Source: Desulfobacter postgatei 2ac9
Lineage (GTDB): Bacteria; Desulfobacterota; Desulfobacteria; Desulfobacterales; Desulfobacteraceae
Length of the DNA: 64,000 nucleotides
NCBI RefSeq assembly: GCF_000233695.2
Contig: NZ_CM001488.1
Location: 140,549 to 204,548 of the forward strand
Direction of reading: 5' to 3'
The translations under genes and the position numbers were made by a program. Position 1 is the stretch's first letter. Each line of letters opens with the position of its first letter. The notes beneath the pieces were generated by a model. That model was not told the origin of the DNA. It saw nothing but the letters and a program-made list of their open reading frames with translations, and did no database searches. Positions 1 to 64,000 of the stretch are shown here, piece after piece.

Positions 1-2
1 CG

Positions 3-1358
3 CCTGAGTTCAAATCCCTTGGCAGCATTCATATGCTTGGATATGGATTTTCCGTTTATGACTGTGGGTTGAACGAGGCACTGACTCGTGCGGCAGAGGC
101 CAGGGCCAAGCGGAATCCCAAAATCATTAAAAAACTTAATGCATTGGGATTTGACATTACCCTGGACGAGGTGGAAAGTCGTTTTGGCGCCAGCCAGACA
201 GGCCGCCCCCACATTGCCGAACTGCTTGTGGAAAAAGGCTATGTCTCTGATTTTCGCCAGGCCTTTGATCTTTACCTGGGTAAAAACAAACCCGCCTATG
301 TTGATAAATTTAAAATATCCTGCAAAGAAGCGATCCGGCTGATTCTTGATGCCGGTGGTCTGCCGGTTCTGGCCCATCCGGGAATCATTGATTTTCAACG
401 TCCCCATGATCTGGATACCTTTGTGAATCTGCTGGTCGCGGAGGGACTTGAAGGCATTGAAGTCTATTATTCAGGACATGACTCAGCCCTGCGACAACAT
501 CTGTCTGAAATTGTACACAGTAAAGGACTGGTGGCTACGGGAGGGTCTGATTTCCATGGCAGTTTCAATAAAGGGGTGGATCTGGGCCGGGGCAGAGGCA
601 ATTTGAATATAGCCATGTCCGTGTTCAAAACATTGAACGAACGAGTACTGGAAGTCCAGTCCGTTCCCCGTCTGGATCTGCTGGAACAAAACCTTGATTA
701 CCGATTTAAGTCCCGGGCCTTTTTATCCAACGCCCTGTGTCATCGCTCCTATCTTAATGAAAATCAGAATACCTGCGATACGGATAATGAGCGCCTTGAG
801 TTCCTCGGCGATGCCGTGCTAGGGGTATGTGTGGGGCATCTGCTTATGGAAAGCGATCCTTTAAAAAAGGAAGGTGACCTTTCCCGGCTGCGCTCAAATC
901 TTGTCAGTGAAACAGGACTGGCGAACATTGCCCGCAGGATTGATTTGGGCCGCTTTATTAAGCTGGGTAAGGGAGAATCTCTTTCAGGGGGCAGTGACAA
1001 AAATTCGATTCTGTCAGATGCCTTTGAGGCTGTGGTTGCAGCGGTGTACTTGGATGCCGGATTTGAAAGAGCACAAACCATGGTGAACCGTCTTTTTCAA
1101 GAACCCGTGCAGCAGGTTCTGGCCTCATCTGATTTCATTGATTATAAAAGCGGTCTCCAGGAATTTACCCAGGAGCATTTTGGCAAAACCCCGGATTATG
1201 CCCTTGCAAAAGAGAAGGGTCCTGACCATGACAAAACGTTTGAGATCTGCCTGAATCTGGATTCGATTTCCACCATGGGTACTGGTAAAACCAAGAAAGC
1301 TGCTGAACAGGATGCCGCCAAAAAAGCGCTGGCTATTTTGAACCGCAATTTTGATTAA
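3..1358 (+). CDS. rnc: PHP-domain phosphoesterase fused to ribonuclease III (5' partial)
   Basis: The frame is open from the window's first bases, so the N-terminus lies outside; the first ATG is at 33. Counting from that ATG, residues 1-200 look like the C-terminal half of a PHP phosphoesterase of the YciV/RNase AM type (HMLGYG, LAHPG, GSDFHG metal-ligand motifs). Residues about 215-441 are a complete RNase III: signature NERLEFLGDAVLG near 251-263, the second acidic cluster SDAFEAVVAAVYLDAGF, and a C-terminal double-stranded RNA-binding domain. RNase III cleaves double-stranded RNA in rRNA and mRNA maturation; YciV-type PHP proteins act on RNA 5' ends or 3',5'-bisphosphonucleotides. No stop or frameshift separates the halves, so one polypeptide is predicted. 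A radical SAM gene starts 7 bases downstream and is probably co-transcribed. Confidence 0.88.
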   Translation, partial: PEFKSLGSIHMLGYGFSVYDCGLNEALTRAAEARAKRNPKIIKKLNALGFDITLDEVESRFGASQTGRPHIAELLVEKGYVSDFRQAFDLYLGKNKPAYVDKFKISCKEAIRLILDAGGLPVLAHPGIIDFQRPHDLDTFVNLLVAEGLEGIEVYYSGHDSALRQHLSEIVHSKGLVATGGSDFHGSFNKGVDLGRGRGNLNIAMSVFKTLNERVLEVQSVPRLDLLEQNLDYRFKSRAFLSNALCHRSYLNENQNTCDTDNERLEFLGDAVLGVCVGHLLMESDPLKKEGDLSRLRSNLVSETGLANIARRIDLGRFIKLGKGESLSGGSDKNSILSDAFEAVVAAVYLDAGFERAQTMVNRLFQEPVQQVLASSDFIDYKSGLQEFTQEHFGKTPDYALAKEKGPDHDKTFEICLNLDSISTMGTGKTKKAAEQDAAKKALAILNRNFD

Positions 1359-1364
1359 GCCTTT

Positions 1365-2429
1365 ATGTCCCCGCCCCTGGTAATCCCTTTTTTTATTCCC
1401 CACCAAGGATGCCCCCATTTATGCGTATTTTGTAACCAACGCCTGATCGCAAAACAGACGTCCGAAACGCAGAAGTTTGACAATGAGACCGAACGTCTGT
1501 CAGATGCTATCCATACCTATCTTCAGTTTAAAAAAAATCGTTCCCGAGTGGAATTGGCTTTTTTCGGCGGCAATTTTCTTGGGCTGGAAAAAGCCAGAAT
1601 CCTTACACTGCTTAAGGCGGTACAGCCATGGATCCGGCAGGGCCAAATCCATGCCATTCGCTGCTCCACACGTCCGGATACTATCACTCGCCAGGTTATA
1701 GATCTTGCCCGGCCACTTGGCCTTGAAACCGTAGAACTGGGTGTCCAGTCCATGGATGATCAAGTACTTGCCCTGGCCGAAAGGGGGCACACAAGTGAGG
1801 ATACCCGCAAAGCCCTGGCCCTGCTTAAGGAAAATGGCCTTAAAACCGGGGTGCAGGTGATGGTTGGACTGCCCGGCGATAACGATTGCGGTGCTGTACG
1901 TACAGCAAAGGAACTATCGGAACTTAAACCGGATCTTGCTAGGATATACCCTCTGTTGGTACTGAATGGTTCCAGGCTTGCCCAATGGTACCGGTCCGGA
2001 CGTTATGTGCCGTTAAGTCTTGACCAGGCTGTTACTCAGACAAAAAAAATGGTCAAAATTTTCAGGTGTTCCGGGGTATCGGTAGCACGCATAGGGCTTC
2101 AGGCCACACCGATGATGGATGACGCCGGCCAGATGATTGCCGGTCCATGGCATCCGGCTTTTGGTCATCTGGTTTTATCCGCCCTTATGTTTGACCAGGC
2201 CTGCGAACAAATCGGCACGCTCCTAACAGGCCGGCAAGGGATTGGAGAATCAGGTGAAAAAAAGAGTGTTGTTCTCCAGGTACACCCCAGGTCTTTGTCC
2301 CGGCTCCAGGGTGACCGGAAAACGAATATAGACCGGCTTACCCAAGCATACCCAGGGATCTGTTTTTACATTGAACGGGTTGATTCCCTGGATATAGATA
2401 AGGTTCATGCCCGCATCTTAAACGTATAA
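1365..2429 (+). CDS. Elp3-like radical SAM protein
   Basis: A 354-residue protein with a radical SAM cysteine motif near its N-terminus (GCPHLCVFCNQ, CX3CX2C), which would bind a [4Fe-4S] cluster and S-adenosylmethionine. The following barrel region carries family-like segments (ELGVQSMDDQVL, GVQVMVGLPGD) typical of the Elp3/HemN-like radical SAM branch. There is no C-terminal acetyltransferase domain, so it is not a full Elp3 tRNA-modifying enzyme; substrate unknown. It starts 7 bases after the PHP-RNase III stop, suggesting one transcript and perhaps a role in RNA metabolism, though that is only inferred from position. Confidence 0.8.
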   Translation: MSPPLVIPFFIPHQGCPHLCVFCNQRLIAKQTSETQKFDNETERLSDAIHTYLQFKKNRSRVELAFFGGNFLGLEKARILTLLKAVQPWIRQGQIHAIRCSTRPDTITRQVIDLARPLGLETVELGVQSMDDQVLALAERGHTSEDTRKALALLKENGLKTGVQVMVGLPGDNDCGAVRTAKELSELKPDLARIYPLLVLNGSRLAQWYRSGRYVPLSLDQAVTQTKKMVKIFRCSGVSVARIGLQATPMMDDAGQMIAGPWHPAFGHLVLSALMFDQACEQIGTLLTGRQGIGESGEKKSVVLQVHPRSLSRLQGDRKTNIDRLTQAYPGICFYIERVDSLDIDKVHARILNV

Positions 2430-2517
2430 TTCAACAGTTATATTATCTTTCTAAGTTGAAAGAAAAAATCATGCGTACAGATGATATTTACACAACCTTT
2501 GTTCCACATGAAACATT

Positions 2518-2961
2518 TTGGAGAGATGCTTGACTCCTGATAAAAGCCATAAAACAAACGAGACAATCCGATGTTTTATCGCAATCGTTCTTGACGGGCA
2601 GATGAAGCGTCAAATAGGTCAAATCCAGACTGCAATTCGTTCCTCCGGCATTGATGCAAGATGGCCTTCAGCTCAAAATTTTCATCTAACCCTAAAATTT
2701 CTCGGAAATATTTCACAGCAAGCCCTACCCTGCATTAAAGCAATACTATCCGAAGCGATTGCCGATAAGTCCCGGTTTAATATAACATTTAACCGACTGA
2801 TCAACCCAGGTCCATCTGATAAAAAGCCGGCTTCATTCGTCAGGGGCTGTCCACTCGTCTTTATTCTGTGGCAATCTGAAATAGAAACATCTTTTATCTT
2901 CCCCGCTTTAAAAATTGCAACTCAGGATACCTTCCCTGAGGCCACACCTCTTCAACCGTGA
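2518..2961 (+). pseudogene. thpR: RNA 2',3'-cyclic phosphodiesterase (ThpR/LigT), 3'-truncated
   Basis: Residues about 18-100 match the N-terminal half of ThpR/LigT: RCFIAIVLDG and the first catalytic HxT motif in HLTLKFLGNI. Family members are about 175-190 residues and need a second HxT motif in the C-terminal half, which is missing here. After about residue 100 (near base 2830) the sequence loses family character and runs antisense into the 3' end of the FapA-like gene. The only near start is a TTG at 2518. Most likely a gene truncated by the rearrangement that brought in the neighbouring locus, and probably inactive. Confidence 0.6.
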
Positions 2962-4479
2962 AACCGTTTTGATCATCAGTAAGTAACACTGTTTGGTAAA
3001 CACCACCCAGAGTGGTACCCGCATATGCTTTTCCCGTAATCTCAATAATCGGAACGCCATTTCTTTCCTTTGATTTTTCCAAATAGGCAAAGAGTGTCGT
3101 TTCATGTGAAAAAATCTCTTTTTTTGCCTGGGTAGTAAATATGGAAATCTCTTTTTCCAGTTCCACCACACATGTATCATGCTCTTTTTTGGTGGCATTC
3201 ATTGTTTTCAATGTGACCAGAGAACTGTTTACTCTTTTATCGTAGGTTGAAATGAGCTTTTGGATGTTAGCCAGAGTTTTCTTGTTGAGGGTTTCCATTT
3301 TTCTATTTAATTCAGATAACAACACATCTTTCTTTTTTTGGGTCTTGTCATGAAAGCTTTTAAGCTTGATCATTTTCTTGAAAATTTTGTCGGCCTGCGC
3401 CTGCTGGTATAATTGTTCACCTTTAAGCTCTTCCAACTTATCAAGAATTGAATTCATTATATCCAGAATGGTTTGCACAAGCCCCACAACATGTTGTTCG
3501 CCGCCTGCAACGATCGTACTTGGTGCTGCCCGCTCACTTCCGACGCCTGAAATTATAACCCCGCCCTTGGCATAAATTTTTGAAGAAATAACCCTGCATG
3601 TTGGACTTTCAAATTTCCCACCGCATCTGATCTGTGAGTCAATGATCTCATTTTGAACATATAGATTGCCAAAGGTCTCTATTCTGCTGTTATGCAGATA
3701 ACGGGCATGAACATCTCCCTGGGCACGGATAATCGAATTCGTAATACCGACCCCGGCACGGATATCACCTATGGCATCAATATTTGCATCCCAAATTTCT
3801 TCGGCGCTTACCTTGCCTGCTGTTATTGGATATGCACCGATGATCGCCCCTGATACCGATAAATCGGCATACGGTTCGATGGGTCCGTGACGATAGTCAG
3901 CATCCTCCAGGAGATGAAGCACAGGATGAATAAATACTTTTCTATCGGCTGAAAGCCCAGCCATACCTGATTTTCCGGCAAGAATTTTTAACTTGTCCCT
4001 TGACCATCTGGTATTTTCTCCACAACGAACAGCAAAACCATTCGCTGCTAACGCGTTCATCTGTTCACCATACAAGTTCTTCACTTGAACTTCCATGGCA
4101 GTAACTTTCTGTTCTATGAGAACTTCACCTTTCTTCTTCTCAATTGGTTTGCCGTTATCTTCACTTATGTATAAAGAAAGCAGGCCTTGCCGTTTCAAAA
4201 GATCAAAACAATCCACCCGGGCTACTGGAAATTTTTTAACACCGGAATCAAGAAAACACTGGATAAAAGAATCAGGATAGATACCGTTGACAATACCATC
4301 TGTCATGACTGCATCTTTAACCTGGTTTAATGTGATCACAATTTCATCAGGTTTGCGTCTTTCTATCCAGGCACCCATATGATCTGAACTTACGGAAATG
4401 CTTATTTCAAACTGATTTTCAACTTCCGTGCCCCTGCCCTTTTCTGCATTTTCAGGTGGTCTGCTTTGTTTATTTGATA
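2894..4479 (-). CDS. DUF342/FapA-like polymer-forming protein, 3' exon
   Basis: This is the downstream exon of a gene split by the group II intron at 4480-6345. It encodes a FapA (DUF342) region rich in short beta repeats (SGAIIGAYPITAGKV, AQGDVHARYLHNSRIETFGNLYVQNEI), then a long charged coiled-coil stretch and a small C-terminal beta domain. FapA-family proteins are linked to flagellar assembly or polar localisation in other bacteria; the role here is unknown. The reading frame continues without a stop into the intron on the 5' side, producing an artificial 574-residue ORF, but those first residues are intron sequence. Joined to the 5' exon at 6346-6817 it gives about 685 residues. Confidence 0.8.
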
Positions 4480-6345
4480 GTCGAGTAGCCCGAGGGAACC
4501 ACCCCCTCAGGCCCTCACAGAACCGGACGTGAACGTCTCCGCTCATCCGGCTCCTATTGACCAGCCTATGCATAGAGTAGTCTCCAATGGGCAAACAAAT
4601 TTGGCTGTCTTCGTGCAATTCGAGCCAGCCACTGACTTGCCCTTCGTCGATGTCCCCTAAAACGTTTGTATTTCCTTGTTGCCCAAATCACCAACCGGCG
4701 ATCCAGGCACCTTAAGGCCGGGTAGAGTGCAGATTTATAAAACCTGCCATAGTAGTTAATCCAACCTTGAATGACAGGATTGAACATGTGGGCTAAATCT
4801 TCCAGGCTCTTGTCACTGCGCCTGGGCCAATTCCACTTTCGTGAGGTTTGCCGAATTGCTTTTGCTGCTTTATTGCTGACAGCAGGAGAAAAATTAATGA
4901 AGAATTTTCCCCATCGGTTCTTTGATTTCCGAGCACGAAATGTATAACCCAGAAAATCAAAACTTGTCAGGGCATAATCCTTTTGCCGGTCTGTATCCTT
5001 GCAGTAGACTATTTTCGTCTTCTCCGGATGTAATTCCAGTCCCACATTCTCCATTCGCTCATTCAGCTTTCTAAGCAAATATTCAGCCTGGGCAAGGCTT
5101 TTACAATGGCACACTGCATCATCCGCATAACGCTCAAACGGTGTGGCCGGGCACTGCCTTTCCATCCAGTTGTCAAATGCATAATGCAAAAAGAGATTGG
5201 CCAGCAAGGGACTGATAACACCTCCTTGCGGGGTTCCCTTCTTTGGATGGAATAGTGTGTGGTCTGTCATCATCACAGGGGCTTTCAGCCACCGTTCTAT
5301 ATACAGAAGCACCCATCTGTCATCCGTGTGATACCGAACTGCTTTCATCAAAAGATCATGGTCAATATTATCGAAAAATCCTTTAATATCAAGATCCAAT
5401 ACCCAGTCATATTTCCAGCAATTCTCCCGGGCTTTCCCAACTGCATCCAAAGCAGATTTCTCCGGTCGATAGCCATACGAATCCGGATGAAAATGTTTTT
5501 CCAATTCCGGCTCCAATTGCTGTTTGACTATCTGCTGAGCGATTCTGTCCGACACTGTCGGTATTCCCAACGGCCTCATTCGACCGTCTCCCTTGGGTAT
5601 TTCCACCCTCATTACCGGAGGAGGGAAATAACTGCCGGAGGACATCCGATTCCAGAGCTTGTAAAGATTGTCCTTTAAGTTAGACTCAAACTCTTCGATT
5701 GACTGTCCGTCTACACCGGCAGCCCCTTTGTTGGCTTTAACCCGTTCATATGCCTCCATAACCTCAAGTTTAGGAATACAAAACGGCTTTGCTTGGTTCA
5801 ATCCAATCCTCCTGTTTCCAGTTGTTTTCTTTACTTCAAGCTGGTCAATGCTTCCCCTTCGCTCCAATTCCATTACAGAATCTTCATCACTACTACGGGT
5901 CGCTCCGCCCCTGTGCCCTGCATCGGTACTCTCATACTTACGGGTCCTCCGCTTGTATTTCTCCCTTAGCATCAGGGCGACAGGTTCCCACGTTCCACAC
6001 AAAAGCCTGTCCCAAGTTCACGCCACCTTTATGCCGGAGGCCGCCCGGCCAGTAAACAGGTAACCGCCGAACTTATCCCGGGTTAACGACTACCCCCCGG
6101 TTTTGACCTCATCCCTACGCTTTCGACACTTCAATAGTGATTCACTTGCGTTCGTCTCCTTGGAACCTACCTGACAAGATCTTGTCCTGCCTTTTCCGTA
6201 ACGCTCACCACCCCGGCTCTTAACCGGCGCAGCTTACGGTGGTTTGAAGCCTCCACCTGCATGGCGGCTTCGAGGGGCCTTCCCTCATCTTTTGTGCAGC
6301 ATGGCTGCACTGTTTATTGCAACAGTGTCTGCCTTCGTGGCACAC
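4480..6345 (-). mobile_element. Group II intron (1866 nt) with encoded maturase
   Basis: On the minus strand the element opens with GTGTGCCACGAAGG, fitting the GUGYG consensus for a group II intron 5' end. Near the other end (plus positions about 4519-4552) lies a typical domain V hairpin, starting AGCCGGATGAGCGGAGA and closing with TCCGGTTCT, followed by a domain VI-like stem and an end at CTACTCGAC. The intron interior carries a reverse transcriptase gene. Removing bases 4480-6345 joins GATGACT to TATCAAAT in the same frame, so splicing would restore the FapA-like host gene. The exact 3' end could be three bases further into the exon, which would also keep frame. Confidence 0.9.
4566..6002 (-). 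CDS. ltrA: Group II intron reverse transcriptase/maturase
   Basis: A 478-residue intron-encoded protein. The reverse transcriptase domain shows GVDGQSIEEF, the first catalytic aspartate region VLDLDIKGFFDNIDH (about 201-215), GTPQGGVISPLLANL (about 256-270) and the active-site box FERYADDAVCHC with YADD at 292-295. A maturase domain X follows (MFNPVIQGWINYYGRFYKS, after 400). No HNH endonuclease domain is present after domain X, so this is an endonuclease-minus type that would depend on replication forks or pre-nicked DNA for retrohoming. The start is uncertain; internal methionines at 11 or 44 are alternatives. The domains look intact. Confidence 0.93.
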   Translation of the reverse strand: MCGTWEPVALMLREKYKRRTRKYESTDAGHRGGATRSSDEDSVMELERRGSIDQLEVKKTTGNRRIGLNQAKPFCIPKLEVMEAYERVKANKGAAGVDGQSIEEFESNLKDNLYKLWNRMSSGSYFPPPVMRVEIPKGDGRMRPLGIPTVSDRIAQQIVKQQLEPELEKHFHPDSYGYRPEKSALDAVGKARENCWKYDWVLDLDIKGFFDNIDHDLLMKAVRYHTDDRWVLLYIERWLKAPVMMTDHTLFHPKKGTPQGGVISPLLANLFLHYAFDNWMERQCPATPFERYADDAVCHCKSLAQAEYLLRKLNERMENVGLELHPEKTKIVYCKDTDRQKDYALTSFDFLGYTFRARKSKNRWGKFFINFSPAVSNKAAKAIRQTSRKWNWPRRSDKSLEDLAHMFNPVIQGWINYYGRFYKSALYPALRCLDRRLVIWATRKYKRFRGHRRRASQWLARIARRQPNLFAHWRLLYA

Positions 6346-6817
6346 AGTCATCACCATATCTATTAAATAAATTCTGCTCCTTGAGGATCAGATCTTTTTG
6401 TTTGATTGTTAAAATCCTGGTTTCAACAAGAATGTCACCGATAAGTTTTTTATGTCGTGACTTTTTAAATACCTTTCTTTGTAATTCCAATGCCTGATTG
6501 ATATCTTCCGTGGTGGCAAGGCCTTTTTCAATGGCAATTTTACCGAATTCTTCGCCGCTTTTGCGAACAATAAGGTACTCCTGAATCAGCTTAAGCAACC
6601 CAAGCTGATAGGGCGTTGCCATGCCTTCATCACGTAACAGATCCTCATAACCGGCCTGCCCGTTTTTAAAGGTGAAAAGTTGTATCAGGTACCCATGCTG
6701 ATCCTGGGAGATGGTTCCGTACTTTACTGCAAGATCTGCCAATGTCGGAATATTATTGGCCTGTTCCGCATTGATTTTGTTTACGTCACTTCTCAATTCC
6801 CACCCTGGCCGCAACAC
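6346..6817 (-). CDS. DUF342/FapA-like protein, 5' exon
   Basis: The upstream exon of the intron-split FapA-like gene. It reads from a GTG at 6817 (or a nearby TTG) and contains two helical repeats resembling the N-terminal domain of type II secretion ATPases (TLADLAVKYGTISQDQ; IGDILVETRILTIKQKDLIL), which often precede DUF342. It ends at GATGACT, directly against the intron. The first 32 bases overlap the 3' end of the corrinoid adenosyltransferase gene, suggesting translational coupling. Full function depends on intron splicing; without it, translation would run about 11 codons into the intron and stop. Confidence 0.75.
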
Positions 6818-7298
6818 CTTGTTGATAATAATGTTTAATTTCTCTCATTTCCGTTACAAGATCTGCTTTATCGATAACGGCAGCAGGAGCGCCGCGTCCG
6901 GTCAAAATAAGTTCAGTATGCTCAGGTTTTATATCAATCATATGTAATAGGTCTTCCTCTGAAAGTAAACCGCATAAACAGGCGACATTGGCCTCCTCAG
7001 CGATAACAAGATCATGTTGTCCGGCTTCAATGATGCTGCATAACCGTTTATACCCTTGCCGGCATTTGGCTCTCTCTGCATCAGACGGTTTGCCTTTAAC
7101 AAATTGCCCGGCACCATATTGTTCAACAAAGATATTATCGAACTTTTTAAGTGCGTTTATTTCAGAATAGAGGCCGTTTTTCATAAACTGAATAATGAAA
7201 ACCCCAAGCCCGGCACCGGCCGCCCTGACTGCGATACCGATAGCGGCGGTTGTTTTCCCTTTACCATTGCCCGTGTAAACCTGAACGTAACCTTTCAC
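6786..7298 (-). CDS. cobO: Cob(I)yrinic acid a,c-diamide adenosyltransferase
   Basis: A 170-residue CobA/CobO/BtuR-type enzyme that transfers the 5'-deoxyadenosyl group from ATP to cobalt of corrinoids, making adenosylcobalamin precursors. The P-loop GNGKGKTTAA is at residues 11-20; the family motifs FIIQFMKNG, EEANVACLCGLL and LILTGRGAP follow. Length is normal. It is transcribed toward the FapA-like gene and overlaps its start. An intrinsic terminator between it and the ATP-citrate lyase genes indicates a separate transcript from acl. Confidence 0.93.
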   Translation of the reverse strand: MKGYVQVYTGNGKGKTTAAIGIAVRAAGAGLGVFIIQFMKNGLYSEINALKKFDNIFVEQYGAGQFVKGKPSDAERAKCRQGYKRLCSIIEAGQHDLVIAEEANVACLCGLLSEEDLLHMIDIKPEHTELILTGRGAPAAVIDKADLVTEMREIKHYYQQGVAARVGIEK

Positions 7299-7320
7299 GA
7301 AACCGCTCCTTTGAAAACAA

Positions 7321-7359
7321 AAAAACTGAGCAAGTTCGTTAAAACTTAGCTCAGTTTTT
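7321..7359 (-). terminator. Intrinsic terminator of the ATP-citrate lyase operon
   Basis: A hairpin with outer arms AAAAACTGAGC (7321-7331) and GCTCAGTTTTT (7349-7359), inner arms AAGTT/AACTT and one bulged base. A-rich sequence on the left and a T-run on the right let it work on either strand; on the minus strand it lies between the stop of the large lyase subunit and cobO. A second hairpin, GAAAGTTA/TAACTTTC (7374-7395), sits just before it. Confidence 0.75.
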
Positions 7360-7414
7360 TTGTAGATCTTAAAGAAAGTTAAAAAACTAACTTTCCCTTA
7401 AAAACAATTGGATG

Positions 7415-10135
7415 TTAGCCAACAAATTCAACCTGGCTTGCAGGCGTACGGCAATCCATGATCATACCGCGAGCTTTGTGGTCAGCAATTTCAGCAGAGC
7501 AACCCACCATACGACCAAGCAGGAACAAGATAAATGCGATATCCTGCATAGCTTTGGCATCAATTTTTCCGCTGTTTACATCTTTCCAGAGCAGGTCAAG
7601 GGAGATGGTTGCGATAACGCCATCAATATTCACGCAGAATACGTTCTTGGTAGCGCCAACTTCAAACATCGCTTTAACCAGGTGATGATAGAATACCTGG
7701 AAGTGGTTGATCTCGTTTCTTTCAGCGAACAGTTTGTCCATGAAAACTTCACGCGGATCGTAGTTAACCGGTTTTCCTTTGAATACAGGATGGTTTACGC
7801 ACGGTACCTTGAAGTAGTTCATAATACCTTCGCGTTTTGCCGTTTGTTTGGTGCTCAGGTATTTTTCTGCAGTGGCCTGGGCAATCGCTTTCATCTTGGC
7901 ATCGCGCTTGGCGTCATCGGGTTCCAGGTACGGATCAAAGTCACCAAAGGCATCTTTGAGGAACTTGATGGCTTCAAAACCGTTGCCGCCATGGTCACGA
8001 CCGGTGTTGTTCATCCAGCCGGAGTAGCATGTAGCGATATAGTTACCGCCACTGACGGATTCCTTGGCACCCTTGGCACTGATGGTGCCCGGGCCGTTGG
8101 ACATCAGCAGGTTGAGCAGGCCGTTGGTGGCAAACTGTTCTCTTGCATTGCAATCACGGTTGAACAGCAGTTTAAAGCAGGTTGTTGCAAAGTCAGTATT
8201 CAGCACGGACAGATCGCTGAGTTCTACCAAGGATTTGTAGAAATCGTTGACCTCATACTGGGGTGCGCAGCAACCGACAAGGACGCCGTTGCATGCCAGA
8301 TATGTAGCAACTTCATGAGCGGTTTCACGGGTCATCTGCCTGTCAACCAGAGGCGTCCAGATAACGCTTAAGCTCATGGCAGCCAGAAGCAGGCTGAGTT
8401 TGTTTACATCACTGTTTGCTTCGGCATATTTCTGGGCATATTTGGTGAAGATGGTTTCCAAACCTTCTTTGGCCAGCAGTTTACCGAAGAATGCAGCAAC
8501 TTCTGCTTCTTTAGCTGTTGTTTCACCCTGGGGCATAATCTTCTGTGCCACTTTTTCAGCAACAAGCGTATCGTTTACAGAAGCATCGCCAAAGATATCG
8601 ACATAGAAAAGATCGATCATTTTTTGGGTCATCTCTGTCATGTCTTGATACAGCTTGCAGTTACCGGATGTTAAGACTGCAGCGCCAAGATAAGCGTTAG
8701 GCAGGGCGCCATTAGCGCGGGCACGGGCGGTAATATCCATGTACTGCGTACCCACAGCTGTAAAATAGTTCATTATGGCATTGGCTAGCGGCAGATATTT
8801 CTCATCGGGCATTACAGAAGATACGGCAAAGAAGTTGGAAAGGGCAAAGTGTTTTACAACAAGATCAAGAACCGGAACACCATGTACTTCGGTAACGTCG
8901 GTTTTCGAATTCATGCGGCTTGCGCCGGACTTGTTGCGCATGGATTCTCTGGTCAGCTGGGCACCCACCTGATTACCAAGTTTTTTGATGGCATCGTTGT
9001 AGGGTTCCATGGCTTCAACGGCAGCCATTTTCAGTTTTGCAGGAAGATCCAGGCCCTGATCATTTACAAACCAGGGTTTCAGGCTCAAGTCGCCTTTGGG
9101 TGGGAAATCGCTATTTTCACCGATCTCTTTGTAAACAGCGGCCATAGCTGTCGGCGCATCCTGGATGGATTCAATTCTGACACCCTTTTTGGACGCTTTG
9201 GGTTTGTCAGGGTTGAACATCTCAACACCAAAATATGAATCAAACCATTTCTCTTTTGCAAGGGCATCATCACCGCCACCGGCAATGGCGCCGGCATGAC
9301 CAACCGCGCGGCTCAGGTTTGCTTTCCAGCGACCGGTTACGCAAGCTACGATGGGTTTGGTCAGCTTGATGGTGCCGTCGGCAATCCAGTCAAGGGCCAT
9401 TTTTTCGTAATATCCGCCGGGCTCAATATAGCAGAAGATCGCTTTGGTACGCGGATCATTTTCTGCGCAATAGAGGAATTCAGGGAAGGCAAAGTGGATA
9501 TAAAGGTCTTTACCGGAACTCAGTACGGTGGATGTACCGAAACCGGCAGTCTTCAGGTATTCAGGGATGGTGGTACTGAAGTTACCGGAGTTACTGAAAA
9601 CAGCAACGCTGCCTTTTACAAGGGATTCACCCGGGTTGTTACCACCCAGGGCGCCACCAACACGTACCTGGTCCCAGGAGTTGCCGATACCCAGGCAATT
9701 TCCGCCAAATACGTCAATTTTATGTTCCTGTGCGATGGCGCGGATAAACGCAGCATCTTTTACACCGACTTTTTCAGTCAAAATAACGATTTTTTTCAGG
9801 TCGGGATTCTGGGCGATCAGCTCGGCAGCTGCGGCTGCAACTGCTGTGGGCGGCAGGTAGATAACACCTGTATCAAATTTGATACCGGCGTCAATAATCT
9901 CTTTAATACTGCCGTATGCAGGGATATCACCGATTTTGGTTTCCAGTTTTCCACCGGATTTTCCGTATTGAACACCAGCAACAATGTTACCGCCGCTGAA
10001 TTCGTGTGATGTGGGGGTTACGCCTTTACTTTCACCACCCAGAAGGTTCATCACTACGCACCGGGTCTCTTTATTTGCTATTTCTTCTAGATTATTTACT
10101 CCCACGTAGTAGGGGAAGGGATTAGTTTGGCTCAT
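7415..10135 (-). CDS. aclA: ATP-citrate lyase, large (CoA-binding/citrate synthase-like) subunit
   Basis: A 906-residue protein with a succinyl-CoA synthetase alpha-like half (CoA-binding fold; FGGNCLGIGNSWDQ, VFSNSGNFSTT) whose phosphohistidine loop VGHAGAIAGG places the catalytic His at about residue 280. The rest, from about residue 420, is a citrate synthase/citryl-CoA lyase-like domain with the conserved TGRDHGGNGFEA and CVNIDGVIA segments. The enzyme interconverts citrate, ATP and CoA with acetyl-CoA, oxaloacetate, ADP and phosphate; in Desulfobacter it is known to work toward citrate synthesis during acetate oxidation. It is about 300 residues longer than the roughly 610-residue large subunit of green sulfur bacteria. 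It lies 109 bases downstream of the ATP-grasp subunit gene, same strand. Confidence 0.9.
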   Translation of the reverse strand: MSQTNPFPYYVGVNNLEEIANKETRCVVMNLLGGESKGVTPTSHEFSGGNIVAGVQYGKSGGKLETKIGDIPAYGSIKEIIDAGIKFDTGVIYLPPTAVAAAAAELIAQNPDLKKIVILTEKVGVKDAAFIRAIAQEHKIDVFGGNCLGIGNSWDQVRVGGALGGNNPGESLVKGSVAVFSNSGNFSTTIPEYLKTAGFGTSTVLSSGKDLYIHFAFPEFLYCAENDPRTKAIFCYIEPGGYYEKMALDWIADGTIKLTKPIVACVTGRWKANLSRAVGHAGAIAGGGDDALAKEKWFDSYFGVEMFNPDKPKASKKGVRIESIQDAPTAMAAVYKEIGENSDFPPKGDLSLKPWFVNDQGLDLPAKLKMAAVEAMEPYNDAIKKLGNQVGAQLTRESMRNKSGASRMNSKTDVTEVHGVPVLDLVVKHFALSNFFAVSSVMPDEKYLPLANAIMNYFTAVGTQYMDITARARANGALPNAYLGAAVLTSGNCKLYQDMTEMTQKMIDLFYVDIFGDASVNDTLVAEKVAQKIMPQGETTAKEAEVAAFFGKLLAKEGLETIFTKYAQKYAEANSDVNKLSLLLAAMSLSVIWTPLVDRQMTRETAHEVATYLACNGVLVGCCAPQYEVNDFYKSLVELSDLSVLNTDFATTCFKLLFNRDCNAREQFATNGLLNLLMSNGPGTISAKGAKESVSGGNYIATCYSGWMNNTGRDHGGNGFEAIKFLKDAFGDFDPYLEPDDAKRDAKMKAIAQATAEKYLSTKQTAKREGIMNYFKVPCVNHPVFKGKPVNYDPREVFMDKLFAERNEINHFQVFYHHLVKAMFEVGATKNVFCVNIDGVIATISLDLLWKDVNSGKIDAKAMQDIAFILFLLGRMVGCSAEIADHKARGMIMDCRTPASQVEFVG

Positions 10136-10244
10136 AGCGTCTCCAATAAAATGATTTATTTTCTGGTTAATTTGCTAAAATGCTTTTGATTTATAATTAA
10201 ATCGTCAGATTACCTTTGACCTTTGTTTTTGGTTCAGCAATTAA

Positions 10245-11474
10245 TTATTTTTTATTTGCTGTAATCCATGCATCCAGTTCCAGGGTGTAATTCAATACAC
10301 CAATCATACTACTGTCGAAACCGAACATTTTGTAAGGAACTTTCATACTGTCAAGAAGGTCACGGGCATAAATCATTCCCTGCACGACGTTTGGTCCACC
10401 ACGACCGATTATAACGTGAACATTAGGATTCAGATGAATGTTTTCTCTCAGGGCATCCAGCATCGCTTTGATGGTAACGAAAATATCGGTATTGTTAGCT
10501 TTACCACCAATAATCTGAACAATGTTGGCATTCTTCAGAAAGTGCTTGTAGCAAATGCTTGCAATCTCTTTCATCTTTGCATAGGGCGGGTTTCCACCAA
10601 AGTCAGATGAAAACATTGCTTTGTCGCCCAGAACCTCAGTGGCAGCACTGTTGGCACCACCGCCGAACATGAAGGGCAGGATGGTTCCGTTGGGGTTAAG
10701 TTCCACAACGTCGCTCTGTCCCTGATAGGTTCTCAGCTGGTTGATTTCAGTTTCGAATTCGGTCAATTCCGTAGCAAATACTTCATTGGGGAATTTGATG
10801 CGGGTATGTGCGGGATCGTCCTGATCAAAAGCGGCTTTAACGTCGCAGGCAACCGGAACGGGACGTTTGCCTTTTTGCATACGAATGGGGTTGATCTCAA
10901 TCATGGTCAGACCATAATTGTTATAAAGATCCCACAGTTTGGGAATCTGCTGTACCAGCGGACTGATGAAGGCTTTGGGGCATCCCAGTTTGATCAGGGC
11001 ATCATTCACATGATAACCTCTGAGGCCTTCATTGGGGTTAAACGGAATGATCGCTTTTTTCTCGGGCGGCAGCTCTTCAACTTCAACACCACCTTCAACA
11101 ATCAGCAGCATGGTCGGCGTTCTGGTGATTGTAGATGTTGTAATACTTACATAAAGCTCTGAATCTGATGCGACAAATTCTTCAAATGTGCAGCCGTTTG
11201 CCTTATGTGTTGTATTGCCCTGCTTATATTCGGCAAAGCAAAGATCTTTTCTGGCCTGGTTGGCGTCTGCATAGTTGTCGACAATTTTTACCAGCCCTGC
11301 TTTTCCTTTTTTACCGGCACTGCCCATGAAAGACGGTTTTACAACGACTTTGCCGCCTTTTTTGATCAGCGCTTCAATCTGTTCTTTGGTAGCATTTTCT
11401 GTCAGGGTCTCTGCTACAGGGAAATCAACGATATCCATCAATTGCTTTCCGTATTTTAATCCAGTTAGTTGCAT
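10245..11474 (-). CDS. aclB: ATP-citrate lyase, small (ATP-grasp) subunit
   Basis: A 409-residue protein related to succinyl-CoA synthetase beta and to the N-terminal part of animal ATP-citrate lyase. Visible features are the ATP-grasp lysine region KVVVKPSFMGSAGKKGKAG, the metal-binding segment MIEINPIRMQKG, and the C-terminal ligase fold with FGGGANSAATEV and IGRGGPNVVQG. It phosphorylates citrate through the phosphohistidine of the large subunit. A good ribosome-binding site (GGGAGGA) precedes the ATG at 11474. It is the first gene of the operon, about 310 bases from the predicted promoter. Confidence 0.92.
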   Translation of the reverse strand: MQLTGLKYGKQLMDIVDFPVAETLTENATKEQIEALIKKGGKVVVKPSFMGSAGKKGKAGLVKIVDNYADANQARKDLCFAEYKQGNTTHKANGCTFEEFVASDSELYVSITTSTITRTPTMLLIVEGGVEVEELPPEKKAIIPFNPNEGLRGYHVNDALIKLGCPKAFISPLVQQIPKLWDLYNNYGLTMIEINPIRMQKGKRPVPVACDVKAAFDQDDPAHTRIKFPNEVFATELTEFETEINQLRTYQGQSDVVELNPNGTILPFMFGGGANSAATEVLGDKAMFSSDFGGNPPYAKMKEIASICYKHFLKNANIVQIIGGKANNTDIFVTIKAMLDALRENIHLNPNVHVIIGRGGPNVVQGMIYARDLLDSMKVPYKMFGFDSSMIGVLNYTLELDAWITANKK

Positions 11475-11789
11475 TTTTCCTCCCTGATAATGTAGTGAAT
11501 TTAATTAAAAAGAACTTCTCAATTCATTCGATATTACCAACAGACTTCAATCTTAACATCCTGCTCTCTTACGAAAACAAAATGCTGATTATTTTCGAAC
11601 ACCTAACTTGACCTTACTGCAATATCATCCATTCAAATATTGCATTCAGGAATCGTTAGTTGCTCCTTCTCGTCGCAAGTAAGGTTTAAAGCTCCCCCTA
11701 AACGTCTTCCCACACCAAGCCCTCCTTTCTGTTTGGGATTTGAATAAATTTAAACAGTCGTTTTAAAGATCTCTTATCAAGTTTAAGTC

Positions 11790-11819
11790 TATATAGGATA
11801 GGAACTTCCGTTTTGTCAA
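11790..11819 (-). promoter_or_regulatory. Predicted acl operon promoter
   Basis: On the minus strand: TTGACA (11819-11814), an 18-base spacer, then TATATA (11795-11790). The spacer contains TTCCTATCC directly before the -10 box. The same 9-mer sits in the same place in the predicted aconitase promoter at 37934-37963; the two 30-base cores agree at 24 positions. The predicted transcript start is about 310 bases from the aclB start codon. Confidence 0.65.
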
Positions 11820-11999
11820 TAGGATAGTGTAGCCAAAATTCACCACCAAAATTTAATATGTTTCCATAAAAAAACGAACAGGTGGCAGTCATGGGGTTTT
11901 AGCCTTATTTAAAATAAATAATTTGTTAGCTCATAAAAACTATCATTTGGCATTATTGTTTTGTTTCTCGATACAGTTATCATCTTTATGCCGACGGCA

Positions 12000-12039
12000 A
12001 TTGTGAAATGGATTGCCTGATTGTGCAATGGATTGCCTG
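12000..12039. repeat. Tandem 20-bp duplication
   Basis: Two adjacent copies of a 20-base unit (ATTGTGAAATGGATTGCCTG and ATTGTGCAATGGATTGCCTG) differing at one base. It lies in noncoding DNA between the acl promoter and hisS; no function apparent. Confidence 0.8.
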
Positions 12040-12342
12040 AATTAATTAGTTTAGCAAGATATACAGACAGATCTGTTAAGGGAATGGAACCACTTAATGT
12101 TTTTTCTTTTTCATTCCTGAATGATAACATGCATAGTGACATATTTGGTTGCACTCGTTGGTGGTGGCTTTTTTGAACTCAAAGCCACTATAGCGGCTCG
12201 ATCTATCAAGCGCAACAAAAATTTTTATTTTTTTAACCGTGGGGTGGACTGCCGTATCCGTTAACTTTCAAGGCTCGGGAAATCATCCAACGAATATTGA
12301 CCCGTTCGCCTTGATGGCCAATATCCGACCTTTTATTATATG

Positions 12343-12372
12343 TTGACTAAGACGCTGATTTTAAACTATATA
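12343..12372 (+). promoter_or_regulatory. Predicted hisS promoter
   Basis: TTGACT (12343-12348), an 18-base spacer and TATATA (12367-12372), ending about 55 bases before the hisS start codon. Near-consensus for the housekeeping sigma factor. It lacks the TTCCTATCC spacer motif seen in the acl and aconitase promoters. Confidence 0.6.
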
Positions 12373-12426
12373 GATCGGCTGTATATTTTTTTAGAAATGA
12401 ACGTAAAAGGTTAAAGATATAAAAGC

Positions 12427-13683
12427 ATGCAGACCATACGTGGATTCAGAGACATTTTACCGGAACAAATTGCTCTGTGGCAAAAGGTGGAACAAGAAGC
12501 GGCAGCCCTGTTTGAATCCTTTGGATACAGGGAAATCCGTATCCCTATTGTGGAAAAGACAGCGCTGTTTGCCCGGAGTATTGGAGAAACGACCGATATT
12601 GTCGAAAAGGAGATGTATACCTTTGAAGACAGAACAGGGGATATGCTCACACTGCGGCCCGAGGCCACAGCATCCATTTGCAGGGCATATATCCAACATA
12701 AAATGTATGCTGCCGAACCGGTACGCAAGTTTTATCTGACAGGCCCCATGTTTCGCAGAGAGCGGCCGCAAAAGGGTCGCTATCGCCAGTTTTACCAGAT
12801 TGATGCAGAGGTTTTTGGGGTTGAATCCCCTTATATTGACAGTGAACTGATTTTTCTCTTACACACCTTGCTGCGCCGCCTCGGGCTTGAAGGCCTTTCG
12901 GCCCATATCAACAGCCTTGGCTGCCCCGTCTGCCGTCCTGATTTTCAAAAAGCCCTGCTCGATTTTTTAGGCGAGCGAAAAGACAATCTGTGTGAGAACT
13001 GCAAACGCAGGCTGGTTAAAAATCCGCTGCGGATACTGGACTGTAAAGTAGAAACATGCAGGCAGGCCCTTGAGGGCTCGCCTGCCACAGTGGATCACCT
13101 GTGCCCGGACTGCCGTACCCATTTTGAAACCGTGAAAACCAGTCTTGAAAAACTTGGTGTGGATTTCATGATTGACGACACCCTGGTTCGTGGACTTGAC
13201 TATTATACCCGTACCGCCTGGGAGGTTCAGACCACAACGCTTGGTGCCCAGTCCGCCGTTGCCGGCGGCGGCCGGTACGATCGTCTGGTGGAAGAGCTCG
13301 GTGGGCCTTCAACACCGGCCATCGGCTTTGCCATCGGCTTTGACCGTCTGGTGGAAGTTATGGAACAACTTGACACCCAGGTGTGTGAAAAGGGCCCGGA
13401 CCTTTTTATTGTCAGCCTGGGAGCAGATGCCCAGGCATATGCATTTGAATGGTCCTGCAGACTGAATACCATGGGCATAAGAACAGATTCGGATTTCCGT
13501 GGAAAAAGCATGAAAGCGTTGATGAAACGGGCAAACAAGGTTAATGCCGCTTTTGTTCTCATTATCGGGGACAATGAACTTGCCCAAAAAAAACTTGTTC
13601 TGCGCAATATGGCTACCAAGGAACAAACGGAAATCGGCCTGGATAATCTGGTGAATGATTTGGCACAATTAATTAAAAATTAA
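12427..13683 (+). CDS. hisS: Histidyl-tRNA synthetase
   Basis: A 418-residue class II aminoacyl-tRNA synthetase that charges tRNA-His. It starts with the usual MQTIRGFRDILPEQ, has motif 2 around FYLTGPMFRRERPQKGRYRQFYQ, the histidine-binding LVRGLDYYTRTAWEV, and motif 3 at AIGFAIGFDRLVEVM, followed by an anticodon-binding domain. Length is normal. aspS follows 26 bases later, so the two are probably co-transcribed from the promoter at 12343. Confidence 0.97.
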   Translation: MQTIRGFRDILPEQIALWQKVEQEAAALFESFGYREIRIPIVEKTALFARSIGETTDIVEKEMYTFEDRTGDMLTLRPEATASICRAYIQHKMYAAEPVRKFYLTGPMFRRERPQKGRYRQFYQIDAEVFGVESPYIDSELIFLLHTLLRRLGLEGLSAHINSLGCPVCRPDFQKALLDFLGERKDNLCENCKRRLVKNPLRILDCKVETCRQALEGSPATVDHLCPDCRTHFETVKTSLEKLGVDFMIDDTLVRGLDYYTRTAWEVQTTTLGAQSAVAGGGRYDRLVEELGGPSTPAIGFAIGFDRLVEVMEQLDTQVCEKGPDLFIVSLGADAQAYAFEWSCRLNTMGIRTDSDFRGKSMKALMKRANKVNAAFVLIIGDNELAQKKLVLRNMATKEQTEIGLDNLVNDLAQLIKN

Positions 13684-13709
13684 TATAGTTATGGAGTTTA
13701 AGAATTAAA

Positions 13710-15497
13710 GTGACTGATTTACTTGGAGATATGAAACGCACACACTCCTGCATTGAGTTGGGAGACAGCCACATTGGTCAGGACGTCGTACTCATGGGGT
13801 GGGTTCAGCACCGCCGGGACCACGGCGGCGTTATTTTTGTGGACCTTCGGGACCGGGAAGGCATTACTCAGATTGTATTTGATCCGTCGTTCTCCGCGAA
13901 TGTCCATGAAAAAGCCCAGGAAATCAGAAGCGAATATGTCCTGGGCATCAAAGGAAAAGTGTCGGCAAGACCTGATGACATGGTCAACCCCAGGATGACC
14001 ACCGGTGCCATAGAGGTGCTTGTGGACGAGCTGCGGATTTTTTCCAGGGCCAAAACACCGGCCTTTCAGATTGAAGACCGGGTTGATGCATCGGAAACCA
14101 TACGACTCCAGTACCGTTATCTGGATTTAAGGCGTACCCAGCTAAAAAACAATATCCTGGCCCGTCACAAAACCACCATGACCGTTCGAAATTATCTGGA
14201 CGCCCAAGGGTTTGTGGACATTGAAACCCCGTTTCTAACCAAAAGTACGCCCGAAGGCGCCAGGGATTATCTGGTCCCCTCCCGGGTTAACCAGGGCGAT
14301 TTTTACGCCCTGCCCCAGTCTCCCCAGCTCTTCAAACAGCTTTTGATGATTTCCGGCTTTGACCGGTATTACCAGATTGTCAAATGCTTCAGGGACGAGG
14401 ACCTGCGGGCGGATCGCCAGCCCGAGTTCACCCAGATCGATATGGAACTCTCCTTTGTGGATGAACACCAGGTGATGGAAATTAGCGAAGGATTGATCAA
14501 GGCCATATTCAAAAAGGTGCTGGATTTGGACTTCCCCGAACCTTTCCCCAGCATGACCTGGGCCGAGGCCATGGACCGGTTCGGGTTAGACCGTCCTGAT
14601 TTAAGGTTTGGCCTGGAATTGAAAAATGTCTCCGATATTGTGGCCAATGCGGACTTCAAAGTGTTTGCCTCTGTGGTTAAAAACGGCGGCCTGGTCAAGG
14701 CCATCAATGTCAAGGGCTGTGCAGATTTTACCCGAAAACAGATTGATGAACTCACCGAATTTGCAGCCGTTTACAGGGCCAAGGGCCTTGCCTGGATAAA
14801 AATAAAAGACGATCAGTGGCAGTCCCCCATTGCAAAATTCTTCTCTGATGATGAAAAAGAGGCATTGAAGAAACGCCTGGATCTTGAACCCGGTGATATT
14901 GTCTTTTTTGTGGCAGATCAGCCCAAAATCACCAATGAGGCCCTGGGTCAGTTGAGAAACGAGTTGGCACGCAGACTTGGGCTCATTGATGACAGTGAGT
15001 TCAAATTTACCTGGATCACCCATTTTCCGATGTTTGAATATGATGAAACGGAAAAACGCTACCAGGCGCTTCATCATCCGTTTACCGCACCCACGGAATC
15101 GGACCTGGACAAACTGGAGACCACTCCCCTGGAAGTTAACTCCCGGGCCTATGACCTGGTTCTCAACGGTGTTGAAATCGGCGGCGGCAGTATCCGTATC
15201 CATGACAGCAAACTGCAGCAACGGGTCCTCAAATGCTTAGGAATCGGTGAGGAAGAAGCAAAGGAGAAGTTCGGGTTCCTGCTGGAAGCCCTGACGTTTG
15301 GCGCACCTCCCCACGGCGGGCTGGCATTTGGCCTGGATCGTCTGGTTATGCTGCTTTGTCGTGAGGATTCCATCCGCAATGTCATTGCCTTTCCAAAAAC
15401 CCAGAAAGCCACCTGCCTGATGACGCAGGCGCCCTCAAAAGCTGCGGCGGCCCAGCTCCAGGAGCTGGCCATTAAAACGGTAAAGCCACTGGATTAA
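13710..15497 (+). CDS. aspS: Aspartyl-tRNA synthetase
   Basis: A 595-residue bacterial-type AspRS: N-terminal OB-fold anticodon-binding domain (VLMGWVQHRRDHGGVIFVDL), catalytic core with motif 2 FRDEDLRADRQPEFTQID, the bacterial GAD insertion, and motif 3 GLAFGLDRLVMLLC near the C-terminus. The frame opens at a GTG at 13710; an ATG seven codons later (13731, MKRTHSCIEL) is an equally good start. Aminoacylates tRNA-Asp (possibly also tRNA-Asn in organisms lacking AsnRS). Ends just before an intrinsic terminator. Confidence 0.97.
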   Translation: MTDLLGDMKRTHSCIELGDSHIGQDVVLMGWVQHRRDHGGVIFVDLRDREGITQIVFDPSFSANVHEKAQEIRSEYVLGIKGKVSARPDDMVNPRMTTGAIEVLVDELRIFSRAKTPAFQIEDRVDASETIRLQYRYLDLRRTQLKNNILARHKTTMTVRNYLDAQGFVDIETPFLTKSTPEGARDYLVPSRVNQGDFYALPQSPQLFKQLLMISGFDRYYQIVKCFRDEDLRADRQPEFTQIDMELSFVDEHQVMEISEGLIKAIFKKVLDLDFPEPFPSMTWAEAMDRFGLDRPDLRFGLELKNVSDIVANADFKVFASVVKNGGLVKAINVKGCADFTRKQIDELTEFAAVYRAKGLAWIKIKDDQWQSPIAKFFSDDEKEALKKRLDLEPGDIVFFVADQPKITNEALGQLRNELARRLGLIDDSEFKFTWITHFPMFEYDETEKRYQALHHPFTAPTESDLDKLETTPLEVNSRAYDLVLNGVEIGGGSIRIHDSKLQQRVLKCLGIGEEEAKEKFGFLLEALTFGAPPHGGLAFGLDRLVMLLCREDSIRNVIAFPKTQKATCLMTQAPSKAAAAQLQELAIKTVKPLD

Positions 15498-15521
15498 GGA
15501 AGAAGGGTGAAAATTTAAAAC

Positions 15522-15548
15522 CGCCCGGAAACAAATTGTTTCCGGGCG
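15522..15548. terminator. Bidirectional intrinsic terminator between aspS and minE
   Basis: A perfect 11-base inverted repeat (CGCCCGGAAAC / GTTTCCGGGCG) with a five-base loop between the convergent aspS and minE genes. A-rich flanks on the left give a U-run for minus-strand transcripts. Confidence 0.8.
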
Positions 15549-15627
15549 AAAATTCAAGCAAGACCAGAATTAAGAGCAGGAAAAAGGCAACCCGATCAGG
15601 TAACGCATCTGAAATAGAGTGTATGGA

Positions 15628-15894
15628 TCAGGCCTGTTTTCTTTTCACGTGGAGAATAGGGGTGTTAAACACAAGGGCAGAGACCTGGTTGTCATTTTTT
15701 ACCTTAAGCTCCAATGCATCTCTATCAATTTCAAAATATTTTGATATCACATTAACGATATCCGTCTGAAGATCAGTCAAAATAGTGTCGTTCACTTCAA
15801 GTTTGTCGTAAACTAAAGAAAATTGAAGACGCTTTTTTGCTTCGTCACTACTTCTTTTCTGGCCTCTGAACCGTCTCAAAAATTCTTGCAGCAT
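15628..15894 (-). CDS. minE: Cell division topological specificity factor MinE
   Basis: An 88-residue MinE. The N-terminal amphipathic/anti-MinCD part includes RLQFSLVYDK and the C-terminal dimerisation domain carries LQTDIVNVISKYFEIDRDALELKV. It stimulates MinD ATPase and drives pole-to-pole oscillation so that the Z-ring forms at mid-cell. It lies 10 bases after minD and is the last gene of a five-gene transcription unit. Confidence 0.95.
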   Translation of the reverse strand: MLQEFLRRFRGQKRSSDEAKKRLQFSLVYDKLEVNDTILTDLQTDIVNVISKYFEIDRDALELKVKNDNQVSALVFNTPILHVKRKQA

Positions 15895-15904
15895 TCAATT
15901 CTCC

Positions 15905-16699
15905 TTATCTTAACCCAAAAGTTTTACTCAATTTGCGCCATACACTGGTTTTTCGGTTCGGTACCTCAATGGGAACATCTTCGCCATTGAGACGTTTAGC
16001 AATCCTGCGAAAGGCCTGTCCGGCGATAGAATCATTCTGAAGCACCAGGGGCGTACCGGTGTTGGAGGATATGAGAACCTTTTCATCCATGGGCACAAGT
16101 CCTGCCAGCTCAATTGACAATATATCCAGCACATCTTCATGGCTGAGCATTTCACCACGTTCCACACGCATCGGCTCTATACGGTTGACAACAAGCTTGG
16201 GCTCTATAGAGCGCGCATACAACAGGCCGATAACCCGATCTGCATCCCTGACGGCGGAGACATCCGGGGTGCAGATCACAATCGCTTCATTGGCGCCGAC
16301 CGTGGCGTTTTCAAACCCTCTTTCAATTCCGGCCGGAGAATCCATGATCACATAATCAAATTTTGTGCGCAAATCGTTGGCCACCTGTTCAACTCCTTCC
16401 GGTGTCAGCACATCTTTATTATCACTTTGGGAGGCCGGGATTAGAAAAAGATTGTCAATACGTCTGTCCCGAATGGCTGCCTGGTCAATCTTGCATCGGC
16501 CCTGGACCACATCTACAATATTAAAAACAATCCGATTTTCCAGGCCCATGACCACATCAAGGTTGCGCAGTCCGATATCCATATCCACAATGGCGACCCT
16601 TTTTCCTTCAAGAGCCAGGGCCGCGCCAATGGAAGAGGTCGCTGTTGTTTTTCCCACGCCGCCCTTTCCAGATGTTACGACAATAATTTTTCCTTCCAA
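15905..16699 (-). CDS. minD: Septum site-determining ATPase MinD
   Basis: A 264-residue ParA/MinD ATPase. The deviant Walker A motif KGGVGKTTATSS is at residues 12-23, followed by VDMDIGLRNLDVVMGLE and the switch II segment VIMDSPAGIERGFENA. The C-terminal end (RKTSVWRKLSKTFGLR) is positively charged and suited to membrane targeting. Binds the membrane as an ATP dimer and recruits MinC. Spacing to minC is 33 bases. Confidence 0.97.
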   Translation of the reverse strand: MEGKIIVVTSGKGGVGKTTATSSIGAALALEGKRVAIVDMDIGLRNLDVVMGLENRIVFNIVDVVQGRCKIDQAAIRDRRIDNLFLIPASQSDNKDVLTPEGVEQVANDLRTKFDYVIMDSPAGIERGFENATVGANEAIVICTPDVSAVRDADRVIGLLYARSIEPKLVVNRIEPMRVERGEMLSHEDVLDILSIELAGLVPMDEKVLISSNTGTPLVLQNDSIAGQAFRRIAKRLNGEDVPIEVPNRKTSVWRKLSKTFGLR

Positions 16700-16732
16700 A
16701 ATTACACCTCAATAATTATGATTGTTTTTTCT

Positions 16733-17422
16733 TTAAATCACTTCCGGCCAGGGCATCCGTTTAAACGGATTTTCTTTCATATAATTTTTAACCACAATGC
16801 CCCCCTGCTCCACACACGCAAATTCGGGACCCTGCCTTCCTGACTCGCCGGCTCCGGTGGCTGTTATCAGTCCTATCTTTACCAAACTTGGATTAAATGC
16901 CAGGGAGAATATCATGGCCCCATTATTTTCCGGGTATCCTGCATGGACTTTTCCTGTCAGAGTCCCGAGCACTATAATGTCGCCGCCTGCGGTAAGCTCT
17001 GCACCCGGGTTCACGTCTCCTGTAATTACCAGATGTTTTTTGGCATTGATTTTCTGACCCGAGCGTACCCTGCCCCTGAGCATAAGCACGTCACTTTTAT
17101 GATGGTTCCAGCCCTTGGACAGATCCCTTTGACGGCGCCGTTCGGTGGGAATGGAGCGTTTTTTGGGGGAAGTCGAAATAGTGCCGAGCTCAAAATCGCG
17201 TTCAAGGTGTGATTTTATCCTGTCAATCAGTTCCTCCTGCCCGCTTGCATCACCGATATCAAGGGTCACATCTGCATTTATGGCCAGATGTTTGAGTTTG
17301 TCCAATAATCTGTCAATTTCAGCAATGATTTCAGACTCCGGGTGGGAGGGGTCTATGGTAATCCATAACCCGCTACCGGCACCTTTGAGTTTGACAGGAG
17401 CGGTGTTATCAAAATTTATCAT
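16733..17422 (-). CDS. minC: Septum site-determining protein MinC
   Basis: A 229-residue Z-ring inhibitor. The C-terminal half is the beta-helix domain that binds MinD and FtsZ (VRSGQKINAKKHLVITGDVNPGAELTAGGDIIVLG, shown here only in part as GDVNPGAELTAGGDI). The N-terminal domain is divergent, which is common. Its start codon overlaps the stop of the upstream hybrid histidine kinase by four bases (ATGA at 17419-17422), so translation of the Min proteins is probably coupled to the kinase. Confidence 0.92.
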   Translation of the reverse strand: MINFDNTAPVKLKGAGSGLWITIDPSHPESEIIAEIDRLLDKLKHLAINADVTLDIGDASGQEELIDRIKSHLERDFELGTISTSPKKRSIPTERRRQRDLSKGWNHHKSDVLMLRGRVRSGQKINAKKHLVITGDVNPGAELTAGGDIIVLGTLTGKVHAGYPENNGAMIFSLAFNPSLVKIGLITATGAGESGRQGPEFACVEQGGIVVKNYMKENPFKRMPWPEVI

Positions 17423-18570
17423 TCAAGGATCTCTCTTAATTTATGTGAAAAATCCACCACGGAATAGGGTTTGAGAATATATCCCTTGCAACCCTGCCTG
17501 AGCATTTCCTGGGCATTTTCATCAATAGCATATCCTGTGGAGAGCAGAACCTTAATATCGGGGTTAAGTTTTTTCAACGCCATAAAGACATCCAGCCCAT
17601 CCATGCCCGGCATGATCATATCCAGAACCACAATATTTATGTCGTTCTTTTTTTCTGCGTAGATTTTTAAGGCATCCTTGCCGGAAGCGGCTGTGAAAAC
17701 CGTATAGCCCAGGGCCTTGCATATTGTACGTCCAACGTTGAGAATGCGCTGTTCATCATCCACCAGAAGCACGCACTCATGGCCAAGCTTCAGTTCTTCC
17801 TGGGCAGACGGCAGGTCATCTATGTGGTGGTTGTCCTCTGCCAGGGGGAGAATAACGGAAAAAGAAGAACCGACATTTAAAGAACTCCATACATCAATGA
17901 CGCCCTTGTGATGTCTTACAATTTTCTTGGCAAAAGTAAGACCCAGCCCCTTTTTTTCGGGGAACTGGTTATGGTTGTGGGAATAAAAGGCTTTGAATAT
18001 TTTTTCCAGGGTGGCGCTGTCCATGCCGATACCCGTATCGGATATGGTAATTTTACAAAAAAAACCCGATTCCAATCCAAAGGCGTCTGCCGTACCATTA
18101 AGAATTGCGGCAGCTTCCGTGCGCACGGAAAGTTTGCCCCCTTCGGGCATGGCCTGCAATGCATTATTGACTATGGCGGTGACCACCTGTTTAATTTTTT
18201 CAGGATCGCCTTTGATAATTAAAGGCTTAGCATGCAGACTTACATCCAGGATGATCCGGAGTCCCTTCATATTCAGGGTTTCCAACACAGAGCGAACCAG
18301 CCTATTGACATCCATGCGTGTTAAATAGACCTCATCGGCCATGGCAAAGCCGAGCAGTTGGTTGGCAAGATCAGAGCCCTTGTCAACGCTGGACAAAATT
18401 TCAATAATATGGCCGTAGAGCGGGTCTGTGGGATTCACATTATTCAGCATCAAAGAGGCATGCCCCTTGATGGCGGTCAACAGATTGTTTACGTCATGGG
18501 CAATGCCGTTGGCAAGCGCCTCCACAGCATCTGTTTTCTCAAACTGGGTTGCAGTTGTAATATGTTCCAT
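17419..18570 (-). CDS. Sensorless hybrid histidine kinase with receiver domain
   Basis: A 383-residue protein that begins almost directly with a dimerisation/phosphoacceptor domain (ALANGIAHDVNNLLTAI, His25), then an HATPase domain (IVNNALQAMPEGG, DTGIGMDSATLEKIFKAFYSH, GLGLTFAKKI), then a receiver domain (CVLLVDDEQRI; phospho-Asp in VVLDMIMPGMDGLDVF near 313). No transmembrane, PAS or GAF input region precedes the histidine, so a signal must come through a partner protein. It follows a NarL-type regulator by 36 bases and overlaps minC by ATGA. Confidence 0.9.
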   Translation of the reverse strand: MEHITTATQFEKTDAVEALANGIAHDVNNLLTAIKGHASLMLNNVNPTDPLYGHIIEILSSVDKGSDLANQLLGFAMADEVYLTRMDVNRLVRSVLETLNMKGLRIILDVSLHAKPLIIKGDPEKIKQVVTAIVNNALQAMPEGGKLSVRTEAAAILNGTADAFGLESGFFCKITISDTGIGMDSATLEKIFKAFYSHNHNQFPEKKGLGLTFAKKIVRHHKGVIDVWSSLNVGSSFSVILPLAEDNHHIDDLPSAQEELKLGHECVLLVDDEQRILNVGRTICKALGYTVFTAASGKDALKIYAEKKNDINIVVLDMIMPGMDGLDVFMALKKLNPDIKVLLSTGYAIDENAQEMLRQGCKGYILKPYSVVDFSHKLREILE

Positions 18571-18606
18571 TCAGTCCGTATCCTGGTGTATCGTCCTTGC
18601 CGGTGT

Positions 18607-19257
18607 CTATTCCAGGTCGATGATGCCTTCAAGGATGGCATACTTGGTTAATCCGGCCACTGAGAAAATATTTAGTTTTTTCATAATATTTCTTCGATGG
18701 GTCTCCACGGTTTTAATACTTACACCCAGTGTCTCGGCAAGATCTCTGGTTTTTTTGCCTTCAGCAATCAATTGAAGGACCTTGCGTTCCTTCCGGGAAA
18801 TTTTATTGAATTGGGTTTGAGCCTTGCATGCGCTCAGATCCTTACCCAGGTCGTTGGTACACATTCTGGCAATGACGGGTGTCAGGTAAAAATTTGTACG
18901 GAGAACTTCCTGGATGGCATCATAGATTTCATCAAAGGCAGACACCTTAAGAATATAGCCGGAAGCGCCCGAATCAAACATTTTATCAACAATTTTTTTA
19001 CTCGAATGCATAGACAGCGCGATCACCCTGGTATGGGGAACCTCTTTCCTGATCTTGGCTGTAGCTTCCACACCGTTAAGATCAGGCATGGAGATGTCCA
19101 TCATTACAATATCTGGCTTAAGGATGATTGCCTTTTCAACCGCTTCTCTGCCGTTCTTTGCAATATCTATGACCTGTATACCCTTGTTTTCCAGAAGGCT
19201 TCTTAACCCCTCCCGAATAATGGCATGGTCGTCAGTTATAAGAACTTTTAACTGCAT
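18607..19257 (-). CDS. NarL/FixJ-family response regulator
   Basis: A 216-residue regulator: receiver domain with the acidic pair ITDDH (9-11), phospho-acceptor Asp54 in VMMDISMPDLNGVEA and the conserved Lys region; LuxR-type helix-turn-helix at about 150-210 (RKVLQLIAEGKKTRDLAETL, VSIKTVETHRRNIMKKL). It is the first gene of the unit that continues into the hybrid kinase and minCDE, and is the plausible output partner of that kinase. Targets unknown. Confidence 0.92.
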   Translation of the reverse strand: MQLKVLITDDHAIIREGLRSLLENKGIQVIDIAKNGREAVEKAIILKPDIVMMDISMPDLNGVEATAKIRKEVPHTRVIALSMHSSKKIVDKMFDSGASGYILKVSAFDEIYDAIQEVLRTNFYLTPVIARMCTNDLGKDLSACKAQTQFNKISRKERKVLQLIAEGKKTRDLAETLGVSIKTVETHRRNIMKKLNIFSVAGLTKYAILEGIIDLE

Positions 19258-19340
19258 ATGGCTCCAAAATATTTTATCAAAGTCTATATTGAAGATTGAT
19301 TAAAATCAAATATTAATTAAATTATCTTTGCACTAAAAAG

Positions 19341-19366
19341 CTGCGGTTGAGTCCGCAATTTTTTTT
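19341..19366. terminator. Terminator-like hairpin between divergent genes
   Basis: TGCGG (19342-19346), loop TTGAGT, CCGCA (19353-19357), followed by a run of T on the plus strand and flanked by AAAAAG on the left. It lies about 100 bases upstream of both the response regulator (minus) and aroB (plus). Where a promoter would be expected instead, it could be an attenuator in one leader or a leftover terminator; I cannot tell which. Confidence 0.5.
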
Positions 19367-19469
19367 AGTTTGCCCATACCCGCGAATATTGTTAAAAACA
19401 TATGGAACTAAAAATAATATTAACTGAAGAAAATGAATACCAACCAGACCATTTCCCAAGGTAAAAAAT

Positions 19470-20507
19470 ATGATTCAAACCTTTACAGTTGAAGGCCGGC
19501 AAGGAACATCCGCCATCCATGTGGGAGAATCCTTGTCCCGTGTAGGAGATTACCTGCCGGATCAGGGTTCTGTGGTTATTGTTACCGATGAAAACATCCT
19601 CAAGCATTACGGCGCATCATTCCCTGCCGGTCATGTGATCACCGTCGGAACCGGGGAAAAGATAAAAACCCTTGCTACGGTAGAATATATTCTGCGGGAA
19701 ATGATTAAGGCCGGATGCGACAGGTCAAGTTTTTTGCTGGCTATCGGCGGGGGCATTGTCTGTGACATTGCCGGTTTTGTGGCGTCTGTATTTCTAAGAG
19801 GCATCCGTTTCGGCTTTGTTTCAACCTCTCTTCTTTCCCAGGTGGATGCCAGCGTCGGAGGCAAAAACGGCGTCAATCTGGATGCCTTTAAAAATATGGT
19901 GGGGGTCTTCAGCCAACCCCAATTTGTGCTGTGTGACATCGACATGCTCTCCACGTTGCCGGACAGGGAAATCTCCAACGGCCTGGCCGAGATTGTCAAA
20001 CATGGACTGATCAAGGATCGGCACCTTCTGGAATTTGTCGAAAACAACCGCGATAAAGCCCTGAACCGGGACCGGGAAACGGTTTTCCGGATGGTTGCGG
20101 CTTCAGTGGCCATTAAATCCGGTGTGGTCCAGGCAGATGAACGGGAGACCGGGGAACGCCGCAAGCTTAACTTCGGCCACACCATCGGACATGCGTTTGA
20201 AAAATTGAATCCCTGCGGCCATGGCCGTGCGGTCGCCGCAGGAATGGTCGCGGCAGCACAATTTTCCCAACAGAGAGGGTACATCAATCAAGGGGATGTG
20301 GACCGAATCAAAGATCTGCTCTTAGGACTTGGGCTGCCTGTTACCTTTGATTTTCCCCCGGAACAAATCATTGAGGCGGCATCCAGGGATAAGAAAAAAC
20401 AAGGCCATAATCTCTTTTTTGTTTTTCTTGGACAGATCGGACAGGCCAGGGTGGAAAAGATCAGCTATGATGACCTAAACGTTTTTATTCGTGGATATTT
20501 TGCCTAA
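19470..20507 (+). CDS. aroB: 3-dehydroquinate synthase
   Basis: A 345-residue shikimate-pathway enzyme that converts DAHP to 3-dehydroquinate using NAD and a divalent metal. Visible signatures are the nucleotide-binding AIGGGIVCDIAGFVASVFLRG, the substrate/metal regions STSLLSQVDASVGGKNGVN, GLAEIVKHGLI (metal-binding Glu/His) and LNFGHTIGHAFEK. Length is typical. It stands apart from other aro genes. Confidence 0.96.
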   Translation: MIQTFTVEGRQGTSAIHVGESLSRVGDYLPDQGSVVIVTDENILKHYGASFPAGHVITVGTGEKIKTLATVEYILREMIKAGCDRSSFLLAIGGGIVCDIAGFVASVFLRGIRFGFVSTSLLSQVDASVGGKNGVNLDAFKNMVGVFSQPQFVLCDIDMLSTLPDREISNGLAEIVKHGLIKDRHLLEFVENNRDKALNRDRETVFRMVAASVAIKSGVVQADERETGERRKLNFGHTIGHAFEKLNPCGHGRAVAAGMVAAAQFSQQRGYINQGDVDRIKDLLLGLGLPVTFDFPPEQIIEAASRDKKKQGHNLFFVFLGQIGQARVEKISYDDLNVFIRGYFA

Positions 20508-20581
20508 TATTCGTTAAAAAAGAGTAACTTTGGTTGCGGTAACTCACCGCATATAAACAAGGAATGAAGGAGATTGAAATT

Positions 20582-21157
20582 ATGGCACGTCTTAAAGGAA
20601 CCAGAACAGAAAAGAACCTGCTCACCGCCTTTGCCGGTGAATCCCAGGCAAGAATGCGCTACACCTATTTTGCCAGTCAGGCTAAAAAGGACGGATATGT
20701 CCAGATTTCTGCAATTTTTGCCGAAACTGCCGATCAGGAAAAAGAGCATGCAAAGCGCTTTTTTAAATTTCTTGAAGGTGGGGAGGTCGAGATTACCGGG
20801 ACCTTTCCTGCGGGTGTCATTGGCACCACACTGGAGAATCTGAAATCGGCTGCGGCCGGAGAAAATGAAGAGTGGTCCCATATGTATCCAGCGTTTGCCG
20901 CCATTGCCAGGGAAGAGGGTTTTGATGACATTGCCCTGGTTTTTGAAATGGTGTCTGTTGCTGAAAAACAGCATGAAAAAAGATACAATGACATGGCGGC
21001 CAATATTGAAGCGGGCACGGTTTTCAAAAAGAATGCCCCGGTCACCTGGCGGTGTCGAAACTGCGGTTATCTGCATGAAGGGACTGAAGCCGTTGAAATG
21101 TGCCCGGCCTGTGCCCATCCCCAGGCTCATTTTGAGGTCCTGGGTGAAAACTGGTAA
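20582..21157 (+). CDS. rbr: Rubrerythrin
   Basis: A 191-residue rubrerythrin, a cytoplasmic peroxide reductase of anaerobes. The ferritin-like di-iron domain has EsQARMRY and two ExxH motifs (DQEKEHAKRF; VAEKQHEKRY), and the C-terminal rubredoxin domain has two CxxC pairs (RCRNCGY; MCPACAHPQ). I prefer the ATG at 20582 (MARLKGTRTEKN), the usual family start, with AAGGAGA about ten bases upstream; an in-frame ATG at 20564 would add six residues. Followed by a terminator. Fits an oxygen-sensitive sulfate reducer. Confidence 0.95.
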   Translation: MARLKGTRTEKNLLTAFAGESQARMRYTYFASQAKKDGYVQISAIFAETADQEKEHAKRFFKFLEGGEVEITGTFPAGVIGTTLENLKSAAAGENEEWSHMYPAFAAIAREEGFDDIALVFEMVSVAEKQHEKRYNDMAANIEAGTVFKKNAPVTWRCRNCGYLHEGTEAVEMCPACAHPQAHFEVLGENW

Positions 21158-21172
21158 TCGAAAAGTCCCAAG

Positions 21173-21215
21173 TAGGGATGCGCTTTGTTCTTTTGTTTGG
21201 CAAGGCGCATCCCTA
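21173..21215 (+). terminator. Intrinsic terminator after rubrerythrin
   Basis: Inverted repeat TAGGGATGCGC (21173-21183) / GCGCATCCCTA (21205-21215) with a 21-base loop, followed by a weak AAATTTT tail. Confidence 0.65.
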
Positions 21216-21313
21216 AATTTTAACAGCAATGCTGAATTTTGACGTCCCAAATTGACAAAACCCGATTATGAACTTATAGTTACGGCAATTTTAACCTAAA
21301 ATAGGAAATAGCT

Positions 21314-21640
21314 ATGGCCGAAAATATTATTCATCTCAATGATGAAGACTTCGACGAATTGTTAAAAACTTCTGACAAGCCGATTATGGTCGATTTCTGG
21401 GCACCCTGGTGCGGCCCGTGCAAAGCCATTGGCCCTACCCTTGAAGCATTAGCCAATGAATTTGGTGATCAGATAACCATTGCCAAGGTCAACGTTGACG
21501 ACAACCCCATAAGCCCCAGCAAACATAATGTACAGGCCATACCAACCCTTATCTTTTTTAAGGATGGAGCAGTTGTCAATCAGATTACCGGCATGGTCGC
21601 AAAGGAAAAACTTGAAGAGGCCATCAAAAGCGTTCTTTAA
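21314..21640 (+). CDS. trxA: Thioredoxin
   Basis: A 108-residue classic thioredoxin with the active site WAPWCGPCKAI at about 30-40 and the cis-proline region IPTLIFFKDG. It reduces protein disulfides in the cytoplasm and is re-reduced by the thioredoxin reductase encoded 12 bases downstream, behind a strong AAGGAGG. Confidence 0.97.
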   Translation: MAENIIHLNDEDFDELLKTSDKPIMVDFWAPWCGPCKAIGPTLEALANEFGDQITIAKVNVDDNPISPSKHNVQAIPTLIFFKDGAVVNQITGMVAKEKLEEAIKSVL

Positions 21641-21651
21641 GGAGGTTTTCA

Positions 21652-22566
21652 ATGAGTGAATATGATCTGGTGATCATCGGTGCCGGGCCCGCCGGTCTGA
21701 CCGCAGGACTGTATGCGGCCCGGGCTCGGATGAATGTTTTACTGATTGAAAAGGCTGTGCCTGGAGGGCAGATCCTTGTAACGGACTGGATTGAAAATTA
21801 TCCCGGATTCCCCGAAGGGATTTCCGGATATGACCTGGCCGAAAAAATAAAAGAGCAGGCGTTGACTCTCGGTTTAAACATTGAAACCGCAGAGGTTCAG
21901 GGGCTTGATCTTTCCGGAACGATCAAGGAAGTTATTTTCAAGGAAAAACGCATCAAAACCAAATCCCTGATCATAGCCTCGGGCGCATCGCCCAAAAGAC
22001 CCGGAATCGGTGAGGAGAAGTTCATGGGTAAAGGAGTCTCCTTTTGCGCCACCTGTGACGGGCCTTTTTTCCGGGACAAGGTGCTAGTTGCGGTAGGCGG
22101 CGGGGATACAGCGATTCAGGAATCCATTTTCCTCACCAAATTTGCTAAAAAAGTGTATGTGGTTCATCGCAGGGATGAACTTCGGGCCACTAAGATTCTT
22201 CAGGAAAGAGCTTTTGCCAACGACAAAATTGAATTCCTCTGGGATAGTGTAGTGACGGGTATGGATGGATTTTTTGGCGTTGAAAAAGTTCATGTCAAAA
22301 ATTTAAAAACCGGCAATGAGTCCCAAATTGAAGCGAACGGCTGCTTTATCTGGATCGGTATTCTGCCGAACACCGAATTTATAAAAGGTGATGTGAAGAC
22401 CGATGAAAGCGGGTTTATTGTTGTGGACACAAAAATGCAGACCAACGTACCCGGTGTATTCGCCATCGGCGATGTCAGGGATACGCCTTTGCGCCAGATT
22501 GCAACAGCTGTGGGAGATGGTGCTATAGCTGCGGTCAGTGCAGAGCATTATATAGAGAACTTATAA
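21652..22566 (+). CDS. trxB: Thioredoxin reductase
   Basis: A 304-residue low-molecular-weight flavoprotein: FAD-binding GAGPAGLTAGLYAARA near the N-terminus, redox-active CATCDG (about 124-129), NAD(P)H-binding GGGDTAIQES, and the second FAD motif GVFAIGDVRDTPLRQIATAVGDG. Transfers electrons from NAD(P)H to thioredoxin. Preceded by AAGGAGG; bamD follows two bases after its stop, indicating one transcript trxA-trxB-bamD. Confidence 0.97.
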   Translation: MSEYDLVIIGAGPAGLTAGLYAARARMNVLLIEKAVPGGQILVTDWIENYPGFPEGISGYDLAEKIKEQALTLGLNIETAEVQGLDLSGTIKEVIFKEKRIKTKSLIIASGASPKRPGIGEEKFMGKGVSFCATCDGPFFRDKVLVAVGGGDTAIQESIFLTKFAKKVYVVHRRDELRATKILQERAFANDKIEFLWDSVVTGMDGFFGVEKVHVKNLKTGNESQIEANGCFIWIGILPNTEFIKGDVKTDESGFIVVDTKMQTNVPGVFAIGDVRDTPLRQIATAVGDGAIAAVSAEHYIENL

Positions 22567-22568
22567 AA

Positions 22569-23252
22569 ATGAAAAAATTTTTCATTACAGGGTTGGTCTT
22601 TCTTTTGCTGTCAGGGTGTTCCCTGTATGAAGAAAAGCATCAGATGAACAAAAATGCCCAGCAGCTGGCAGCAGAAGGCGCCGCTTCATTTATAAATGAG
22701 GATTACGAAGATGCGATCAAGGCATATACCGACCTGAAAGACTGGTATCCGTTTAGTAAATATGCCATTCTGGCGGAATTAAAGATTGCCGATGCGCATT
22801 TTCATCTTGAGGAGTATCCTGAGGCTATTGCCGCCTATGAAAACTTTGAGAAAATGCATCCCAAAAATGAGGCTGTGCCCTATATCATCAATCAAATCGC
22901 CATGTGCTGGTTTAATCAGATAGATACCATCGACAGGGATGAAACGCCTGCAAAAAAGGCCATGGCTGAGTTTGAAAGGCTGATCCGGTTATTCCCGGAA
23001 GATGAGCACAGCCAGGAGGCTCTGGCGCATATTGACGCCTGCATCGATAATATGGCCGCTCATGAGCTCTATGTCGCTAATTTTTATAATAAAACAGAAA
23101 AATACGAAGCTGCGCTTAAACGTTACCAGTATATTGTGGAAAACTATGCAGGGACAGATCAAAGCCGGATCGCCCTTGAAAAAATTCCCGGGGTGTCTGA
23201 ACACATTAAAGAAGTCGAATCCGACAACGACGAAAACAACGACGAAAAATAA
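22569..23252 (+). CDS. bamD: Outer membrane assembly lipoprotein BamD
   Basis: A 227-residue lipoprotein with signal peptide and lipobox LLLSGC (Cys17), followed by tetratricopeptide-type repeats (GAASFINEDYEDAIKAY, ADAHFHLEEYPEAIAAYENF). BamD is an essential part of the BAM complex that inserts beta-barrel proteins into the outer membrane. The C-terminal tail is acidic. Length fits the family. Coupled tightly to trxB. Confidence 0.9.
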   Translation: MKKFFITGLVFLLLSGCSLYEEKHQMNKNAQQLAAEGAASFINEDYEDAIKAYTDLKDWYPFSKYAILAELKIADAHFHLEEYPEAIAAYENFEKMHPKNEAVPYIINQIAMCWFNQIDTIDRDETPAKKAMAEFERLIRLFPEDEHSQEALAHIDACIDNMAAHELYVANFYNKTEKYEAALKRYQYIVENYAGTDQSRIALEKIPGVSEHIKEVESDNDENNDEK

Positions 23253-23333
23253 AAATCCTTTACTTTTATTTTAATATGTTGTATTCATTTTGGGTTTTAA
23301 TTTTGATAGAGCGATTTTATTAGGAGTATAAAT

Positions 23334-23528
23334 ATGTCAAAAGAATGTGCAATCTGTGGAAAAAGACCAATGGTCGGCAATAATGTCAGCCATGCCCATA
23401 ATCTCAATAAAAGGCGCTTCAATCCCAATCTCCAGAGAGTTCGTGCGGTGATTAAGCCGGGTTGCGTCAGAAAAATAGATGTATGCACATCCTGCATCAA
23501 GGCAGGAAAAGTTACCAAAGCCTCTTAG
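23334..23528 (+). CDS. rpmB: 50S ribosomal protein L28
   Basis: A 64-residue L28 with the family start [21 protein letters not shown]. Two CxxC pairs (CAIC, CTSC) mark it as the zinc-binding form. Preceded by TTAGGAGT and followed by a large inverted repeat. Confidence 0.96.
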
Positions 23529-23537
23529 TGTTTGAAC

Positions 23538-23645
23538 AAAAAGTCACCCATGTGCGACGTTGCATAAAAATTTGCAATCCTTACAACCTTCCAGGTTGCT
23601 CCGGTTACAAATTTTTATGAGCCTTGAATCTGGGTGACTTTTTTT
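23538..23645. terminator. Nested long inverted repeat after rpmB
   Basis: A three-level inverted repeat: outer arms AAAAAGTCACCCA / TGGGTGACTTTTT, middle arms CATAAAAATTTG (23563-23574) / CAAATTTTTATG (23608-23619), and a small inner AACCT/AGGTT hairpin. The last T-run makes it a likely terminator for rpmB, but the size (about 108 bases) and nested symmetry are unusual and could also mark a small repeat element. Confidence 0.65.
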
Positions 23646-23738
23646 CCAAACACGGGTTCCTGCGCAACTCTAAATAAAAATTCGCTATTAGGGTTGATAA
23701 ATTATTACCCTTTTATAGAATTAAAAATATTATCAGTA

Positions 23739-23770
23739 AATTCCGGGTATGCTCTCGCATACCCGGAATT
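23739..23770 (-). terminator. Intrinsic terminator of the PIN-PhoH gene
   Basis: Perfect 14-base arms AATTCCGGGTATGC / GCATACCCGGAATT around a TCTC loop, lying 19 bases past the stop of the minus-strand PIN-PhoH gene. The first arm is A/T-rich outside, giving a short U-tract for minus-strand RNA. Confidence 0.75.
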
Positions 23771-23788
23771 TTGTTGTTCAACCTTGGG

Positions 23789-25108
23789 CTATAATATTTT
23801 TGAAGCTAACTCGGCCAATTCAGAACGCTCACCTTTCTCAAGATTGATGTGGGCATAAATCTTCTGTCCCTTCATCTTTTCTATGATATAGGCAAGGCCA
23901 TTGGTTTGGGTATCCAGATAGGGGTGGTCTATCTGGAATATATCCCCTGTAAAAACAATTTTTGTACCCTCCCCTGCCCGGGTGATGATGGTTTTTACCT
24001 CATGGGGCGTCAGGTTCTGGGCCTCATCCACGATAAAAAAGACCCGTACAATAGATCGGCCCCTGATATATGAAATCGGTGTGATAACGATCTTTTCCTC
24101 TTCTATTAACTCCTTGATATTTTTTCCGTTGGAACCATTTTCATTAAATTGATTCTGTATAACAGAGAGGTTGTCATACAGGGGTTGCATATAGGGGTCC
24201 AGCTTGGACGCCACATCGCCGGGAAGAAACCCTAAATCTTTGTTGCTCAGCGGAACCACAGGCCGGGCGATGAAAATCTGGCGGTAAAACTGCTTTTTAG
24301 CCAGGGCGGCGGCCAGAGCCAGCAGGGTTTTTCCGGTACCTGCTTTGCCGGAAATGGTAACAAGGGATATATCCGGATTAAGCATGGCATTCAGGGCAAA
24401 TGTCTGCTCCGAATTCCGCGGTTTGATGCCGTAGCATGTTCTGGGTTGAATCAATTTGACGGTCTGACTTGCGCCGTCAAAATAGGCCAGGGCTGATTTG
24501 GATCCGTTTTTCAGTATCACATTTTCATTGGCAAAAAGAGCAACTTCCTGGCCCAGGCTTGCGGTTTGGGTTTCATAGGGCTTCTGATACAGGTCGCTCA
24601 GTACCTGGGAGCTGATGTTATTCACCACCTTCATACCCGTGTACATCTCGGAGATGTTTTCAACAAACTGGGAGTTGTAATTTTCAGTTTTTAAACCAAT
24701 GGAGCGGGCTTTCAGGCGCAAGTTCACGTCCTTGGTTACAAAAACAACATTTTTAAAACCATTTTCTTTGGCAATGGAATAGGCAGTATTTATAATTCTG
24801 ATATCCGGGGTGATTTCATTAAAATTGTTTTTAATTATGGGATCCAAGGGGGTATCCAGGCGAATGGCAATATTGCCTTTTCCGTTATCAATGGGCGCCC
24901 CGCCGTTGAGCACCGTATCACAGGATAAAGCATCCAGGGTCCTTAAAAAGTCCCGGGCATTGCAATTAATGACATTGTTCCCTTTTTTAAATTTATCCAG
25001 TTCCTCAATAACCGTAATGGGAATATAAATGTCATTGTCTTTGAATTGATGAATGCATCCGCTGTCATGTAGGATGACGTTGGTATCCAGGATAAAAATT
25101 TTTTTCAT
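23789..25108 (-). CDS. PIN-domain/PhoH-type ATPase (PhoH2-like)
   Basis: A 439-residue fusion of an N-terminal PIN ribonuclease-like domain (FILDTNVILHDSG, VTKDVNLRLKA) and a C-terminal PhoH ATPase (SGKAGTGKTLLALAAAL Walker A; FFIVDEAQNLTPHEVKTI Walker B; VFTGD). PhoH2-type proteins have RNA-unwinding and RNase activity in other bacteria. I start it at the ATG at 25108, which has GGAG seven bases upstream; an upstream in-frame extension to 25255 lacks family similarity. Gene stands alone between two hairpins. Confidence 0.88.
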   Translation of the reverse strand: MKKIFILDTNVILHDSGCIHQFKDNDIYIPITVIEELDKFKKGNNVINCNARDFLRTLDALSCDTVLNGGAPIDNGKGNIAIRLDTPLDPIIKNNFNEITPDIRIINTAYSIAKENGFKNVVFVTKDVNLRLKARSIGLKTENYNSQFVENISEMYTGMKVVNNISSQVLSDLYQKPYETQTASLGQEVALFANENVILKNGSKSALAYFDGASQTVKLIQPRTCYGIKPRNSEQTFALNAMLNPDISLVTISGKAGTGKTLLALAAALAKKQFYRQIFIARPVVPLSNKDLGFLPGDVASKLDPYMQPLYDNLSVIQNQFNENGSNGKNIKELIEEEKIVITPISYIRGRSIVRVFFIVDEAQNLTPHEVKTIITRAGEGTKIVFTGDIFQIDHPYLDTQTNGLAYIIEKMKGQKIYAHINLEKGERSELAELASKIL

Positions 25109-25342
25109 ACAGATCTCCGCATTAAAATAAAAATTTTTAAACAGGCTCTCAAGGTGTGGTTGATTCAAGTATTGATCGAGAGCAAGGAGGTTGGTTACCG
25201 GACCTTTCCTTTCCGGTCTTCTGGCGGGGAGTGGTAAATTGAAAACGTTTACCATAATATTCCAGGCTAAAGCGTTAATGTTCGGGCCGGGTCAGCCCTA
25301 TTTAAGAAGATTAGGCTCGACGATCCTGACAGGCTGTTGAGC

Positions 25343-25370
25343 ATAATTAAACAATTCTTTGTTTAATTAT
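25343..25370. terminator. AT-only hairpin between relA/spoT and PIN-PhoH genes
   Basis: Perfect 12-base arms ATAATTAAACAA / TTGTTTAATTAT with a TTCT loop in the 349-base gap between the relA/spoT stop and the PIN-PhoH start, both minus strand. Probably ends the ispG-proS-relA/spoT transcript. Nothing else recognisable lies in the gap. Confidence 0.5.
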
Positions 25371-25457
25371 TATAAAGTTTGGTTAGGAAATGATGAAGGC
25401 AGAACAATATTACAATTTTAAAAGCCTCTTTAAACGGCAAATAATATGGATGGTGTT

Positions 25458-27641
25458 TTATTTTGATTGCGAGCCTGACGTAATATCTTCAGTGATGACC
25501 CGTTTAACCTCGTTAACGGTTTTCACCCGGCGAAGTTCTGCCATTACTTTTTTAAGCTGCGCGGAACTTTCCACCATGATAGTGAAATAAAAAATACTGA
25601 TACCCTCGACCGATGTTTCCGAGTGCGCGTTTAAAATATTGATACCGGCCTTTGAAATGACAGCAGCAATGTCGGCCAAAAGGCCATGGCGATCGTCTGT
25701 CTTGATGCAGATGGACGCAGGGTATGATTCCTTAATACCACTGGCCCATTCGACTTCAATAACCCTCTCACTGCTCATTTTTAAAATATTAATGCAGTTC
25801 TTTCGGTGGATGGCCACCCCCTGGCCCTGGGTAATATATCCGATTATGGGATCCCCCGGCAGGGGATTGCAGCATTTTGAAAATCTGACCAGAATATCAT
25901 TAAGTCCTTTTACAATGATCCCGGTGGTCCGTTGTTTGTCCGAAGGGCGGGAAACTATTTTTTCAATGAGGGCATCATCGGCGTCTTCTAAATCTTTTTC
26001 AAACTCCGGCACAGCGCGTTTCAGCAGCTGAAGTGCTGTCATTTGTCCGAACCCCACATGGGCGATCAGGTCGTCAATCGTCTTGAAACCCAATATGTCC
26101 GCCACCCTGGCGATATCACCTGATTTGATCAGGGCATTGAAATTTTGATTTCGTTTTCTAAATGTTTTCTCACACATTTCCCGTCCCAGGGAATAGCTTC
26201 TCTCCTTTTCCCTGGCATTGATATAGGCCCTGATTTTTGTCTTTGCCTTAACTGTTTTAACAAAATTGAGCCAGTCCCGGCTTGGGTTGTGTCCTTTGGT
26301 GGTTATAATTTCAATGGTATCGCCGGTGCGCAGTTCATGGGACAGGGGGACAAGCTTGCCGTTGACCCGGGCACCTGTGCACTGGGCCCCAACTTCCGTG
26401 TGAATCCGGTAGGCAAAGTCAACGGGTGTGGCTTTTTTGGGAAGGGTTTTGATCTCTCCTACCGGGGTAAACACGTAAATTTCACCGGGATAGAGATCTA
26501 TGCGCACATTTTCAAGAAATTCATCCGGATCTTTAAGATTTTCCTGATTCTCCACAAGATTCCGGATCCAGGCAAACAGTTCGCCGGTGTTTTCGTCAAT
26601 CCTGGTCCCTTCCTTGTATGACCAGTGCGCAGCAATGCCGGATTCTGCCACCCGGTCCATCTCATGGGTCCTGATCTGGATTTCCACCCGCTCACCTTTG
26701 GGGCCGATTACCGTGGTGTGGATGGATTGGTACATATTGGGCTTGGGATTGCCGATATAATCCTTTATTTTATAATATATGGGCTTCCACATGGAGTGAA
26801 CCGCCCCCATGGCAGCATAACATTGGGGCACGGTATCCAGGATGATTCGAAAGGCAATGAGATCATAAACCTCATCAAACTCAAGACCCTGGGACAACAT
26901 TTTCTGGTAAATGGAGTAAAAGGATTTAAACCGTCCCTTGATCTGGCAGGGCAGTTCCATCTCTTCCATTTTATAGTGCAGGGAGGCTGAGACCTCATTA
27001 ATATACGCTTCCTGCTCGTCCTTAGCCTTATTGACCAGGGTCAGGATACGATCATGCTCTTCACGCAGGGTGTAAAAAAAGGCAATCTCTTCCAGTTCGT
27101 TTTTAATCCAGAAGATGCCAAGACGTGCGGCGATGGGTGCATAGATATCCAGGGTTTCCTGGGCAATGGCCGCCTGCTTTTCAGGTTTTTTGTGGTATTT
27201 AAGGGTCCGCATATTGTGCAGACGGTCTGCTAATTTGATGAGCACCACCCGGATATCATCTGCCATGGCCAGGATCATTTTACGCAGGGATTCTGCCTGC
27301 TGGGCCACCTTGGTGGATGCATGCAGGGCGGACAGTTTGGTCACGCCCTCCACAATATGGGCTACCCCTGGGCCAAACATATCAGCAATATCTTCTTTGG
27401 TGGCAGGGGTATCCTCAATTACATCATGGAGCAGGGCGGCAGCAATACTCTCCATGTCCAGCTTCATGTCGGCCAGAATATTGGCCACCTCCAGGGGATG
27501 AGACAGATAGGGCTCTCCTGAAAGCCTGACCTGACCTTCATGAACCCGGGCGGAATAGATATAGGCCCGGTCAATGAGCGAGACATCCGCATCTGGACTG
27601 TATTCATAGATTTTGTCCAATATGTCGGTGATTCGAATCAT
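25458..27641 (-). CDS. relA/spoT: Bifunctional (p)ppGpp synthetase/hydrolase
   Basis: A 727-residue long RSH protein with the full domain set: HD hydrolase (HPLEVANILADMKLD, LLHDVIEDT), synthetase (KGRFKSFYSIYQKM, YDLIAFRIIL, GNPKPNMYQSIHTT), TGS (VFTPVGEIKTLPKKATPVDFAY), conserved helical/zinc-finger region (SKCCNPLPGDPIIGY) and a C-terminal ACT domain. It sets the alarmone level in the stringent response. Lies 32 bases after proS, so probably co-transcribed with ispG and proS. Confidence 0.95.
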   Translation of the reverse strand: MIRITDILDKIYEYSPDADVSLIDRAYIYSARVHEGQVRLSGEPYLSHPLEVANILADMKLDMESIAAALLHDVIEDTPATKEDIADMFGPGVAHIVEGVTKLSALHASTKVAQQAESLRKMILAMADDIRVVLIKLADRLHNMRTLKYHKKPEKQAAIAQETLDIYAPIAARLGIFWIKNELEEIAFFYTLREEHDRILTLVNKAKDEQEAYINEVSASLHYKMEEMELPCQIKGRFKSFYSIYQKMLSQGLEFDEVYDLIAFRIILDTVPQCYAAMGAVHSMWKPIYYKIKDYIGNPKPNMYQSIHTTVIGPKGERVEIQIRTHEMDRVAESGIAAHWSYKEGTRIDENTGELFAWIRNLVENQENLKDPDEFLENVRIDLYPGEIYVFTPVGEIKTLPKKATPVDFAYRIHTEVGAQCTGARVNGKLVPLSHELRTGDTIEIITTKGHNPSRDWLNFVKTVKAKTKIRAYINAREKERSYSLGREMCEKTFRKRNQNFNALIKSGDIARVADILGFKTIDDLIAHVGFGQMTALQLLKRAVPEFEKDLEDADDALIEKIVSRPSDKQRTTGIIVKGLNDILVRFSKCCNPLPGDPIIGYITQGQGVAIHRKNCINILKMSSERVIEVEWASGIKESYPASICIKTDDRHGLLADIAAVISKAGINILNAHSETSVEGISIFYFTIMVESSAQLKKVMAELRRVKTVNEVKRVITEDITSGSQSK

Positions 27642-27673
27642 TTTATGCCACCGGTTGCCGCGCTACCTTAAAC

Positions 27674-29179
27674 TTAGTAAGCCTTAGCAAAAAGTACCCG
27701 CCGATCACTTTTTTCGCCACAATAAATACAAGATCCCGCTTCGTCAGGGCTGTCAAAGGGAATACACCGGATGGTTACGGACAGATCCTGTTTTATTTTT
27801 TCTTCACATTGGTCTGATCCGCACCAGTGGGCCAGAACAAACGCACCGTTGTTATACCCGTTTGCTTTTTTATACAAATCATAAAACTGGTCTTTTTCAT
27901 CAATGGAAAAGGTGTTGGCTTCCCGAAAAGCTTGGGCGCGCTGAAACAGGGTCTCCTGGATATCGTCCAGGATATCGGCAATGGTATTTATAAACGCTTC
28001 TCTATTAATCCCCTTTTTCTCACCCGTATCCCTGCGGGCCATGAACAAACTGTTGTTTTCAATGTCCCTGGGGCCAAGCTCCACACGCACCGGAATGCCT
28101 TTTTTCACCCAGTCCCACCCCCTGGCGCCGCCGATGTCCCGGCTGTCGATCTCCACTTCAACCGGAAGGCCGTGAAAGGTTTGCTGTCTTAGCGCGGCTT
28201 GAAGTGCTTGGGCACTTTCCTGGACCTCTGAATTGTCAGCCCCTTTCTTGATAATGGGCAGGATCACCACATGGGCCGGGGCGATGCGGGGCGGAACCAC
28301 CAGACCGTCATCATCGGAATGCACCATGATCATGCCGCCGATCATCCGGGTGGACGTTCCCCAGGATGTGGTCCAGGCAAAGGATTCCTGGCCCTCCTCA
28401 TTCTGAAATTTAATATTGGAGCCTTTGGCAAAGTTCTGGCCCAGGAAATGGGAGGTGCCGGCCTGCAGCGCTCTTTTATCCTGCATCATGGCTTCAATAC
28501 ACGTGGTGTCGTCAGCACCGGGGAACCGTTCGGATTCACTTTTACGGCCTTTGATGACCGGCATGGCCAGTCTCTCTTCAACAAATTTGGCGTAAATTTC
28601 CAGCATCTGAAGGGTCCGTTCCATGGCCTCTTCTTTCGTGGCATGGGCTGTATGTCCTTCCTGCCATAAAAACTCACTGGTGCGCAGAAACATACGGGTA
28701 CGCATTTCCCAGCGCACCACATTGGCCCACTGGTTCAAAAGAATAGGCAGATCCCGGTAGGATGACGTCCATCTGGACATGGACTCGCCGATAATTGTTT
28801 CGGATGTGGGCCGGACAATCAACGGCTCGGCCAGTTCTCCGGCCGGTACAAGCCGGCCGTTTTCGCCCTTTTCCAGCTTGTGATGGGTGACAACGGCACA
28901 CTCTTTGGCAAAACCTTCCACATGCTCGGCCTCTTTTTCAAGGTAGCTTAGAGGAATAAATAATGGGAAATAGGCGTTTTTTACCCCGGTTTCCTTGAAC
29001 ATGGCATCCATCTGGCGCTGGATGTTCTCCCAGATGGCATATCCCCAGGGTTTGATCACCATGCATCCGCGGACCGGCGAATTTTCCGACATGTCCGAGG
29101 CTTTTACCACCTCCTGGTACCACTGGGAATAATCTTCTTCCCTTGTGGGGGTGATGGCTGTCTTAACTTTCTTTCCCAT
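27674..29179 (-). CDS. proS: Prolyl-tRNA synthetase, short (archaeal/eukaryote-like) type
   Basis: A 501-residue class II synthetase without the editing domain found in the common bacterial ProRS. Evidence: EEDYSQWYQEVVKASDMSE start, motif 2 region VVRWEMRTRMFLRTSEFLWQEGHTAHAT, the anticodon-binding domain (PVRVELGPRDIENNS), and a C-terminal Zn-like segment ending in CIYCGEKSDRRVLFAKAY. Charges tRNA-Pro. Its first 17 bases overlap the end of ispG. Confidence 0.95.
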   Translation of the reverse strand: MGKKVKTAITPTREEDYSQWYQEVVKASDMSENSPVRGCMVIKPWGYAIWENIQRQMDAMFKETGVKNAYFPLFIPLSYLEKEAEHVEGFAKECAVVTHHKLEKGENGRLVPAGELAEPLIVRPTSETIIGESMSRWTSSYRDLPILLNQWANVVRWEMRTRMFLRTSEFLWQEGHTAHATKEEAMERTLQMLEIYAKFVEERLAMPVIKGRKSESERFPGADDTTCIEAMMQDKRALQAGTSHFLGQNFAKGSNIKFQNEEGQESFAWTTSWGTSTRMIGGMIMVHSDDDGLVVPPRIAPAHVVILPIIKKGADNSEVQESAQALQAALRQQTFHGLPVEVEIDSRDIGGARGWDWVKKGIPVRVELGPRDIENNSLFMARRDTGEKKGINREAFINTIADILDDIQETLFQRAQAFREANTFSIDEKDQFYDLYKKANGYNNGAFVLAHWCGSDQCEEKIKQDLSVTIRCIPFDSPDEAGSCIYCGEKSDRRVLFAKAY

Positions 29180-30257
29180 TTACTTCCTCCGCCTTTAAGG
29201 TCATTGCATCAATCTCTTTTATGAGTTCATCCACAAGATACGCCTGATCAATTTTGCGGATGACTTTCCCCTTTTTAAACAAAATTCCATTGCCGTCGCC
29301 CCCGGCAATGCCGATATCGGCTTCTTTGGCTTCTCCCGGACCGTTGACCACGCATCCCATAATAGCAACTTTAATCCGTGCTGAGCGCTCAAGTAAAGCT
29401 TTTTCTACCTGTTCGGCAATTTTAAACAAATTTATTTTACACCGTCCGCAGGTGGGGCAGGAGATCAACTCCGGACCCCGCTGGCGCAGACCCAATGCGC
29501 GTAAAATTTCAAACCCGGTACGGATCTCTTCCACCGGGTCCCGGGTCAGGGAGACCCGGATGGTGTCTCCGATCCCTTCGGACAGCAGCATGCCGATGCC
29601 GATGGCGGACTTGGTGATGCCTGCATAAAGGCCACCGGCCTCGGTGACCCCCACATGAAGAGGCACGTCGGTCAACGGTGAAAGCTGCCGGTAAGCCTCC
29701 ACGGTGCGCGCCACATCCGAAGCTTTCAGGGATACCTTAATATCATAAAACCCCAGATCCTCAAGAATCCGAATATTGGCAAGGGCACTTTCCACCATGC
29801 CCCTGGCTGTGACACCGTATTGTTTCTCAATCTCTTTTTCCAAAGATCCGCCGTTTACCCCGATGCGGATGGGAAGCTTGTGGGCCTTGGCACAGTCCAC
29901 CACTGCTTTTATTTTGTCGGCCGTGCCGATATTGCCTGGATTGATCCGCAGTCCATCCACACCGGATTCGGCCGAAGCAATAGCCAGACGCCAGTCAAAA
30001 TGGATGTCGGCAATCAAGGGGATGTGAATCTGCGCTTTAATTTTTTTTAACGCCTTGGCCGCTTCCATATCCGGCACAGCTGCCCGGACAATTTCGCACC
30101 CGGCCTTTTCCAGGGACAATATCTGATTTACAGTGGCTTGCACATCCTGGGTCTGGGTGTTGGTCATAGACTGAACCGAGACCGGGGCATCGGAGCCCAC
30201 AGGTTGTGATCCCACATTTATCTGCCGGGTTTTCCGGCGTTCTTTGAGCAGCGACAT
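29163..30257 (-). CDS. ispG: 4-hydroxy-3-methylbut-2-en-1-yl diphosphate synthase
   Basis: A 364-residue IspG (GcpE) of the MEP isoprenoid pathway, an iron-sulfur reductase. It starts RRKTRQINVGSQPVG, has SVQSMTNTQTQDV, VDGLRINPGNIG, and the [4Fe-4S] cysteines in ISCPTCGRCKI and GCVVNGPGEAKEADIG. I use the ATG at 30257 (MSLLKERR), preceded by AAGGGT; a longer upstream frame to 30335 lacks family similarity. Overlaps proS by 17 bases. Confidence 0.95.
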   Translation of the reverse strand: MSLLKERRKTRQINVGSQPVGSDAPVSVQSMTNTQTQDVQATVNQILSLEKAGCEIVRAAVPDMEAAKALKKIKAQIHIPLIADIHFDWRLAIASAESGVDGLRINPGNIGTADKIKAVVDCAKAHKLPIRIGVNGGSLEKEIEKQYGVTARGMVESALANIRILEDLGFYDIKVSLKASDVARTVEAYRQLSPLTDVPLHVGVTEAGGLYAGITKSAIGIGMLLSEGIGDTIRVSLTRDPVEEIRTGFEILRALGLRQRGPELISCPTCGRCKINLFKIAEQVEKALLERSARIKVAIMGCVVNGPGEAKEADIGIAGGDGNGILFKKGKVIRKIDQAYLVDELIKEIDAMTLKAEEVNGKES

Positions 30258-30289
30258 AAAAAAACCCTTCCTTATTTTAAAAAAGCAAC

Positions 30290-30320
30290 TGCCTGCATCG
30301 CAGTTTTTCAGATGCAGGCA
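30290..30320. terminator. Hairpin in the ispG-hsdM divergent gap
   Basis: Ten-base arms TGCCTGCATC (30290-30299) / GATGCAGGCA (30311-30320), followed by TGTTTTTAT on the plus strand and preceded by AAAAAAGC. Placed upstream of a minus-strand gene and a plus-strand gene, it has no obvious gene to terminate; it may be left from a gene removed when the hsd locus arrived, or be a leader element. Confidence 0.45.
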
Positions 30321-30543
30321 TGTTTTTATAATCAATCCATTATCATACCGGGACCGGTTTTTTCAAGATATTGATGCCGGGCCAAAGGCCGGTATAACAC
30401 CAACAGAATCTTTAAGCCCCCATCATGTCGGGGCAAATTTAACTTCTCCCTTGCCATTCATGCGGCAGTCAGGATATTCTCCAAAAACCTTAATTAGCGA
30501 GCCTTTCCAAAAATCAATTTCCAAGCAAAAGAAAATAAACCCC

Positions 30544-32202
30544 ATGCCGGATAAAGAACAAAAATTTTTTGATTCCCTGGATAAAAAGCTGTGGAATGCG
30601 GCGGACAAGCTGCGCGCCACCCTGGATGCGGCCCAGTATAAGCATGCGGTCCTGGGGCTGTTGTTTGTCAAATATGTTTCGGACGCTTTTGACATGCGGC
30701 GGCAGGAGCTGACCGAGCAGTTCAACACGCCCGGGCATGACTATTTTCTTGATCCCGGGGATTATTACGCCGAGGCCGAATACCAGGCCGAGATCGCTGA
30801 CGAGCTGGAGATTCGGGACTATTACACCGAAAAAAACGTCTTCTGGGTGCCGCAGCTGGCCCGCTGGCAGATCCTGCGCGACAATGCCACCCTTGCGCCG
30901 GGCACCGGGATCAAGATCAAAAACGGCAAGACCCACACCTACACCTTCCGCAGTGTTGGGCGGCTCATCGACGATGCCCTGGAGGCCATTGAACAGGACA
31001 ATCCAAAGCTAAAAGGTGTACTGAATAAATCATACGGACGTTTGCAGATCGATCAGTCCAAACTTATTGAGCTGATCAACCTGCTTTCCCAGATTCCCTT
31101 TGCCCACGACACCCTGCAGTTCAAGGACATCCTTGGGCATGTCTATGAATATTTTCTCGGTCAGTTCGCCCTGGCCGAAGGCAAGAAGGGTGGCCAGTTT
31201 TACACCCCGAAATCCATTGTTTCTCTGATTGTCGAGATGCTGCAGCCCTTTCGGGGTCGGGTATATGATCCGGCCATGGGTTCCGGCGGCTTCTTTGTGC
31301 AGAGCGAGCGGTTTATCAAGGCGCATGGCGGAAGCCTCGGCAGTGTCTCCATCTACGGCCAGGAGTACAACCACACCACCTGGCAGCTGGCAGCCATGAA
31401 CATGGTGATCCGGGGCCTGGACTTCAACTTCGGCAAGGAACCGGCCAATACCTTTACCAATGACCAGCACCCGGACCTGCGCGCCGACACCATCATGGCC
31501 AATCCGCCCTTTAACATGAAGGAGTGGAACACCGGCGTCAGTGATAATGATCCGCGCTGGCAGTACGGCAGACCGCCGACGAACAACGCCAACTTTGCCT
31601 GGCTCCAGCACATGTTTTATCATCTGGCCCCCAATGGTTCCATGGGGTTGCTCCTGGCAAACGGCTCCATGAGTTCCAACACCAACACCGAGGGCCAGAT
31701 CAGAAAGGCGCTGATCGAAAACGATCTTGTAGAGTGCATGGTGGCCCTGCCCGGCCAGCTCTTCACCAATACCCAGATTCCGGCCTGTATCTGGTTTTTG
31801 ACCCGCAACAAGAAAGCGCGCAACAGTTTCCGGGACCGCTCCGGCGAAGTGCTGTTTATCGATGCCCGCAACCTGGGCTACATGAAGGACCGGGTGCTGC
31901 GGGATTTCAAGAAGGAGGAGATCGACAAAATTGCCGGAGCCTTCCATGCCTGGCGGAAAGGCGAAGGATACGCGGACGAGGCCGGGTTCTGCATGTCTGC
32001 CAAACTGGACGTGATTACCAAGCATGACCATGTGCTGACGCCGGGCCGCTATGTGGGGGCTGCGGAAGCGGAGGAGGACGGCGAACCCTTTGCCGATAAG
32101 ATGGCTCGATTGACGGCCCGGCTTTCAGGGCAGTTTAATGAGAGTGCCAAGCTGGAAGAGCAGATTAAACAGAATCTGGCCGGACTGGGGTATAAAATTT
32201 GA
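30544..32202 (+). CDS. hsdM: Type I restriction-modification system, methyltransferase subunit
   Basis: A 552-residue N6-adenine methyltransferase. HsdM N-terminal helical domain (residues 5-170), then the SAM-binding motif DPAMGSGGFF (242-251) and catalytic NPPF (320-323). Works as an M2S complex with HsdS to methylate adenine in a bipartite target. The ATG at 30544 gives the usual start (MPDKEQKFFDSLDKK); upstream in-frame sequence to 30244 is not family-like. GC-rich codon use compared with neighbours suggests horizontal acquisition. Confidence 0.94.
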   Translation: MPDKEQKFFDSLDKKLWNAADKLRATLDAAQYKHAVLGLLFVKYVSDAFDMRRQELTEQFNTPGHDYFLDPGDYYAEAEYQAEIADELEIRDYYTEKNVFWVPQLARWQILRDNATLAPGTGIKIKNGKTHTYTFRSVGRLIDDALEAIEQDNPKLKGVLNKSYGRLQIDQSKLIELINLLSQIPFAHDTLQFKDILGHVYEYFLGQFALAEGKKGGQFYTPKSIVSLIVEMLQPFRGRVYDPAMGSGGFFVQSERFIKAHGGSLGSVSIYGQEYNHTTWQLAAMNMVIRGLDFNFGKEPANTFTNDQHPDLRADTIMANPPFNMKEWNTGVSDNDPRWQYGRPPTNNANFAWLQHMFYHLAPNGSMGLLLANGSMSSNTNTEGQIRKALIENDLVECMVALPGQLFTNTQIPACIWFLTRNKKARNSFRDRSGEVLFIDARNLGYMKDRVLRDFKKEEIDKIAGAFHAWRKGEGYADEAGFCMSAKLDVITKHDHVLTPGRYVGAAEAEEDGEPFADKMARLTARLSGQFNESAKLEEQIKQNLAGLGYKI

Positions 32203-32218
32203 ACACGGGGAAATAGTA

Positions 32219-32464
32219 ATGAGCAATAGTGAAGATGATACAGAAATTTTTCTTGAAGCCATGGGAACTTTTTCCATGACCTCAGATGTGGATTTGGCCC
32301 TGTATGGGGATGAGCTGACCATCTCCGACCAGGCCAGGCTCGGGGCTGAAATTGACCGACTTCCCATGGCCCAGCGGGTGGATCTGCTGATCTACAGGAC
32401 TATTAATAATGAGAAGTTTCGGAAGCATGGCAAGGAGTGGTTTTGCAGGAGTTGGGAGGGGTGA
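32219..32464 (+). CDS. Small conserved-position protein between hsdM and hsdS
   Basis: An 81-residue acidic protein (MSNSEDDTEIFLEAMGTFSM...) with an ATG at 32219. I recognise no domain. It lies 16 bases after hsdM and its stop overlaps the preferred GTG start of hsdS by four bases (GTGA), so it is likely translated as part of the operon. The segment SDQARLGAEIDRLPMAQRVDLLIYR is predicted helical. It could be a regulator or accessory subunit of the methylase, but no function is shown. Confidence 0.55.
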   Translation: MSNSEDDTEIFLEAMGTFSMTSDVDLALYGDELTISDQARLGAEIDRLPMAQRVDLLIYRTINNEKFRKHGKEWFCRSWEG

Positions 32465-33804
32465 GTGCTAACTTTAGCAAATTATCAGAAGTAGCAGATG
32501 TTATCGATTCACTGCATAAGACACCGAAATATTCGGAGACAGGTTTCCCTATGGTTCGGTGTACAGATGTTAAATATGGGAAATTAGATTTATCAGATAC
32601 TCTAAAAGTAAGTGATGAAGTCTTTGCTGAGTTCTCCCGTCGGTACAAACCAAAAAAGAACGACATAATTATTACCAGGGTTGGGTCGTATGGATTAACC
32701 GCATTGGTAGACGATAGCAATTTCTGCCTTGGACAAAACACAACCGCCATAGTCCCTAAAATCAATCCTCGTTATTTATACATTGCCCTTAATTCACCAC
32801 AGGTAAAAAACCAAATCGAATTTTCTGTAGTTGGCAGCACACAAAAAACGCTCAGTTTAAAAGCAATCAATGATCTTGAGATACGGCGATTTGGTGGAGA
32901 TGTTGAAGATAGAATCGCTGAAATACTCAGCGCGATCGACGATAAAGGTCAACTCAACCGCCAGATCAACCAGACCCTGGAGGAGATGGCCCAGGCCATT
33001 TTCAAATCGTGGTTTGTGGATTTCGAACCGGTCAAGGCCAGGATCGAGGCAAAAACAAACGGCCAGGACCCGGAACGCGCGGCCATGTGCGCCATCAGCG
33101 GTAAAACCGACGCCGAACTCGACCACATCTGCCCTGACCAGCTTGTCCATCTCCGCGCGACCGCCGCCCTCTTCCCCGACGAACTCACCGACTCCGAATT
33201 AGGGTTGATTCCGAAGGGATGGGGCGTTTCAACTATCGGAGTTGAGTTTATTGTAACAATGGGACAATCTCCGCCCGGACATACTTATAACAAAAATCAG
33301 GAAGGAACTCCTTTCTTTCAGGGGCGAAGAGATTTCAAATGGCGTTATCCTGTTAATCGGGTTTTCTGCACAGCACCAAAACGCTTTGCCCAAAAAGGAG
33401 ACACCCTATTAAGTGTAAGAGCTCCTGTTGGAGATGTTAACAAGGCTGCGACAATTTGTTGCATTGGCAGAGGGTTGGCCGCCCTACGTCATAAATCAGG
33501 GTGCGAGGCATATACTTATTATACCCTTAAAAAATTAGAGCAATATTTCAATAATTTTGACACAGAAGGTACAGTGTTTGGCTCGATTAATCAGAAGGCC
33601 TTAAAAAATATAAAAATTATTCATCCTAATGCTAAGAATTTAAAAGAGTTTTCAAGACTTATAGGGGGATTTGATCAACAAATTTTGAATAATGAAAATC
33701 AGATTTCCTCCCTCACCCAACTCCGTGATACCCTACTCCCAGAACTCATCTCCGGAGAGATTGCCGTTAATGTTGCGGAATCCGTCAACAAGGAGGTAAT
33801 ATGA
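32461..33804 (+). CDS. hsdS: Type I restriction-modification system, specificity subunit
   Basis: A 447-residue HsdS with two target-recognition domains separated by conserved helical spacers: TRD1 about 5-150, spacer with LNRQINQTLEEMAQAIFKSWFVDFEPVKA, TRD2 about 250-400, and C-terminal spacer SSLTQLRDTLLPELISGEI. It defines the DNA sequence modified by HsdM. I choose the GTG at 32461 (MSANFSKLSE), with GGGAGG just upstream and GTGA overlap with the small ORF; an ATG at 32437 is possible. Its stop overlaps the ATG of a further, truncated gene (ATGA at 33801-33804). Confidence 0.9.
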   Translation: MSANFSKLSEVADVIDSLHKTPKYSETGFPMVRCTDVKYGKLDLSDTLKVSDEVFAEFSRRYKPKKNDIIITRVGSYGLTALVDDSNFCLGQNTTAIVPKINPRYLYIALNSPQVKNQIEFSVVGSTQKTLSLKAINDLEIRRFGGDVEDRIAEILSAIDDKGQLNRQINQTLEEMAQAIFKSWFVDFEPVKARIEAKTNGQDPERAAMCAISGKTDAELDHICPDQLVHLRATAALFPDELTDSELGLIPKGWGVSTIGVEFIVTMGQSPPGHTYNKNQEGTPFFQGRRDFKWRYPVNRVFCTAPKRFAQKGDTLLSVRAPVGDVNKAATICCIGRGLAALRHKSGCEAYTYYTLKKLEQYFNNFDTEGTVFGSINQKALKNIKIIHPNAKNLKEFSRLIGGFDQQILNNENQISSLTQLRDTLLPELISGEIAVNVAESVNKEVI

Positions 33805-33821
33805 ATACAACCATAAACGGT
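33801..33821 (+). pseudogene. 5' stub of the gene that followed hsdS
   Basis: A start codon overlapping the hsdS stop (ATGA), with a perfect AAGGAGG (33790-33796) seven bases upstream, encodes only MNTTING before IS1-like sequence begins (GGTGATG at 33822). In Type I loci this position is often held by hsdR or an accessory gene, but too little is left to say which. Confidence 0.6.
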
Positions 33822-34157
33822 GGTGATGTAAAAAGTATGCTATGCTTTTTATACATGACCAAAATTGATATAAAAAAAGACTAACTCAAATGATTTAAGA
33901 TGGTTATAAAGGTTTTTGGAAAAACAACACGTTTTTCTAAATGCACGTCGAATTCTGTGTCTCAATCTGCAATTATTTCCTTCAATTCCAACAGTATTGG
34001 CTTTCCCCGTAACATGATTGTCGGATTTGAAGGTTTTTACAAAACTTGTCCAGTCGTCCGTATAAATCGTGTCAACCGTGATGCCCAGCTCTGTAATTTT
34101 TTTCCGTAAATCTCTTGCGGTAGGCAAATTACGCTTGCCCTTATTCCAAAAAAACAA
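33822..34157 (-). mobile_element. IS1-family insertion sequence remnant
   Basis: Minus-strand frame 33849-34157 encodes the C-terminal 102 residues of an IS1 InsB-type transposase: YTDDWTSFVKTF, NHVTGKANTVGIEGNNCRLRHRIRRAFRKTCCFSKNL (seen in part). The 3' terminus reads CTTTTTACATCACC on the minus strand, fitting the GGTGATG-type IS1 end at 33822. The 5' half (InsA and the first part of InsB) and the other terminal repeat are missing, so it is a dead fragment. It interrupts the hsd operon. Confidence 0.75.
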
Positions 34158-34208
34158 TGAACCCGCATTACTTTGTAAGTAAAAATATTAATCATAATTT
34201 TAATTATA

Positions 34209-34236
34209 TTGACACGTTAATTTTTATATCTATTTT
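34209..34236 (+). promoter_or_regulatory. Possible dnaJ-like gene promoter
   Basis: TTGACA (34209-34214), 16-base spacer, TATTTT (34231-34236), about 165 bases before the DnaJ-like start. The 34158-34405 gap is otherwise AT-rich without a gene. Confidence 0.35.
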
Positions 34237-34277
34237 TGCTCTTGAGAAAGCCACAGCACTGTTTTAATTTTGATATT

Positions 34278-34323
34278 GTTTATAAAAAAATCTGGGTAAG
34301 TTAGTCAGATCTTTCAAGCTTTT
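34278..34323 (+). repeat. 46-bp repeat, copy upstream of the dnaJ-like gene
   Basis: GTTTATAAAAAAATCTGGGT through TTCAAGCTTTT. It would encode FIKKSG and a stop, like the FINKSG end of ApbE, but sequence further upstream does not match apbE. Confidence 0.6.
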
Positions 34324-34405
34324 TTTGTGGGCTATGCCTGGAAGTTGATATCTCAGGTCAGCCCATGGATGTTCTATTGAAGCATTTTTATCAGGAGGTG
34401 ATGTT

Positions 34406-35122
34406 ATGCAAAAAAACTATTACCTTGTTTTAGGAATTCCTTCAGAAGCAACACCGGATGATATCAAAGACGCATATCGAAAACTTGTCAAAGAGTTTCA
34501 TCCGGATCATTACGGCGGAGATAACCATTCTCCCTTTCTTGACATCCAGGAGGCATATTCAGTACTGTCCGATCCATCTAAAAGACGTGTCCATGATCTT
34601 GAGGTTTTAATACAAAAAGATAAGTTAAGATCCCGGTATGCAGAAAGTATCCAATCGGGCCCGGGCAGACAAGCAGAACCTCTAATCCCTGGTCAGCAAC
34701 AGCCCGTGAATTTGGGGGCGGCAAGCCTTGCCAGGTCTTTTCATACGTATCAATCGTCATTTGATGAATTATTTGACAAGATATTCAGCAATTTCAGCCA
34801 GACACCAGGTCCTAAAAGCGAACATCCTGAGAACCTCAATGTTGTTATCACGCTGACACCTTTACAGGCGTTTCAGGGTGGACGAATCAAAATAACACTG
34901 CCGGCGCAACTCAAATGTCCGGCCTGTTCCGGGCAAGGATGGGTTGGCATGTACGAATGCCGGCGATGTCGTGGTCAAGGTGTTGTGTCAGGCGAGTATC
35001 CTGTCATGATCAACTACCCTTCAGGTATATCAGACCATCATTTGGTTCAATTGCCGCTGGATACGTATGGAATTAAAAATTTTTATTTAACGGTACATTT
35101 TCGTATCAGTGAAATCCTTTAA
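34406..35122 (+). CDS. Short DnaJ-type co-chaperone with half zinc finger
   Basis: A 238-residue J-domain protein: J domain at 1-65 with HPD (KEFHPDHYGGD), then a low-complexity linker, then one pair of CxxCxGxG-type zinc motifs (CPACSGQG, CRRCRGQG) and a shortened C-terminal beta domain. Classical DnaJ is about 370-380 residues and has four such motifs, so this is a reduced form. J proteins stimulate Hsp70 ATPase. Strong AGGAGGTGAT precedes the ATG. Neighbouring Hsp20 gene suggests a heat-shock cluster. Confidence 0.82.
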   Translation: MQKNYYLVLGIPSEATPDDIKDAYRKLVKEFHPDHYGGDNHSPFLDIQEAYSVLSDPSKRRVHDLEVLIQKDKLRSRYAESIQSGPGRQAEPLIPGQQQPVNLGAASLARSFHTYQSSFDELFDKIFSNFSQTPGPKSEHPENLNVVITLTPLQAFQGGRIKITLPAQLKCPACSGQGWVGMYECRRCRGQGVVSGEYPVMINYPSGISDHHLVQLPLDTYGIKNFYLTVHFRISEIL

Positions 35123-35163
35123 ACTAAAATTTTTTTTATAGACCAAATGAGCAATTTGAAAAA

Positions 35164-35190
35164 AGACCCGGTTCTGATTGAACCGGGTCT
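35164..35190 (-). terminator. Intrinsic terminator in the dnaJ-hsp20 convergent gap
   Basis: Perfect 11-base arms AGACCCGGTTC / GAACCGGGTCT around TGATT. An A-run on the left gives a U-run for minus-strand transcripts, so it most likely ends the hsp20 message. Confidence 0.75.
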
Positions 35191-35202
35191 CGTGTTGAGC
35201 CA

Positions 35203-35304
35203 TCACCTGCCTGAACCTTGATCCGGCGAGGGCATGCATTTCCTGTCCTTGGGCAGTGTCAGACGGAGAACGCCGTCCTTTTTGAATAAAGTTTGTGGCA
35301 ATTC
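35203..35304 (-). pseudogene. Hsp20-like C-terminal fragment
   Basis: Minus-strand reading gives ELPQTLFKKDGVLRLTLPKD and a short tail before a TGA at 35203-35205. FKKDGVLRLTLPK is the hallmark C-terminal strand of the alpha-crystallin domain. It lies just 20 bases after the stop of the intact hsp20, so it is probably what remains of a tandem second copy. Confidence 0.6.
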
Positions 35305-35323
35305 ATTAAAACACTGCATGGTT

Positions 35324-35890
35324 TCATGCGGTTTTCACCTCAATCTGTTTTACGTTGGATTTCGGCAGTGCCTTTCTGGGCATGGTTACAGTCAATACGC
35401 CTGTTTTAAATGTAGCCTTGACTTTGTCCTGATCCGCATCTTCGGGAAGGGACAAAATCCTCTGGAAAGAACCGTAAGAACGTTCCATCCGGTAAAAATT
35501 TTTTTCCTTTTCTTCTTTTTCCTGTTTCTTTTCACCGCTGATGGTCAGGGTATCGTTAATGATTTCCAGTTTGACATCCTTTTCATCCACACCGGGTATC
35601 TCAACGGTAACGGTATATTCCTTGTCAGTGGCGCCAAGATCCAGGGTGGGTTTCAGTATGCCGTCGGCAAAAGTTGGAACCAACGACTGGTCAGGGCTGA
35701 ATGGAGACAGCCCGAACCCGCGAAACGCCCGATCAAAGAGCTGGTCAATTTCCTGATGAAACTGCTCTAGCGGATGGGCAGGAACGCTTGCGCTTTTTCC
35801 TGTTTTTTCACGTGCTACCGGCACCATTTTACCCGCATCCTCTTCCTCTTTTTTAAACCAGTTCCAGGGTACCCATTTTTTAATGTTCAT
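35324..35890 (-). CDS. Hsp20/alpha-crystallin small heat-shock protein
   Basis: A 188-residue small heat-shock protein: hydrophobic N-terminal arm (MNIKKWVPWNWFKKEEED), alpha-crystallin domain at about 75-170 (TVTVEIPGVDEKDVKLEIINDTL, shown partly as PGVDEKDVKLEI; FKTGVLTVTMPR) and a C-terminal tail. Holds unfolding proteins in soluble oligomers. The ATG at 35890 is preceded by GAGGAGGTATACG. An IS1380 element sits 41 bases upstream, probably displacing its native promoter. Confidence 0.92.
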   Translation of the reverse strand: MNIKKWVPWNWFKKEEEDAGKMVPVAREKTGKSASVPAHPLEQFHQEIDQLFDRAFRGFGLSPFSPDQSLVPTFADGILKPTLDLGATDKEYTVTVEIPGVDEKDVKLEIINDTLTISGEKKQEKEEKEKNFYRMERSYGSFQRILSLPEDADQDKVKATFKTGVLTVTMPRKALPKSNVKQIEVKTA

Positions 35891-35931
35891 CGTATACCTC
35901 CTCTGTTTAGGTTTAAAACTATTACTTTTTA

Positions 35932-37655
35932 CCTGAGTTAGCGGCATAAAGATTGCTTTTTTAATTATAACATATTGAAATTTTAATATAAAATTAATAC
36001 AATGGCATTAAAAAAACATTCACTTCGGAGGTGAAGACCGATGCCGACCACTATCAATGTAAAACATGGAAATGAAAACCTTGTCAGTCAAAGCGGATTG
36101 CTCCCTGTAGGTGCATTGCTTAAGTCGATTAATTTTGCCCAGCGGTTCAAAAATTTACCGGATGTACATTGTGTTGATCCTAATATTTCTCATGGAGAGA
36201 TCCTTTCGTCCATGTTGGGACTTATTTGTGTTGGTAAGCCAGACTATATCGCTATTGAAATTTTCAGGCAGGATCCATTTTTCTTTACACAATCTCTGGG
36301 AATCAGCAATTGTCCTTCTCAATCAACATTGCGTGAACGCATTGACCTGATCGGGGAATCTGCCAATGAACTTATCAAGGAGGCTTCAGTTGAAATGATT
36401 CGAGGCAAAGCACCCGCCATTTCACCGGTTCAGACGAGTGTCGGCAATTATATTCCCTTAGATCTGGACGTTAGCCCTTTTGACAATTCAAAAACGAAAA
36501 AAGAGGGAGTTTCCAGGACATACAAAGGCTGTGATGGCTATGCACCAATGTTCGGATATTTAGGAACTGAAGGATACTTAATCAATGTAGAGCTTAGAGA
36601 AGGCAGCCAGCATTGTCAAAAAAACACCCCGGAATTCATTCAAGAAATATTAAAATTAACCAGGCAGATTACCCAGGAACCTCTTCTTATCCGTCTTGAT
36701 TCAGGAAATGACAGTCAGGATAATTTTGAAGTAATAAAAACATGCGAAGGTGTTGATGTCTTGGTTAAGCGCAATTTACGTAAAGAATCTTTGGATGGTT
36801 GGCTTATCCTGGCCCAGAATACTGAAAGCGTTAGATTGATTCGCTGTGGACACAAAAGTGTGTGGGTCGGGCAAACAACTGTTGACCCAAAAGGGCGGGC
36901 ATTGCCACGTCCGATTGTCTTCAAAGTGACTGAACGATATGAAGAAAAAGGGGAGCCCCTGCTTTTTCCCACAATTGAAGTCGAGACCTATTGGGTTACC
37001 ATCGCCGGGCTGAGCCCCCAAGAGGTCATCAATTTATACCATGATCATGGAACCAGTGAACAATTTCATTCAGAAATCAAAAGTGATCTTGGGTTAGAAC
37101 GCTTCCCCAGTTGCCGTTTTAGCAGCAACAGCCTGATTCTCCATCTTGCTCTTTTGGCGTATAACATTCTTAGAATCATAGGCCAAATTAGCCTTGAGGA
37201 GCAGGATGAGAACAATCTTCCGATCAACCGTAGAAAAAAAGTCTCACGAAGGAGGTTAAGAACAGTTATGCAGGATTTAATGTATATGGCTGGCCGTTTA
37301 ATATATAGTGGTCGGCGGTGGAGCATTTCATTTGGTAAGATCAACCCGTTTGCCCAATTGGCTGAGAACGTATTGTACCGGTTACGTTGTTCTCCAGGAT
37401 AAGCACATTATTGGGTAAAAAATCGGGATGGAGAAGTTATGCGCAGAGCGCTAATGGTGAACTGTGCCTATCTGGCGTGATTTGACCATGGGTAATCAAG
37501 TATAGTTCAGTAAAAAAATGGATTAGCTAAGATTGCTGGCCAATAAGTCATCAAATATGATCTTGGGTCAGGGTTTGCAGAGGCCAAGCCTCAGCAGATT
37601 TTTATGTATCAGAGCGCAAGGGTTGGCTAAGCAAATTTTATGCCGGGAATCCAGG
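35932..37655 (+). mobile_element. IS1380-family insertion sequence, copy 1 (intact, 1724 bp)
   Basis: Ends are CCTGAGTTAGCGGC and GCCGGGAATCCAGG (10 of 14 matching as inverted repeats). Flanking 5-bp target duplications TTTTA are at 35927-35931 and 37656-37660. It carries one uninterrupted transposase. It is nearly identical to the copy at 49515-51239. Inserted between the starts of an intact minus-strand hsp20 and a plus-strand hsp20-like fragment. Confidence 0.92.
36041..37402 (+). CDS. IS1380-family transposase (copy 1, intact)
   Basis: A 453-residue DDE transposase. Visible family segments: LDLDVSPFDNSKTKKEG with the first catalytic Asp region, LLIRLDSGNDSQDNFE with the second, and HDHGTSEQFHSEIKSDLGLERFPS with the catalytic Glu region. 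Start ATG at 36041 follows GGAGGTGAAGACCG. No frameshift, so this copy could be active and could supply transposase to copy 2. Confidence 0.92.
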   Translation: MPTTINVKHGNENLVSQSGLLPVGALLKSINFAQRFKNLPDVHCVDPNISHGEILSSMLGLICVGKPDYIAIEIFRQDPFFFTQSLGISNCPSQSTLRERIDLIGESANELIKEASVEMIRGKAPAISPVQTSVGNYIPLDLDVSPFDNSKTKKEGVSRTYKGCDGYAPMFGYLGTEGYLINVELREGSQHCQKNTPEFIQEILKLTRQITQEPLLIRLDSGNDSQDNFEVIKTCEGVDVLVKRNLRKESLDGWLILAQNTESVRLIRCGHKSVWVGQTTVDPKGRALPRPIVFKVTERYEEKGEPLLFPTIEVETYWVTIAGLSPQEVINLYHDHGTSEQFHSEIKSDLGLERFPSCRFSSNSLILHLALLAYNILRIIGQISLEEQDENNLPINRRKKVSRRRLRTVMQDLMYMAGRLIYSGRRWSISFGKINPFAQLAENVLYRLRCSPG

Positions 37656-37733
37656 TTTTATTTTTTTATAAAAAATAATGTGACCGTTTTCTGTGTCAAG
37701 ATTTATTTCTGATTATATTCAAGGAGGAGAATT

Positions 37734-37820
37734 ATGTTTACAACAATGAGTGAGATTGAAAGATTGTTCGGGACCATGAATCTTCTTCAGAAAAAACTGA
37801 ACACCCTTTATATACTTTGA
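37734..37820 (+). pseudogene. Hsp20-like N-terminal fragment
   Basis: A well-formed start (AAGGAGGAGAATT then ATG) and 28 codons reading MFTTMSEIERLFGTMNLLQK before a TGA. The pattern (short arm, FGTM.LLQ..LN.L) resembles the N-terminus of Desulfobacterota Hsp20 proteins. The alpha-crystallin domain is gone. Without the IS, its start and that of the intact hsp20 would lie about 115 bases apart, divergent. Confidence 0.45.
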
Positions 37821-37933
37821 TTAACCATTTGAAATTTAATATCAATTTATGAACGAGTGACATGGAATCCCCCTGTCCTTAAAGGCCATACACCAAACTT
37901 AATCATTTAATTTAATTATCCTTAATACTTTCC

Positions 37934-37963
37934 TTGACAAAAAGTATCTTCCTATCCTACATT
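37934..37963 (+). promoter_or_regulatory. Predicted aconitase promoter
   Basis: TTGACA (37934-37939), 18-base spacer, TACATT (37958-37963). The spacer ends in TTCCTATCC, identical in sequence and position to the predicted ATP-citrate lyase promoter at 11790-11819. Predicted transcript start is about 135 bases before the ATG. Confidence 0.65.
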
Positions 37964-38106
37964 CTCGAATCGTGAGTGGTGTGCTTGCAGCTCATAACAA
38001 TCGTACTAACACAGGGGCAAAGATTTAAGTCCTCGGCTTAAGAGGGTGAATTCCGTCTGGATCGAGGCATTAATCATAACCATAACCATAAATAAAGAGA
38101 GGTAAA

Positions 38107-40023
38107 ATGAGCGCTTTAAGTTTGACACATAAGATCCTCAAGGATCACCTGGTTGAACCTGCTGCATTGCCGGCACCCGGGGAATTGATCAAAATCAAGA
38201 TTGATGAAGCTTTCACCCAGGATGCCACCGGTACCATGTGTATGCTTCAGCTGGAAGCAATGGGTGTATCTAAAGTAAAGCCCCTTTCTGTGAACTTTGT
38301 TGATCACAGTATGCTTCAATCCGGTTTCAGAAACCCGGATGACCATCAGTACCTGAGAACGGTTGCCGCAAAACTCGGTATCATCTTCTCCCCCCCCGGA
38401 ACCGGTATCTGCCATTTCACAAACATGGAAAACTTTGTTAAACCCGGTATGACAGGTGTTGGCGCTGACAGCCATACCGTTAATGCCGGTGGTTGTAGTG
38501 CTATCTTCATGGGTGCAGGCGGATATGACGTTGCCCTGGCAATGGCTACCGGCATGTACACCATGCCCATGCCCAAGGTGACCAGGGTTAACCTGACCGG
38601 CAAACTGCCCAAAAACTGTATGGGCATGGATGTCATCCTGAAGATGCTCGAAATTGTATCCGTAAAAGGCGGCAAGGGCATTATCTTTGAATATGCAGGC
38701 CCGGGCGTTAAAACCCTCTCCTTGACCGAACGTGCCACCATCACCAACATGGGCGCTGAAATGGGTGCCACCACCTCTATCTTCCCCAGTGATGAAAACA
38801 CCAAGGCTTTCCTGGAAAGCCGCGGCCGCGGCGGCGACTACAAAGCAATGTCCGCAGACGAAGGCGCTTCCTATGACGCTGAAATCAATATTAACCTGTC
38901 TGAAATCGAACCGCTGATCGCCATCTATCCCTCTCCGGGCAATGTTGAAAAAGTTAAAGATCATGCCGGAACCAAAATTCACCAGGTTTGTATCGGTTCC
39001 TGCACCAACAGCTCTTTTGAAAACATCGCAACCTTTGCAGAAACGCTTAAAGGCAAACGTGTAAAGGTTGACACCCTGCTCTATCCCGGTTCCAGATCCG
39101 TTGCCATGCAGCTTGCAGACGCAGGGTACATCAAAATGATGTTCGCTTCCGGTGTCAGGATCATGGAAAATGGCTGTGGCGCTTGTATCGGCCAGGGCGG
39201 TTCCCCCCCAAGCGAAGGTATCACTCTGAGAACCTTCAACCGTAACTTCCCGAAACGTTCAGGAACAGACGATGCCAAGTGTCACCTGATCAGCCCGCTT
39301 GTTGCAGCTGCCAGTGCCCTGACCGGTGAAATCACCGTACCCGAAGCAAAAGACATTGCCATCAACGTCGTTCCGCCGGTTATCGACACCGATTCCTTTA
39401 TCATGCCGGATAAAGCCGACAAGTCCGAAGGCATTGTTCGCGGACCCAACATCATGGCTCTGCCTGAGTTCTCTCCCCTGCCCGACGTTGTAAAAGGCGA
39501 AGTTCTGCTGAAACTTGGCGACAACATCAGTACTGACGACATTCAGCCTGCCGGTGTATACCTGCCCCTGCGCTCCAATGTTAAAGAATACGCAATGCAG
39601 GCTACTTACAGACTGGTTGACGGCACCTTCGCAGAACGCGCTGTGGCTCACAGAGACGCCGGCGGAGAAGGCTTCATCATTGGTGCTGAAAACTACGGTC
39701 AGGGAAGTTCCCGTGAACATGCCGCACTTTGCCCAAGATGGCTTGGTATCCGCGCGGTTATCGTTAAATCTTTTGCCCGTATTCATGTGGCCAACCTGGT
39801 TAACTTCGGTATCGTTCCCATGACCTTCAAGAACCCGGCTGACTACGACAAGATCAAACAGGGCGATACGGTATCCTTTGATGCCAAAGATCTGGCCGGC
39901 GACCTGTTCCTTGAAGTCAACGGCCAAAAATTTCCGCTGGAACGCGCTTTTGACTTAGACGTGATCCCCACCCTGAAACTCGGTGGTGCTCTGGCTCAGT
40001 TTAAAGCAACCTTCAAGGGATAA
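38107..40023 (+). CDS. acnA: Aconitate hydratase
   Basis: A 638-residue aconitase that isomerises citrate and isocitrate in the citric acid cycle. [4Fe-4S] ligands are visible in CIGSCTNSSFEN and GCGACIGQGG; the substrate-binding region GVGADSHTVNAGG and the C-terminal swivel domain with GAENYGQGSSREHAA and IHVANLVNFGIVPM are intact. It is shorter than the roughly 890-residue AcnA of enterics and nearer the compact bacterial/mitochondrial-like form; the symbol follows fold, not sure orthology. Works next to ATP-citrate lyase in acetate oxidation. Codon use is that of a highly expressed gene. A terminator follows. Confidence 0.94.
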   Translation: MSALSLTHKILKDHLVEPAALPAPGELIKIKIDEAFTQDATGTMCMLQLEAMGVSKVKPLSVNFVDHSMLQSGFRNPDDHQYLRTVAAKLGIIFSPPGTGICHFTNMENFVKPGMTGVGADSHTVNAGGCSAIFMGAGGYDVALAMATGMYTMPMPKVTRVNLTGKLPKNCMGMDVILKMLEIVSVKGGKGIIFEYAGPGVKTLSLTERATITNMGAEMGATTSIFPSDENTKAFLESRGRGGDYKAMSADEGASYDAEININLSEIEPLIAIYPSPGNVEKVKDHAGTKIHQVCIGSCTNSSFENIATFAETLKGKRVKVDTLLYPGSRSVAMQLADAGYIKMMFASGVRIMENGCGACIGQGGSPPSEGITLRTFNRNFPKRSGTDDAKCHLISPLVAAASALTGEITVPEAKDIAINVVPPVIDTDSFIMPDKADKSEGIVRGPNIMALPEFSPLPDVVKGEVLLKLGDNISTDDIQPAGVYLPLRSNVKEYAMQATYRLVDGTFAERAVAHRDAGGEGFIIGAENYGQGSSREHAALCPRWLGIRAVIVKSFARIHVANLVNFGIVPMTFKNPADYDKIKQGDTVSFDAKDLAGDLFLEVNGQKFPLERAFDLDVIPTLKLGGALAQFKATFKG

Positions 40024-40087
40024 CCGTTGTATAATTAAAGTACAACGCCCGGGAAACACCATTCCTCGGCAGACATAAAATAAAAAG

Positions 40088-40116
40088 GGGGATAATCTGT
40101 GATTATCCCCTTTTTT
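40088..40116 (+). terminator. Intrinsic terminator after aconitase
   Basis: GGGGATAATC / GATTATCCCC with a TGT loop followed by TTTTTT; a textbook rho-independent terminator, A-rich on the left so it may also serve the opposite TSUP gene. Confidence 0.9.
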
Positions 40117-40161
40117 CGTTATAAGGTTTCAAATAGGGATACTCAGTAAATAAACCTGATA

Positions 40162-40959
40162 TTACCAGAACACAGAGATCAGCATCCTTGTACCCACCAC
40201 ATACAGCAGTACGGCAAAAACACGTTTGAGCTTGTCAACGGGCAGGCTGTGGGCAAGTTTTACCCCAATGGGTGCCGTGAGTACCGATGCGGCAACAATT
40301 CCTGCCAGAGCGCCAAGGTTAACAAACCCCAGGGACAGGGGCGGCAGGTTCGGGGCGCCAAGCCCGTTAATCACATATCCTATAAACCCGGCTACGGCAA
40401 TGGGAAACCCAATACCTGCGGAAGTGCCGATGGCTTTGTGAATCTTGGTATTACACCAGGTCAGAAACGGCACGGACAGCGTACCGCCGCCAATACCCAC
40501 AAGACTCGAAAATACGCCGATGATGCTGCCTGCCGCAAAAATTCCTGCAGTGCCGGGGATGTCCCGAGTGGGTTTGGGTTTTATTCCCATAAGCATCTGG
40601 GTGGCCACATAGTATAAAAAAATGCCGAAAAAACATTTAAGAAAATTGGTGGAAAGCATGGAGGCAATCCAGGTTCCTGTAAACGTCCCTACCAGAATAC
40701 CCGGCGTAATTCTGAATACCACAGGCCAGACCACAGCGTTGTGTTTATGATGGGAACGCATGCTGGAAATCGACGTAAACAAAATACTGGCCAACGACGT
40801 GCCCAGGGCCATATGAACAATGACCTCATGGGCCACATTCTGGTGCGTAAAAACCGAAGTGAGCATGGGGACAATCACAAGACCGCCACCAATACCCAGA
40901 AGCCCGGCCAGCACACCGGCCACGCCGCCCACGGCAAGATACAACACTATATAAACCAT
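40162..40959 (-). CDS. TSUP-family (TauE/SafE) membrane transporter
   Basis: A 265-residue integral membrane protein with about seven or eight hydrophobic segments and two related halves, each with a glycine-rich motif (GVLAGLLGIGGGLVIVPML; GVFSSLVGIGGGTLSVPFL). TSUP proteins move sulfur-containing anions such as sulfite, sulfoacetate or thiosulfate, or other anions. In a sulfate reducer export of sulfur oxyanions is plausible, but substrate is unknown. Convergent with aconitase. Confidence 0.88.
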   Translation of the reverse strand: MVYIVLYLAVGGVAGVLAGLLGIGGGLVIVPMLTSVFTHQNVAHEVIVHMALGTSLASILFTSISSMRSHHKHNAVVWPVVFRITPGILVGTFTGTWIASMLSTNFLKCFFGIFLYYVATQMLMGIKPKPTRDIPGTAGIFAAGSIIGVFSSLVGIGGGTLSVPFLTWCNTKIHKAIGTSAGIGFPIAVAGFIGYVINGLGAPNLPPLSLGFVNLGALAGIVAASVLTAPIGVKLAHSLPVDKLKRVFAVLLYVVGTRMLISVFW

Positions 40960-41072
40960 CTATCACTCCTTTATCCGTAATCAATTGCACAAAAATGACG
41001 AATATATAAAATCAAGGCAAAAAGCAATGAATAGTTCCCTGTGTCGGCCATTGTAACGAATAGTACAATTCA

Positions 41073-42179
41073 TCAATTACCAAACAAGCGCTTAAAGATA
41101 TCCCCGCCATGGGGTTCATTATTATAAAGCCTGCCATTACTGGTCTGCAGAAAAGCATTGAGCGGAATGGATTCCTGCCGGATGAACCCTCTATCGGGTA
41201 AAGACCCATTGCTTACCATTTCTATGACGGCACAGGCCGAGGCTGCCGTAGTCCAGGAAATGGCCCGGTAAATCCGGCCTGCTATCTCAACGGGATAAAA
41301 GGCTCTGACATATTCATCCCGCATAAGGCTGCCTTTCACGCCTTCCACTGAGGCATGAATAAAGACAACATCATCGCTGACAGGCGGCTTAGCATTAGCC
41401 AGGAGATTTCCGACATACTGACGATCCTCCCGCATAAGCAGTTCATGGAAAATAAAGTTCATGAGCTTTGCGTGACCAGGATACCGGATTGTTTTATAAT
41501 CAATATTTTTAGCCCTGCCCGCATATGTGTCGCACATGGTGCCAAGCCCTCCTGAGGTTGTAAAGGCTTCCAACTGTACCCCGTTTATAACAATGGTCTC
41601 TAACCACTCCAGGGGAGAAATACATTTTTTCTCACCATTTTCAAGGACCTCACAGTCATTGAGATACTCGTTAACCACCCCTTCCGGTGACCAGTTGAAC
41701 GCATATCCCAAAAGCCCTGTTGGATGGTGGGGAAGGGCCCCGACCCGTAGTCTGATATGGCGAATTTTTTCAAATTGTTCTGCAAGTGATGCCCCGATGA
41801 TACAGATAAAACCAGGAGCCAAGCCGCATTGTGGAACCATAGCTGATTTGGCATCTTTACTCATGGTAATAATTGCTTTTGTGGTAGGAACGTCCTCGGT
41901 CAGGTCAAAATAATGAATGCCTTTTTTGCAAACGACCGAGGCGATCTTTTTATTTAAATGATAGGGCATACAGGAAATGACGGCATCCATACCCAACAGC
42001 TCTTCTTCCAGTTTTTCTATTTTGCCTATATCCATGGCTTTGGAGGGAAACGGCAGCCCATCTTTTTCCCTCAGAGCGACTCCGGTTACCTCAAAACCGG
42101 TTTCTTTGAGCAGGGTGCCCACCAAAGCCCCTACTTTTCCCAATCCCAATACCATGATTTTTTTAATCTTCTGTTCCAT
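41073..42179 (-). CDS. Saccharopine dehydrogenase-like NAD(P)-binding protein
   Basis: A 368-residue protein with an N-terminal Rossmann fold (IMVLGLGKVGALVGTLLKETG) and a C-terminal domain of the LYS9/saccharopine dehydrogenase class (PQCGLAPGFICIIGASLA, FTTSGGLGTMCDTYAG, YKTIRYPGHAKLM). Related enzymes act on saccharopine, lysine or carboxynorspermidine. No lysine or polyamine genes are adjacent, so the substrate is not known. The gene stands alone. Confidence 0.8.
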   Translation of the reverse strand: MEQKIKKIMVLGLGKVGALVGTLLKETGFEVTGVALREKDGLPFPSKAMDIGKIEKLEEELLGMDAVISCMPYHLNKKIASVVCKKGIHYFDLTEDVPTTKAIITMSKDAKSAMVPQCGLAPGFICIIGASLAEQFEKIRHIRLRVGALPHHPTGLLGYAFNWSPEGVVNEYLNDCEVLENGEKKCISPLEWLETIVINGVQLEAFTTSGGLGTMCDTYAGRAKNIDYKTIRYPGHAKLMNFIFHELLMREDRQYVGNLLANAKPPVSDDVVFIHASVEGVKGSLMRDEYVRAFYPVEIAGRIYRAISWTTAASACAVIEMVSNGSLPDRGFIRQESIPLNAFLQTSNGRLYNNEPHGGDIFKRLFGN

Positions 42180-42302
42180 ATGTCTTCCTATTTTCTGTTG
42201 TTGCCGAAGAGCGTATCAGGGATAAACTTCAAATTAAGTTCAATATAAACGCAAAACCCATGAAATATGAAGGGATAAGTTATCGCAATAAAAATTGATC
42301 TG

Positions 42303-43313
42303 TTATTGATTGGGTGCCGGAGGCCCGAACTTGAGATTTTCAAAACCATACCAGGCAGCACCATGCAGGGCTGCCTTGGGATCAAGAATCACATGGACGG
42401 GCATATCGGCGCACAATGAAACAAACCGTCCCTTGTCGGCGATACGGCCTAAAAAATCAGGTTGAGTCAACCTTTTGAGGATGCGCAGCGGCATGCCGCC
42501 GCCAAGATAGATGCCGCCTGTGGGCAGAAGCGTCACAGCCATATTGCCGGTGATTGTGCCAAGGGCATGGACAAACATATCCAGTGTGGCCACGCAAATA
42601 TCAGCCTCTTTTTTAAGGGCGGTCTCCACAATTACCGGGGTTCTGTCTGCCGCTGCAGCCAGTTTTTCCTTTAGCCAGGCAGGTTCCGGAAAAATTTTCT
42701 TTTCCAGAAAATACTCATAAATATTGGGTAGCTGACTGCCCGAGCATACGCGTTCAAAACTGACATGGCCGTAGCGCCGGGTTAAAAACGCCAGAAGGTT
42801 AACCTCCCGGGAATCCCGTGGAGAAAAGGCCGTATGTCCCCCCTCGCTGGCAAAGGCACGGTAACGGGCACCTGTCCAGACCAGAAAGGCAATGCCCAGG
42901 CCCGTGCCCGGAGCAACAATCGCCATGTTTCCCAAAGGGTCCGATTTTCCCGGATTCAATGTAAACAGGGCGCCTTTGTCCAGATGGGGCACTGCAACGG
43001 CAATGGCTTTCAAATCATTAATCAAAGAGACCTCAGGGATACCGCAGCTCTTTTTAATTTCATCGGCGCTGATCTCCCAGGGCAGATTGGTGATCCGGCA
43101 ACGGCGGTTTTTTACCGTCCCTGCCACCCCGAAACAGGCAGCTTGGGGGGTTGCACCGGTATGATCTAAAAACTCTTTAAGAATGGTTTCAAAACATGCA
43201 TAATCTGCATTTTTAAAGCGGGTTTCGTAAACCGGATTTGCCGGCACTTGCGTTTTGCCGGCATAAATCGCAAGCACTGTTTTTGTGCCGCCGACATCCC
43301 CTGCAAGAATCAT
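42303..43313 (-). CDS. glk: Glucokinase
   Basis: A 336-residue hexokinase-fold enzyme phosphorylating glucose with ATP. Phosphate-1 motif GDVGGTKTVLAIY at the N-terminus, catalytic LINDLKAIAVAVP, VAPGTGLGIAFL, and glucose-contact EGGHTAFSPRD; LGGGMPLRIL near the C-terminus. I take the ATG at 43313 (MILAGDVGG) with GGGGGGAAGG upstream rather than an in-frame start at 43367. Sugar metabolism is limited in Desulfobacter-like organisms, so it may serve storage-polysaccharide turnover. Confidence 0.9.
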   Translation of the reverse strand: MILAGDVGGTKTVLAIYAGKTQVPANPVYETRFKNADYACFETILKEFLDHTGATPQAACFGVAGTVKNRRCRITNLPWEISADEIKKSCGIPEVSLINDLKAIAVAVPHLDKGALFTLNPGKSDPLGNMAIVAPGTGLGIAFLVWTGARYRAFASEGGHTAFSPRDSREVNLLAFLTRRYGHVSFERVCSGSQLPNIYEYFLEKKIFPEPAWLKEKLAAAADRTPVIVETALKKEADICVATLDMFVHALGTITGNMAVTLLPTGGIYLGGGMPLRILKRLTQPDFLGRIADKGRFVSLCADMPVHVILDPKAALHGAAWYGFENLKFGPPAPNQ

Positions 43314-43426
43314 GGGCCTTCCCCCCTGTGCAATAAAAAAGGTTAGGAATCTGTTTGACAATGACATTTCTTATATATATAGGCTTTTTGCAACAAGTTG
43401 AGGAGCGTTAATAAGGAAAATACTAT

Positions 43427-44263
43427 ATGAAAGATGCGATCAAAACCCATTATACCTGCCCGGCGCTTGGGGCGAAAATTCGCCGGGTACTTGAAAAAGC
43501 AGGCAAAATTCCGGGACAGATCAGTCTGCGGGATCTTGCCCCGGTTGACCAGCTTCATACGGGTGCAGCCCCTGCGACCATCGAATTGATGGAACACGCC
43601 GGTCTGGACAAAGGCATGACCATTTTGGATGCCGGCTGCGGTATTGGTGGCACATCCCGGCTTCTGGCACAAAATTTCGGTCTTGTTGTCCATGGCATTG
43701 ACCTGTCCGAAGAGTTCATTGAAACCGCAAGCATGTTAAACCAGTGGTGCGGCTTTGCAAAGGAGGGTATCATTAACTTTCAACACGGATCCCTGCTGGC
43801 CTTACCCTACCCGGACAACTTTTTTGACGCTGTGCTCTGCCAGCACGTATTGCTCAACATAAAAGATAAACCAAAGGTCTTTGCCGAATTTTCAAGGGTA
43901 CTGGCCCCCCGGGGCAAACTGATCCTGCACGAGATTGTGGATGGCCCAGGGCCCGCCCCCCTTTACCCTGTCCCCTGGGCCGGTAATGCGGCGGCCTCCA
44001 TGCTCTGCTCCCGGCAAAACATTGAGGCGTATGCAGAAAACGCCGGATTCAAACTTATTTTCAGTGAAGATAAAACAACGCATGCAGCGCTTTGGTGGGA
44101 AAAGGTAAATGCCATCAAAAAGGCCAGGGGCACAGACCCTTTGAACCCGAGCCTGGTTTTCGGGGAAAATGCCGGGAGTTTCGGCGCAAACATGGAAAAA
44201 AATTTCAAAGAACAGGCTGTGCTGTGCGTGGAAAATATCTGGGTAAAATCCAATTTTTCTTAA
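43427..44263 (+). CDS. Class I SAM-dependent methyltransferase
   Basis: A 278-residue methyltransferase with motif I MTILDAGCGIGGTSRLLA, acidic GIDLSEEFIE, and motif LLALPYPDNFFDAVLCQHVL. The pattern is closest to glycine/sarcosine/dimethylglycine-type or UbiE-like N/C-methyltransferases. Substrate unknown. Divergent from glucokinase, 113 bases apart from its start. Confidence 0.85.
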   Translation: MKDAIKTHYTCPALGAKIRRVLEKAGKIPGQISLRDLAPVDQLHTGAAPATIELMEHAGLDKGMTILDAGCGIGGTSRLLAQNFGLVVHGIDLSEEFIETASMLNQWCGFAKEGIINFQHGSLLALPYPDNFFDAVLCQHVLLNIKDKPKVFAEFSRVLAPRGKLILHEIVDGPGPAPLYPVPWAGNAAASMLCSRQNIEAYAENAGFKLIFSEDKTTHAALWWEKVNAIKKARGTDPLNPSLVFGENAGSFGANMEKNFKEQAVLCVENIWVKSNFS

Positions 44264-44428
44264 AAAATATTTAACCCATGTTTTTTAAATTCTTATGGGT
44301 CTGGTGTAATCTTTATTGACGCCAATCACCATGTTCTATATCAGTTAATTCTAAACACACACCTGACGCGTCTGGCAGTCAGTTCCCTGGCGGAAGTAAA
44401 GGTACATTTGCAATAAACGGAGCAACCC

Positions 44429-45277
44429 ATGGACACTTATTATATTGACGGCAAATTCGTATCAGAAGACGAGGCCACCCTTTCTGTAAAAGACATCACC
44501 GTATTAAGGGGATTTGGTGTATTTGATTTTCTGATCACCTATAACAGACGCCCCTTTCGTCTGGAAAAACATGTGGCCCGCCTGGAAAATTCCGCCCGCC
44601 ATATCGGACTCGAACTGAACCATTCGAAAAAAGAGATCTGCGACATTGTCATGCAGACCATAGAAAAGAACCCGGACCACAAAGAGGAAAATATCCGCAT
44701 CGTCTACACCGGCGGCATCAGCTCTGACGGCGTAACCCCCCAGGGCAACGGTATCCTCATGGTTATGGCCACGCCCAAGCACGAACTGCCGGAATGGTGG
44801 TATACCAAAGGCACCAAAATCATCACCGTGGACATGGAAAGATTTATTCCCGAAGCCAAGAGCAGCAACTATCTGTCAGCCGTCTTTGCCCAGCAAAAGG
44901 CCCGCAGCCTTGGGGCCGTTGAAGCCATATACAAAGACAAGGACAACCGGTTGCTGGAAGGCACCACCACCAATCTTTTTGCATTCAAAGGCACCACCCT
45001 GATCACCCCGCCCAGCGGCATTCTGTCCGGCGTAACCCGGGACGCGGTTCTTGAGCTGTTAGAAAAAAAATATGACATTGTCCTGGATTTTATCCCCCAG
45101 ACAGATCTGGCCGGCATGGATGAAATGTTTATCACGGCATCAAATAAAGAGATTGTGCCCGTCATCCAGGTCGATGATACGCTTATTGCCGACGGCAAAC
45201 CCGGAAAAAAAACCCTTGCCCTGATGGCAGACTGGAAAGCATACACAACAGCCTACGGTCTTGGAAAGGCAGACTGA
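44429..45277 (+). CDS. Class IV pyridoxal-phosphate aminotransferase
   Basis: A 282-residue fold-type IV aminotransferase. PLP-lysine in FIPEAKSSNYLSAV, and LLEGTTTNLFAFKG plus GILSGVTRDAVLEL match the phosphate- and cofactor-binding loops. The family includes branched-chain aminotransferase, D-amino acid aminotransferase and aminodeoxychorismate lyase. Its stop overlaps the start of the alanine racemase gene (45277), which favours a link to D-alanine or related D-amino acids, but branched-chain use cannot be ruled out. Confidence 0.88.
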   Translation: MDTYYIDGKFVSEDEATLSVKDITVLRGFGVFDFLITYNRRPFRLEKHVARLENSARHIGLELNHSKKEICDIVMQTIEKNPDHKEENIRIVYTGGISSDGVTPQGNGILMVMATPKHELPEWWYTKGTKIITVDMERFIPEAKSSNYLSAVFAQQKARSLGAVEAIYKDKDNRLLEGTTTNLFAFKGTTLITPPSGILSGVTRDAVLELLEKKYDIVLDFIPQTDLAGMDEMFITASNKEIVPVIQVDDTLIADGKPGKKTLALMADWKAYTTAYGLGKAD

Positions 45278-46446
45278 TGAATACCCCCAAAGCGGGTCTC
45301 CTTGAGCCCCAAAGCCGGGTGCAGGTAGATCTGTCCGCCTTTGGACAGAATGTGCGAACCCTCAAAAGCCTTACGCCAACCGGTACCCGGTTCTGCGCCG
45401 TGGTCAAGGCCAATGCTTACGGGCATGGCGGGATACAGTGCGCAAAAACCGCACTGGAAAACGGAAGCCATTTTCTTGCCGTGGTCCGGATCTCGGAAGC
45501 CGTTGCCATGAGAGATGCCGGTATCACGGCGCCCATTCTTCTTTTAGGAGACGCCCTGCCTGAACAGGTCTCCTTTCTTGCAACCCACGGCATCCGGGCA
45601 AGCGTGGCTGATATCCAAACGGCCCGGGCCCTGTCTGCCGCGGCCCAAGCCTTAAACACCACGCTTAAAATTCATATCAAGCTGGATACAGGCATGGGGC
45701 GCCTGGGGTTTCTTCATCCCGACGTAGTGATAAAGGAGTCCGGGCAGGCGGCGGGTATAGGTCAGGCCCGGGAGATTGCGGGCCTAAAGGGAATGGAGGT
45801 GGAAGGCACCTACACCCATTTTGCCAAGGCGGACATGATCGACAAAACCCATGTCAAAGGACAACTGGCCCGGTTCAATGACATGGTTGCCATGCTGGCG
45901 GATATGGGAATTCACCCTGAAATCCGCCATGCAGCCAACTCCGCAGCGCTTCTTGAGTTGCCCGAAGCCCATTTTGACATGGTGCGCCCGGGCATTGCCA
46001 TGTACGGGATGGCCCCGTCCGGTGAGGTGGACATCACAGGGCATAAGCTTGTACCGATCATGTCCATCACGGCAAAGGTCATTTATGTCAAGGCAGTGCC
46101 CAAGGATTTCAGCATCTCCTACGGGTCCACCCACGTCACAGCGGCCCCCACGGTGATTGCCACGGTGCCCATCGGGTATGCAGACGGGTACAGCCGGCTT
46201 TTGTCCAACCAGGGACAGATGCTGATCAAAGGCCAAAAGGCCCCTATTGTGGGCCGGGTTACCATGGATTTTACCATGATTGATGTGGGGCACATTCCGG
46301 GAATCAAACCCGGAGATGATGTCACCATTCTCGGTACCCAGGCAAATGAACGGATTACGGCGGACGACATCGCCGGTCTCACAGGCACCATCAATTACGA
46401 GGTCACGGCAGGCCTGACCGGGCGGATGCCTGTGTCATACGTGTAA
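45277..46446 (+). CDS. alr: Alanine racemase
   Basis: A 389-residue PLP enzyme making D-alanine for peptidoglycan. The PLP lysine is in CAVVKANAYGHGG, the second catalytic base tyrosine in SISYGSTHVT, and the family segments HIKLDTGMGRLGF, RHAANSAALLELP, RPGIAMYGMAP and GRVTMDFTMIDVG are present. Translationally coupled (one-base overlap, TGATG type) to the upstream class IV aminotransferase. Confidence 0.96.
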   Translation: MNTPKAGLLEPQSRVQVDLSAFGQNVRTLKSLTPTGTRFCAVVKANAYGHGGIQCAKTALENGSHFLAVVRISEAVAMRDAGITAPILLLGDALPEQVSFLATHGIRASVADIQTARALSAAAQALNTTLKIHIKLDTGMGRLGFLHPDVVIKESGQAAGIGQAREIAGLKGMEVEGTYTHFAKADMIDKTHVKGQLARFNDMVAMLADMGIHPEIRHAANSAALLELPEAHFDMVRPGIAMYGMAPSGEVDITGHKLVPIMSITAKVIYVKAVPKDFSISYGSTHVTAAPTVIATVPIGYADGYSRLLSNQGQMLIKGQKAPIVGRVTMDFTMIDVGHIPGIKPGDDVTILGTQANERITADDIAGLTGTINYEVTAGLTGRMPVSYV

Positions 46447-46458
46447 AAAAACCTTCCC

Positions 46459-46931
46459 ATGCCAAATACAAACCGCTTTAACTTTCAGACCGGTTCCTGG
46501 TCCCAGGATGCCGGGCCAACAGATGCCGCGACCCTGGTCATTGCCGGAGACTGGGCGCCGTGCCGTTTTCCGCCGTCACCCTGGGCAACAACCACATGTT
46601 TGATTTTGGTGTTGAGGGGTTCCAGCAGACCGTCAGGCTCCTGGATCGCCACGGCATCGCCGGCACATGCGCCGGCATGACCAAAGCAGAAGCTCAAGCG
46701 CCCCTGATGATGGAAGCCAAAGGGGTTCGTATTGCCATTGTCAACATCAGCGAAGGAGAAGATCTGACCGCAGCCGGGCCCGGACCGGGTGTGGCCGGAT
46801 GGGACATTAAAGGGGCCTGTACCCGCATCAAAAAAAGGCGCAATGGAAGACTACCGCACCCTGATCGACCATATCGTCAGCTCGGCCCTGGCGCGGTACG
46901 GCATTGCCTGATTACTGTAGAAAAGCTCTAA
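46459..46931 (+). pseudogene. CapA/PgsA-like polyglutamate-capsule protein, decayed
   Basis: Fragments of a PGA_cap (CapA) protein in several frames. First frame: TDAATLVIAGDWAP, the N-terminal metal-site strand; then a jump to a second frame with FSAVTLGNNHMFDFGVEGFQQ, MEAKGVRIAIVNISEGED and PGVAGWDIKGACTRIKK; then another frame with MEDYRTLIDHIVSSALARYG to a TGA near 46911. Intact proteins are roughly 350-400 residues, so internal deletions and at least two frameshifts have occurred. It lies 12 bases after alr. Confidence 0.75.
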
Positions 46932-47259
46932 GACTATGTTTTTTAAGAGGGCAATTTAAGATACGGAAAGTATCAAGATTCCGTTCAGAATAACAATGTC
47001 GAAATCGGTTTTATCAAACGAACGTTTTTTGAGACTCAATAAAAAGGTAGGTCATATTTCTAAAACAAAAGCACCGAGCCTTTCTTTTGCCATTTATCAC
47101 GTTTCTGAAATCATTGGGAGTGATTGATCATACCATTAGTGCTTGGTCAATTTCAGGTCACCAAAAGTCGATTTTTGCCATCCTAAAAAAGAAGGAGTAT
47201 GTTCTATTAAATTGATTTTTGAAAGGACTTTTTTATCTCCTCGAATCCTGAACAACATT
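46932..47259. other. AT-rich gap with no recognised gene
   Basis: About 330 bases between the capA pseudogene and the two-TM protein. Only short frames without domains; no clear terminator or RNA signature seen. Confidence 0.5.
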
Positions 47260-47961
47260 TTATTTAAACTTCGTGAAATGAGGGTCTTCAAGGGGAATAT
47301 TGGCGAATGACTTCCTTTGTTTTTCATAAACCAAATCAATACGAGTTTTGAATCGTTTCATAAAAGCAATAATGAAATCTATATCTCCCGCAGTCGTTGA
47401 TATTGGGGGAAGGGTTGGATTGCAGATCATTTTATTATTCAATAATTGGACAAAAAATAACTTATCGTGTGCACCGATGCATTCGCTAATTAAAGATTCT
47501 CCTAAATATTTTAGCAAGCCTGCATTTTCAATCATTGAGCTTAGACCCTCAAAAAGATATTTATACTTATTGAGTAAATCAATATCTTTTTGAGGGTGGA
47601 TTATGAATTTTTTATAATATTCAACTCGTTGCGTATTTATAGCTAAAAACATGCTTGCAGCATAAAGCGTCTGTATCTCCTCCTCAAGGTTGCGTGCTAC
47701 TTCTTGATTAAATTTAGCCTTAAAACTAATCATTGCCGCTATTGATGCTATAAGAGCGGCCAATCCCAAAAATACTTGAGAAATTATTGAAACGTCTTTC
47801 GTACTTGATGCAACACTGAGCATAAAGTATCCACTCATCACAAAAGCGACAAAAACAATTGCAAAAAAAATATATAAGTTCTTCACCGATAGCAAACTAC
47901 TTATATATCTGGCTATTTTTATGCCCATATTAGCAATCCTTTTACATGACAATAAATTCAA
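47260..47961 (-). CDS. Hypothetical two-transmembrane protein with helical cytoplasmic domain
   Basis: A 233-residue protein (or 222 from the internal MGIKIARYISSLL). Two close hydrophobic segments (LYIFFAIVFVAFVMSGYFML; VSIISQVFLGLAALIASIAA) are followed by about 150 residues of mainly helical, charged sequence. I do not recognise the family. The layout (two TM helices then a cytoplasmic helical domain) resembles SLATT-type and other small membrane effectors, but this is only architecture. AT-rich, alone, among accessory DNA. Confidence 0.6.
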   Translation of the reverse strand: MNLLSCKRIANMGIKIARYISSLLSVKNLYIFFAIVFVAFVMSGYFMLSVASSTKDVSIISQVFLGLAALIASIAAMISFKAKFNQEVARNLEEEIQTLYAASMFLAINTQRVEYYKKFIIHPQKDIDLLNKYKYLFEGLSSMIENAGLLKYLGESLISECIGAHDKLFFVQLLNNKMICNPTLPPISTTAGDIDFIIAFMKRFKTRIDLVYEKQRKSFANIPLEDPHFTKFK

Positions 47962-48817
47962 AAAGTCTCATTGATTTTTTCTTATGATGAGATTCAAATA
48001 TTGTAACGCTTTTTTTGAAGCCTTTTTTTAAGGTAACTTGTGTATTTAATGTAAAATCAGAAGGTTGCAAGAACGATGCAAAAAATACAATTTGCAAAAT
48101 ATTGTAACGTTCAGGAAAAATCTGATTTTTAGGCTGACGTTTCAAAAATGAGCCATGAAGGTGGATTAAAAACTATATGTAAAGTCAATAGGTTATAACA
48201 AAAATGCTTTGAGGCTGAAAAAAATGTCGCCAATTGGCGACACCTGTATGCTTCTATAAATTCAAGTCATCTGAACAGATAGCATGATATTTTGACCGCT
48301 ACAAGCAAAATTTCAGGAGCTGGGTAATGCGGCGGGATAAGCTGGGTACTTTTTTAAATTTCAGCAGGATAAGCGGCGGGATAATACCCAGGCAAACGTT
48401 ACAGTTTTTTGTCACTGATTCAGTGGGACAACGTTACACTTTTTGAATCTTACCATTCTTAAACCTTTAAAGAAAAGTATTCAAAATTGTGAAATGGCAG
48501 GCAATTTGAGGGAATTGGTTTATAGGCGGGATTAGCCGGGGTCAACCGGGAACTGGTGGGACTGGCGAGGGCCTTGGTGGTTTTTGGGTGGGTGTCAAGG
48601 GGGTTCTGGCAATCTTAGGGAATTTCGTATTTTTGGGCTATTCTTGCACTTAATCTCAGGTTTTTAAAAATAGTATCAGCTTTTATAACAGTCGGTTGAT
48701 GTGTTAACAGGTTCGAAGTTTGCTTTTTTGTGCTGGGATTTAGTTAAAAACCTGGGAGGTTGATTTTAGGGCCTTTCAGGGTTTTTGGTTAATGGTAAAA
48801 AAAATGAAGTTGGAAGT
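47962..48817. other. Repeat-rich noncoding region
   Basis: No gene seen in about 850 bases. It holds AAATATTGTAACG twice (47996-48008, 48097-48109), a perfect 18-base palindrome (48225-48242), direct repeats of AAATTTCAG and GCGGCGGGATAA 44-48 bases apart, AACGTTACA twice (48395, 48430) in inverse orientation to TGTAACGTT at 48103, and a G-rich stretch at 48520-48620. It looks like the eroded ends of a mobile element. Confidence 0.5.
48225..48242. promoter_or_regulatory. Perfect 18-bp palindrome, operator-like
   Basis: TGTCGCCAA followed by its exact reverse complement TTGGCGACA with no spacer. A symmetric site of this size suits a dimeric helix-turn-helix repressor. No adjacent regulator gene remains. 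Confidence 0.45.
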
Positions 48818-49514
48818 TTATTCCGTATCTTTGTCAATTTTACTTAGCCCTTTGTCTGATTCTTTTTTGAAATCTACGAGAGAGACCTTAAAGTTTTTCA
48901 AATTGTCTGGGAGATTTGAGAAGACAAACATGAATGGTGATGACACGTCTGGTTTTATAGATCTATTTTCAGTCATGAGCTGTTTTTCGATTTCAGTGAT
49001 CTTCATTTTTTTTAAATTGGCTTCATCTATTGTGTTCCCACAATAGACGGTCCGGTTAATAGCTTCGATATTGTCAGACGTAAACAACACCCCTTTTAGT
49101 TTTACATGCGATATGTCATGTGCCGCAGGATTTTTTAATATCCCGGTGACAATGAATAGATCCCCTTCTGTTTCTGACAATATAAACTTCCCATCAATGC
49201 TTTCCTCAGCAATAACTGGCGGCAGGTTGTTTTTTTCTGATATAGCTAACTGCGTATAAAGAGCAAGGTCCTGAGCTTCTCCAAGTTGTTCAGGGGTTAA
49301 TTTCTTTTCGAGTTCTTTCTGCCTTTCCTTAGCTTCCTCATGTCCTTGAGCGGCTGCCAGGCTAAACCACATATAGGCTTGTTTATAGTTCTGTGGGATA
49401 CCAACGCCAGAACGGCAGCTTTCCCCTACCTCGAACTGAGCGTTTTTGTCACCTAATTGTGCGTTTTTAATATTTTTTGATAAATCATTCGCTACCGCCG
49501 TACAATAAGGAATA
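48818..49514 (-). pseudogene. Sel1-repeat secreted protein, C-terminal part (split by IS1380 copy 2)
   Basis: Continuous minus-strand frame from the IS edge to the stop at 48818. It begins inside a signal peptide (PYCTAVAND), contains a Sel1-type repeat (NAQFEVGESCRSGVGIPQNY, QAYMWFSLAAAQGHEEA, then LTPEQLGEAQDLA) and a C-terminal beta-rich domain (SEKNNLPPVIAEES, LFIVTGILKNP, VKLKGVLFTSDN) resembling DUF3426-like folds. The first in-frame ATG left is internal (49372). With IS1380 and one target copy removed, it joins exactly to MKKTLISIIIFAALSI at 51240-51288 to give 246 residues. Confidence 0.8.
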
Positions 49515-51239
49515 CCTGAGTTAGCGGCATAAAGATTGCTTTTTTAATTATAACATATTGAAATTTTAATATAAAATTAATACAATGGCATTAAAAAAAC
49601 ATTCACTTCGGAGGTGAAGACCGATGCCGACCACTATCAATGTAAAACATGGAAATGAAAACCTTGTCAGTCAAAGCGGATTGCTCCCTGTAGGTGCATT
49701 GCTTAAGTCGATTAATTTTGCCCAGCGGTTCAAAAATTTACCGGATGTACATTGTGTTGATCCTAATATTTCTCATGGAGAGATCCTTTCGTCCATGTTG
49801 GGACTTATTTGTGTTGGTAAGCCAGACTATATCGCTATTGAAATTTTCAGGCAGGATCCATTTTTCTTTACACAATCTCTGGGAATCAGCAATTGTCCTT
49901 CTCAATCAACATTGCGTGAACGCATTGACCTGATCGGGGAATCTGCCAATGAACTTATCAAGGAGGCTTCAGTTGAAATGATTCGAGGCAAAGCACCCGC
50001 CATTTCACCGGTTCAGACGAGTGTCGGCAATTATATTCCCTTAGATCTGGACGTTAGCCCTTTTGACAATTCAAAAACGAAAAAAGAGGGAGTTTCCAGG
50101 ACATACAAAGGCTGTGATGGCTATGCACCAATGTTCGGATATTTAGGAACTGAAGGATACTTAATCAATGTAGAGCTTAGAGAAGGCAGCCAGCATTAGT
50201 CAAAAAAACACCCCGGAATTCATTCAAGAAATATTAAAATTAACCAGGCAGATTACCCAGGAACCTCTTCTTATCCGTCTTGATTCAGGAAATGACAGTC
50301 AGGATAATTTTGAAGTAATAAAAACATGCGAAGGTGTTGATGTCTTGGTTAAGCGCAATTTACGTAAAGAATCTTTGGATGGTTGGCTTATCCTGGCCCA
50401 GAATACTGAAAGCGTTAGATTGATTCGCTGTGGACACAAAAGTGTGTGGGTCGGGCAAACAACTGTTGACCCAAAAGGGCGGGCATTGCCACGTCCGATT
50501 GTCTTCAAAGTGACTGAACGATATGAAGAAAAAGGGGAGCCCCTGCTTTTTCCCACAATTGAAGTCGAGACCTATTGGGTTACCATCGCCGGGCTGAGCC
50601 CCCAAGAGGTCATCAATTTATACCATGATCATGGAACCAGTGAACAATTTCATTCAGAAATCAAAAGTGATCTTGGGTTAGAACGCTTCCCCAGTTGCCG
50701 TTTTAGCAGCAACAGCCTGATTCTCCATCTTGCTCTTTTGGCGTATAACATTCTTAGAATCATAGGCCAAATTAGCCTTGAGGAGCAGGATGAGAACAAT
50801 CTTCCGATCAACCGTAGAAAAAAAGTCTCACGAAGGAGGTTAAGAACAGTTATGCAGGATTTAATGTATATGGCTGGCCGTTTAATATATAGTGGTCGGC
50901 GGTGGAGCATTTCATTTGGTAAGATCAACCCGTTTGCCCAATTGGCTGAGAACGTATTGTACCGGTTACGTTGTTCTCCAGGATAAGCACATTATTGGGT
51001 AAAAAATCGGGATGGAGAAGTTATGCGCAGAGCGCTAATGGTGAACTGTGCCTATCTGGCGTGATTTGACCATGGGTAATCAAGTATAGTTCAGTAAAAA
51101 AATGGATTAGCTAAGATTGCTGGCCAATAAGTCATCAAATATGATCTTGGGTCAGGGTTTGCAGAGGCCAAGCCTCAGCAGATTTTTATGTATCAGAGCG
51201 CAAGGGTTGGCTAAGCAAATTTTATGCCGGGAATCCAGG
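49515..51239 (+). mobile_element. IS1380-family insertion sequence, copy 2 (frameshifted, 1725 bp)
   Basis: Same ends as copy 1, with target duplications GAATA at 49510-49514 and 51240-51244. One base longer than copy 1: an extra A in the transposase (CAGCATTAGTC versus CAGCATTGTC near 50197) creates an immediate TAG. Otherwise I see no difference, so it inserted recently. It disrupts the Sel1-repeat gene. Confidence 0.92.
49624..50986 (+). pseudogene. IS1380-family transposase (copy 2, frameshifted)
   Basis: Same transposase as 36041-37402, but a single-base insertion at about 50197 stops the first frame after 191 residues (...REGSQH) and moves the rest into another frame, open again to 50986. 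The catalytic residues are separated, so the product is presumed inactive; the element could still move if copy 1 supplies transposase. Confidence 0.92.
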
Positions 51240-51288
51240 GAATAGATAACGCAGCAAAAATAATAATAGAAATTAATGTCTTTTTCAT
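51240..51288 (-). pseudogene. Sel1-repeat secreted protein, N-terminal part
   Basis: Start codon at 51288 and 16 codons reading MKKTLISIIIFAALSI, a signal-peptide core, cut by IS1380 copy 2 at the GAATA duplication. It continues in frame at 49509 after removal of the element. Its ATG overlaps the stop of an upstream frame (TAATG). Confidence 0.8.
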
Positions 51289-51485
51289 TAATGCCCCAAT
51301 GTTAAGGTTAAATATCCGTCATTTATATCGTATTCTTTCCCATCTGTAAAAGTTCCACAATTGTGGAACTTTTGTCCTCCAGGAGCATCTACGCCATAAA
51401 AATCAACTAAAGGCTTTGTTATTCTATGATTTAAGCCTATTGAAAGCCAACTTAATTGGACATTAACCTGCCCTAACCCGAAAAA
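51288..51485 (-). pseudogene. C-terminal remnant of a gene upstream of the Sel1-repeat gene
   Basis: A minus-strand frame open for 65 codons and ending in TAATG overlapping the Sel1 gene start. It reads LGQVNVQLSWLSIGLNH, then FYGVDAPGG, TFTDGKEYDINDGYLTL and TLGH, which looks like real protein but has no start codon; a TGA and frame changes lie just upstream (a plausible preceding piece, IKLTVDFSG, is in another frame). Family not recognised. Confidence 0.45.
51348..51373. repeat. Perfect 26-bp palindrome
   Basis: AAAAGTTCCACAA followed by its exact reverse complement. It lies inside the coding-like remnant and 60 bases upstream of the Sel1-repeat start, so it may be an operator, an RNA hairpin with T-run, or coincidence of coding sequence (KFHNCGTF). 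Confidence 0.6.
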
Positions 51486-51721
51486 TCAACAGTCAATTTA
51501 ATACCCTGTTAAATTTCATTTCCAAGAACGCATTGATTACATTTAATATATTATACTCCTGCCTCTGATTGAACCTTGAACAAGGCGAGTATTTTGTCTA
51601 TTATGTGTCACCAAGAACATTGTGAATAAAGGCGTTGACTACTTCTGATATTGATAATGTCAGTTCAAATATTATTAAAGTATAAACAGATCCCGGATTA
51701 AATTATTCCGAGCCGCTAAAC

Positions 51722-52651
51722 CTAAATAAAGGATTTCAAAGAATTATCAAAGGCTTTTTTCAGCATGTCCGCAATGGTCCGGTCAACTGCCTGAGCTGCC
51801 ATTTCAAGAAGATTGGAAAAGGAGGGCTTAGATTTGTCCGCTCGCCCGTTATCCGTCTGACTCTCATCCACCAGGGCCTCATCCTCACCGGCCTGTGCCT
51901 GACTGGCTTCATTCGCTTTCTGGGTTTCCAGATAATGATCAAACAGGCTGCTTAAGGGTTCACGCGCCCGGGCCAGGGATTCCTCCTGCTGTTTTTCCAG
52001 AAGCTCGGAGAGCTGATCCATAAAAGAAGTTGCCAGATTACGAGCCATGCGCGTGGTTCCGCCATCATCTGTACCCGCAGTATCGGAATCCTCAAGATAC
52101 GCTGCGGCCAGGTCCTGTCCCAGGGCACCTGTGGTGGCGGTCTGCTCTTGACTGTACATGGCATATCCGGACGTCACCGTGATATCGGCTTCATAGGAAG
52201 AAATTGAATCGTAATATCCCATGCGCATGGCCTCGGAAACCGCATCCATCATGTCTCCTTCCATCATCTCTCCGATAATGTTGTCCACACCGGTTATAAT
52301 GGATTCAATATCCTCAAGTTCCTCTTCGTTCAAATCCCCTTCCACCGTAAATGAAAACGTTTCTCCGGTACTTAAGGTAATTTCCCGGACATTGTACGAG
52401 GCTGCAGCATAGCCGTCTTTATTGCTGATGATGCCCCGGCTGCTGTATTCATAGGCTTCAAGTTGGGAATCTTGGGTGCTGGAGAGGGTAACCACATCCC
52501 CCTCGCGTGTCTGGATAGTCAATCCCGCATCAAGGCTTGAATATGAATTTACATAAAGTTCGCTTGAACTTGAAGCACGACTGTTGTTTGACAATGCGGC
52601 CCGGTTATGCAGACCGTAGGCGTTAGCTTGCGACACGCTGTTCATCATCAT
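51722..52651 (-). CDS. Hypothetical acidic low-complexity protein
   Basis: A 309-residue protein (MMMNSVSQANAYGLHNRAA...), Ser/Glu/Asp-rich, no signal peptide or membrane segment. A central part (REGDVVTLSSTQDSQLEAYEY, STGETFSFTVEGDLNEEELEDI) looks beta-rich; the C-terminal half is helical. I do not recognise a named domain. Preceded by a fair ribosome-binding site (CAGGAGAATG). Base composition is like the core genome, so it is probably native. Confidence 0.7.
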   Translation of the reverse strand: MMMNSVSQANAYGLHNRAALSNNSRASSSSELYVNSYSSLDAGLTIQTREGDVVTLSSTQDSQLEAYEYSSRGIISNKDGYAAASYNVREITLSTGETFSFTVEGDLNEEELEDIESIITGVDNIIGEMMEGDMMDAVSEAMRMGYYDSISSYEADITVTSGYAMYSQEQTATTGALGQDLAAAYLEDSDTAGTDDGGTTRMARNLATSFMDQLSELLEKQQEESLARAREPLSSLFDHYLETQKANEASQAQAGEDEALVDESQTDNGRADKSKPSFSNLLEMAAQAVDRTIADMLKKAFDNSLKSFI

Positions 52652-52769
52652 TCTCCTGATTTAACGGTTTTAACGACTTTTTCTTTTCCTGATGATATCG
52701 GCAGCACTGGTAAAAACCTAAATTTTTTATGAATAACTATTGATACAGCCCGACAAACCGGTTTCAGCA

Positions 52770-54632
52770 TCAACCGCTCAGGGATAGGGTAATATGGTAG
52801 ACCCCGCCCTCCAACTTTGATTTCAACGGCAGGCCTGATTTCTCAAACACCTTGATCATGGGTCGGTTTTCGGGCAGAACCTCGGCATAGAGCGCTTCAA
52901 GTTTGCGTTTTTTCCCCTCCTGGACCAACAATGACATTAAATAGGACCCCACCCCTGCACCCTGGTAGTTTTCATCTATCAAAAAAGCCACTTCACCGGC
53001 TTTGCCGTCATCGCTGCCAACCAGTCGTGCCTCGGCAACAATCCGATTTTCGCCCTTTTTTCCACCAAATCCCACCACGGAGAACTCTTTGGTATAATCC
53101 ACATTGACATACGCCTGCATTTTGTCGTGACCCATGGTTTTTACGGAATAAAAGAAGCGATAAAATACCGTTTCATTTGAACAGCGGTAGAAAAACCGGC
53201 GCATGGATTCTTCATACGAAGGCTTCATGGCCCGAAACCGGACTGTTTTATCACCCTTGAAGGTTTTGGTATGGGCAATATATGCCGGATACAGATGGCC
53301 GGAACGGCTGACAAAAATCTGGTTGGAATAGAGGATTTTTTTTTCCCGGGCCTTTTTAATCAAATCCTCTCTATCGTCGGGATGGGCCACATCAATGATG
53401 GCCTGGGCCCGTTCCCGCAAGGGACGCCATTTGAGCATGGCCACCCCGTATTCCGTGGCCAGCACATGAATCGATTCACGCAACCGCAACTGATTGACAT
53501 ATTTCTCTATACTGAACAGGATATTGGACTCGCCGTTTTCATTACGGCTGGGCATACCGACGATGGTGTTGCCATCCTTGGAGGCTTCTGCGGCCTTGTA
53601 AAAATCAATCCCTTCACCAGGGCCTGAAATCACGGCGCCTCTTAAGGGAAAGGCAACCCTGCCCTGGAGATCGGCTTTGCGGCCTTCATATATGGCGACA
53701 AACTGGGGGTTGCGGGCAATGAGCTGGGAGTTGCACACCCAGTCAATACCCTGGAACTCCACCAGAGGATTTTTATGCAGCCATTTCATCAATTTTTTGG
53801 TGCCAAGGGCATAGGATGCCAAAGATTTGCCCCTGAACAGAAATTTTCGATTATTGGTGACAGCCCCGGAATTGACAAGCTCTGCGGCTGCATCGGTAAA
53901 ATAAAGGGAATGAATGCCAAGATCTTTTTTATCTGACAAATAAGGCACCAGCGCTTCGAACAAGGGTCCAAGGGAATAGTTGATGCAGTCACCATCCCGA
54001 ATTTCATTGGCCACATTGGCAGCCACCTTTTTCATAACATCGGTAACCGGTTCAGGAGTATAGGTGATCGGCTCCCGGTCCGCGCGTACCAGAAGATCAA
54101 ACTCTTCTATGGAGACAAAGGTATCCCCATAGGTAAAGGGCATTGCCTCATTCACCTCACCCACCACAAGGCTTGCCTTGTACATGGCTTCTTTTGCCAC
54201 ATCCACGGCAAGACCCAGACTGCAGTATCCGGCATCATTGGGCGGGGTGATCTGTATAAATGCCACATCCACATTGATTCTGCCGGATCTGATGATTTCC
54301 GGAATCTCAGAGGAATAGGCAGGGATAAGATCCACCTGGCCGGTGGAAATGGTATCCCAGGCCACATATCCCCCTGAAAAAAATGTTTTCAACCGGTAGT
54401 TGGGGGCATTAAGGCGATCAATGGACAAAATGGTCTCCCCCAGCACAGCCAGCTGCATCAACTCAAGATCCCTGATATTATGTTTGTCCACATCAAGCAA
54501 TGTACGGATCAGCCGTCGTGGCGTAGCCGGCCCTGTGCCGATGAACACGGTCATTCCGGGCCGGATATGATTTAAAACCTTATCCGGGGGCACAAGACGA
54601 CTCTCCCAATTGCTCAGGTTTTTCTCCGACAT
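52770..54632 (-). CDS. Acetyl-CoA hydrolase/CoA-transferase fused to GNAT acetyltransferase
   Basis: A 620-residue fusion. Residues 1-460 are a family I-type CoA-transferase/acetyl-CoA hydrolase (VLNHIRPGMTVFIGTGPATP, ITPPNDAGYCSLGLAVD, GPGEGIDFYKAAEASKDG, HVLATEYGVAMLKW); residues about 470-620 are a GNAT domain (VRFRAMKPSYEESMRRFFY, VAFLIDENYQGAGVGSYLMSLLVQEGKKRKL). CoA-transferases activate acetate with succinyl-CoA in Desulfobacter; the GNAT half suggests protein acetylation or a regulatory role instead. Substrate not shown. Confidence 0.88.
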   Translation of the reverse strand: MSEKNLSNWESRLVPPDKVLNHIRPGMTVFIGTGPATPRRLIRTLLDVDKHNIRDLELMQLAVLGETILSIDRLNAPNYRLKTFFSGGYVAWDTISTGQVDLIPAYSSEIPEIIRSGRINVDVAFIQITPPNDAGYCSLGLAVDVAKEAMYKASLVVGEVNEAMPFTYGDTFVSIEEFDLLVRADREPITYTPEPVTDVMKKVAANVANEIRDGDCINYSLGPLFEALVPYLSDKKDLGIHSLYFTDAAAELVNSGAVTNNRKFLFRGKSLASYALGTKKLMKWLHKNPLVEFQGIDWVCNSQLIARNPQFVAIYEGRKADLQGRVAFPLRGAVISGPGEGIDFYKAAEASKDGNTIVGMPSRNENGESNILFSIEKYVNQLRLRESIHVLATEYGVAMLKWRPLRERAQAIIDVAHPDDREDLIKKAREKKILYSNQIFVSRSGHLYPAYIAHTKTFKGDKTVRFRAMKPSYEESMRRFFYRCSNETVFYRFFYSVKTMGHDKMQAYVNVDYTKEFSVVGFGGKKGENRIVAEARLVGSDDGKAGEVAFLIDENYQGAGVGSYLMSLLVQEGKKRKLEALYAEVLPENRPMIKVFEKSGLPLKSKLEGGVYHITLSLSG

Positions 54633-54672
54633 AACTCCCTCCCTGTAGTGGAATGCATATTAGATAATTTTA

Positions 54673-56121
54673 TCAGTTTTGGGTGTCCTCATGATTCTTC
54701 CTTTCTGAGATGGTATATCGAACCTGTACCTTTTCATGCTTCTCATCCGGCCGCAGGGTGGCAGGGCTCATGACCAATCCCACATTAATAACGCCAGAGG
54801 TTGTTAACTCTGTCAGAGGAATTTTCTCGGTAAACACGGTGCTTACGTTGTCCAGGGCAATCTCGCCGCCTGTGATTTTGACCGTTTCAGGGATAACGCG
54901 GATACTGGTCATGATAACGCCGTCCGGCAATTTTCCTGAAAAGTCTGCTTGTACCGGTACCTGTTTTTCCGCCATGGTGTCCAGGGTCACTTCCACCTGA
55001 TCCGGTTCAATGTTTTTCAGGCGGATACCCGGTGGCAACTGGACATTCTGCCGGGTAATGGTCAGTTTGTTTTTTCCCACAACGGTTCCGTTAAGGGATA
55101 TCTTGATACTCATCCGATCCAAAGTCAAGGAGTTGACCAAAGGCCGTGCACCGCTGATCAGAAGCCTGGACCTGGAAGCGGATGCATCAATAATGTTCAT
55201 TTTTTTGTCAGGCTTCATGAACTCAATGGGAACATCATAGTTGGCCAATGTCTCCATGCCTCTTGAAAAGCTCAGCCACAGACCTGTGGTACATAAAAAA
55301 CAGACCATGGCAGCAACAAGCAGTTCCCGGTTCTGCCTGCGCATTCCCTTTACCGGTTCAGGCCCGCCGGTATATTGTTTTATTAGCGATTCAATCTTGT
55401 TAGGGTCCCTGATTTCATGAATCTGATTGTCTTGTACAAGGGATACTTTTCCACGTTCCTCAGACACAACAATCACCAGGGCATCGCATTGCTCAGTAAG
55501 CCCCAGAGCCGCCCTGTGCCGGGTGCCGTATTTGGAGGCCAGATTTCGATTCTGGGACAAGGGCAAAATTGTCCCGGCCCGGGTAATCCTTCCCCTCTGG
55601 ATGACGGCAGCACCGTCATGAAGCGGCGCACCGGGCCAAAAAATATTAACCAGCATTTCCCTGGAAAGTGATGCATTAATATCCACCCCGGAGGAAATTA
55701 TGCTGTCCACCCCTGTTTTAAGCGGCATCACGATCAATGCCCCGATTTTCGATCGGGCCAGTTCCACCACAGCATCCGTAATGATGCGCACCGGCGTATT
55801 GATCTGGGCCCTTGGAACTTCCCATAGAAAAAATTTGAGGCTGCGTGTTCTGACCACCCCTGATATTTCATTTCTAAATACAATGATGATGATAAACGTC
55901 GCCACGGTGATCACGCCCTGCAGGACCCAGTTGGTAATGATCAGCCCCATGGCGTTGGCGCTACGACCGATGACCCACATCGCCACCACAGCCATAAGAA
56001 CACGCAGGACATTGGTCCCCCGGAACAGTACATACAAACGAAACAGAATATATGCGTTAAATACAATATCCAGCACATCCTGCCAGCGCCATCCGGAAAA
56101 TAATAAAATCAGTTGTTCCAT
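54673..56121 (-). CDS. cdaA: Diadenylate cyclase CdaA fused to YbbR regulator domains
   Basis: A 482-residue membrane protein that makes cyclic di-AMP from two ATP. Three N-terminal membrane segments, then a DisA_N cyclase domain with the catalytic DGA (169-171, LHDGAAVI) and RHR (201-203, GTRHRAALGL). A fourth membrane segment (about 268-285) is followed by YbbR-like beta repeats (about 300-470). In Firmicutes CdaA and YbbR/CdaR are separate adjacent genes; here they form one chain. Start ATG at 56121. Confidence 0.92.
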   Translation of the reverse strand: MEQLILLFSGWRWQDVLDIVFNAYILFRLYVLFRGTNVLRVLMAVVAMWVIGRSANAMGLIITNWVLQGVITVATFIIIIVFRNEISGVVRTRSLKFFLWEVPRAQINTPVRIITDAVVELARSKIGALIVMPLKTGVDSIISSGVDINASLSREMLVNIFWPGAPLHDGAAVIQRGRITRAGTILPLSQNRNLASKYGTRHRAALGLTEQCDALVIVVSEERGKVSLVQDNQIHEIRDPNKIESLIKQYTGGPEPVKGMRRQNRELLVAAMVCFLCTTGLWLSFSRGMETLANYDVPIEFMKPDKKMNIIDASASRSRLLISGARPLVNSLTLDRMSIKISLNGTVVGKNKLTITRQNVQLPPGIRLKNIEPDQVEVTLDTMAEKQVPVQADFSGKLPDGVIMTSIRVIPETVKITGGEIALDNVSTVFTEKIPLTELTTSGVINVGLVMSPATLRPDEKHEKVQVRYTISERKNHEDTQN

Positions 56122-56126
56122 GGGTA

Positions 56127-56564
56127 TCAATCAGACATGCTGAATCTTAAGGTTTTTAGAATATTATTGGCTTCATCCCGAATTTCGACCCGCCAGGGCC
56201 CCTTATCTGCAGCACGCATCTGAACCCTTGAAAAAGAGGACCATTTGGGTACGGAAAGAACAAGAGGTATGGAAAAAATAAGCTTATCGTTTTTATACCA
56301 GTTATGAAAAATCGCTGTCTTTTCATACACCGGATCAAATTCGGAAAAACAGAAAACCTCTCCCTGGGAAACGGAAAATACAACGGCCGGATTCACCGGC
56401 CTGAAATTGGATATGCGTTCACACACAACGGCATCGGCCAAAACCACACGGGGCTGGTCTGCCAGGCCGACACCGGGCGCTATAAACAAAAACCCCACCA
56501 GTCCGCAAACAAGGAGAAGTCGGGAAAGCAAAAAAGAAGACTTTTTTGCATTGAAATCTGGCAT
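56127..56564 (-). CDS. DUF2914-domain secreted or membrane-anchored protein
   Basis: About 145 residues from MPDFNAKKSSFLLSR, the start that gives a normal signal peptide (LLLVCGLVGFLFIAPGVGLA); an ATG at 56663, exactly after the S4 gene stop (TAAATG), would add 33 residues. The mature part has the DUF2914 pattern: VVLADAVVCERISNFRPVN, IFHNWYKNDKLIFSIPLVLS, WSSFSRVQM, GPWRVEIRDEANNILKTLRF. Role unknown. Six bases upstream of cdaA, so in its operon. Confidence 0.8.
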   Translation of the reverse strand: MPDFNAKKSSFLLSRLLLVCGLVGFLFIAPGVGLADQPRVVLADAVVCERISNFRPVNPAVVFSVSQGEVFCFSEFDPVYEKTAIFHNWYKNDKLIFSIPLVLSVPKWSSFSRVQMRAADKGPWRVEIRDEANNILKTLRFSMSD

Positions 56565-56663
56565 ATTACGCTCTTTTGTGATCATACACGCTACGCTTTC
56601 ATAAGATTTAAACATAGTTGAAACTATATACCGGTTGGAGAGAAAAAAAAAGTTGGGGTTCAT

Positions 56664-56891
56664 TTAGACAGGAGCCATTTTCATTTCAAGACAACTGTCA
56701 TAAATTTCTATAACATCGCCGGGAAAAATCTTTTTCCTTTTTCGTGTTTCAACCCGCCCGTTTACCCGGACTAGCCCGTCGGCAATCATATACTTGGCCT
56801 CGCCCCCGCTGGACGCAAAATTTTCAAACTTGAGCACCTTATACAATTCCACAGGTGCATGGGTAATATAAACGATTCTGTTCTCAGTCAT
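56664..56891 (-). CDS. S4-domain RNA-binding protein
   Basis: A 75-residue protein consisting of an S4 RNA-binding domain (ELYKVLKFENFASSGGEAKY, MIADGLVRVNGRVETRKRKK, IFPGDVIEI), similar in size to YbcJ/YaaA-type proteins. Overlaps the upstream acyl-CoA synthetase gene by eight bases and is followed directly by the DUF2914 gene. Confidence 0.88.
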   Translation of the reverse strand: MTENRIVYITHAPVELYKVLKFENFASSGGEAKYMIADGLVRVNGRVETRKRKKIFPGDVIEIYDSCLEMKMAPV

Positions 56892-58761
56892 GGATTACAC
56901 CTTCTTCTTTTGACATACGGACGGCATTGGCGCGCAACCGGCCCTGAATATAAAGGGAGAGGGCCGCCACAGCACCATCGCAGACTTTGAAAACAGGAAT
57001 GCAGCCTGCAATCAGGGCGTCACGCAAAGGGTCGTAAAGCCTGCCGCCGTCCACCACAGCCACAATGGGGGTTTCACTGGTATTATTCAGATGTGTGAGC
57101 CGATGGAGAATCGCACCTTTATGGTGCATGCAAAACCGGTCTTCCGGGTCGGTGTCCAATGTCTTCATGGCCGGAGACATGGGATCCACACTGAGAATTA
57201 CAGCATCAACGCCGGGGTCCCGGCAAAGAATTTCGGCAATGTCGCCGTGAACCTGGTCATCGGCCGCCGGACTGATATCAAGGGGGTTGGATATCGTGAC
57301 CAGACGGTCCAGCCCCTTGGCAGCCAGCACAGACCGCACGTCAGTTACTGTTTTATTGCCGAATCGGGCAAACTCCATGGTAAAATCATCGCTTTGGATG
57401 GAATCAGCCATTCCCACGGCTTCAAACCCGGCACCGCTGACGGCAGCCAGGCGGTTGCCATGGATAATTTTGGTATTTAAGGTTTCGGCCAGAAGCATAA
57501 GCGCCTGAAATTCATTGAAGGTTCTGGCAACAATGGCTCCGGGCTGGGAAACACAGCTTTCGCAGACCATATAGTCCCCGGCGATGGAGGCGGTATGGCT
57601 GGAGGTGGCGGCTTTACCTTCCGGGGTCCGGCTGGCCTTATAAAACACCACGCAACATGACCTGGGGCAGGATCCGTTCTTGGGCAATTTTTCTTTAGGA
57701 ATAAACCAGGTATCAAAATTTCCGGGCAAAGAAATCACCCCCATGCAATTGGCACCGATAAACACCGGACCGCCATCGGTATCCGGACGGATGCGGGCTG
57801 CACAGATCGCCTCCACGACCTGTTCGGCCCTATCCCGGCTGTCAGGGGTCTCCCCTAAGCCTCCGGCAATAAGCATAACGGCATGGGCAGCATCCTTTTC
57901 TATGATATCCTCGACCAGGTCAGGGACCTGATCGGCCCCCACAGCCACAATAAAGAGATCAAGCGCATCTATAATAAAAACAGCTTCCGGGTTTTCACGG
58001 CAATAGGTATTACCGATACGGATAAAAGACTCAAAACACTCCGCCAATTGCTCATCCGTAACAATACGGCGCTGTCCACGGGTTAAACCGGCAAGTTTTC
58101 TGTATGAAATGGTCTTGCGATACAACCGGAAAAAACGCTCCCCTGTGCACATGGCCGGGGAGACCGCCACAATGGCCTGGCCTTTCCTGAATCGCTTGGC
58201 ATATAACGCCGTGTCCGTACCGCCCAATCCGGCAGATAATATGGTGCCGAATTCCCGGGTGTGACGCAGTCCAACAATGAGTTCATTGCCAAAGGCTGCA
58301 GAATCCGGGGGCATATACTGCACCTGGAGTACGCCTTTAACATCCCGGGAAACTGCAGCTGTCAGGGCGTCACCGGTCAGACCTTGATAATGCACAGGCA
58401 GGCCTTCCTGGGTACGGGCCAAGCCGGCTGCATAGCTTTCCGGCACCTCGTAGAACATCCGGCGCACGGCGGAACGGATCTTATCGGGTTCATTGTCCAC
58501 CACCCGGACCCCGCCCACTTCTGTTTTATGGACGATATAGGGAGAGACTATTTTCAACACGATTTTCTTCCCCGGTATGGCCACAAGCTCATCATCCGCA
58601 ATTCGAGTTCCGCGCTTGATCAGACGGGTCCGGGGAAACGTTTCTGACCCGGACTTCGCCAAAAGCTCGTATACTTCGGATTCAAAAAGAAAATCCCGGC
58701 CCTGCCCCCAGGCGTTGGAAAAAATTTGTTCAATGGAATCAAAATCAATATCCAACTGCAT
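56884..58761 (-). CDS. ADP-forming acyl-CoA synthetase-like protein
   Basis: A 625-residue NDP-forming acyl-CoA ligase with permuted order: N-terminal ATP-grasp domain (KKIVLKIVSPYIVHKTEVGG), then CoA-binding and ligase domains (GANCMGVISLPGNFDT; phosphohistidine loop SSHTASIAGD). Such enzymes convert acyl-CoA, ADP and phosphate to acid, ATP and CoA. Slightly shorter than usual (about 690-710). First gene of the operon with the S4, DUF2914 and CdaA proteins. Substrate unknown. Confidence 0.85.
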   Translation of the reverse strand: MQLDIDFDSIEQIFSNAWGQGRDFLFESEVYELLAKSGSETFPRTRLIKRGTRIADDELVAIPGKKIVLKIVSPYIVHKTEVGGVRVVDNEPDKIRSAVRRMFYEVPESYAAGLARTQEGLPVHYQGLTGDALTAAVSRDVKGVLQVQYMPPDSAAFGNELIVGLRHTREFGTILSAGLGGTDTALYAKRFRKGQAIVAVSPAMCTGERFFRLYRKTISYRKLAGLTRGQRRIVTDEQLAECFESFIRIGNTYCRENPEAVFIIDALDLFIVAVGADQVPDLVEDIIEKDAAHAVMLIAGGLGETPDSRDRAEQVVEAICAARIRPDTDGGPVFIGANCMGVISLPGNFDTWFIPKEKLPKNGSCPRSCCVVFYKASRTPEGKAATSSHTASIAGDYMVCESCVSQPGAIVARTFNEFQALMLLAETLNTKIIHGNRLAAVSGAGFEAVGMADSIQSDDFTMEFARFGNKTVTDVRSVLAAKGLDRLVTISNPLDISPAADDQVHGDIAEILCRDPGVDAVILSVDPMSPAMKTLDTDPEDRFCMHHKGAILHRLTHLNNTSETPIVAVVDGGRLYDPLRDALIAGCIPVFKVCDGAVAALSLYIQGRLRANAVRMSKEEGVIHD

Positions 58762-59030
58762 GTTGATCCTCAGTCATCTTGTTAATTCTATTGACGGGGG
58801 AATCACCCCTTTTGACGCAGACAAGGCATCATTCATTAATTGTTGCCTGCCGTGCAAGCAATCATATACCGTACCGTGACAAGGTGTATAGAGATAAGAC
58901 AAAAAAAATATCCCGGCATGGCCAAAGAATATAGAGTCTGATATATCAGAGTCAGGTCGCCTGATTTCCAGGCTCCAATTCAAAGCGGCTGCAAAAATTA
59001 TTTTGGAAGGTCGGTTAAAAAAGTCAAAAA

Positions 59031-60311
59031 ATGCGATACCCAGAATATCTTGAAAAAAAATTTAATTTCCCCGGATTTTACCGGGTAAAACTGGCTTTGC
59101 CGTCCATGGCACTGCCGGACCCCGCAAACGACCTGAAAGCACAACTGGCAAAGGCACTGGATCAGTCAGCCATTGAACCCGGACAGACCGTGGCCGTTGG
59201 CGTGGGCAGCCGGGGCATTAACAAAATTGCGGATCTTGTGTCGCAAATCTGCCGGAGCATCAAAGAAAAAGGGGCCCACCCTGTCATCATTCCCGCCATG
59301 GGAAGCCACGGCAGCGCCACGCCCGAAGGCCAGGAAAAGACCCTGGCAAAATTAGGCGTTACAAGTAAAATATGCCAGGCAACAATTGCCTCACAAATGG
59401 ATGCAGTTAAAGTCGGAACCGTGTTTGATGACGTGCCTGTCTATTTTTCAAAAAAGGCCATGGAAGCCGACCACAGCATCTGCATAAACCGCATCAAGCC
59501 CCATACCAAATTTAAAGGTGATGTGGAAAGCGGGCTTTACAAAATGCTGGTAGTGGGCATGGGTAAACACACGGGCGCCTTGACCTATCATAATTTTGCC
59601 CTGAAATACGGATTTCACACGCTTCTCAAAGCCATGGGCGATACCATTATTGAACAAACCAACCTTTGCTTGGGCATCGGTGTGGTGGAGGACGCTTATG
59701 ATCAGGTTATGAAAATTGACGTGATACCGGCGGCCAAAATCAGCACCAGGGAACCGGACCTTTTAACCCTGGCCAAATCCCATTTCCCCAGCCTGCCGTA
59801 TAGAAATCTGGATCTGCTGGTGGTCCGGCAAATCGGCAAGGAGATCAGCGGGTCAGGCATGGACCCCAATGTCACGGGCAGGACCTGTGATTTAATGGAA
59901 GATGATTTTTCCCAAAGCCTTGATGTCAAACGGCTGGTGATCCTGGATCTGTCCGCAAACACGGCAGGCAATGCGATCGGCCTGGGCAATGCAGACATCA
60001 TTACCGAAAAAGTCTTTGCAGGCATGAATTACCAGGCCACGCTCATGAATGCCCTGACCGCCATGTCTCTTAAAAAAGCATCCATTCCGGTCCGGCTGCC
60101 CAATGAGGAAAAGGCCGTTCAGGCAGGGTTTCAAACCATTGGTCCGGTGCCCCCTGAAAAGGTCCGGGCGGTGATTATCAGGGACACCATGCACACGACG
60201 GATTTGCTTGTGAGTGAAGGACTGGCCCGTGAAACCCAAAAACTATCCTGCCTTAAGGAGATGACTCCCTGCCGGATCTCATTCTCCTCATCCGGAGATC
60301 TTATAATTTAA
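59031..60311 (+). CDS. LarA-like (DUF2088) protein, probable nickel-pincer isomerase family
   Basis: A 426-residue protein with the LarA N-terminal domain pattern (AVGVGSRGINKIADLV, IIPAMGSHGSATPEGQ, HSICINRIKPHTKFKGDVESG, LYKMLVVGMGKHTGA, KEISGSGMDPNVTGR). LarA uses a nickel-pincer nucleotide to racemise lactate; this protein belongs to a divergent branch and the substrate cannot be named. No larB, larC or larE gene is present in the window. Divergent from the acyl-CoA synthetase operon. Confidence 0.75.
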   Translation: MRYPEYLEKKFNFPGFYRVKLALPSMALPDPANDLKAQLAKALDQSAIEPGQTVAVGVGSRGINKIADLVSQICRSIKEKGAHPVIIPAMGSHGSATPEGQEKTLAKLGVTSKICQATIASQMDAVKVGTVFDDVPVYFSKKAMEADHSICINRIKPHTKFKGDVESGLYKMLVVGMGKHTGALTYHNFALKYGFHTLLKAMGDTIIEQTNLCLGIGVVEDAYDQVMKIDVIPAAKISTREPDLLTLAKSHFPSLPYRNLDLLVVRQIGKEISGSGMDPNVTGRTCDLMEDDFSQSLDVKRLVILDLSANTAGNAIGLGNADIITEKVFAGMNYQATLMNALTAMSLKKASIPVRLPNEEKAVQAGFQTIGPVPPEKVRAVIIRDTMHTTDLLVSEGLARETQKLSCLKEMTPCRISFSSSGDLII

Positions 60312-60375
60312 GGATAAAAACAGAATTAAGGCCCGGTCTCCGGGAGCTGAGAACATAATCAACGCTGTTGCAGAC

Positions 60376-60585
60376 GTGGATCAGCTGCTTGACGACATAC
60401 AGGCATTGAAAGAGGAGATTTTAAAGCGGATTGAGGCCATTGCAAAAGGCGAGACTGAAATCGCCCAAAACCTGTTCGATCAATTTTGCAAACAAAAGTA
60501 CAACCGGCACACGGCGTTCAAACGGGAAGTCCGATCGGTGATTGCCGGTTCAAGACTTTTAAAAACACTTAATCCGGTATTTTAG
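60376..60585 (+). CDS. Small helical protein of unknown function
   Basis: A 69-residue helical protein (MDQLLDDIQALKEEILKRIE..., ending LLKTLNPVF). The frame is open back to a stop at about 60305 but has only a GTG at 60376 and no good ribosome-binding site. Basic/coiled-coil character and position just before apbE suggest an operon gene; function unknown. Confidence 0.45.
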   Translation: MDQLLDDIQALKEEILKRIEAIAKGETEIAQNLFDQFCKQKYNRHTAFKREVRSVIAGSRLLKTLNPVF

Positions 60586-60632
60586 GACCGGACTGTCCGA
60601 ATAAAACAAACAAAACCAGGAGAATAATATCC

Positions 60633-61676
60633 ATGCCTGAAACCAAGTATATGACAACATTTATATTTGCACTGATGCTGCTCATGGGAACAACACTGTT
60701 TTTACCTGCCCGGTCTTTGGCAACCCAGGAGTATGTGTTTACCGGCCAGACAATGGGCACCACCTATTCCATCAAGCTTATTTCCGCAAAACCGCTGTCG
60801 AAAAGCTTATGGCAGGAAAAAATTGATCTTCGCCTAAAACAGGTCAATGCCTGTTTATCCATGTACCAAAAAGAGAGCGAACTGTCCCGGTTCAATGCCG
60901 CGCCAGAGGATCAAATTTTCAGGGTATCGGCAGATTTCTACCAGGTTCTTGAGCAGTGCAGTCGCCTGCATACTTTGACATCCGGGGCCTGGGACGGCAC
61001 GGTCAAACCTCTGGTGGACCTGTGGGGATTCGGCACAAAAGGGCGGCGGGACAAGCCGCCGAAACCGGCGGAGATTAAAACAGCACTTAAAAGTATTGGC
61101 TTTAACAAGCTTAAAATCGGGGATCATAACCTGACCAAGACAATGCCCGGCATAACACTGGATTTAGGTTCCATAGCCAAAGGGTATGGCGTGGATGAAA
61201 TTGCCCGCCTGATCAGGGAAGGCGGAATCGATAACTATCTTGTGGAAATCGGCGGGGAGCTGGCCGCCGCAGGAGAAAATAAGCATCGCACGGCGTGGAT
61301 TGTGGGCATAACAAATCCCGAAAAAGGGTTTTTGAATTCAGGTCTGTATAAAGAAATACGCCTGGATAACAAAGCCATTGCCACCAGTGGCAATTACAGA
61401 AACTATTTTGAAAAAAACGGGCACACATACTCCCACATTATCAGCCCGAAAACCGGTTATCCGGTTGAAAACGGTGTGGTATCGGCATCGGTTATTTCCG
61501 ATACCTGCACCTGGGCTGATGGTCTTGCCACAGCACTTATGGTCATGGATGTCCATCAGGCTCTGGCCCTTATCAACAGCCTTGAAAACACCGAATGCCT
61601 TATCATCCGCCAGGAGGGAAGAAAAAGAACGGCATTGCGGTCATCCGGATTCAAGTTTATAAATAAGTCCGGGTAA
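60633..61676 (+). CDS. apbE: FAD:protein FMN transferase
   Basis: A 347-residue ApbE that attaches FMN to threonine of flavoproteins such as RnfG/RnfD or NqrB/NqrC. A signal peptide (FIFALMLLMGTTLFLPARSLA) fits periplasmic action; there is no lipobox Cys. Motifs: FTGQTMGTTYSIK, SGAWDGTVKPLVDLWGF, GITLDLGSIAKGYGVDEIA, and metal site DTCTWADGLATALMVM. The last codons and the bases after the stop are part of a 46-base repeat also seen at 34278. Confidence 0.93.
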   Translation: MPETKYMTTFIFALMLLMGTTLFLPARSLATQEYVFTGQTMGTTYSIKLISAKPLSKSLWQEKIDLRLKQVNACLSMYQKESELSRFNAAPEDQIFRVSADFYQVLEQCSRLHTLTSGAWDGTVKPLVDLWGFGTKGRRDKPPKPAEIKTALKSIGFNKLKIGDHNLTKTMPGITLDLGSIAKGYGVDEIARLIREGGIDNYLVEIGGELAAAGENKHRTAWIVGITNPEKGFLNSGLYKEIRLDNKAIATSGNYRNYFEKNGHTYSHIISPKTGYPVENGVVSASVISDTCTWADGLATALMVMDVHQALALINSLENTECLIIRQEGRKRTALRSSGFKFINKSG

Positions 61677-61700
61677 GTTACTCAAATTTTTCAAGCTTTA
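61655..61700 (+). repeat. 46-bp repeat, copy at the apbE 3' end
   Basis: From GTTTATAAATAAGTCCGGGT in the last apbE codons to TTCAAGCTTTA after the stop. Matches 34278-34323 at about 39 of 46 positions in the same orientation. Confidence 0.6.
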
Positions 61701-61749
61701 TGGAATTTCTTTAACATCCCGAAATTGATCTTAATTTTAAGCAGGGATC

Positions 61750-62118
61750 CTAATTATCACCAACCAGAGGCCTTTCACTATTAAATTCAAAGAATACAAG
61801 AAATTTATCCTCATCGGGATTTGAATCTTTTTTCCTGCGTTTTAGAGAAGCGATCCTCTCTGAATTTTTCTCTTCTTTGACTTTAGTCAAATAGATTCTC
61901 TTCCCCTTATAGCCCGGCCCCTCTTCTATAAACAGATAGACTGCATGGGGGTTGGATTCAAGATTTTTGTGCGTTAAGCGATCCCGCATTATAAATGCAA
62001 TCTTATCCTCCAAAAAAAGAGGCCGTGAATAAATAGCCGCATCGACATTACCATTGCTGTCCGCAGTCGATAAAATACCTGTTCCGTCCGTACTCTCAAA
62101 ATAAGATTTAAGTTCCAT
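61750..62118 (-). CDS. Pyridoxamine 5'-phosphate oxidase-like flavin-binding protein
   Basis: A 122-residue split-barrel protein (GTGILSTADSNGNVDAAIYSRP, IAFIMRDRLTHKNLESNPHAV, YLFIEEGPGYKGKRIYL). Members bind FMN, F420 or haem and often act in stress responses. No partner genes. Confidence 0.85.
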   Translation of the reverse strand: MELKSYFESTDGTGILSTADSNGNVDAAIYSRPLFLEDKIAFIMRDRLTHKNLESNPHAVYLFIEEGPGYKGKRIYLTKVKEEKNSERIASLKRRKKDSNPDEDKFLVFFEFNSERPLVGDN

Positions 62119-62135
62119 TTTTAAGCTTCCTTTTT

Positions 62136-62540
62136 TTATCTATCTCTTGTTGTAACGCCAATTTTAGCCCAGCATCTCCATAGAAATAATTTCCGGGGGA
62201 TTGAGCAACCCATGTACCCAAATCTCAGCCCAACAGGGAAAGCGGCATTGCCAGGGCATCCCCAAATAAACAGGCCGTACATTGCGCCTGCTGCACGATC
62301 CATATATGTTAATTGCGTCGTCATATGATTATCGATTTGTTTCAATTGCTAAATGACCTTCATAAATTCCCCAAAAATCCATATCCCAAGAACTATCAAG
62401 GCGGACGCATAAGAATTATCGACGCCAACATCCAGCGTAGATACTGATAATATATGTATCATAAAGGCGTGCCAAAAAAAAGCGTTCAGTAACAGGATTA
62501 AGATTGGTGCTATATGTGTGACGCCCAAATTTAATATCAT
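62136..62540 (-). pseudogene. Small membrane-protein remnant, possibly frameshifted
   Basis: Two adjoining minus-strand frames: 62349-62540, a 63-residue hydrophobic peptide with two membrane spans (APILILLLNAFFWHAFMIHI; ASALIVLGIWIFGEFM), and 62136-62345 (DRAAGAMYGLFIWG...). In the second, another frame (LGMPWQCRFPCWAEIW, LLNPPEIISMEMLG) reads equally like protein, hinting at a frameshift. No family recognised; one disrupted gene or two tiny ones are both possible. Confidence 0.35.
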
Positions 62541-62728
62541 GCGGATCCACGAAAAATAACGGCAAAAGATCTTGCTCAGTTCCCCGATGATGAGATTAAA
62601 ACCCCCATTCTCTTGTCTTGCAATTCTAAACCGTTAAATGTATTCTGATTTTCTGATTTTATATGTAAAGCGGTTATTTTTAATGTTCTAATTTAATGGT
62701 GTAACTAAACGGTACGATTTTTTATTGC

Positions 62729-64000
62729 ATGCAATTCCGGTTGCCTCACCCATTTTATGGATTTTTCATTGCCTGTTGTGTGTTGTGTTTGGCCGTTCTT
62801 GCCGGGGATGCCGCAGCCTATGAGATGGGCACTGCGCCGTCATACACCACAGAACGGGTATTAATACTGCATTCTTACCACAAAGGATTCTCCTGGACCG
62901 ACAATATCGAAGCAGGTATAAGAACGGCGCTGGAAGGCGAGTCCGTTGAATTTTTCATTGAGTATCTGGACAGCAAGCGTCAGCCGCTCGAAGCGGCAGG
63001 ATCTCACATTCTTGAATATCTGAACTGGAAATATAAAACCCTTCCCATTGATCTGCTGATCCTTTCCGATAACAATGCCCTCACTTTCCTTCAAAGTTAC
63101 AAGAAGAATCTTTTTCCTGACGTTCCGATTGTTTTCTGCGGCATCAATAATTTTCAACCAACCCTCCTTGAAGGATTTGAGCATCGCATCACCGGCGTGG
63201 TGGAAAAAACCGATCCCGTCAGGACCCTCCAACTGATTCGCCTGCTCCAGCCAAAAGCGGAAAAACTTTACCTCATTACCGGAACAACACCCACCGGTGA
63301 AGCTGTTGCAAAAGAAGTGGACGCGGCTTTGACGGCCGACAGCTTTGGATTTACGCCGGTGTGGCTTCGGGGATTGTCCACGGTTGAACTTGAGCAAAAT
63401 CTGTCCGCGGTATCGCCGAACGATGCCGTTTTTCTGGTGCTCTTCAACCGGGATAAAGATGGTGTATACTATAACTATGAGACGGCGGCAGAGCTGGTCG
63501 ATCGCGCCACGTTTGCCCCGGTATACGGCATGTGGGATTTTTACCTGGGCCACGGCATTGTCGGCGGGATGCTGGCCAGTTCCCGGGATCAGGGACTAAG
63601 AGCCGGCGCACTGGCCTTGAAGATTCTGCAGCAAAAAAACATTCCTCCTGTGATCACAGACAGTCCCAATGCCCCTATTTTCCTATGGGACAAACTTCGT
63701 TCCCATGGTTTAAATCCCGATCTGCTGCCACAGGATACCCAAATCCGCAACCGTCCGGATTCAAAAACATGGGCCGTTGCCATTGCCGCCGGGCTGGGGA
63801 TGCTGCTTTTTGCAGTGGCGGGATACAACCTGATCAGACTCTTTTCAAAGACCGACCGTTCTTTCTCCCGGTCTATGCCTGACGTATTTCGCAGCAATGT
63901 GCGCCAGGCGCTTATTCTTCTGAGCGTTGTTTTGGTGACGGGTCTGGCTGTTCAATCCTGGTTTGCTGCTAAAAATGAGATGGCGCAGATACGGCACAGC
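62729..64000 (+). CDS. Membrane sensor protein with ABC-type periplasmic binding domain (3' partial)
   Basis: Open from ATG at 62729 to the window end. Signal/anchor (FYGFFIACCVLCLAVLAGDA), then an ABC-transporter substrate-binding-like domain (VLILHSYHKGFSWTDNIEAG, DLLILSDNNALTFLQSY, VFCGINNF, MWDFYLGHGIVGGMLAS), then a membrane segment at about 348-370 and a second one (ALILLSVVLVTGLAVQSW) starting a further periplasmic region. Such N-termini belong to sensor histidine kinases, diguanylate cyclases or chemoreceptors; the output domain is outside the window. Confidence 0.85.
   Translation, partial: MQFRLPHPFYGFFIACCVLCLAVLAGDAAAYEMGTAPSYTTERVLILHSYHKGFSWTDNIEAGIRTALEGESVEFFIEYLDSKRQPLEAAGSHILEYLNWKYKTLPIDLLILSDNNALTFLQSYKKNLFPDVPIVFCGINNFQPTLLEGFEHRITGVVEKTDPVRTLQLIRLLQPKAEKLYLITGTTPTGEAVAKEVDAALTADSFGFTPVWLRGLSTVELEQNLSAVSPNDAVFLVLFNRDKDGVYYNYETAAELVDRATFAPVYGMWDFYLGHGIVGGMLASSRDQGLRAGALALKILQQKNIPPVITDSPNAPIFLWDKLRSHGLNPDLLPQDTQIRNRPDSKTWAVAIAAGLGMLLFAVAGYNLIRLFSKTDRSFSRSMPDVFRSNVRQALILLSVVLVTGLAVQSWFAAKNEMAQIRHS

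Follow-up and report, generated by a model that had tools for sequence, protein, structure and literature searches.

The acl and acn promoters share a core

Why do the predicted promoters of the ATP-citrate lyase (acl) and aconitase (acn) genes of Desulfobacter postgatei carry nearly the same sequence? The window, the whole stretch of 64,000 nucleotides that was analysed, contains both. The acl core lies on the minus strand (11790..11819), with the -35 element TTGACA at 11819-11814, an 18-base spacer at 11813-11796 and the -10 element TATATA at 11795-11790. The acn core lies on the plus strand (37934..37963) and consists of TTGACA (37934-37939), a spacer (37940-37957) and the -10 element TACATT (37958-37963). 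A preliminary description of this DNA had claimed that 24 of 30 positions are identical between the cores, with TTGACA and an 18-base spacing in common, and that hisS has the same spacing but a different spacer end. Both statements were confirmed, the hisS promoter at 12343-12372 reading TTGACT-N18-TATATA without TTCCTATCC. Reading the bases directly, we found that the spacers of acl and acn both end in TTCCTATCC.

Judged by the sigma-70 criteria used here (TTGACA, a spacer of 16-19 bases, T at -12 and A at -11), the expected sequence features are present in acl and acn, with the T at -7 missing from the acl -10 element. The promoter scan covered 5000-24000 and missed the acl -10 element, because its rules accept only -10 elements that end in T. 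Promoters of RpoH-, FliA- and ECF-like sigma factors were considered and rejected, since their spacing did not fit in a comparison by hand with consensus sequences.

The first gene behind the acl promoter encodes the small subunit of ATP-citrate lyase, which is CoA-ligase beta-like (10245..11474, minus). The large subunit (7415..10135, minus) combines a CoA-ligase alpha-like with a citryl-CoA-lyase-like part. Both genes match CoA-ligase and citryl-CoA-lyase models with scores under the cut-offs, and their naming as ATP-citrate lyase therefore rests on domain architecture. The aconitase gene (38107..40023, plus) scores 756 bits with the NCBIfam model NF005558, for which the cut-off is 612. The start codon lies 319 bases beyond the motif in acl and 147 bases beyond it in acn. 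The acl leader, from promoter to start codon (11475..11789, minus), gave no Rfam match in the search of the window. Its alignment from 13 species folds at -35.0 kcal/mol, compared with a mean of -9.9 (sd 2.9) in 30 column-shuffled alignments. An invariant hairpin stands directly 5' of the ribosome-binding site, and changes on both sides were seen in only 1 of the 62 pairs of the fold.

Several other features of the region were noted. Group II intron matches, RF01999 (6169-6286) and RF00029 (4480-4555), both minus, flank long minus-strand ORFs, and a cobA-like ORF (6786-7298) adjoins this intron region (4480-6286). An IS1380-family transposase gene (36041-37402, plus) lies immediately upstream of the aconitase promoter. 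This element was rejected as an unlikely source of the acn site, because the site stands in all 14 aligned acn regions. The acl and acn promoters diverge and are separated by ~18 to 33 kb in nine genomes (G002, G004, G005, G013, G015, G016, G017, G018 and the window genome), and G009 is arranged differently from these nine. G004, G005, G009 and G015 have an extra motif site, which precedes a small basic ORF on the far side of acl at a distance of ~16 to 18 kb; the ORF in G009 (L037) had no Pfam match. In four members of the same genus group (G007, G010, G011, G014), acl-like matches are distant (E 1e-9 to 2e-12), acn-like matches have ~31-33% identity and the motif occurs at 0 or 1 site.

The shared motif is dispersed among unrelated genes

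The motif TTGACA-N9-TTCCTATCCTA has three exact matches in the genome (3,974,658 bases, single contig). When up to 3 mismatches were allowed, the whole genome yielded 16 matches and the reversed control 7; weak genome matches are thus largely noise. Within the 64-kb window, the same threshold recovered the acl and acn sites only; shuffled windows gave a mean of 0.14, and two sites were reached in 1 of 100. The search was extended to 40 genomes (our own and 39 relatives) at up to 1 mismatch, and gave 77 matches, compared with 2 for the reversed control; merging identical contexts also left 77 sites. The motif was present in 21 of the 40 genomes. In the alignment of sites, an acl site located at a contig end (L024) was tallied as 'other', and 36 of 40 picked sequences were used in the alignment for the motif model. 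The counts in the window and the 77 matches against 2 controls show that the match between acl and acn is not due to chance, and duplication of the genes, as the earlier description had stated, is not behind it either.

The same description had suggested co-regulation of the two citrate-forming or citrate-using steps by a factor that contacts the spacer, or a strong promoter type for central acetate oxidation. A TCA or acetate-oxidation regulon found no support: the third exact site (3482483) precedes a DNA-ligase ORF, which begins 112 bases downstream, and the genes behind the sites in relatives are mixed. The next four genome sites by score lie upstream of a CHASE4 sensor and of three ORFs whose N-terminal pieces gave no Pfam match. 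Pfam analysis of the downstream proteins in relatives, performed on N-terminal pieces for most, returned TetR_N, LolA_like, Phenol_MetA_deg, Peptidase_C14, HDOD, ACT, DUF4136 and Ion_trans_2, together with one weak sucrose-synthase match, and some pieces had no Pfam match. With no theme common to the genes downstream of the sites inspected, a regulon restricted to the TCA cycle was rejected. In L107 (G006:C8), the ion-channel ORF begins 10 bases past the motif, and its start codon would thus coincide with the predicted transcript start, as in a leaderless transcript. The expectation that the motif should not occur at random genome positions was borne out by half: the acl and acn sites are placed as promoters are, and dispersed repeat copies lie away from promoters.

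The motif matches the end of an IS91-like transposon

The aligned sites have ATACTTT in common, two bases 5' of TTGACA, and their conservation drops after CCTA, a part that the search pattern favoured. Several copies in G005, G013 and G016 sit at repeat edges, one of which was read as directly preceding the middle of a livF-like frame. A 16-base hairpin apex, CCACAACATGTTGTGG, was found at 10 places in 3 of the 10 genomes searched, in two families, and the motif followed 59-71 bases on in all 10 occurrences (for the hairpin at G117:C215:1935 the distance was taken on its neighbour, its own motif being seen in L213). Four copies have a common fixed 3' end and upstream extents that vary, the pairwise shared length ranging from 416 to 923 bases, and two of them (L267 and L259) retain part of a transposase. 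The boundary of the element coincides with the end of the motif. Matches to a profile built from eleven ends mostly stop at positions 96-100, and their starts are variable. In L115 (G005:C2:34651-38676), ~200 bases of foreign sequence interrupt one copy of the terminal hairpin at the apex.

A 465-residue frame in L342 matched the Pfam domains Y2_Tnp (2.2e-19) and Zn_Tnp_IS91 (2.8e-19), its own terminus falling below recognition with 6 mismatches, and L267 matched Y2_Tnp (2.1e-11). By its transposase domains and its fixed end, the source element belongs to an IS91-like (Y2) transposon subfamily of Desulfobacterales.

The link between transposase and terminus was also examined from the side of the protein. 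When 194 genomes from the order were searched with the transposase protein, 23 of them gave matches. Thirty loci were reduced to 20 by removal of 5 without a recognised transposase motif, 1 duplicate and 4 with less than 400 bases of flank; the 20 are distinct, each with a 3' flank of at least 1000 bases and a transposase motif that was recognised. Among these loci, fetched by transposase protein alone, 16 of 20 have the core AAAAAGCAAGTTCYTATC behind the gene at a distance of 272-638 bases, and none of 50 shuffles was as good. In one of the 16 (L344) the terminus comes after a second fragment, which lies on the opposite strand, and in 4 of the 20 loci the core was absent. At up to 3 mismatches, AAAAAGCAAGTTCYTATC was present in 14 of the 20 subfamily loci, whereas it was present in none of 30 other IS91-family loci collected with the general PF04986 profile. 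IS91 elements in general were rejected as the source, a test of 30 loci having found the motif in none. Divergent transposases adjoin motif-bearing repeats.

TTGACA precedes the terminus core in 0 of the 16 transposase loci, the closest sequence being TTTACA in L365. We conclude from these loci that AAAAAGCnAGTTCYTAT is the conserved end of the subfamily and TTGACA an addition. Across 84,980 species, TTGACAAAAAGNNNNTTCCTAT was found in 70 stretches, 52 of them in Desulfobacterales, 6 in unresolved proteobacteria and 12 in other taxa; 7 of these 12 lie inside ORFs, compared with 9 of the remaining 58. One of the 12, L269 from a Pseudodesulfovibrio bin, looks like a real copy.

The acl and acn sites as probable transposon termini

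The eleven-end profile matched the acn promoter over a stretch much longer than the core (37884..37958, plus; profile positions 26-100, nhmmer E 2.5e-5), and the acn promoter of G013 matched at positions 13-100 (E 1.9e-7). When a matrix of 30 mobile ends was used with its TTGACA columns masked, the acn site, which is outside the 30 training ends, scored 36.5 bits. No other place in the 64 kb exceeded 2.7, and ten shuffled windows reached 7.2 at best. The acl site was not among the best 8 window places of this matrix, because AAAAGC is a fixed part of the pattern with which the ends had been gathered. It matches the terminus over ~30 bases only, and its ATACT stands two bases further upstream than usual. 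Over the 18-base core AAAAAGCAAGTTCYTATC, the acl stretch at 11797..11814 (minus) agrees at 16 of 18 positions. At up to 3 mismatches this core occurs in the window at acl (2 mismatches) and acn only, and two window matches were equalled in 2 of 100 shuffles.

As judged from this homology, the acn promoter clearly represents a terminus of the IS91-like subfamily. The acl promoter very probably represents one too, a descent that we infer from the short match. The genome itself had no Y2_Tnp (PF04986) match, and the acl and acn sites are therefore relic ends at most. Three further ends, which lack TTGACA and were read as relics, lie at 2414639, 692830 and 3107602. Dispersal of a transposon end is the probable explanation of the likeness of the two promoters.

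Ends with TTGACA tend to stand before genes

To describe the ends independently of TTGACA, 116 genomes were searched with AAAAGCNNNTTCCTATC, which gave 100 matches compared with 4 for the reversed control, and 90 of the 100 were examined. TTGACA was present in 24 of these 90 ends. A promoter position was defined as one within 400 bases 5' of a co-oriented ORF, outside ORFs and with no transposase motif upstream. Such positions were occupied by 14 of the 24 copies with TTGACA and 16 of the 66 without (Fisher p 0.0047), and TA at -12/-11, at a 17- or 18-base spacing, was present in 15 of 24 and 12 of 66, respectively (p 1.4e-4); both p values are optimistic, because ORF calls were simple and orthologues were left uncollapsed. 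After TTCCTAT, CTGT follows in 16 of the 66 ends without TTGACA and CCTA in 10 of the 24 with it, the other ends being mixed. The simplest reading is that the ends retained would be those that happened to offer a -35 and -10 start before a gene.

Conservation of the two sites within Desulfobacter

The acl site stands at a fixed place in 13 of 13 aligned acl regions and the acn site in 14 of 14 aligned acn regions, each with at least one base change in some. Of the 26 motif columns, 23 are identical throughout the 13 acl genomes, compared with 33 of 100 columns upstream and 44 of 100 downstream. The 14 acn genomes have 20 of 26 invariant motif columns, compared with 5 of 100 upstream and 29 of 100 downstream. 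The -35 columns are invariant at 6 of 6 positions in both alignments, and invariant spacer columns (15 of 18 in acl, 12 of 18 in acn) exceed the flanks in both. Positions 3-6 of the -10 element are invariant at 4 of 4 in acl and 0 of 4 in acn.

The spacer columns conserved above their flanks would also be expected if the 35-base site were recognised by a transcription factor of the host, or by a special sigma factor, that controlled acl, acn and other genes, the element having acquired the site as an outward promoter. Sites that precede genes in G021, G026, G042 and G085, all with 0 Y2_Tnp matches, are consistent with such a factor. However, elements of other families end in the AAAAAGC..TTCYTAT core with TTGACA in 0 of 16, the motif stops where the element does and the downstream genes have no common theme, and we regard this alternative as unlikely. 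Alternatively, the sites could be transposon ends, with the working acl and acn promoters elsewhere in the leaders, which at 319 and 147 bases are long enough to suggest it. This is quite improbable given the -35 columns, invariant at 6 of 6 in both, the spacers conserved above the flanks and the acl -10 positions 3-6, invariant at 4 of 4; a neutral relic is unlikely because the -35 element, the spacer and the acl -10 element have been kept. That acl and acn have ordinary sigma-70 promoters, alike by convergence or chance, is scarcely credible: TTGACA and an 18-base spacing are common in promoters, as the TTGACT-N18-TATATA of hisS illustrates, but the whole-genome and control counts contradict it and the homology of the acn promoter reaches 37884.

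A model for the origin of the acl and acn promoters

To account for the observed sequence identity, dispersal, transposase link, conservation and promoter-like placement, we propose, with a probability of roughly three in four, that the acl and acn promoters come from two old IS91-like insertions that have been domesticated. The shared core would be the outward-reading, ori-IS-like terminus of the element, ATACTTT-n2-TTGACAAAAAGCnnnTTCCTAT followed by CCTA. One such terminus would have come to lie before acl and another before acn. The terminus would give the -35 element (TTGACA), and CCTA together with neighbouring DNA would complete a -10 element at 18-base spacing, which would let sigma-70 RNA polymerase transcribe outward into the gene. 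The domestication of both ends would predate the split of the sampled acl-bearing Desulfobacter species, with both ends kept since. From the sequences we infer transcription from the ends, and likewise the direction in which the element transposes, its target rule and the order of events.

Outward promoters at the ends of insertion sequences are mainly known from recent, selected cases, such as those of resistance genes. In hybrid promoters, the insertion sequence provides the -35 element and flanking DNA the -10 element. The Desulfobacter promoters would resemble these in taking the -35 element from the mobile element and the -10 element at least partly from flanking DNA. Hybrid promoter cases are recent and adaptive, whereas the Desulfobacter state has been kept through speciation.

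A closer parallel is ISCR1, an IS91-related element with outward promoters, POUT (PCR1-1 and PCR1-2), on its oriIS side, which were demonstrated by reporter fusions and -10 mutations (PMC6218425). In both systems, an element with an HUH transposase would carry outward promoters on the oriIS side with genes downstream; here the promoters are predicted from sequence. According to the same paper, ISCR1 itself is present beside resistance genes and its promoters lie within a 232-base oriIS region. In Desulfobacter, by contrast, the terminus alone is left, its terminal bases form the predicted promoter core, and the sites are old, conserved and located before core carbon genes. Among the paper titles listed in literature searches, none names a Desulfobacter acl or acn promoter or this IS91-like terminus.

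The conservation of the spacer exceeds what a bare promoter needs, and a factor that reads the spacer is therefore possible. It is conceivable, though doubtful, that the domesticated ends are more than bare promoters and that a DNA-binding factor, either of the host or descended from the transposase, recognises the spacer together with the ATACTTT box further upstream, giving a transposon-built regulon in Desulfobacterales. If this were true, repeated insertion of one end would have wired unrelated genes, including acl and acn, into one regulon.

The model that two insertions were domesticated bears on how core promoters may arise in this group. A terminus conserved by its element doubles as a predicted promoter core; one genus has retained it before two genes of core carbon metabolism, and the same terminus recurs before unrelated genes across an order. 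The share of core-gene promoters that descend from the ends of mobile elements thereby becomes testable, and the defined terminus offers a means of finding relics and predicting start sites in a major group of sulfate reducers.
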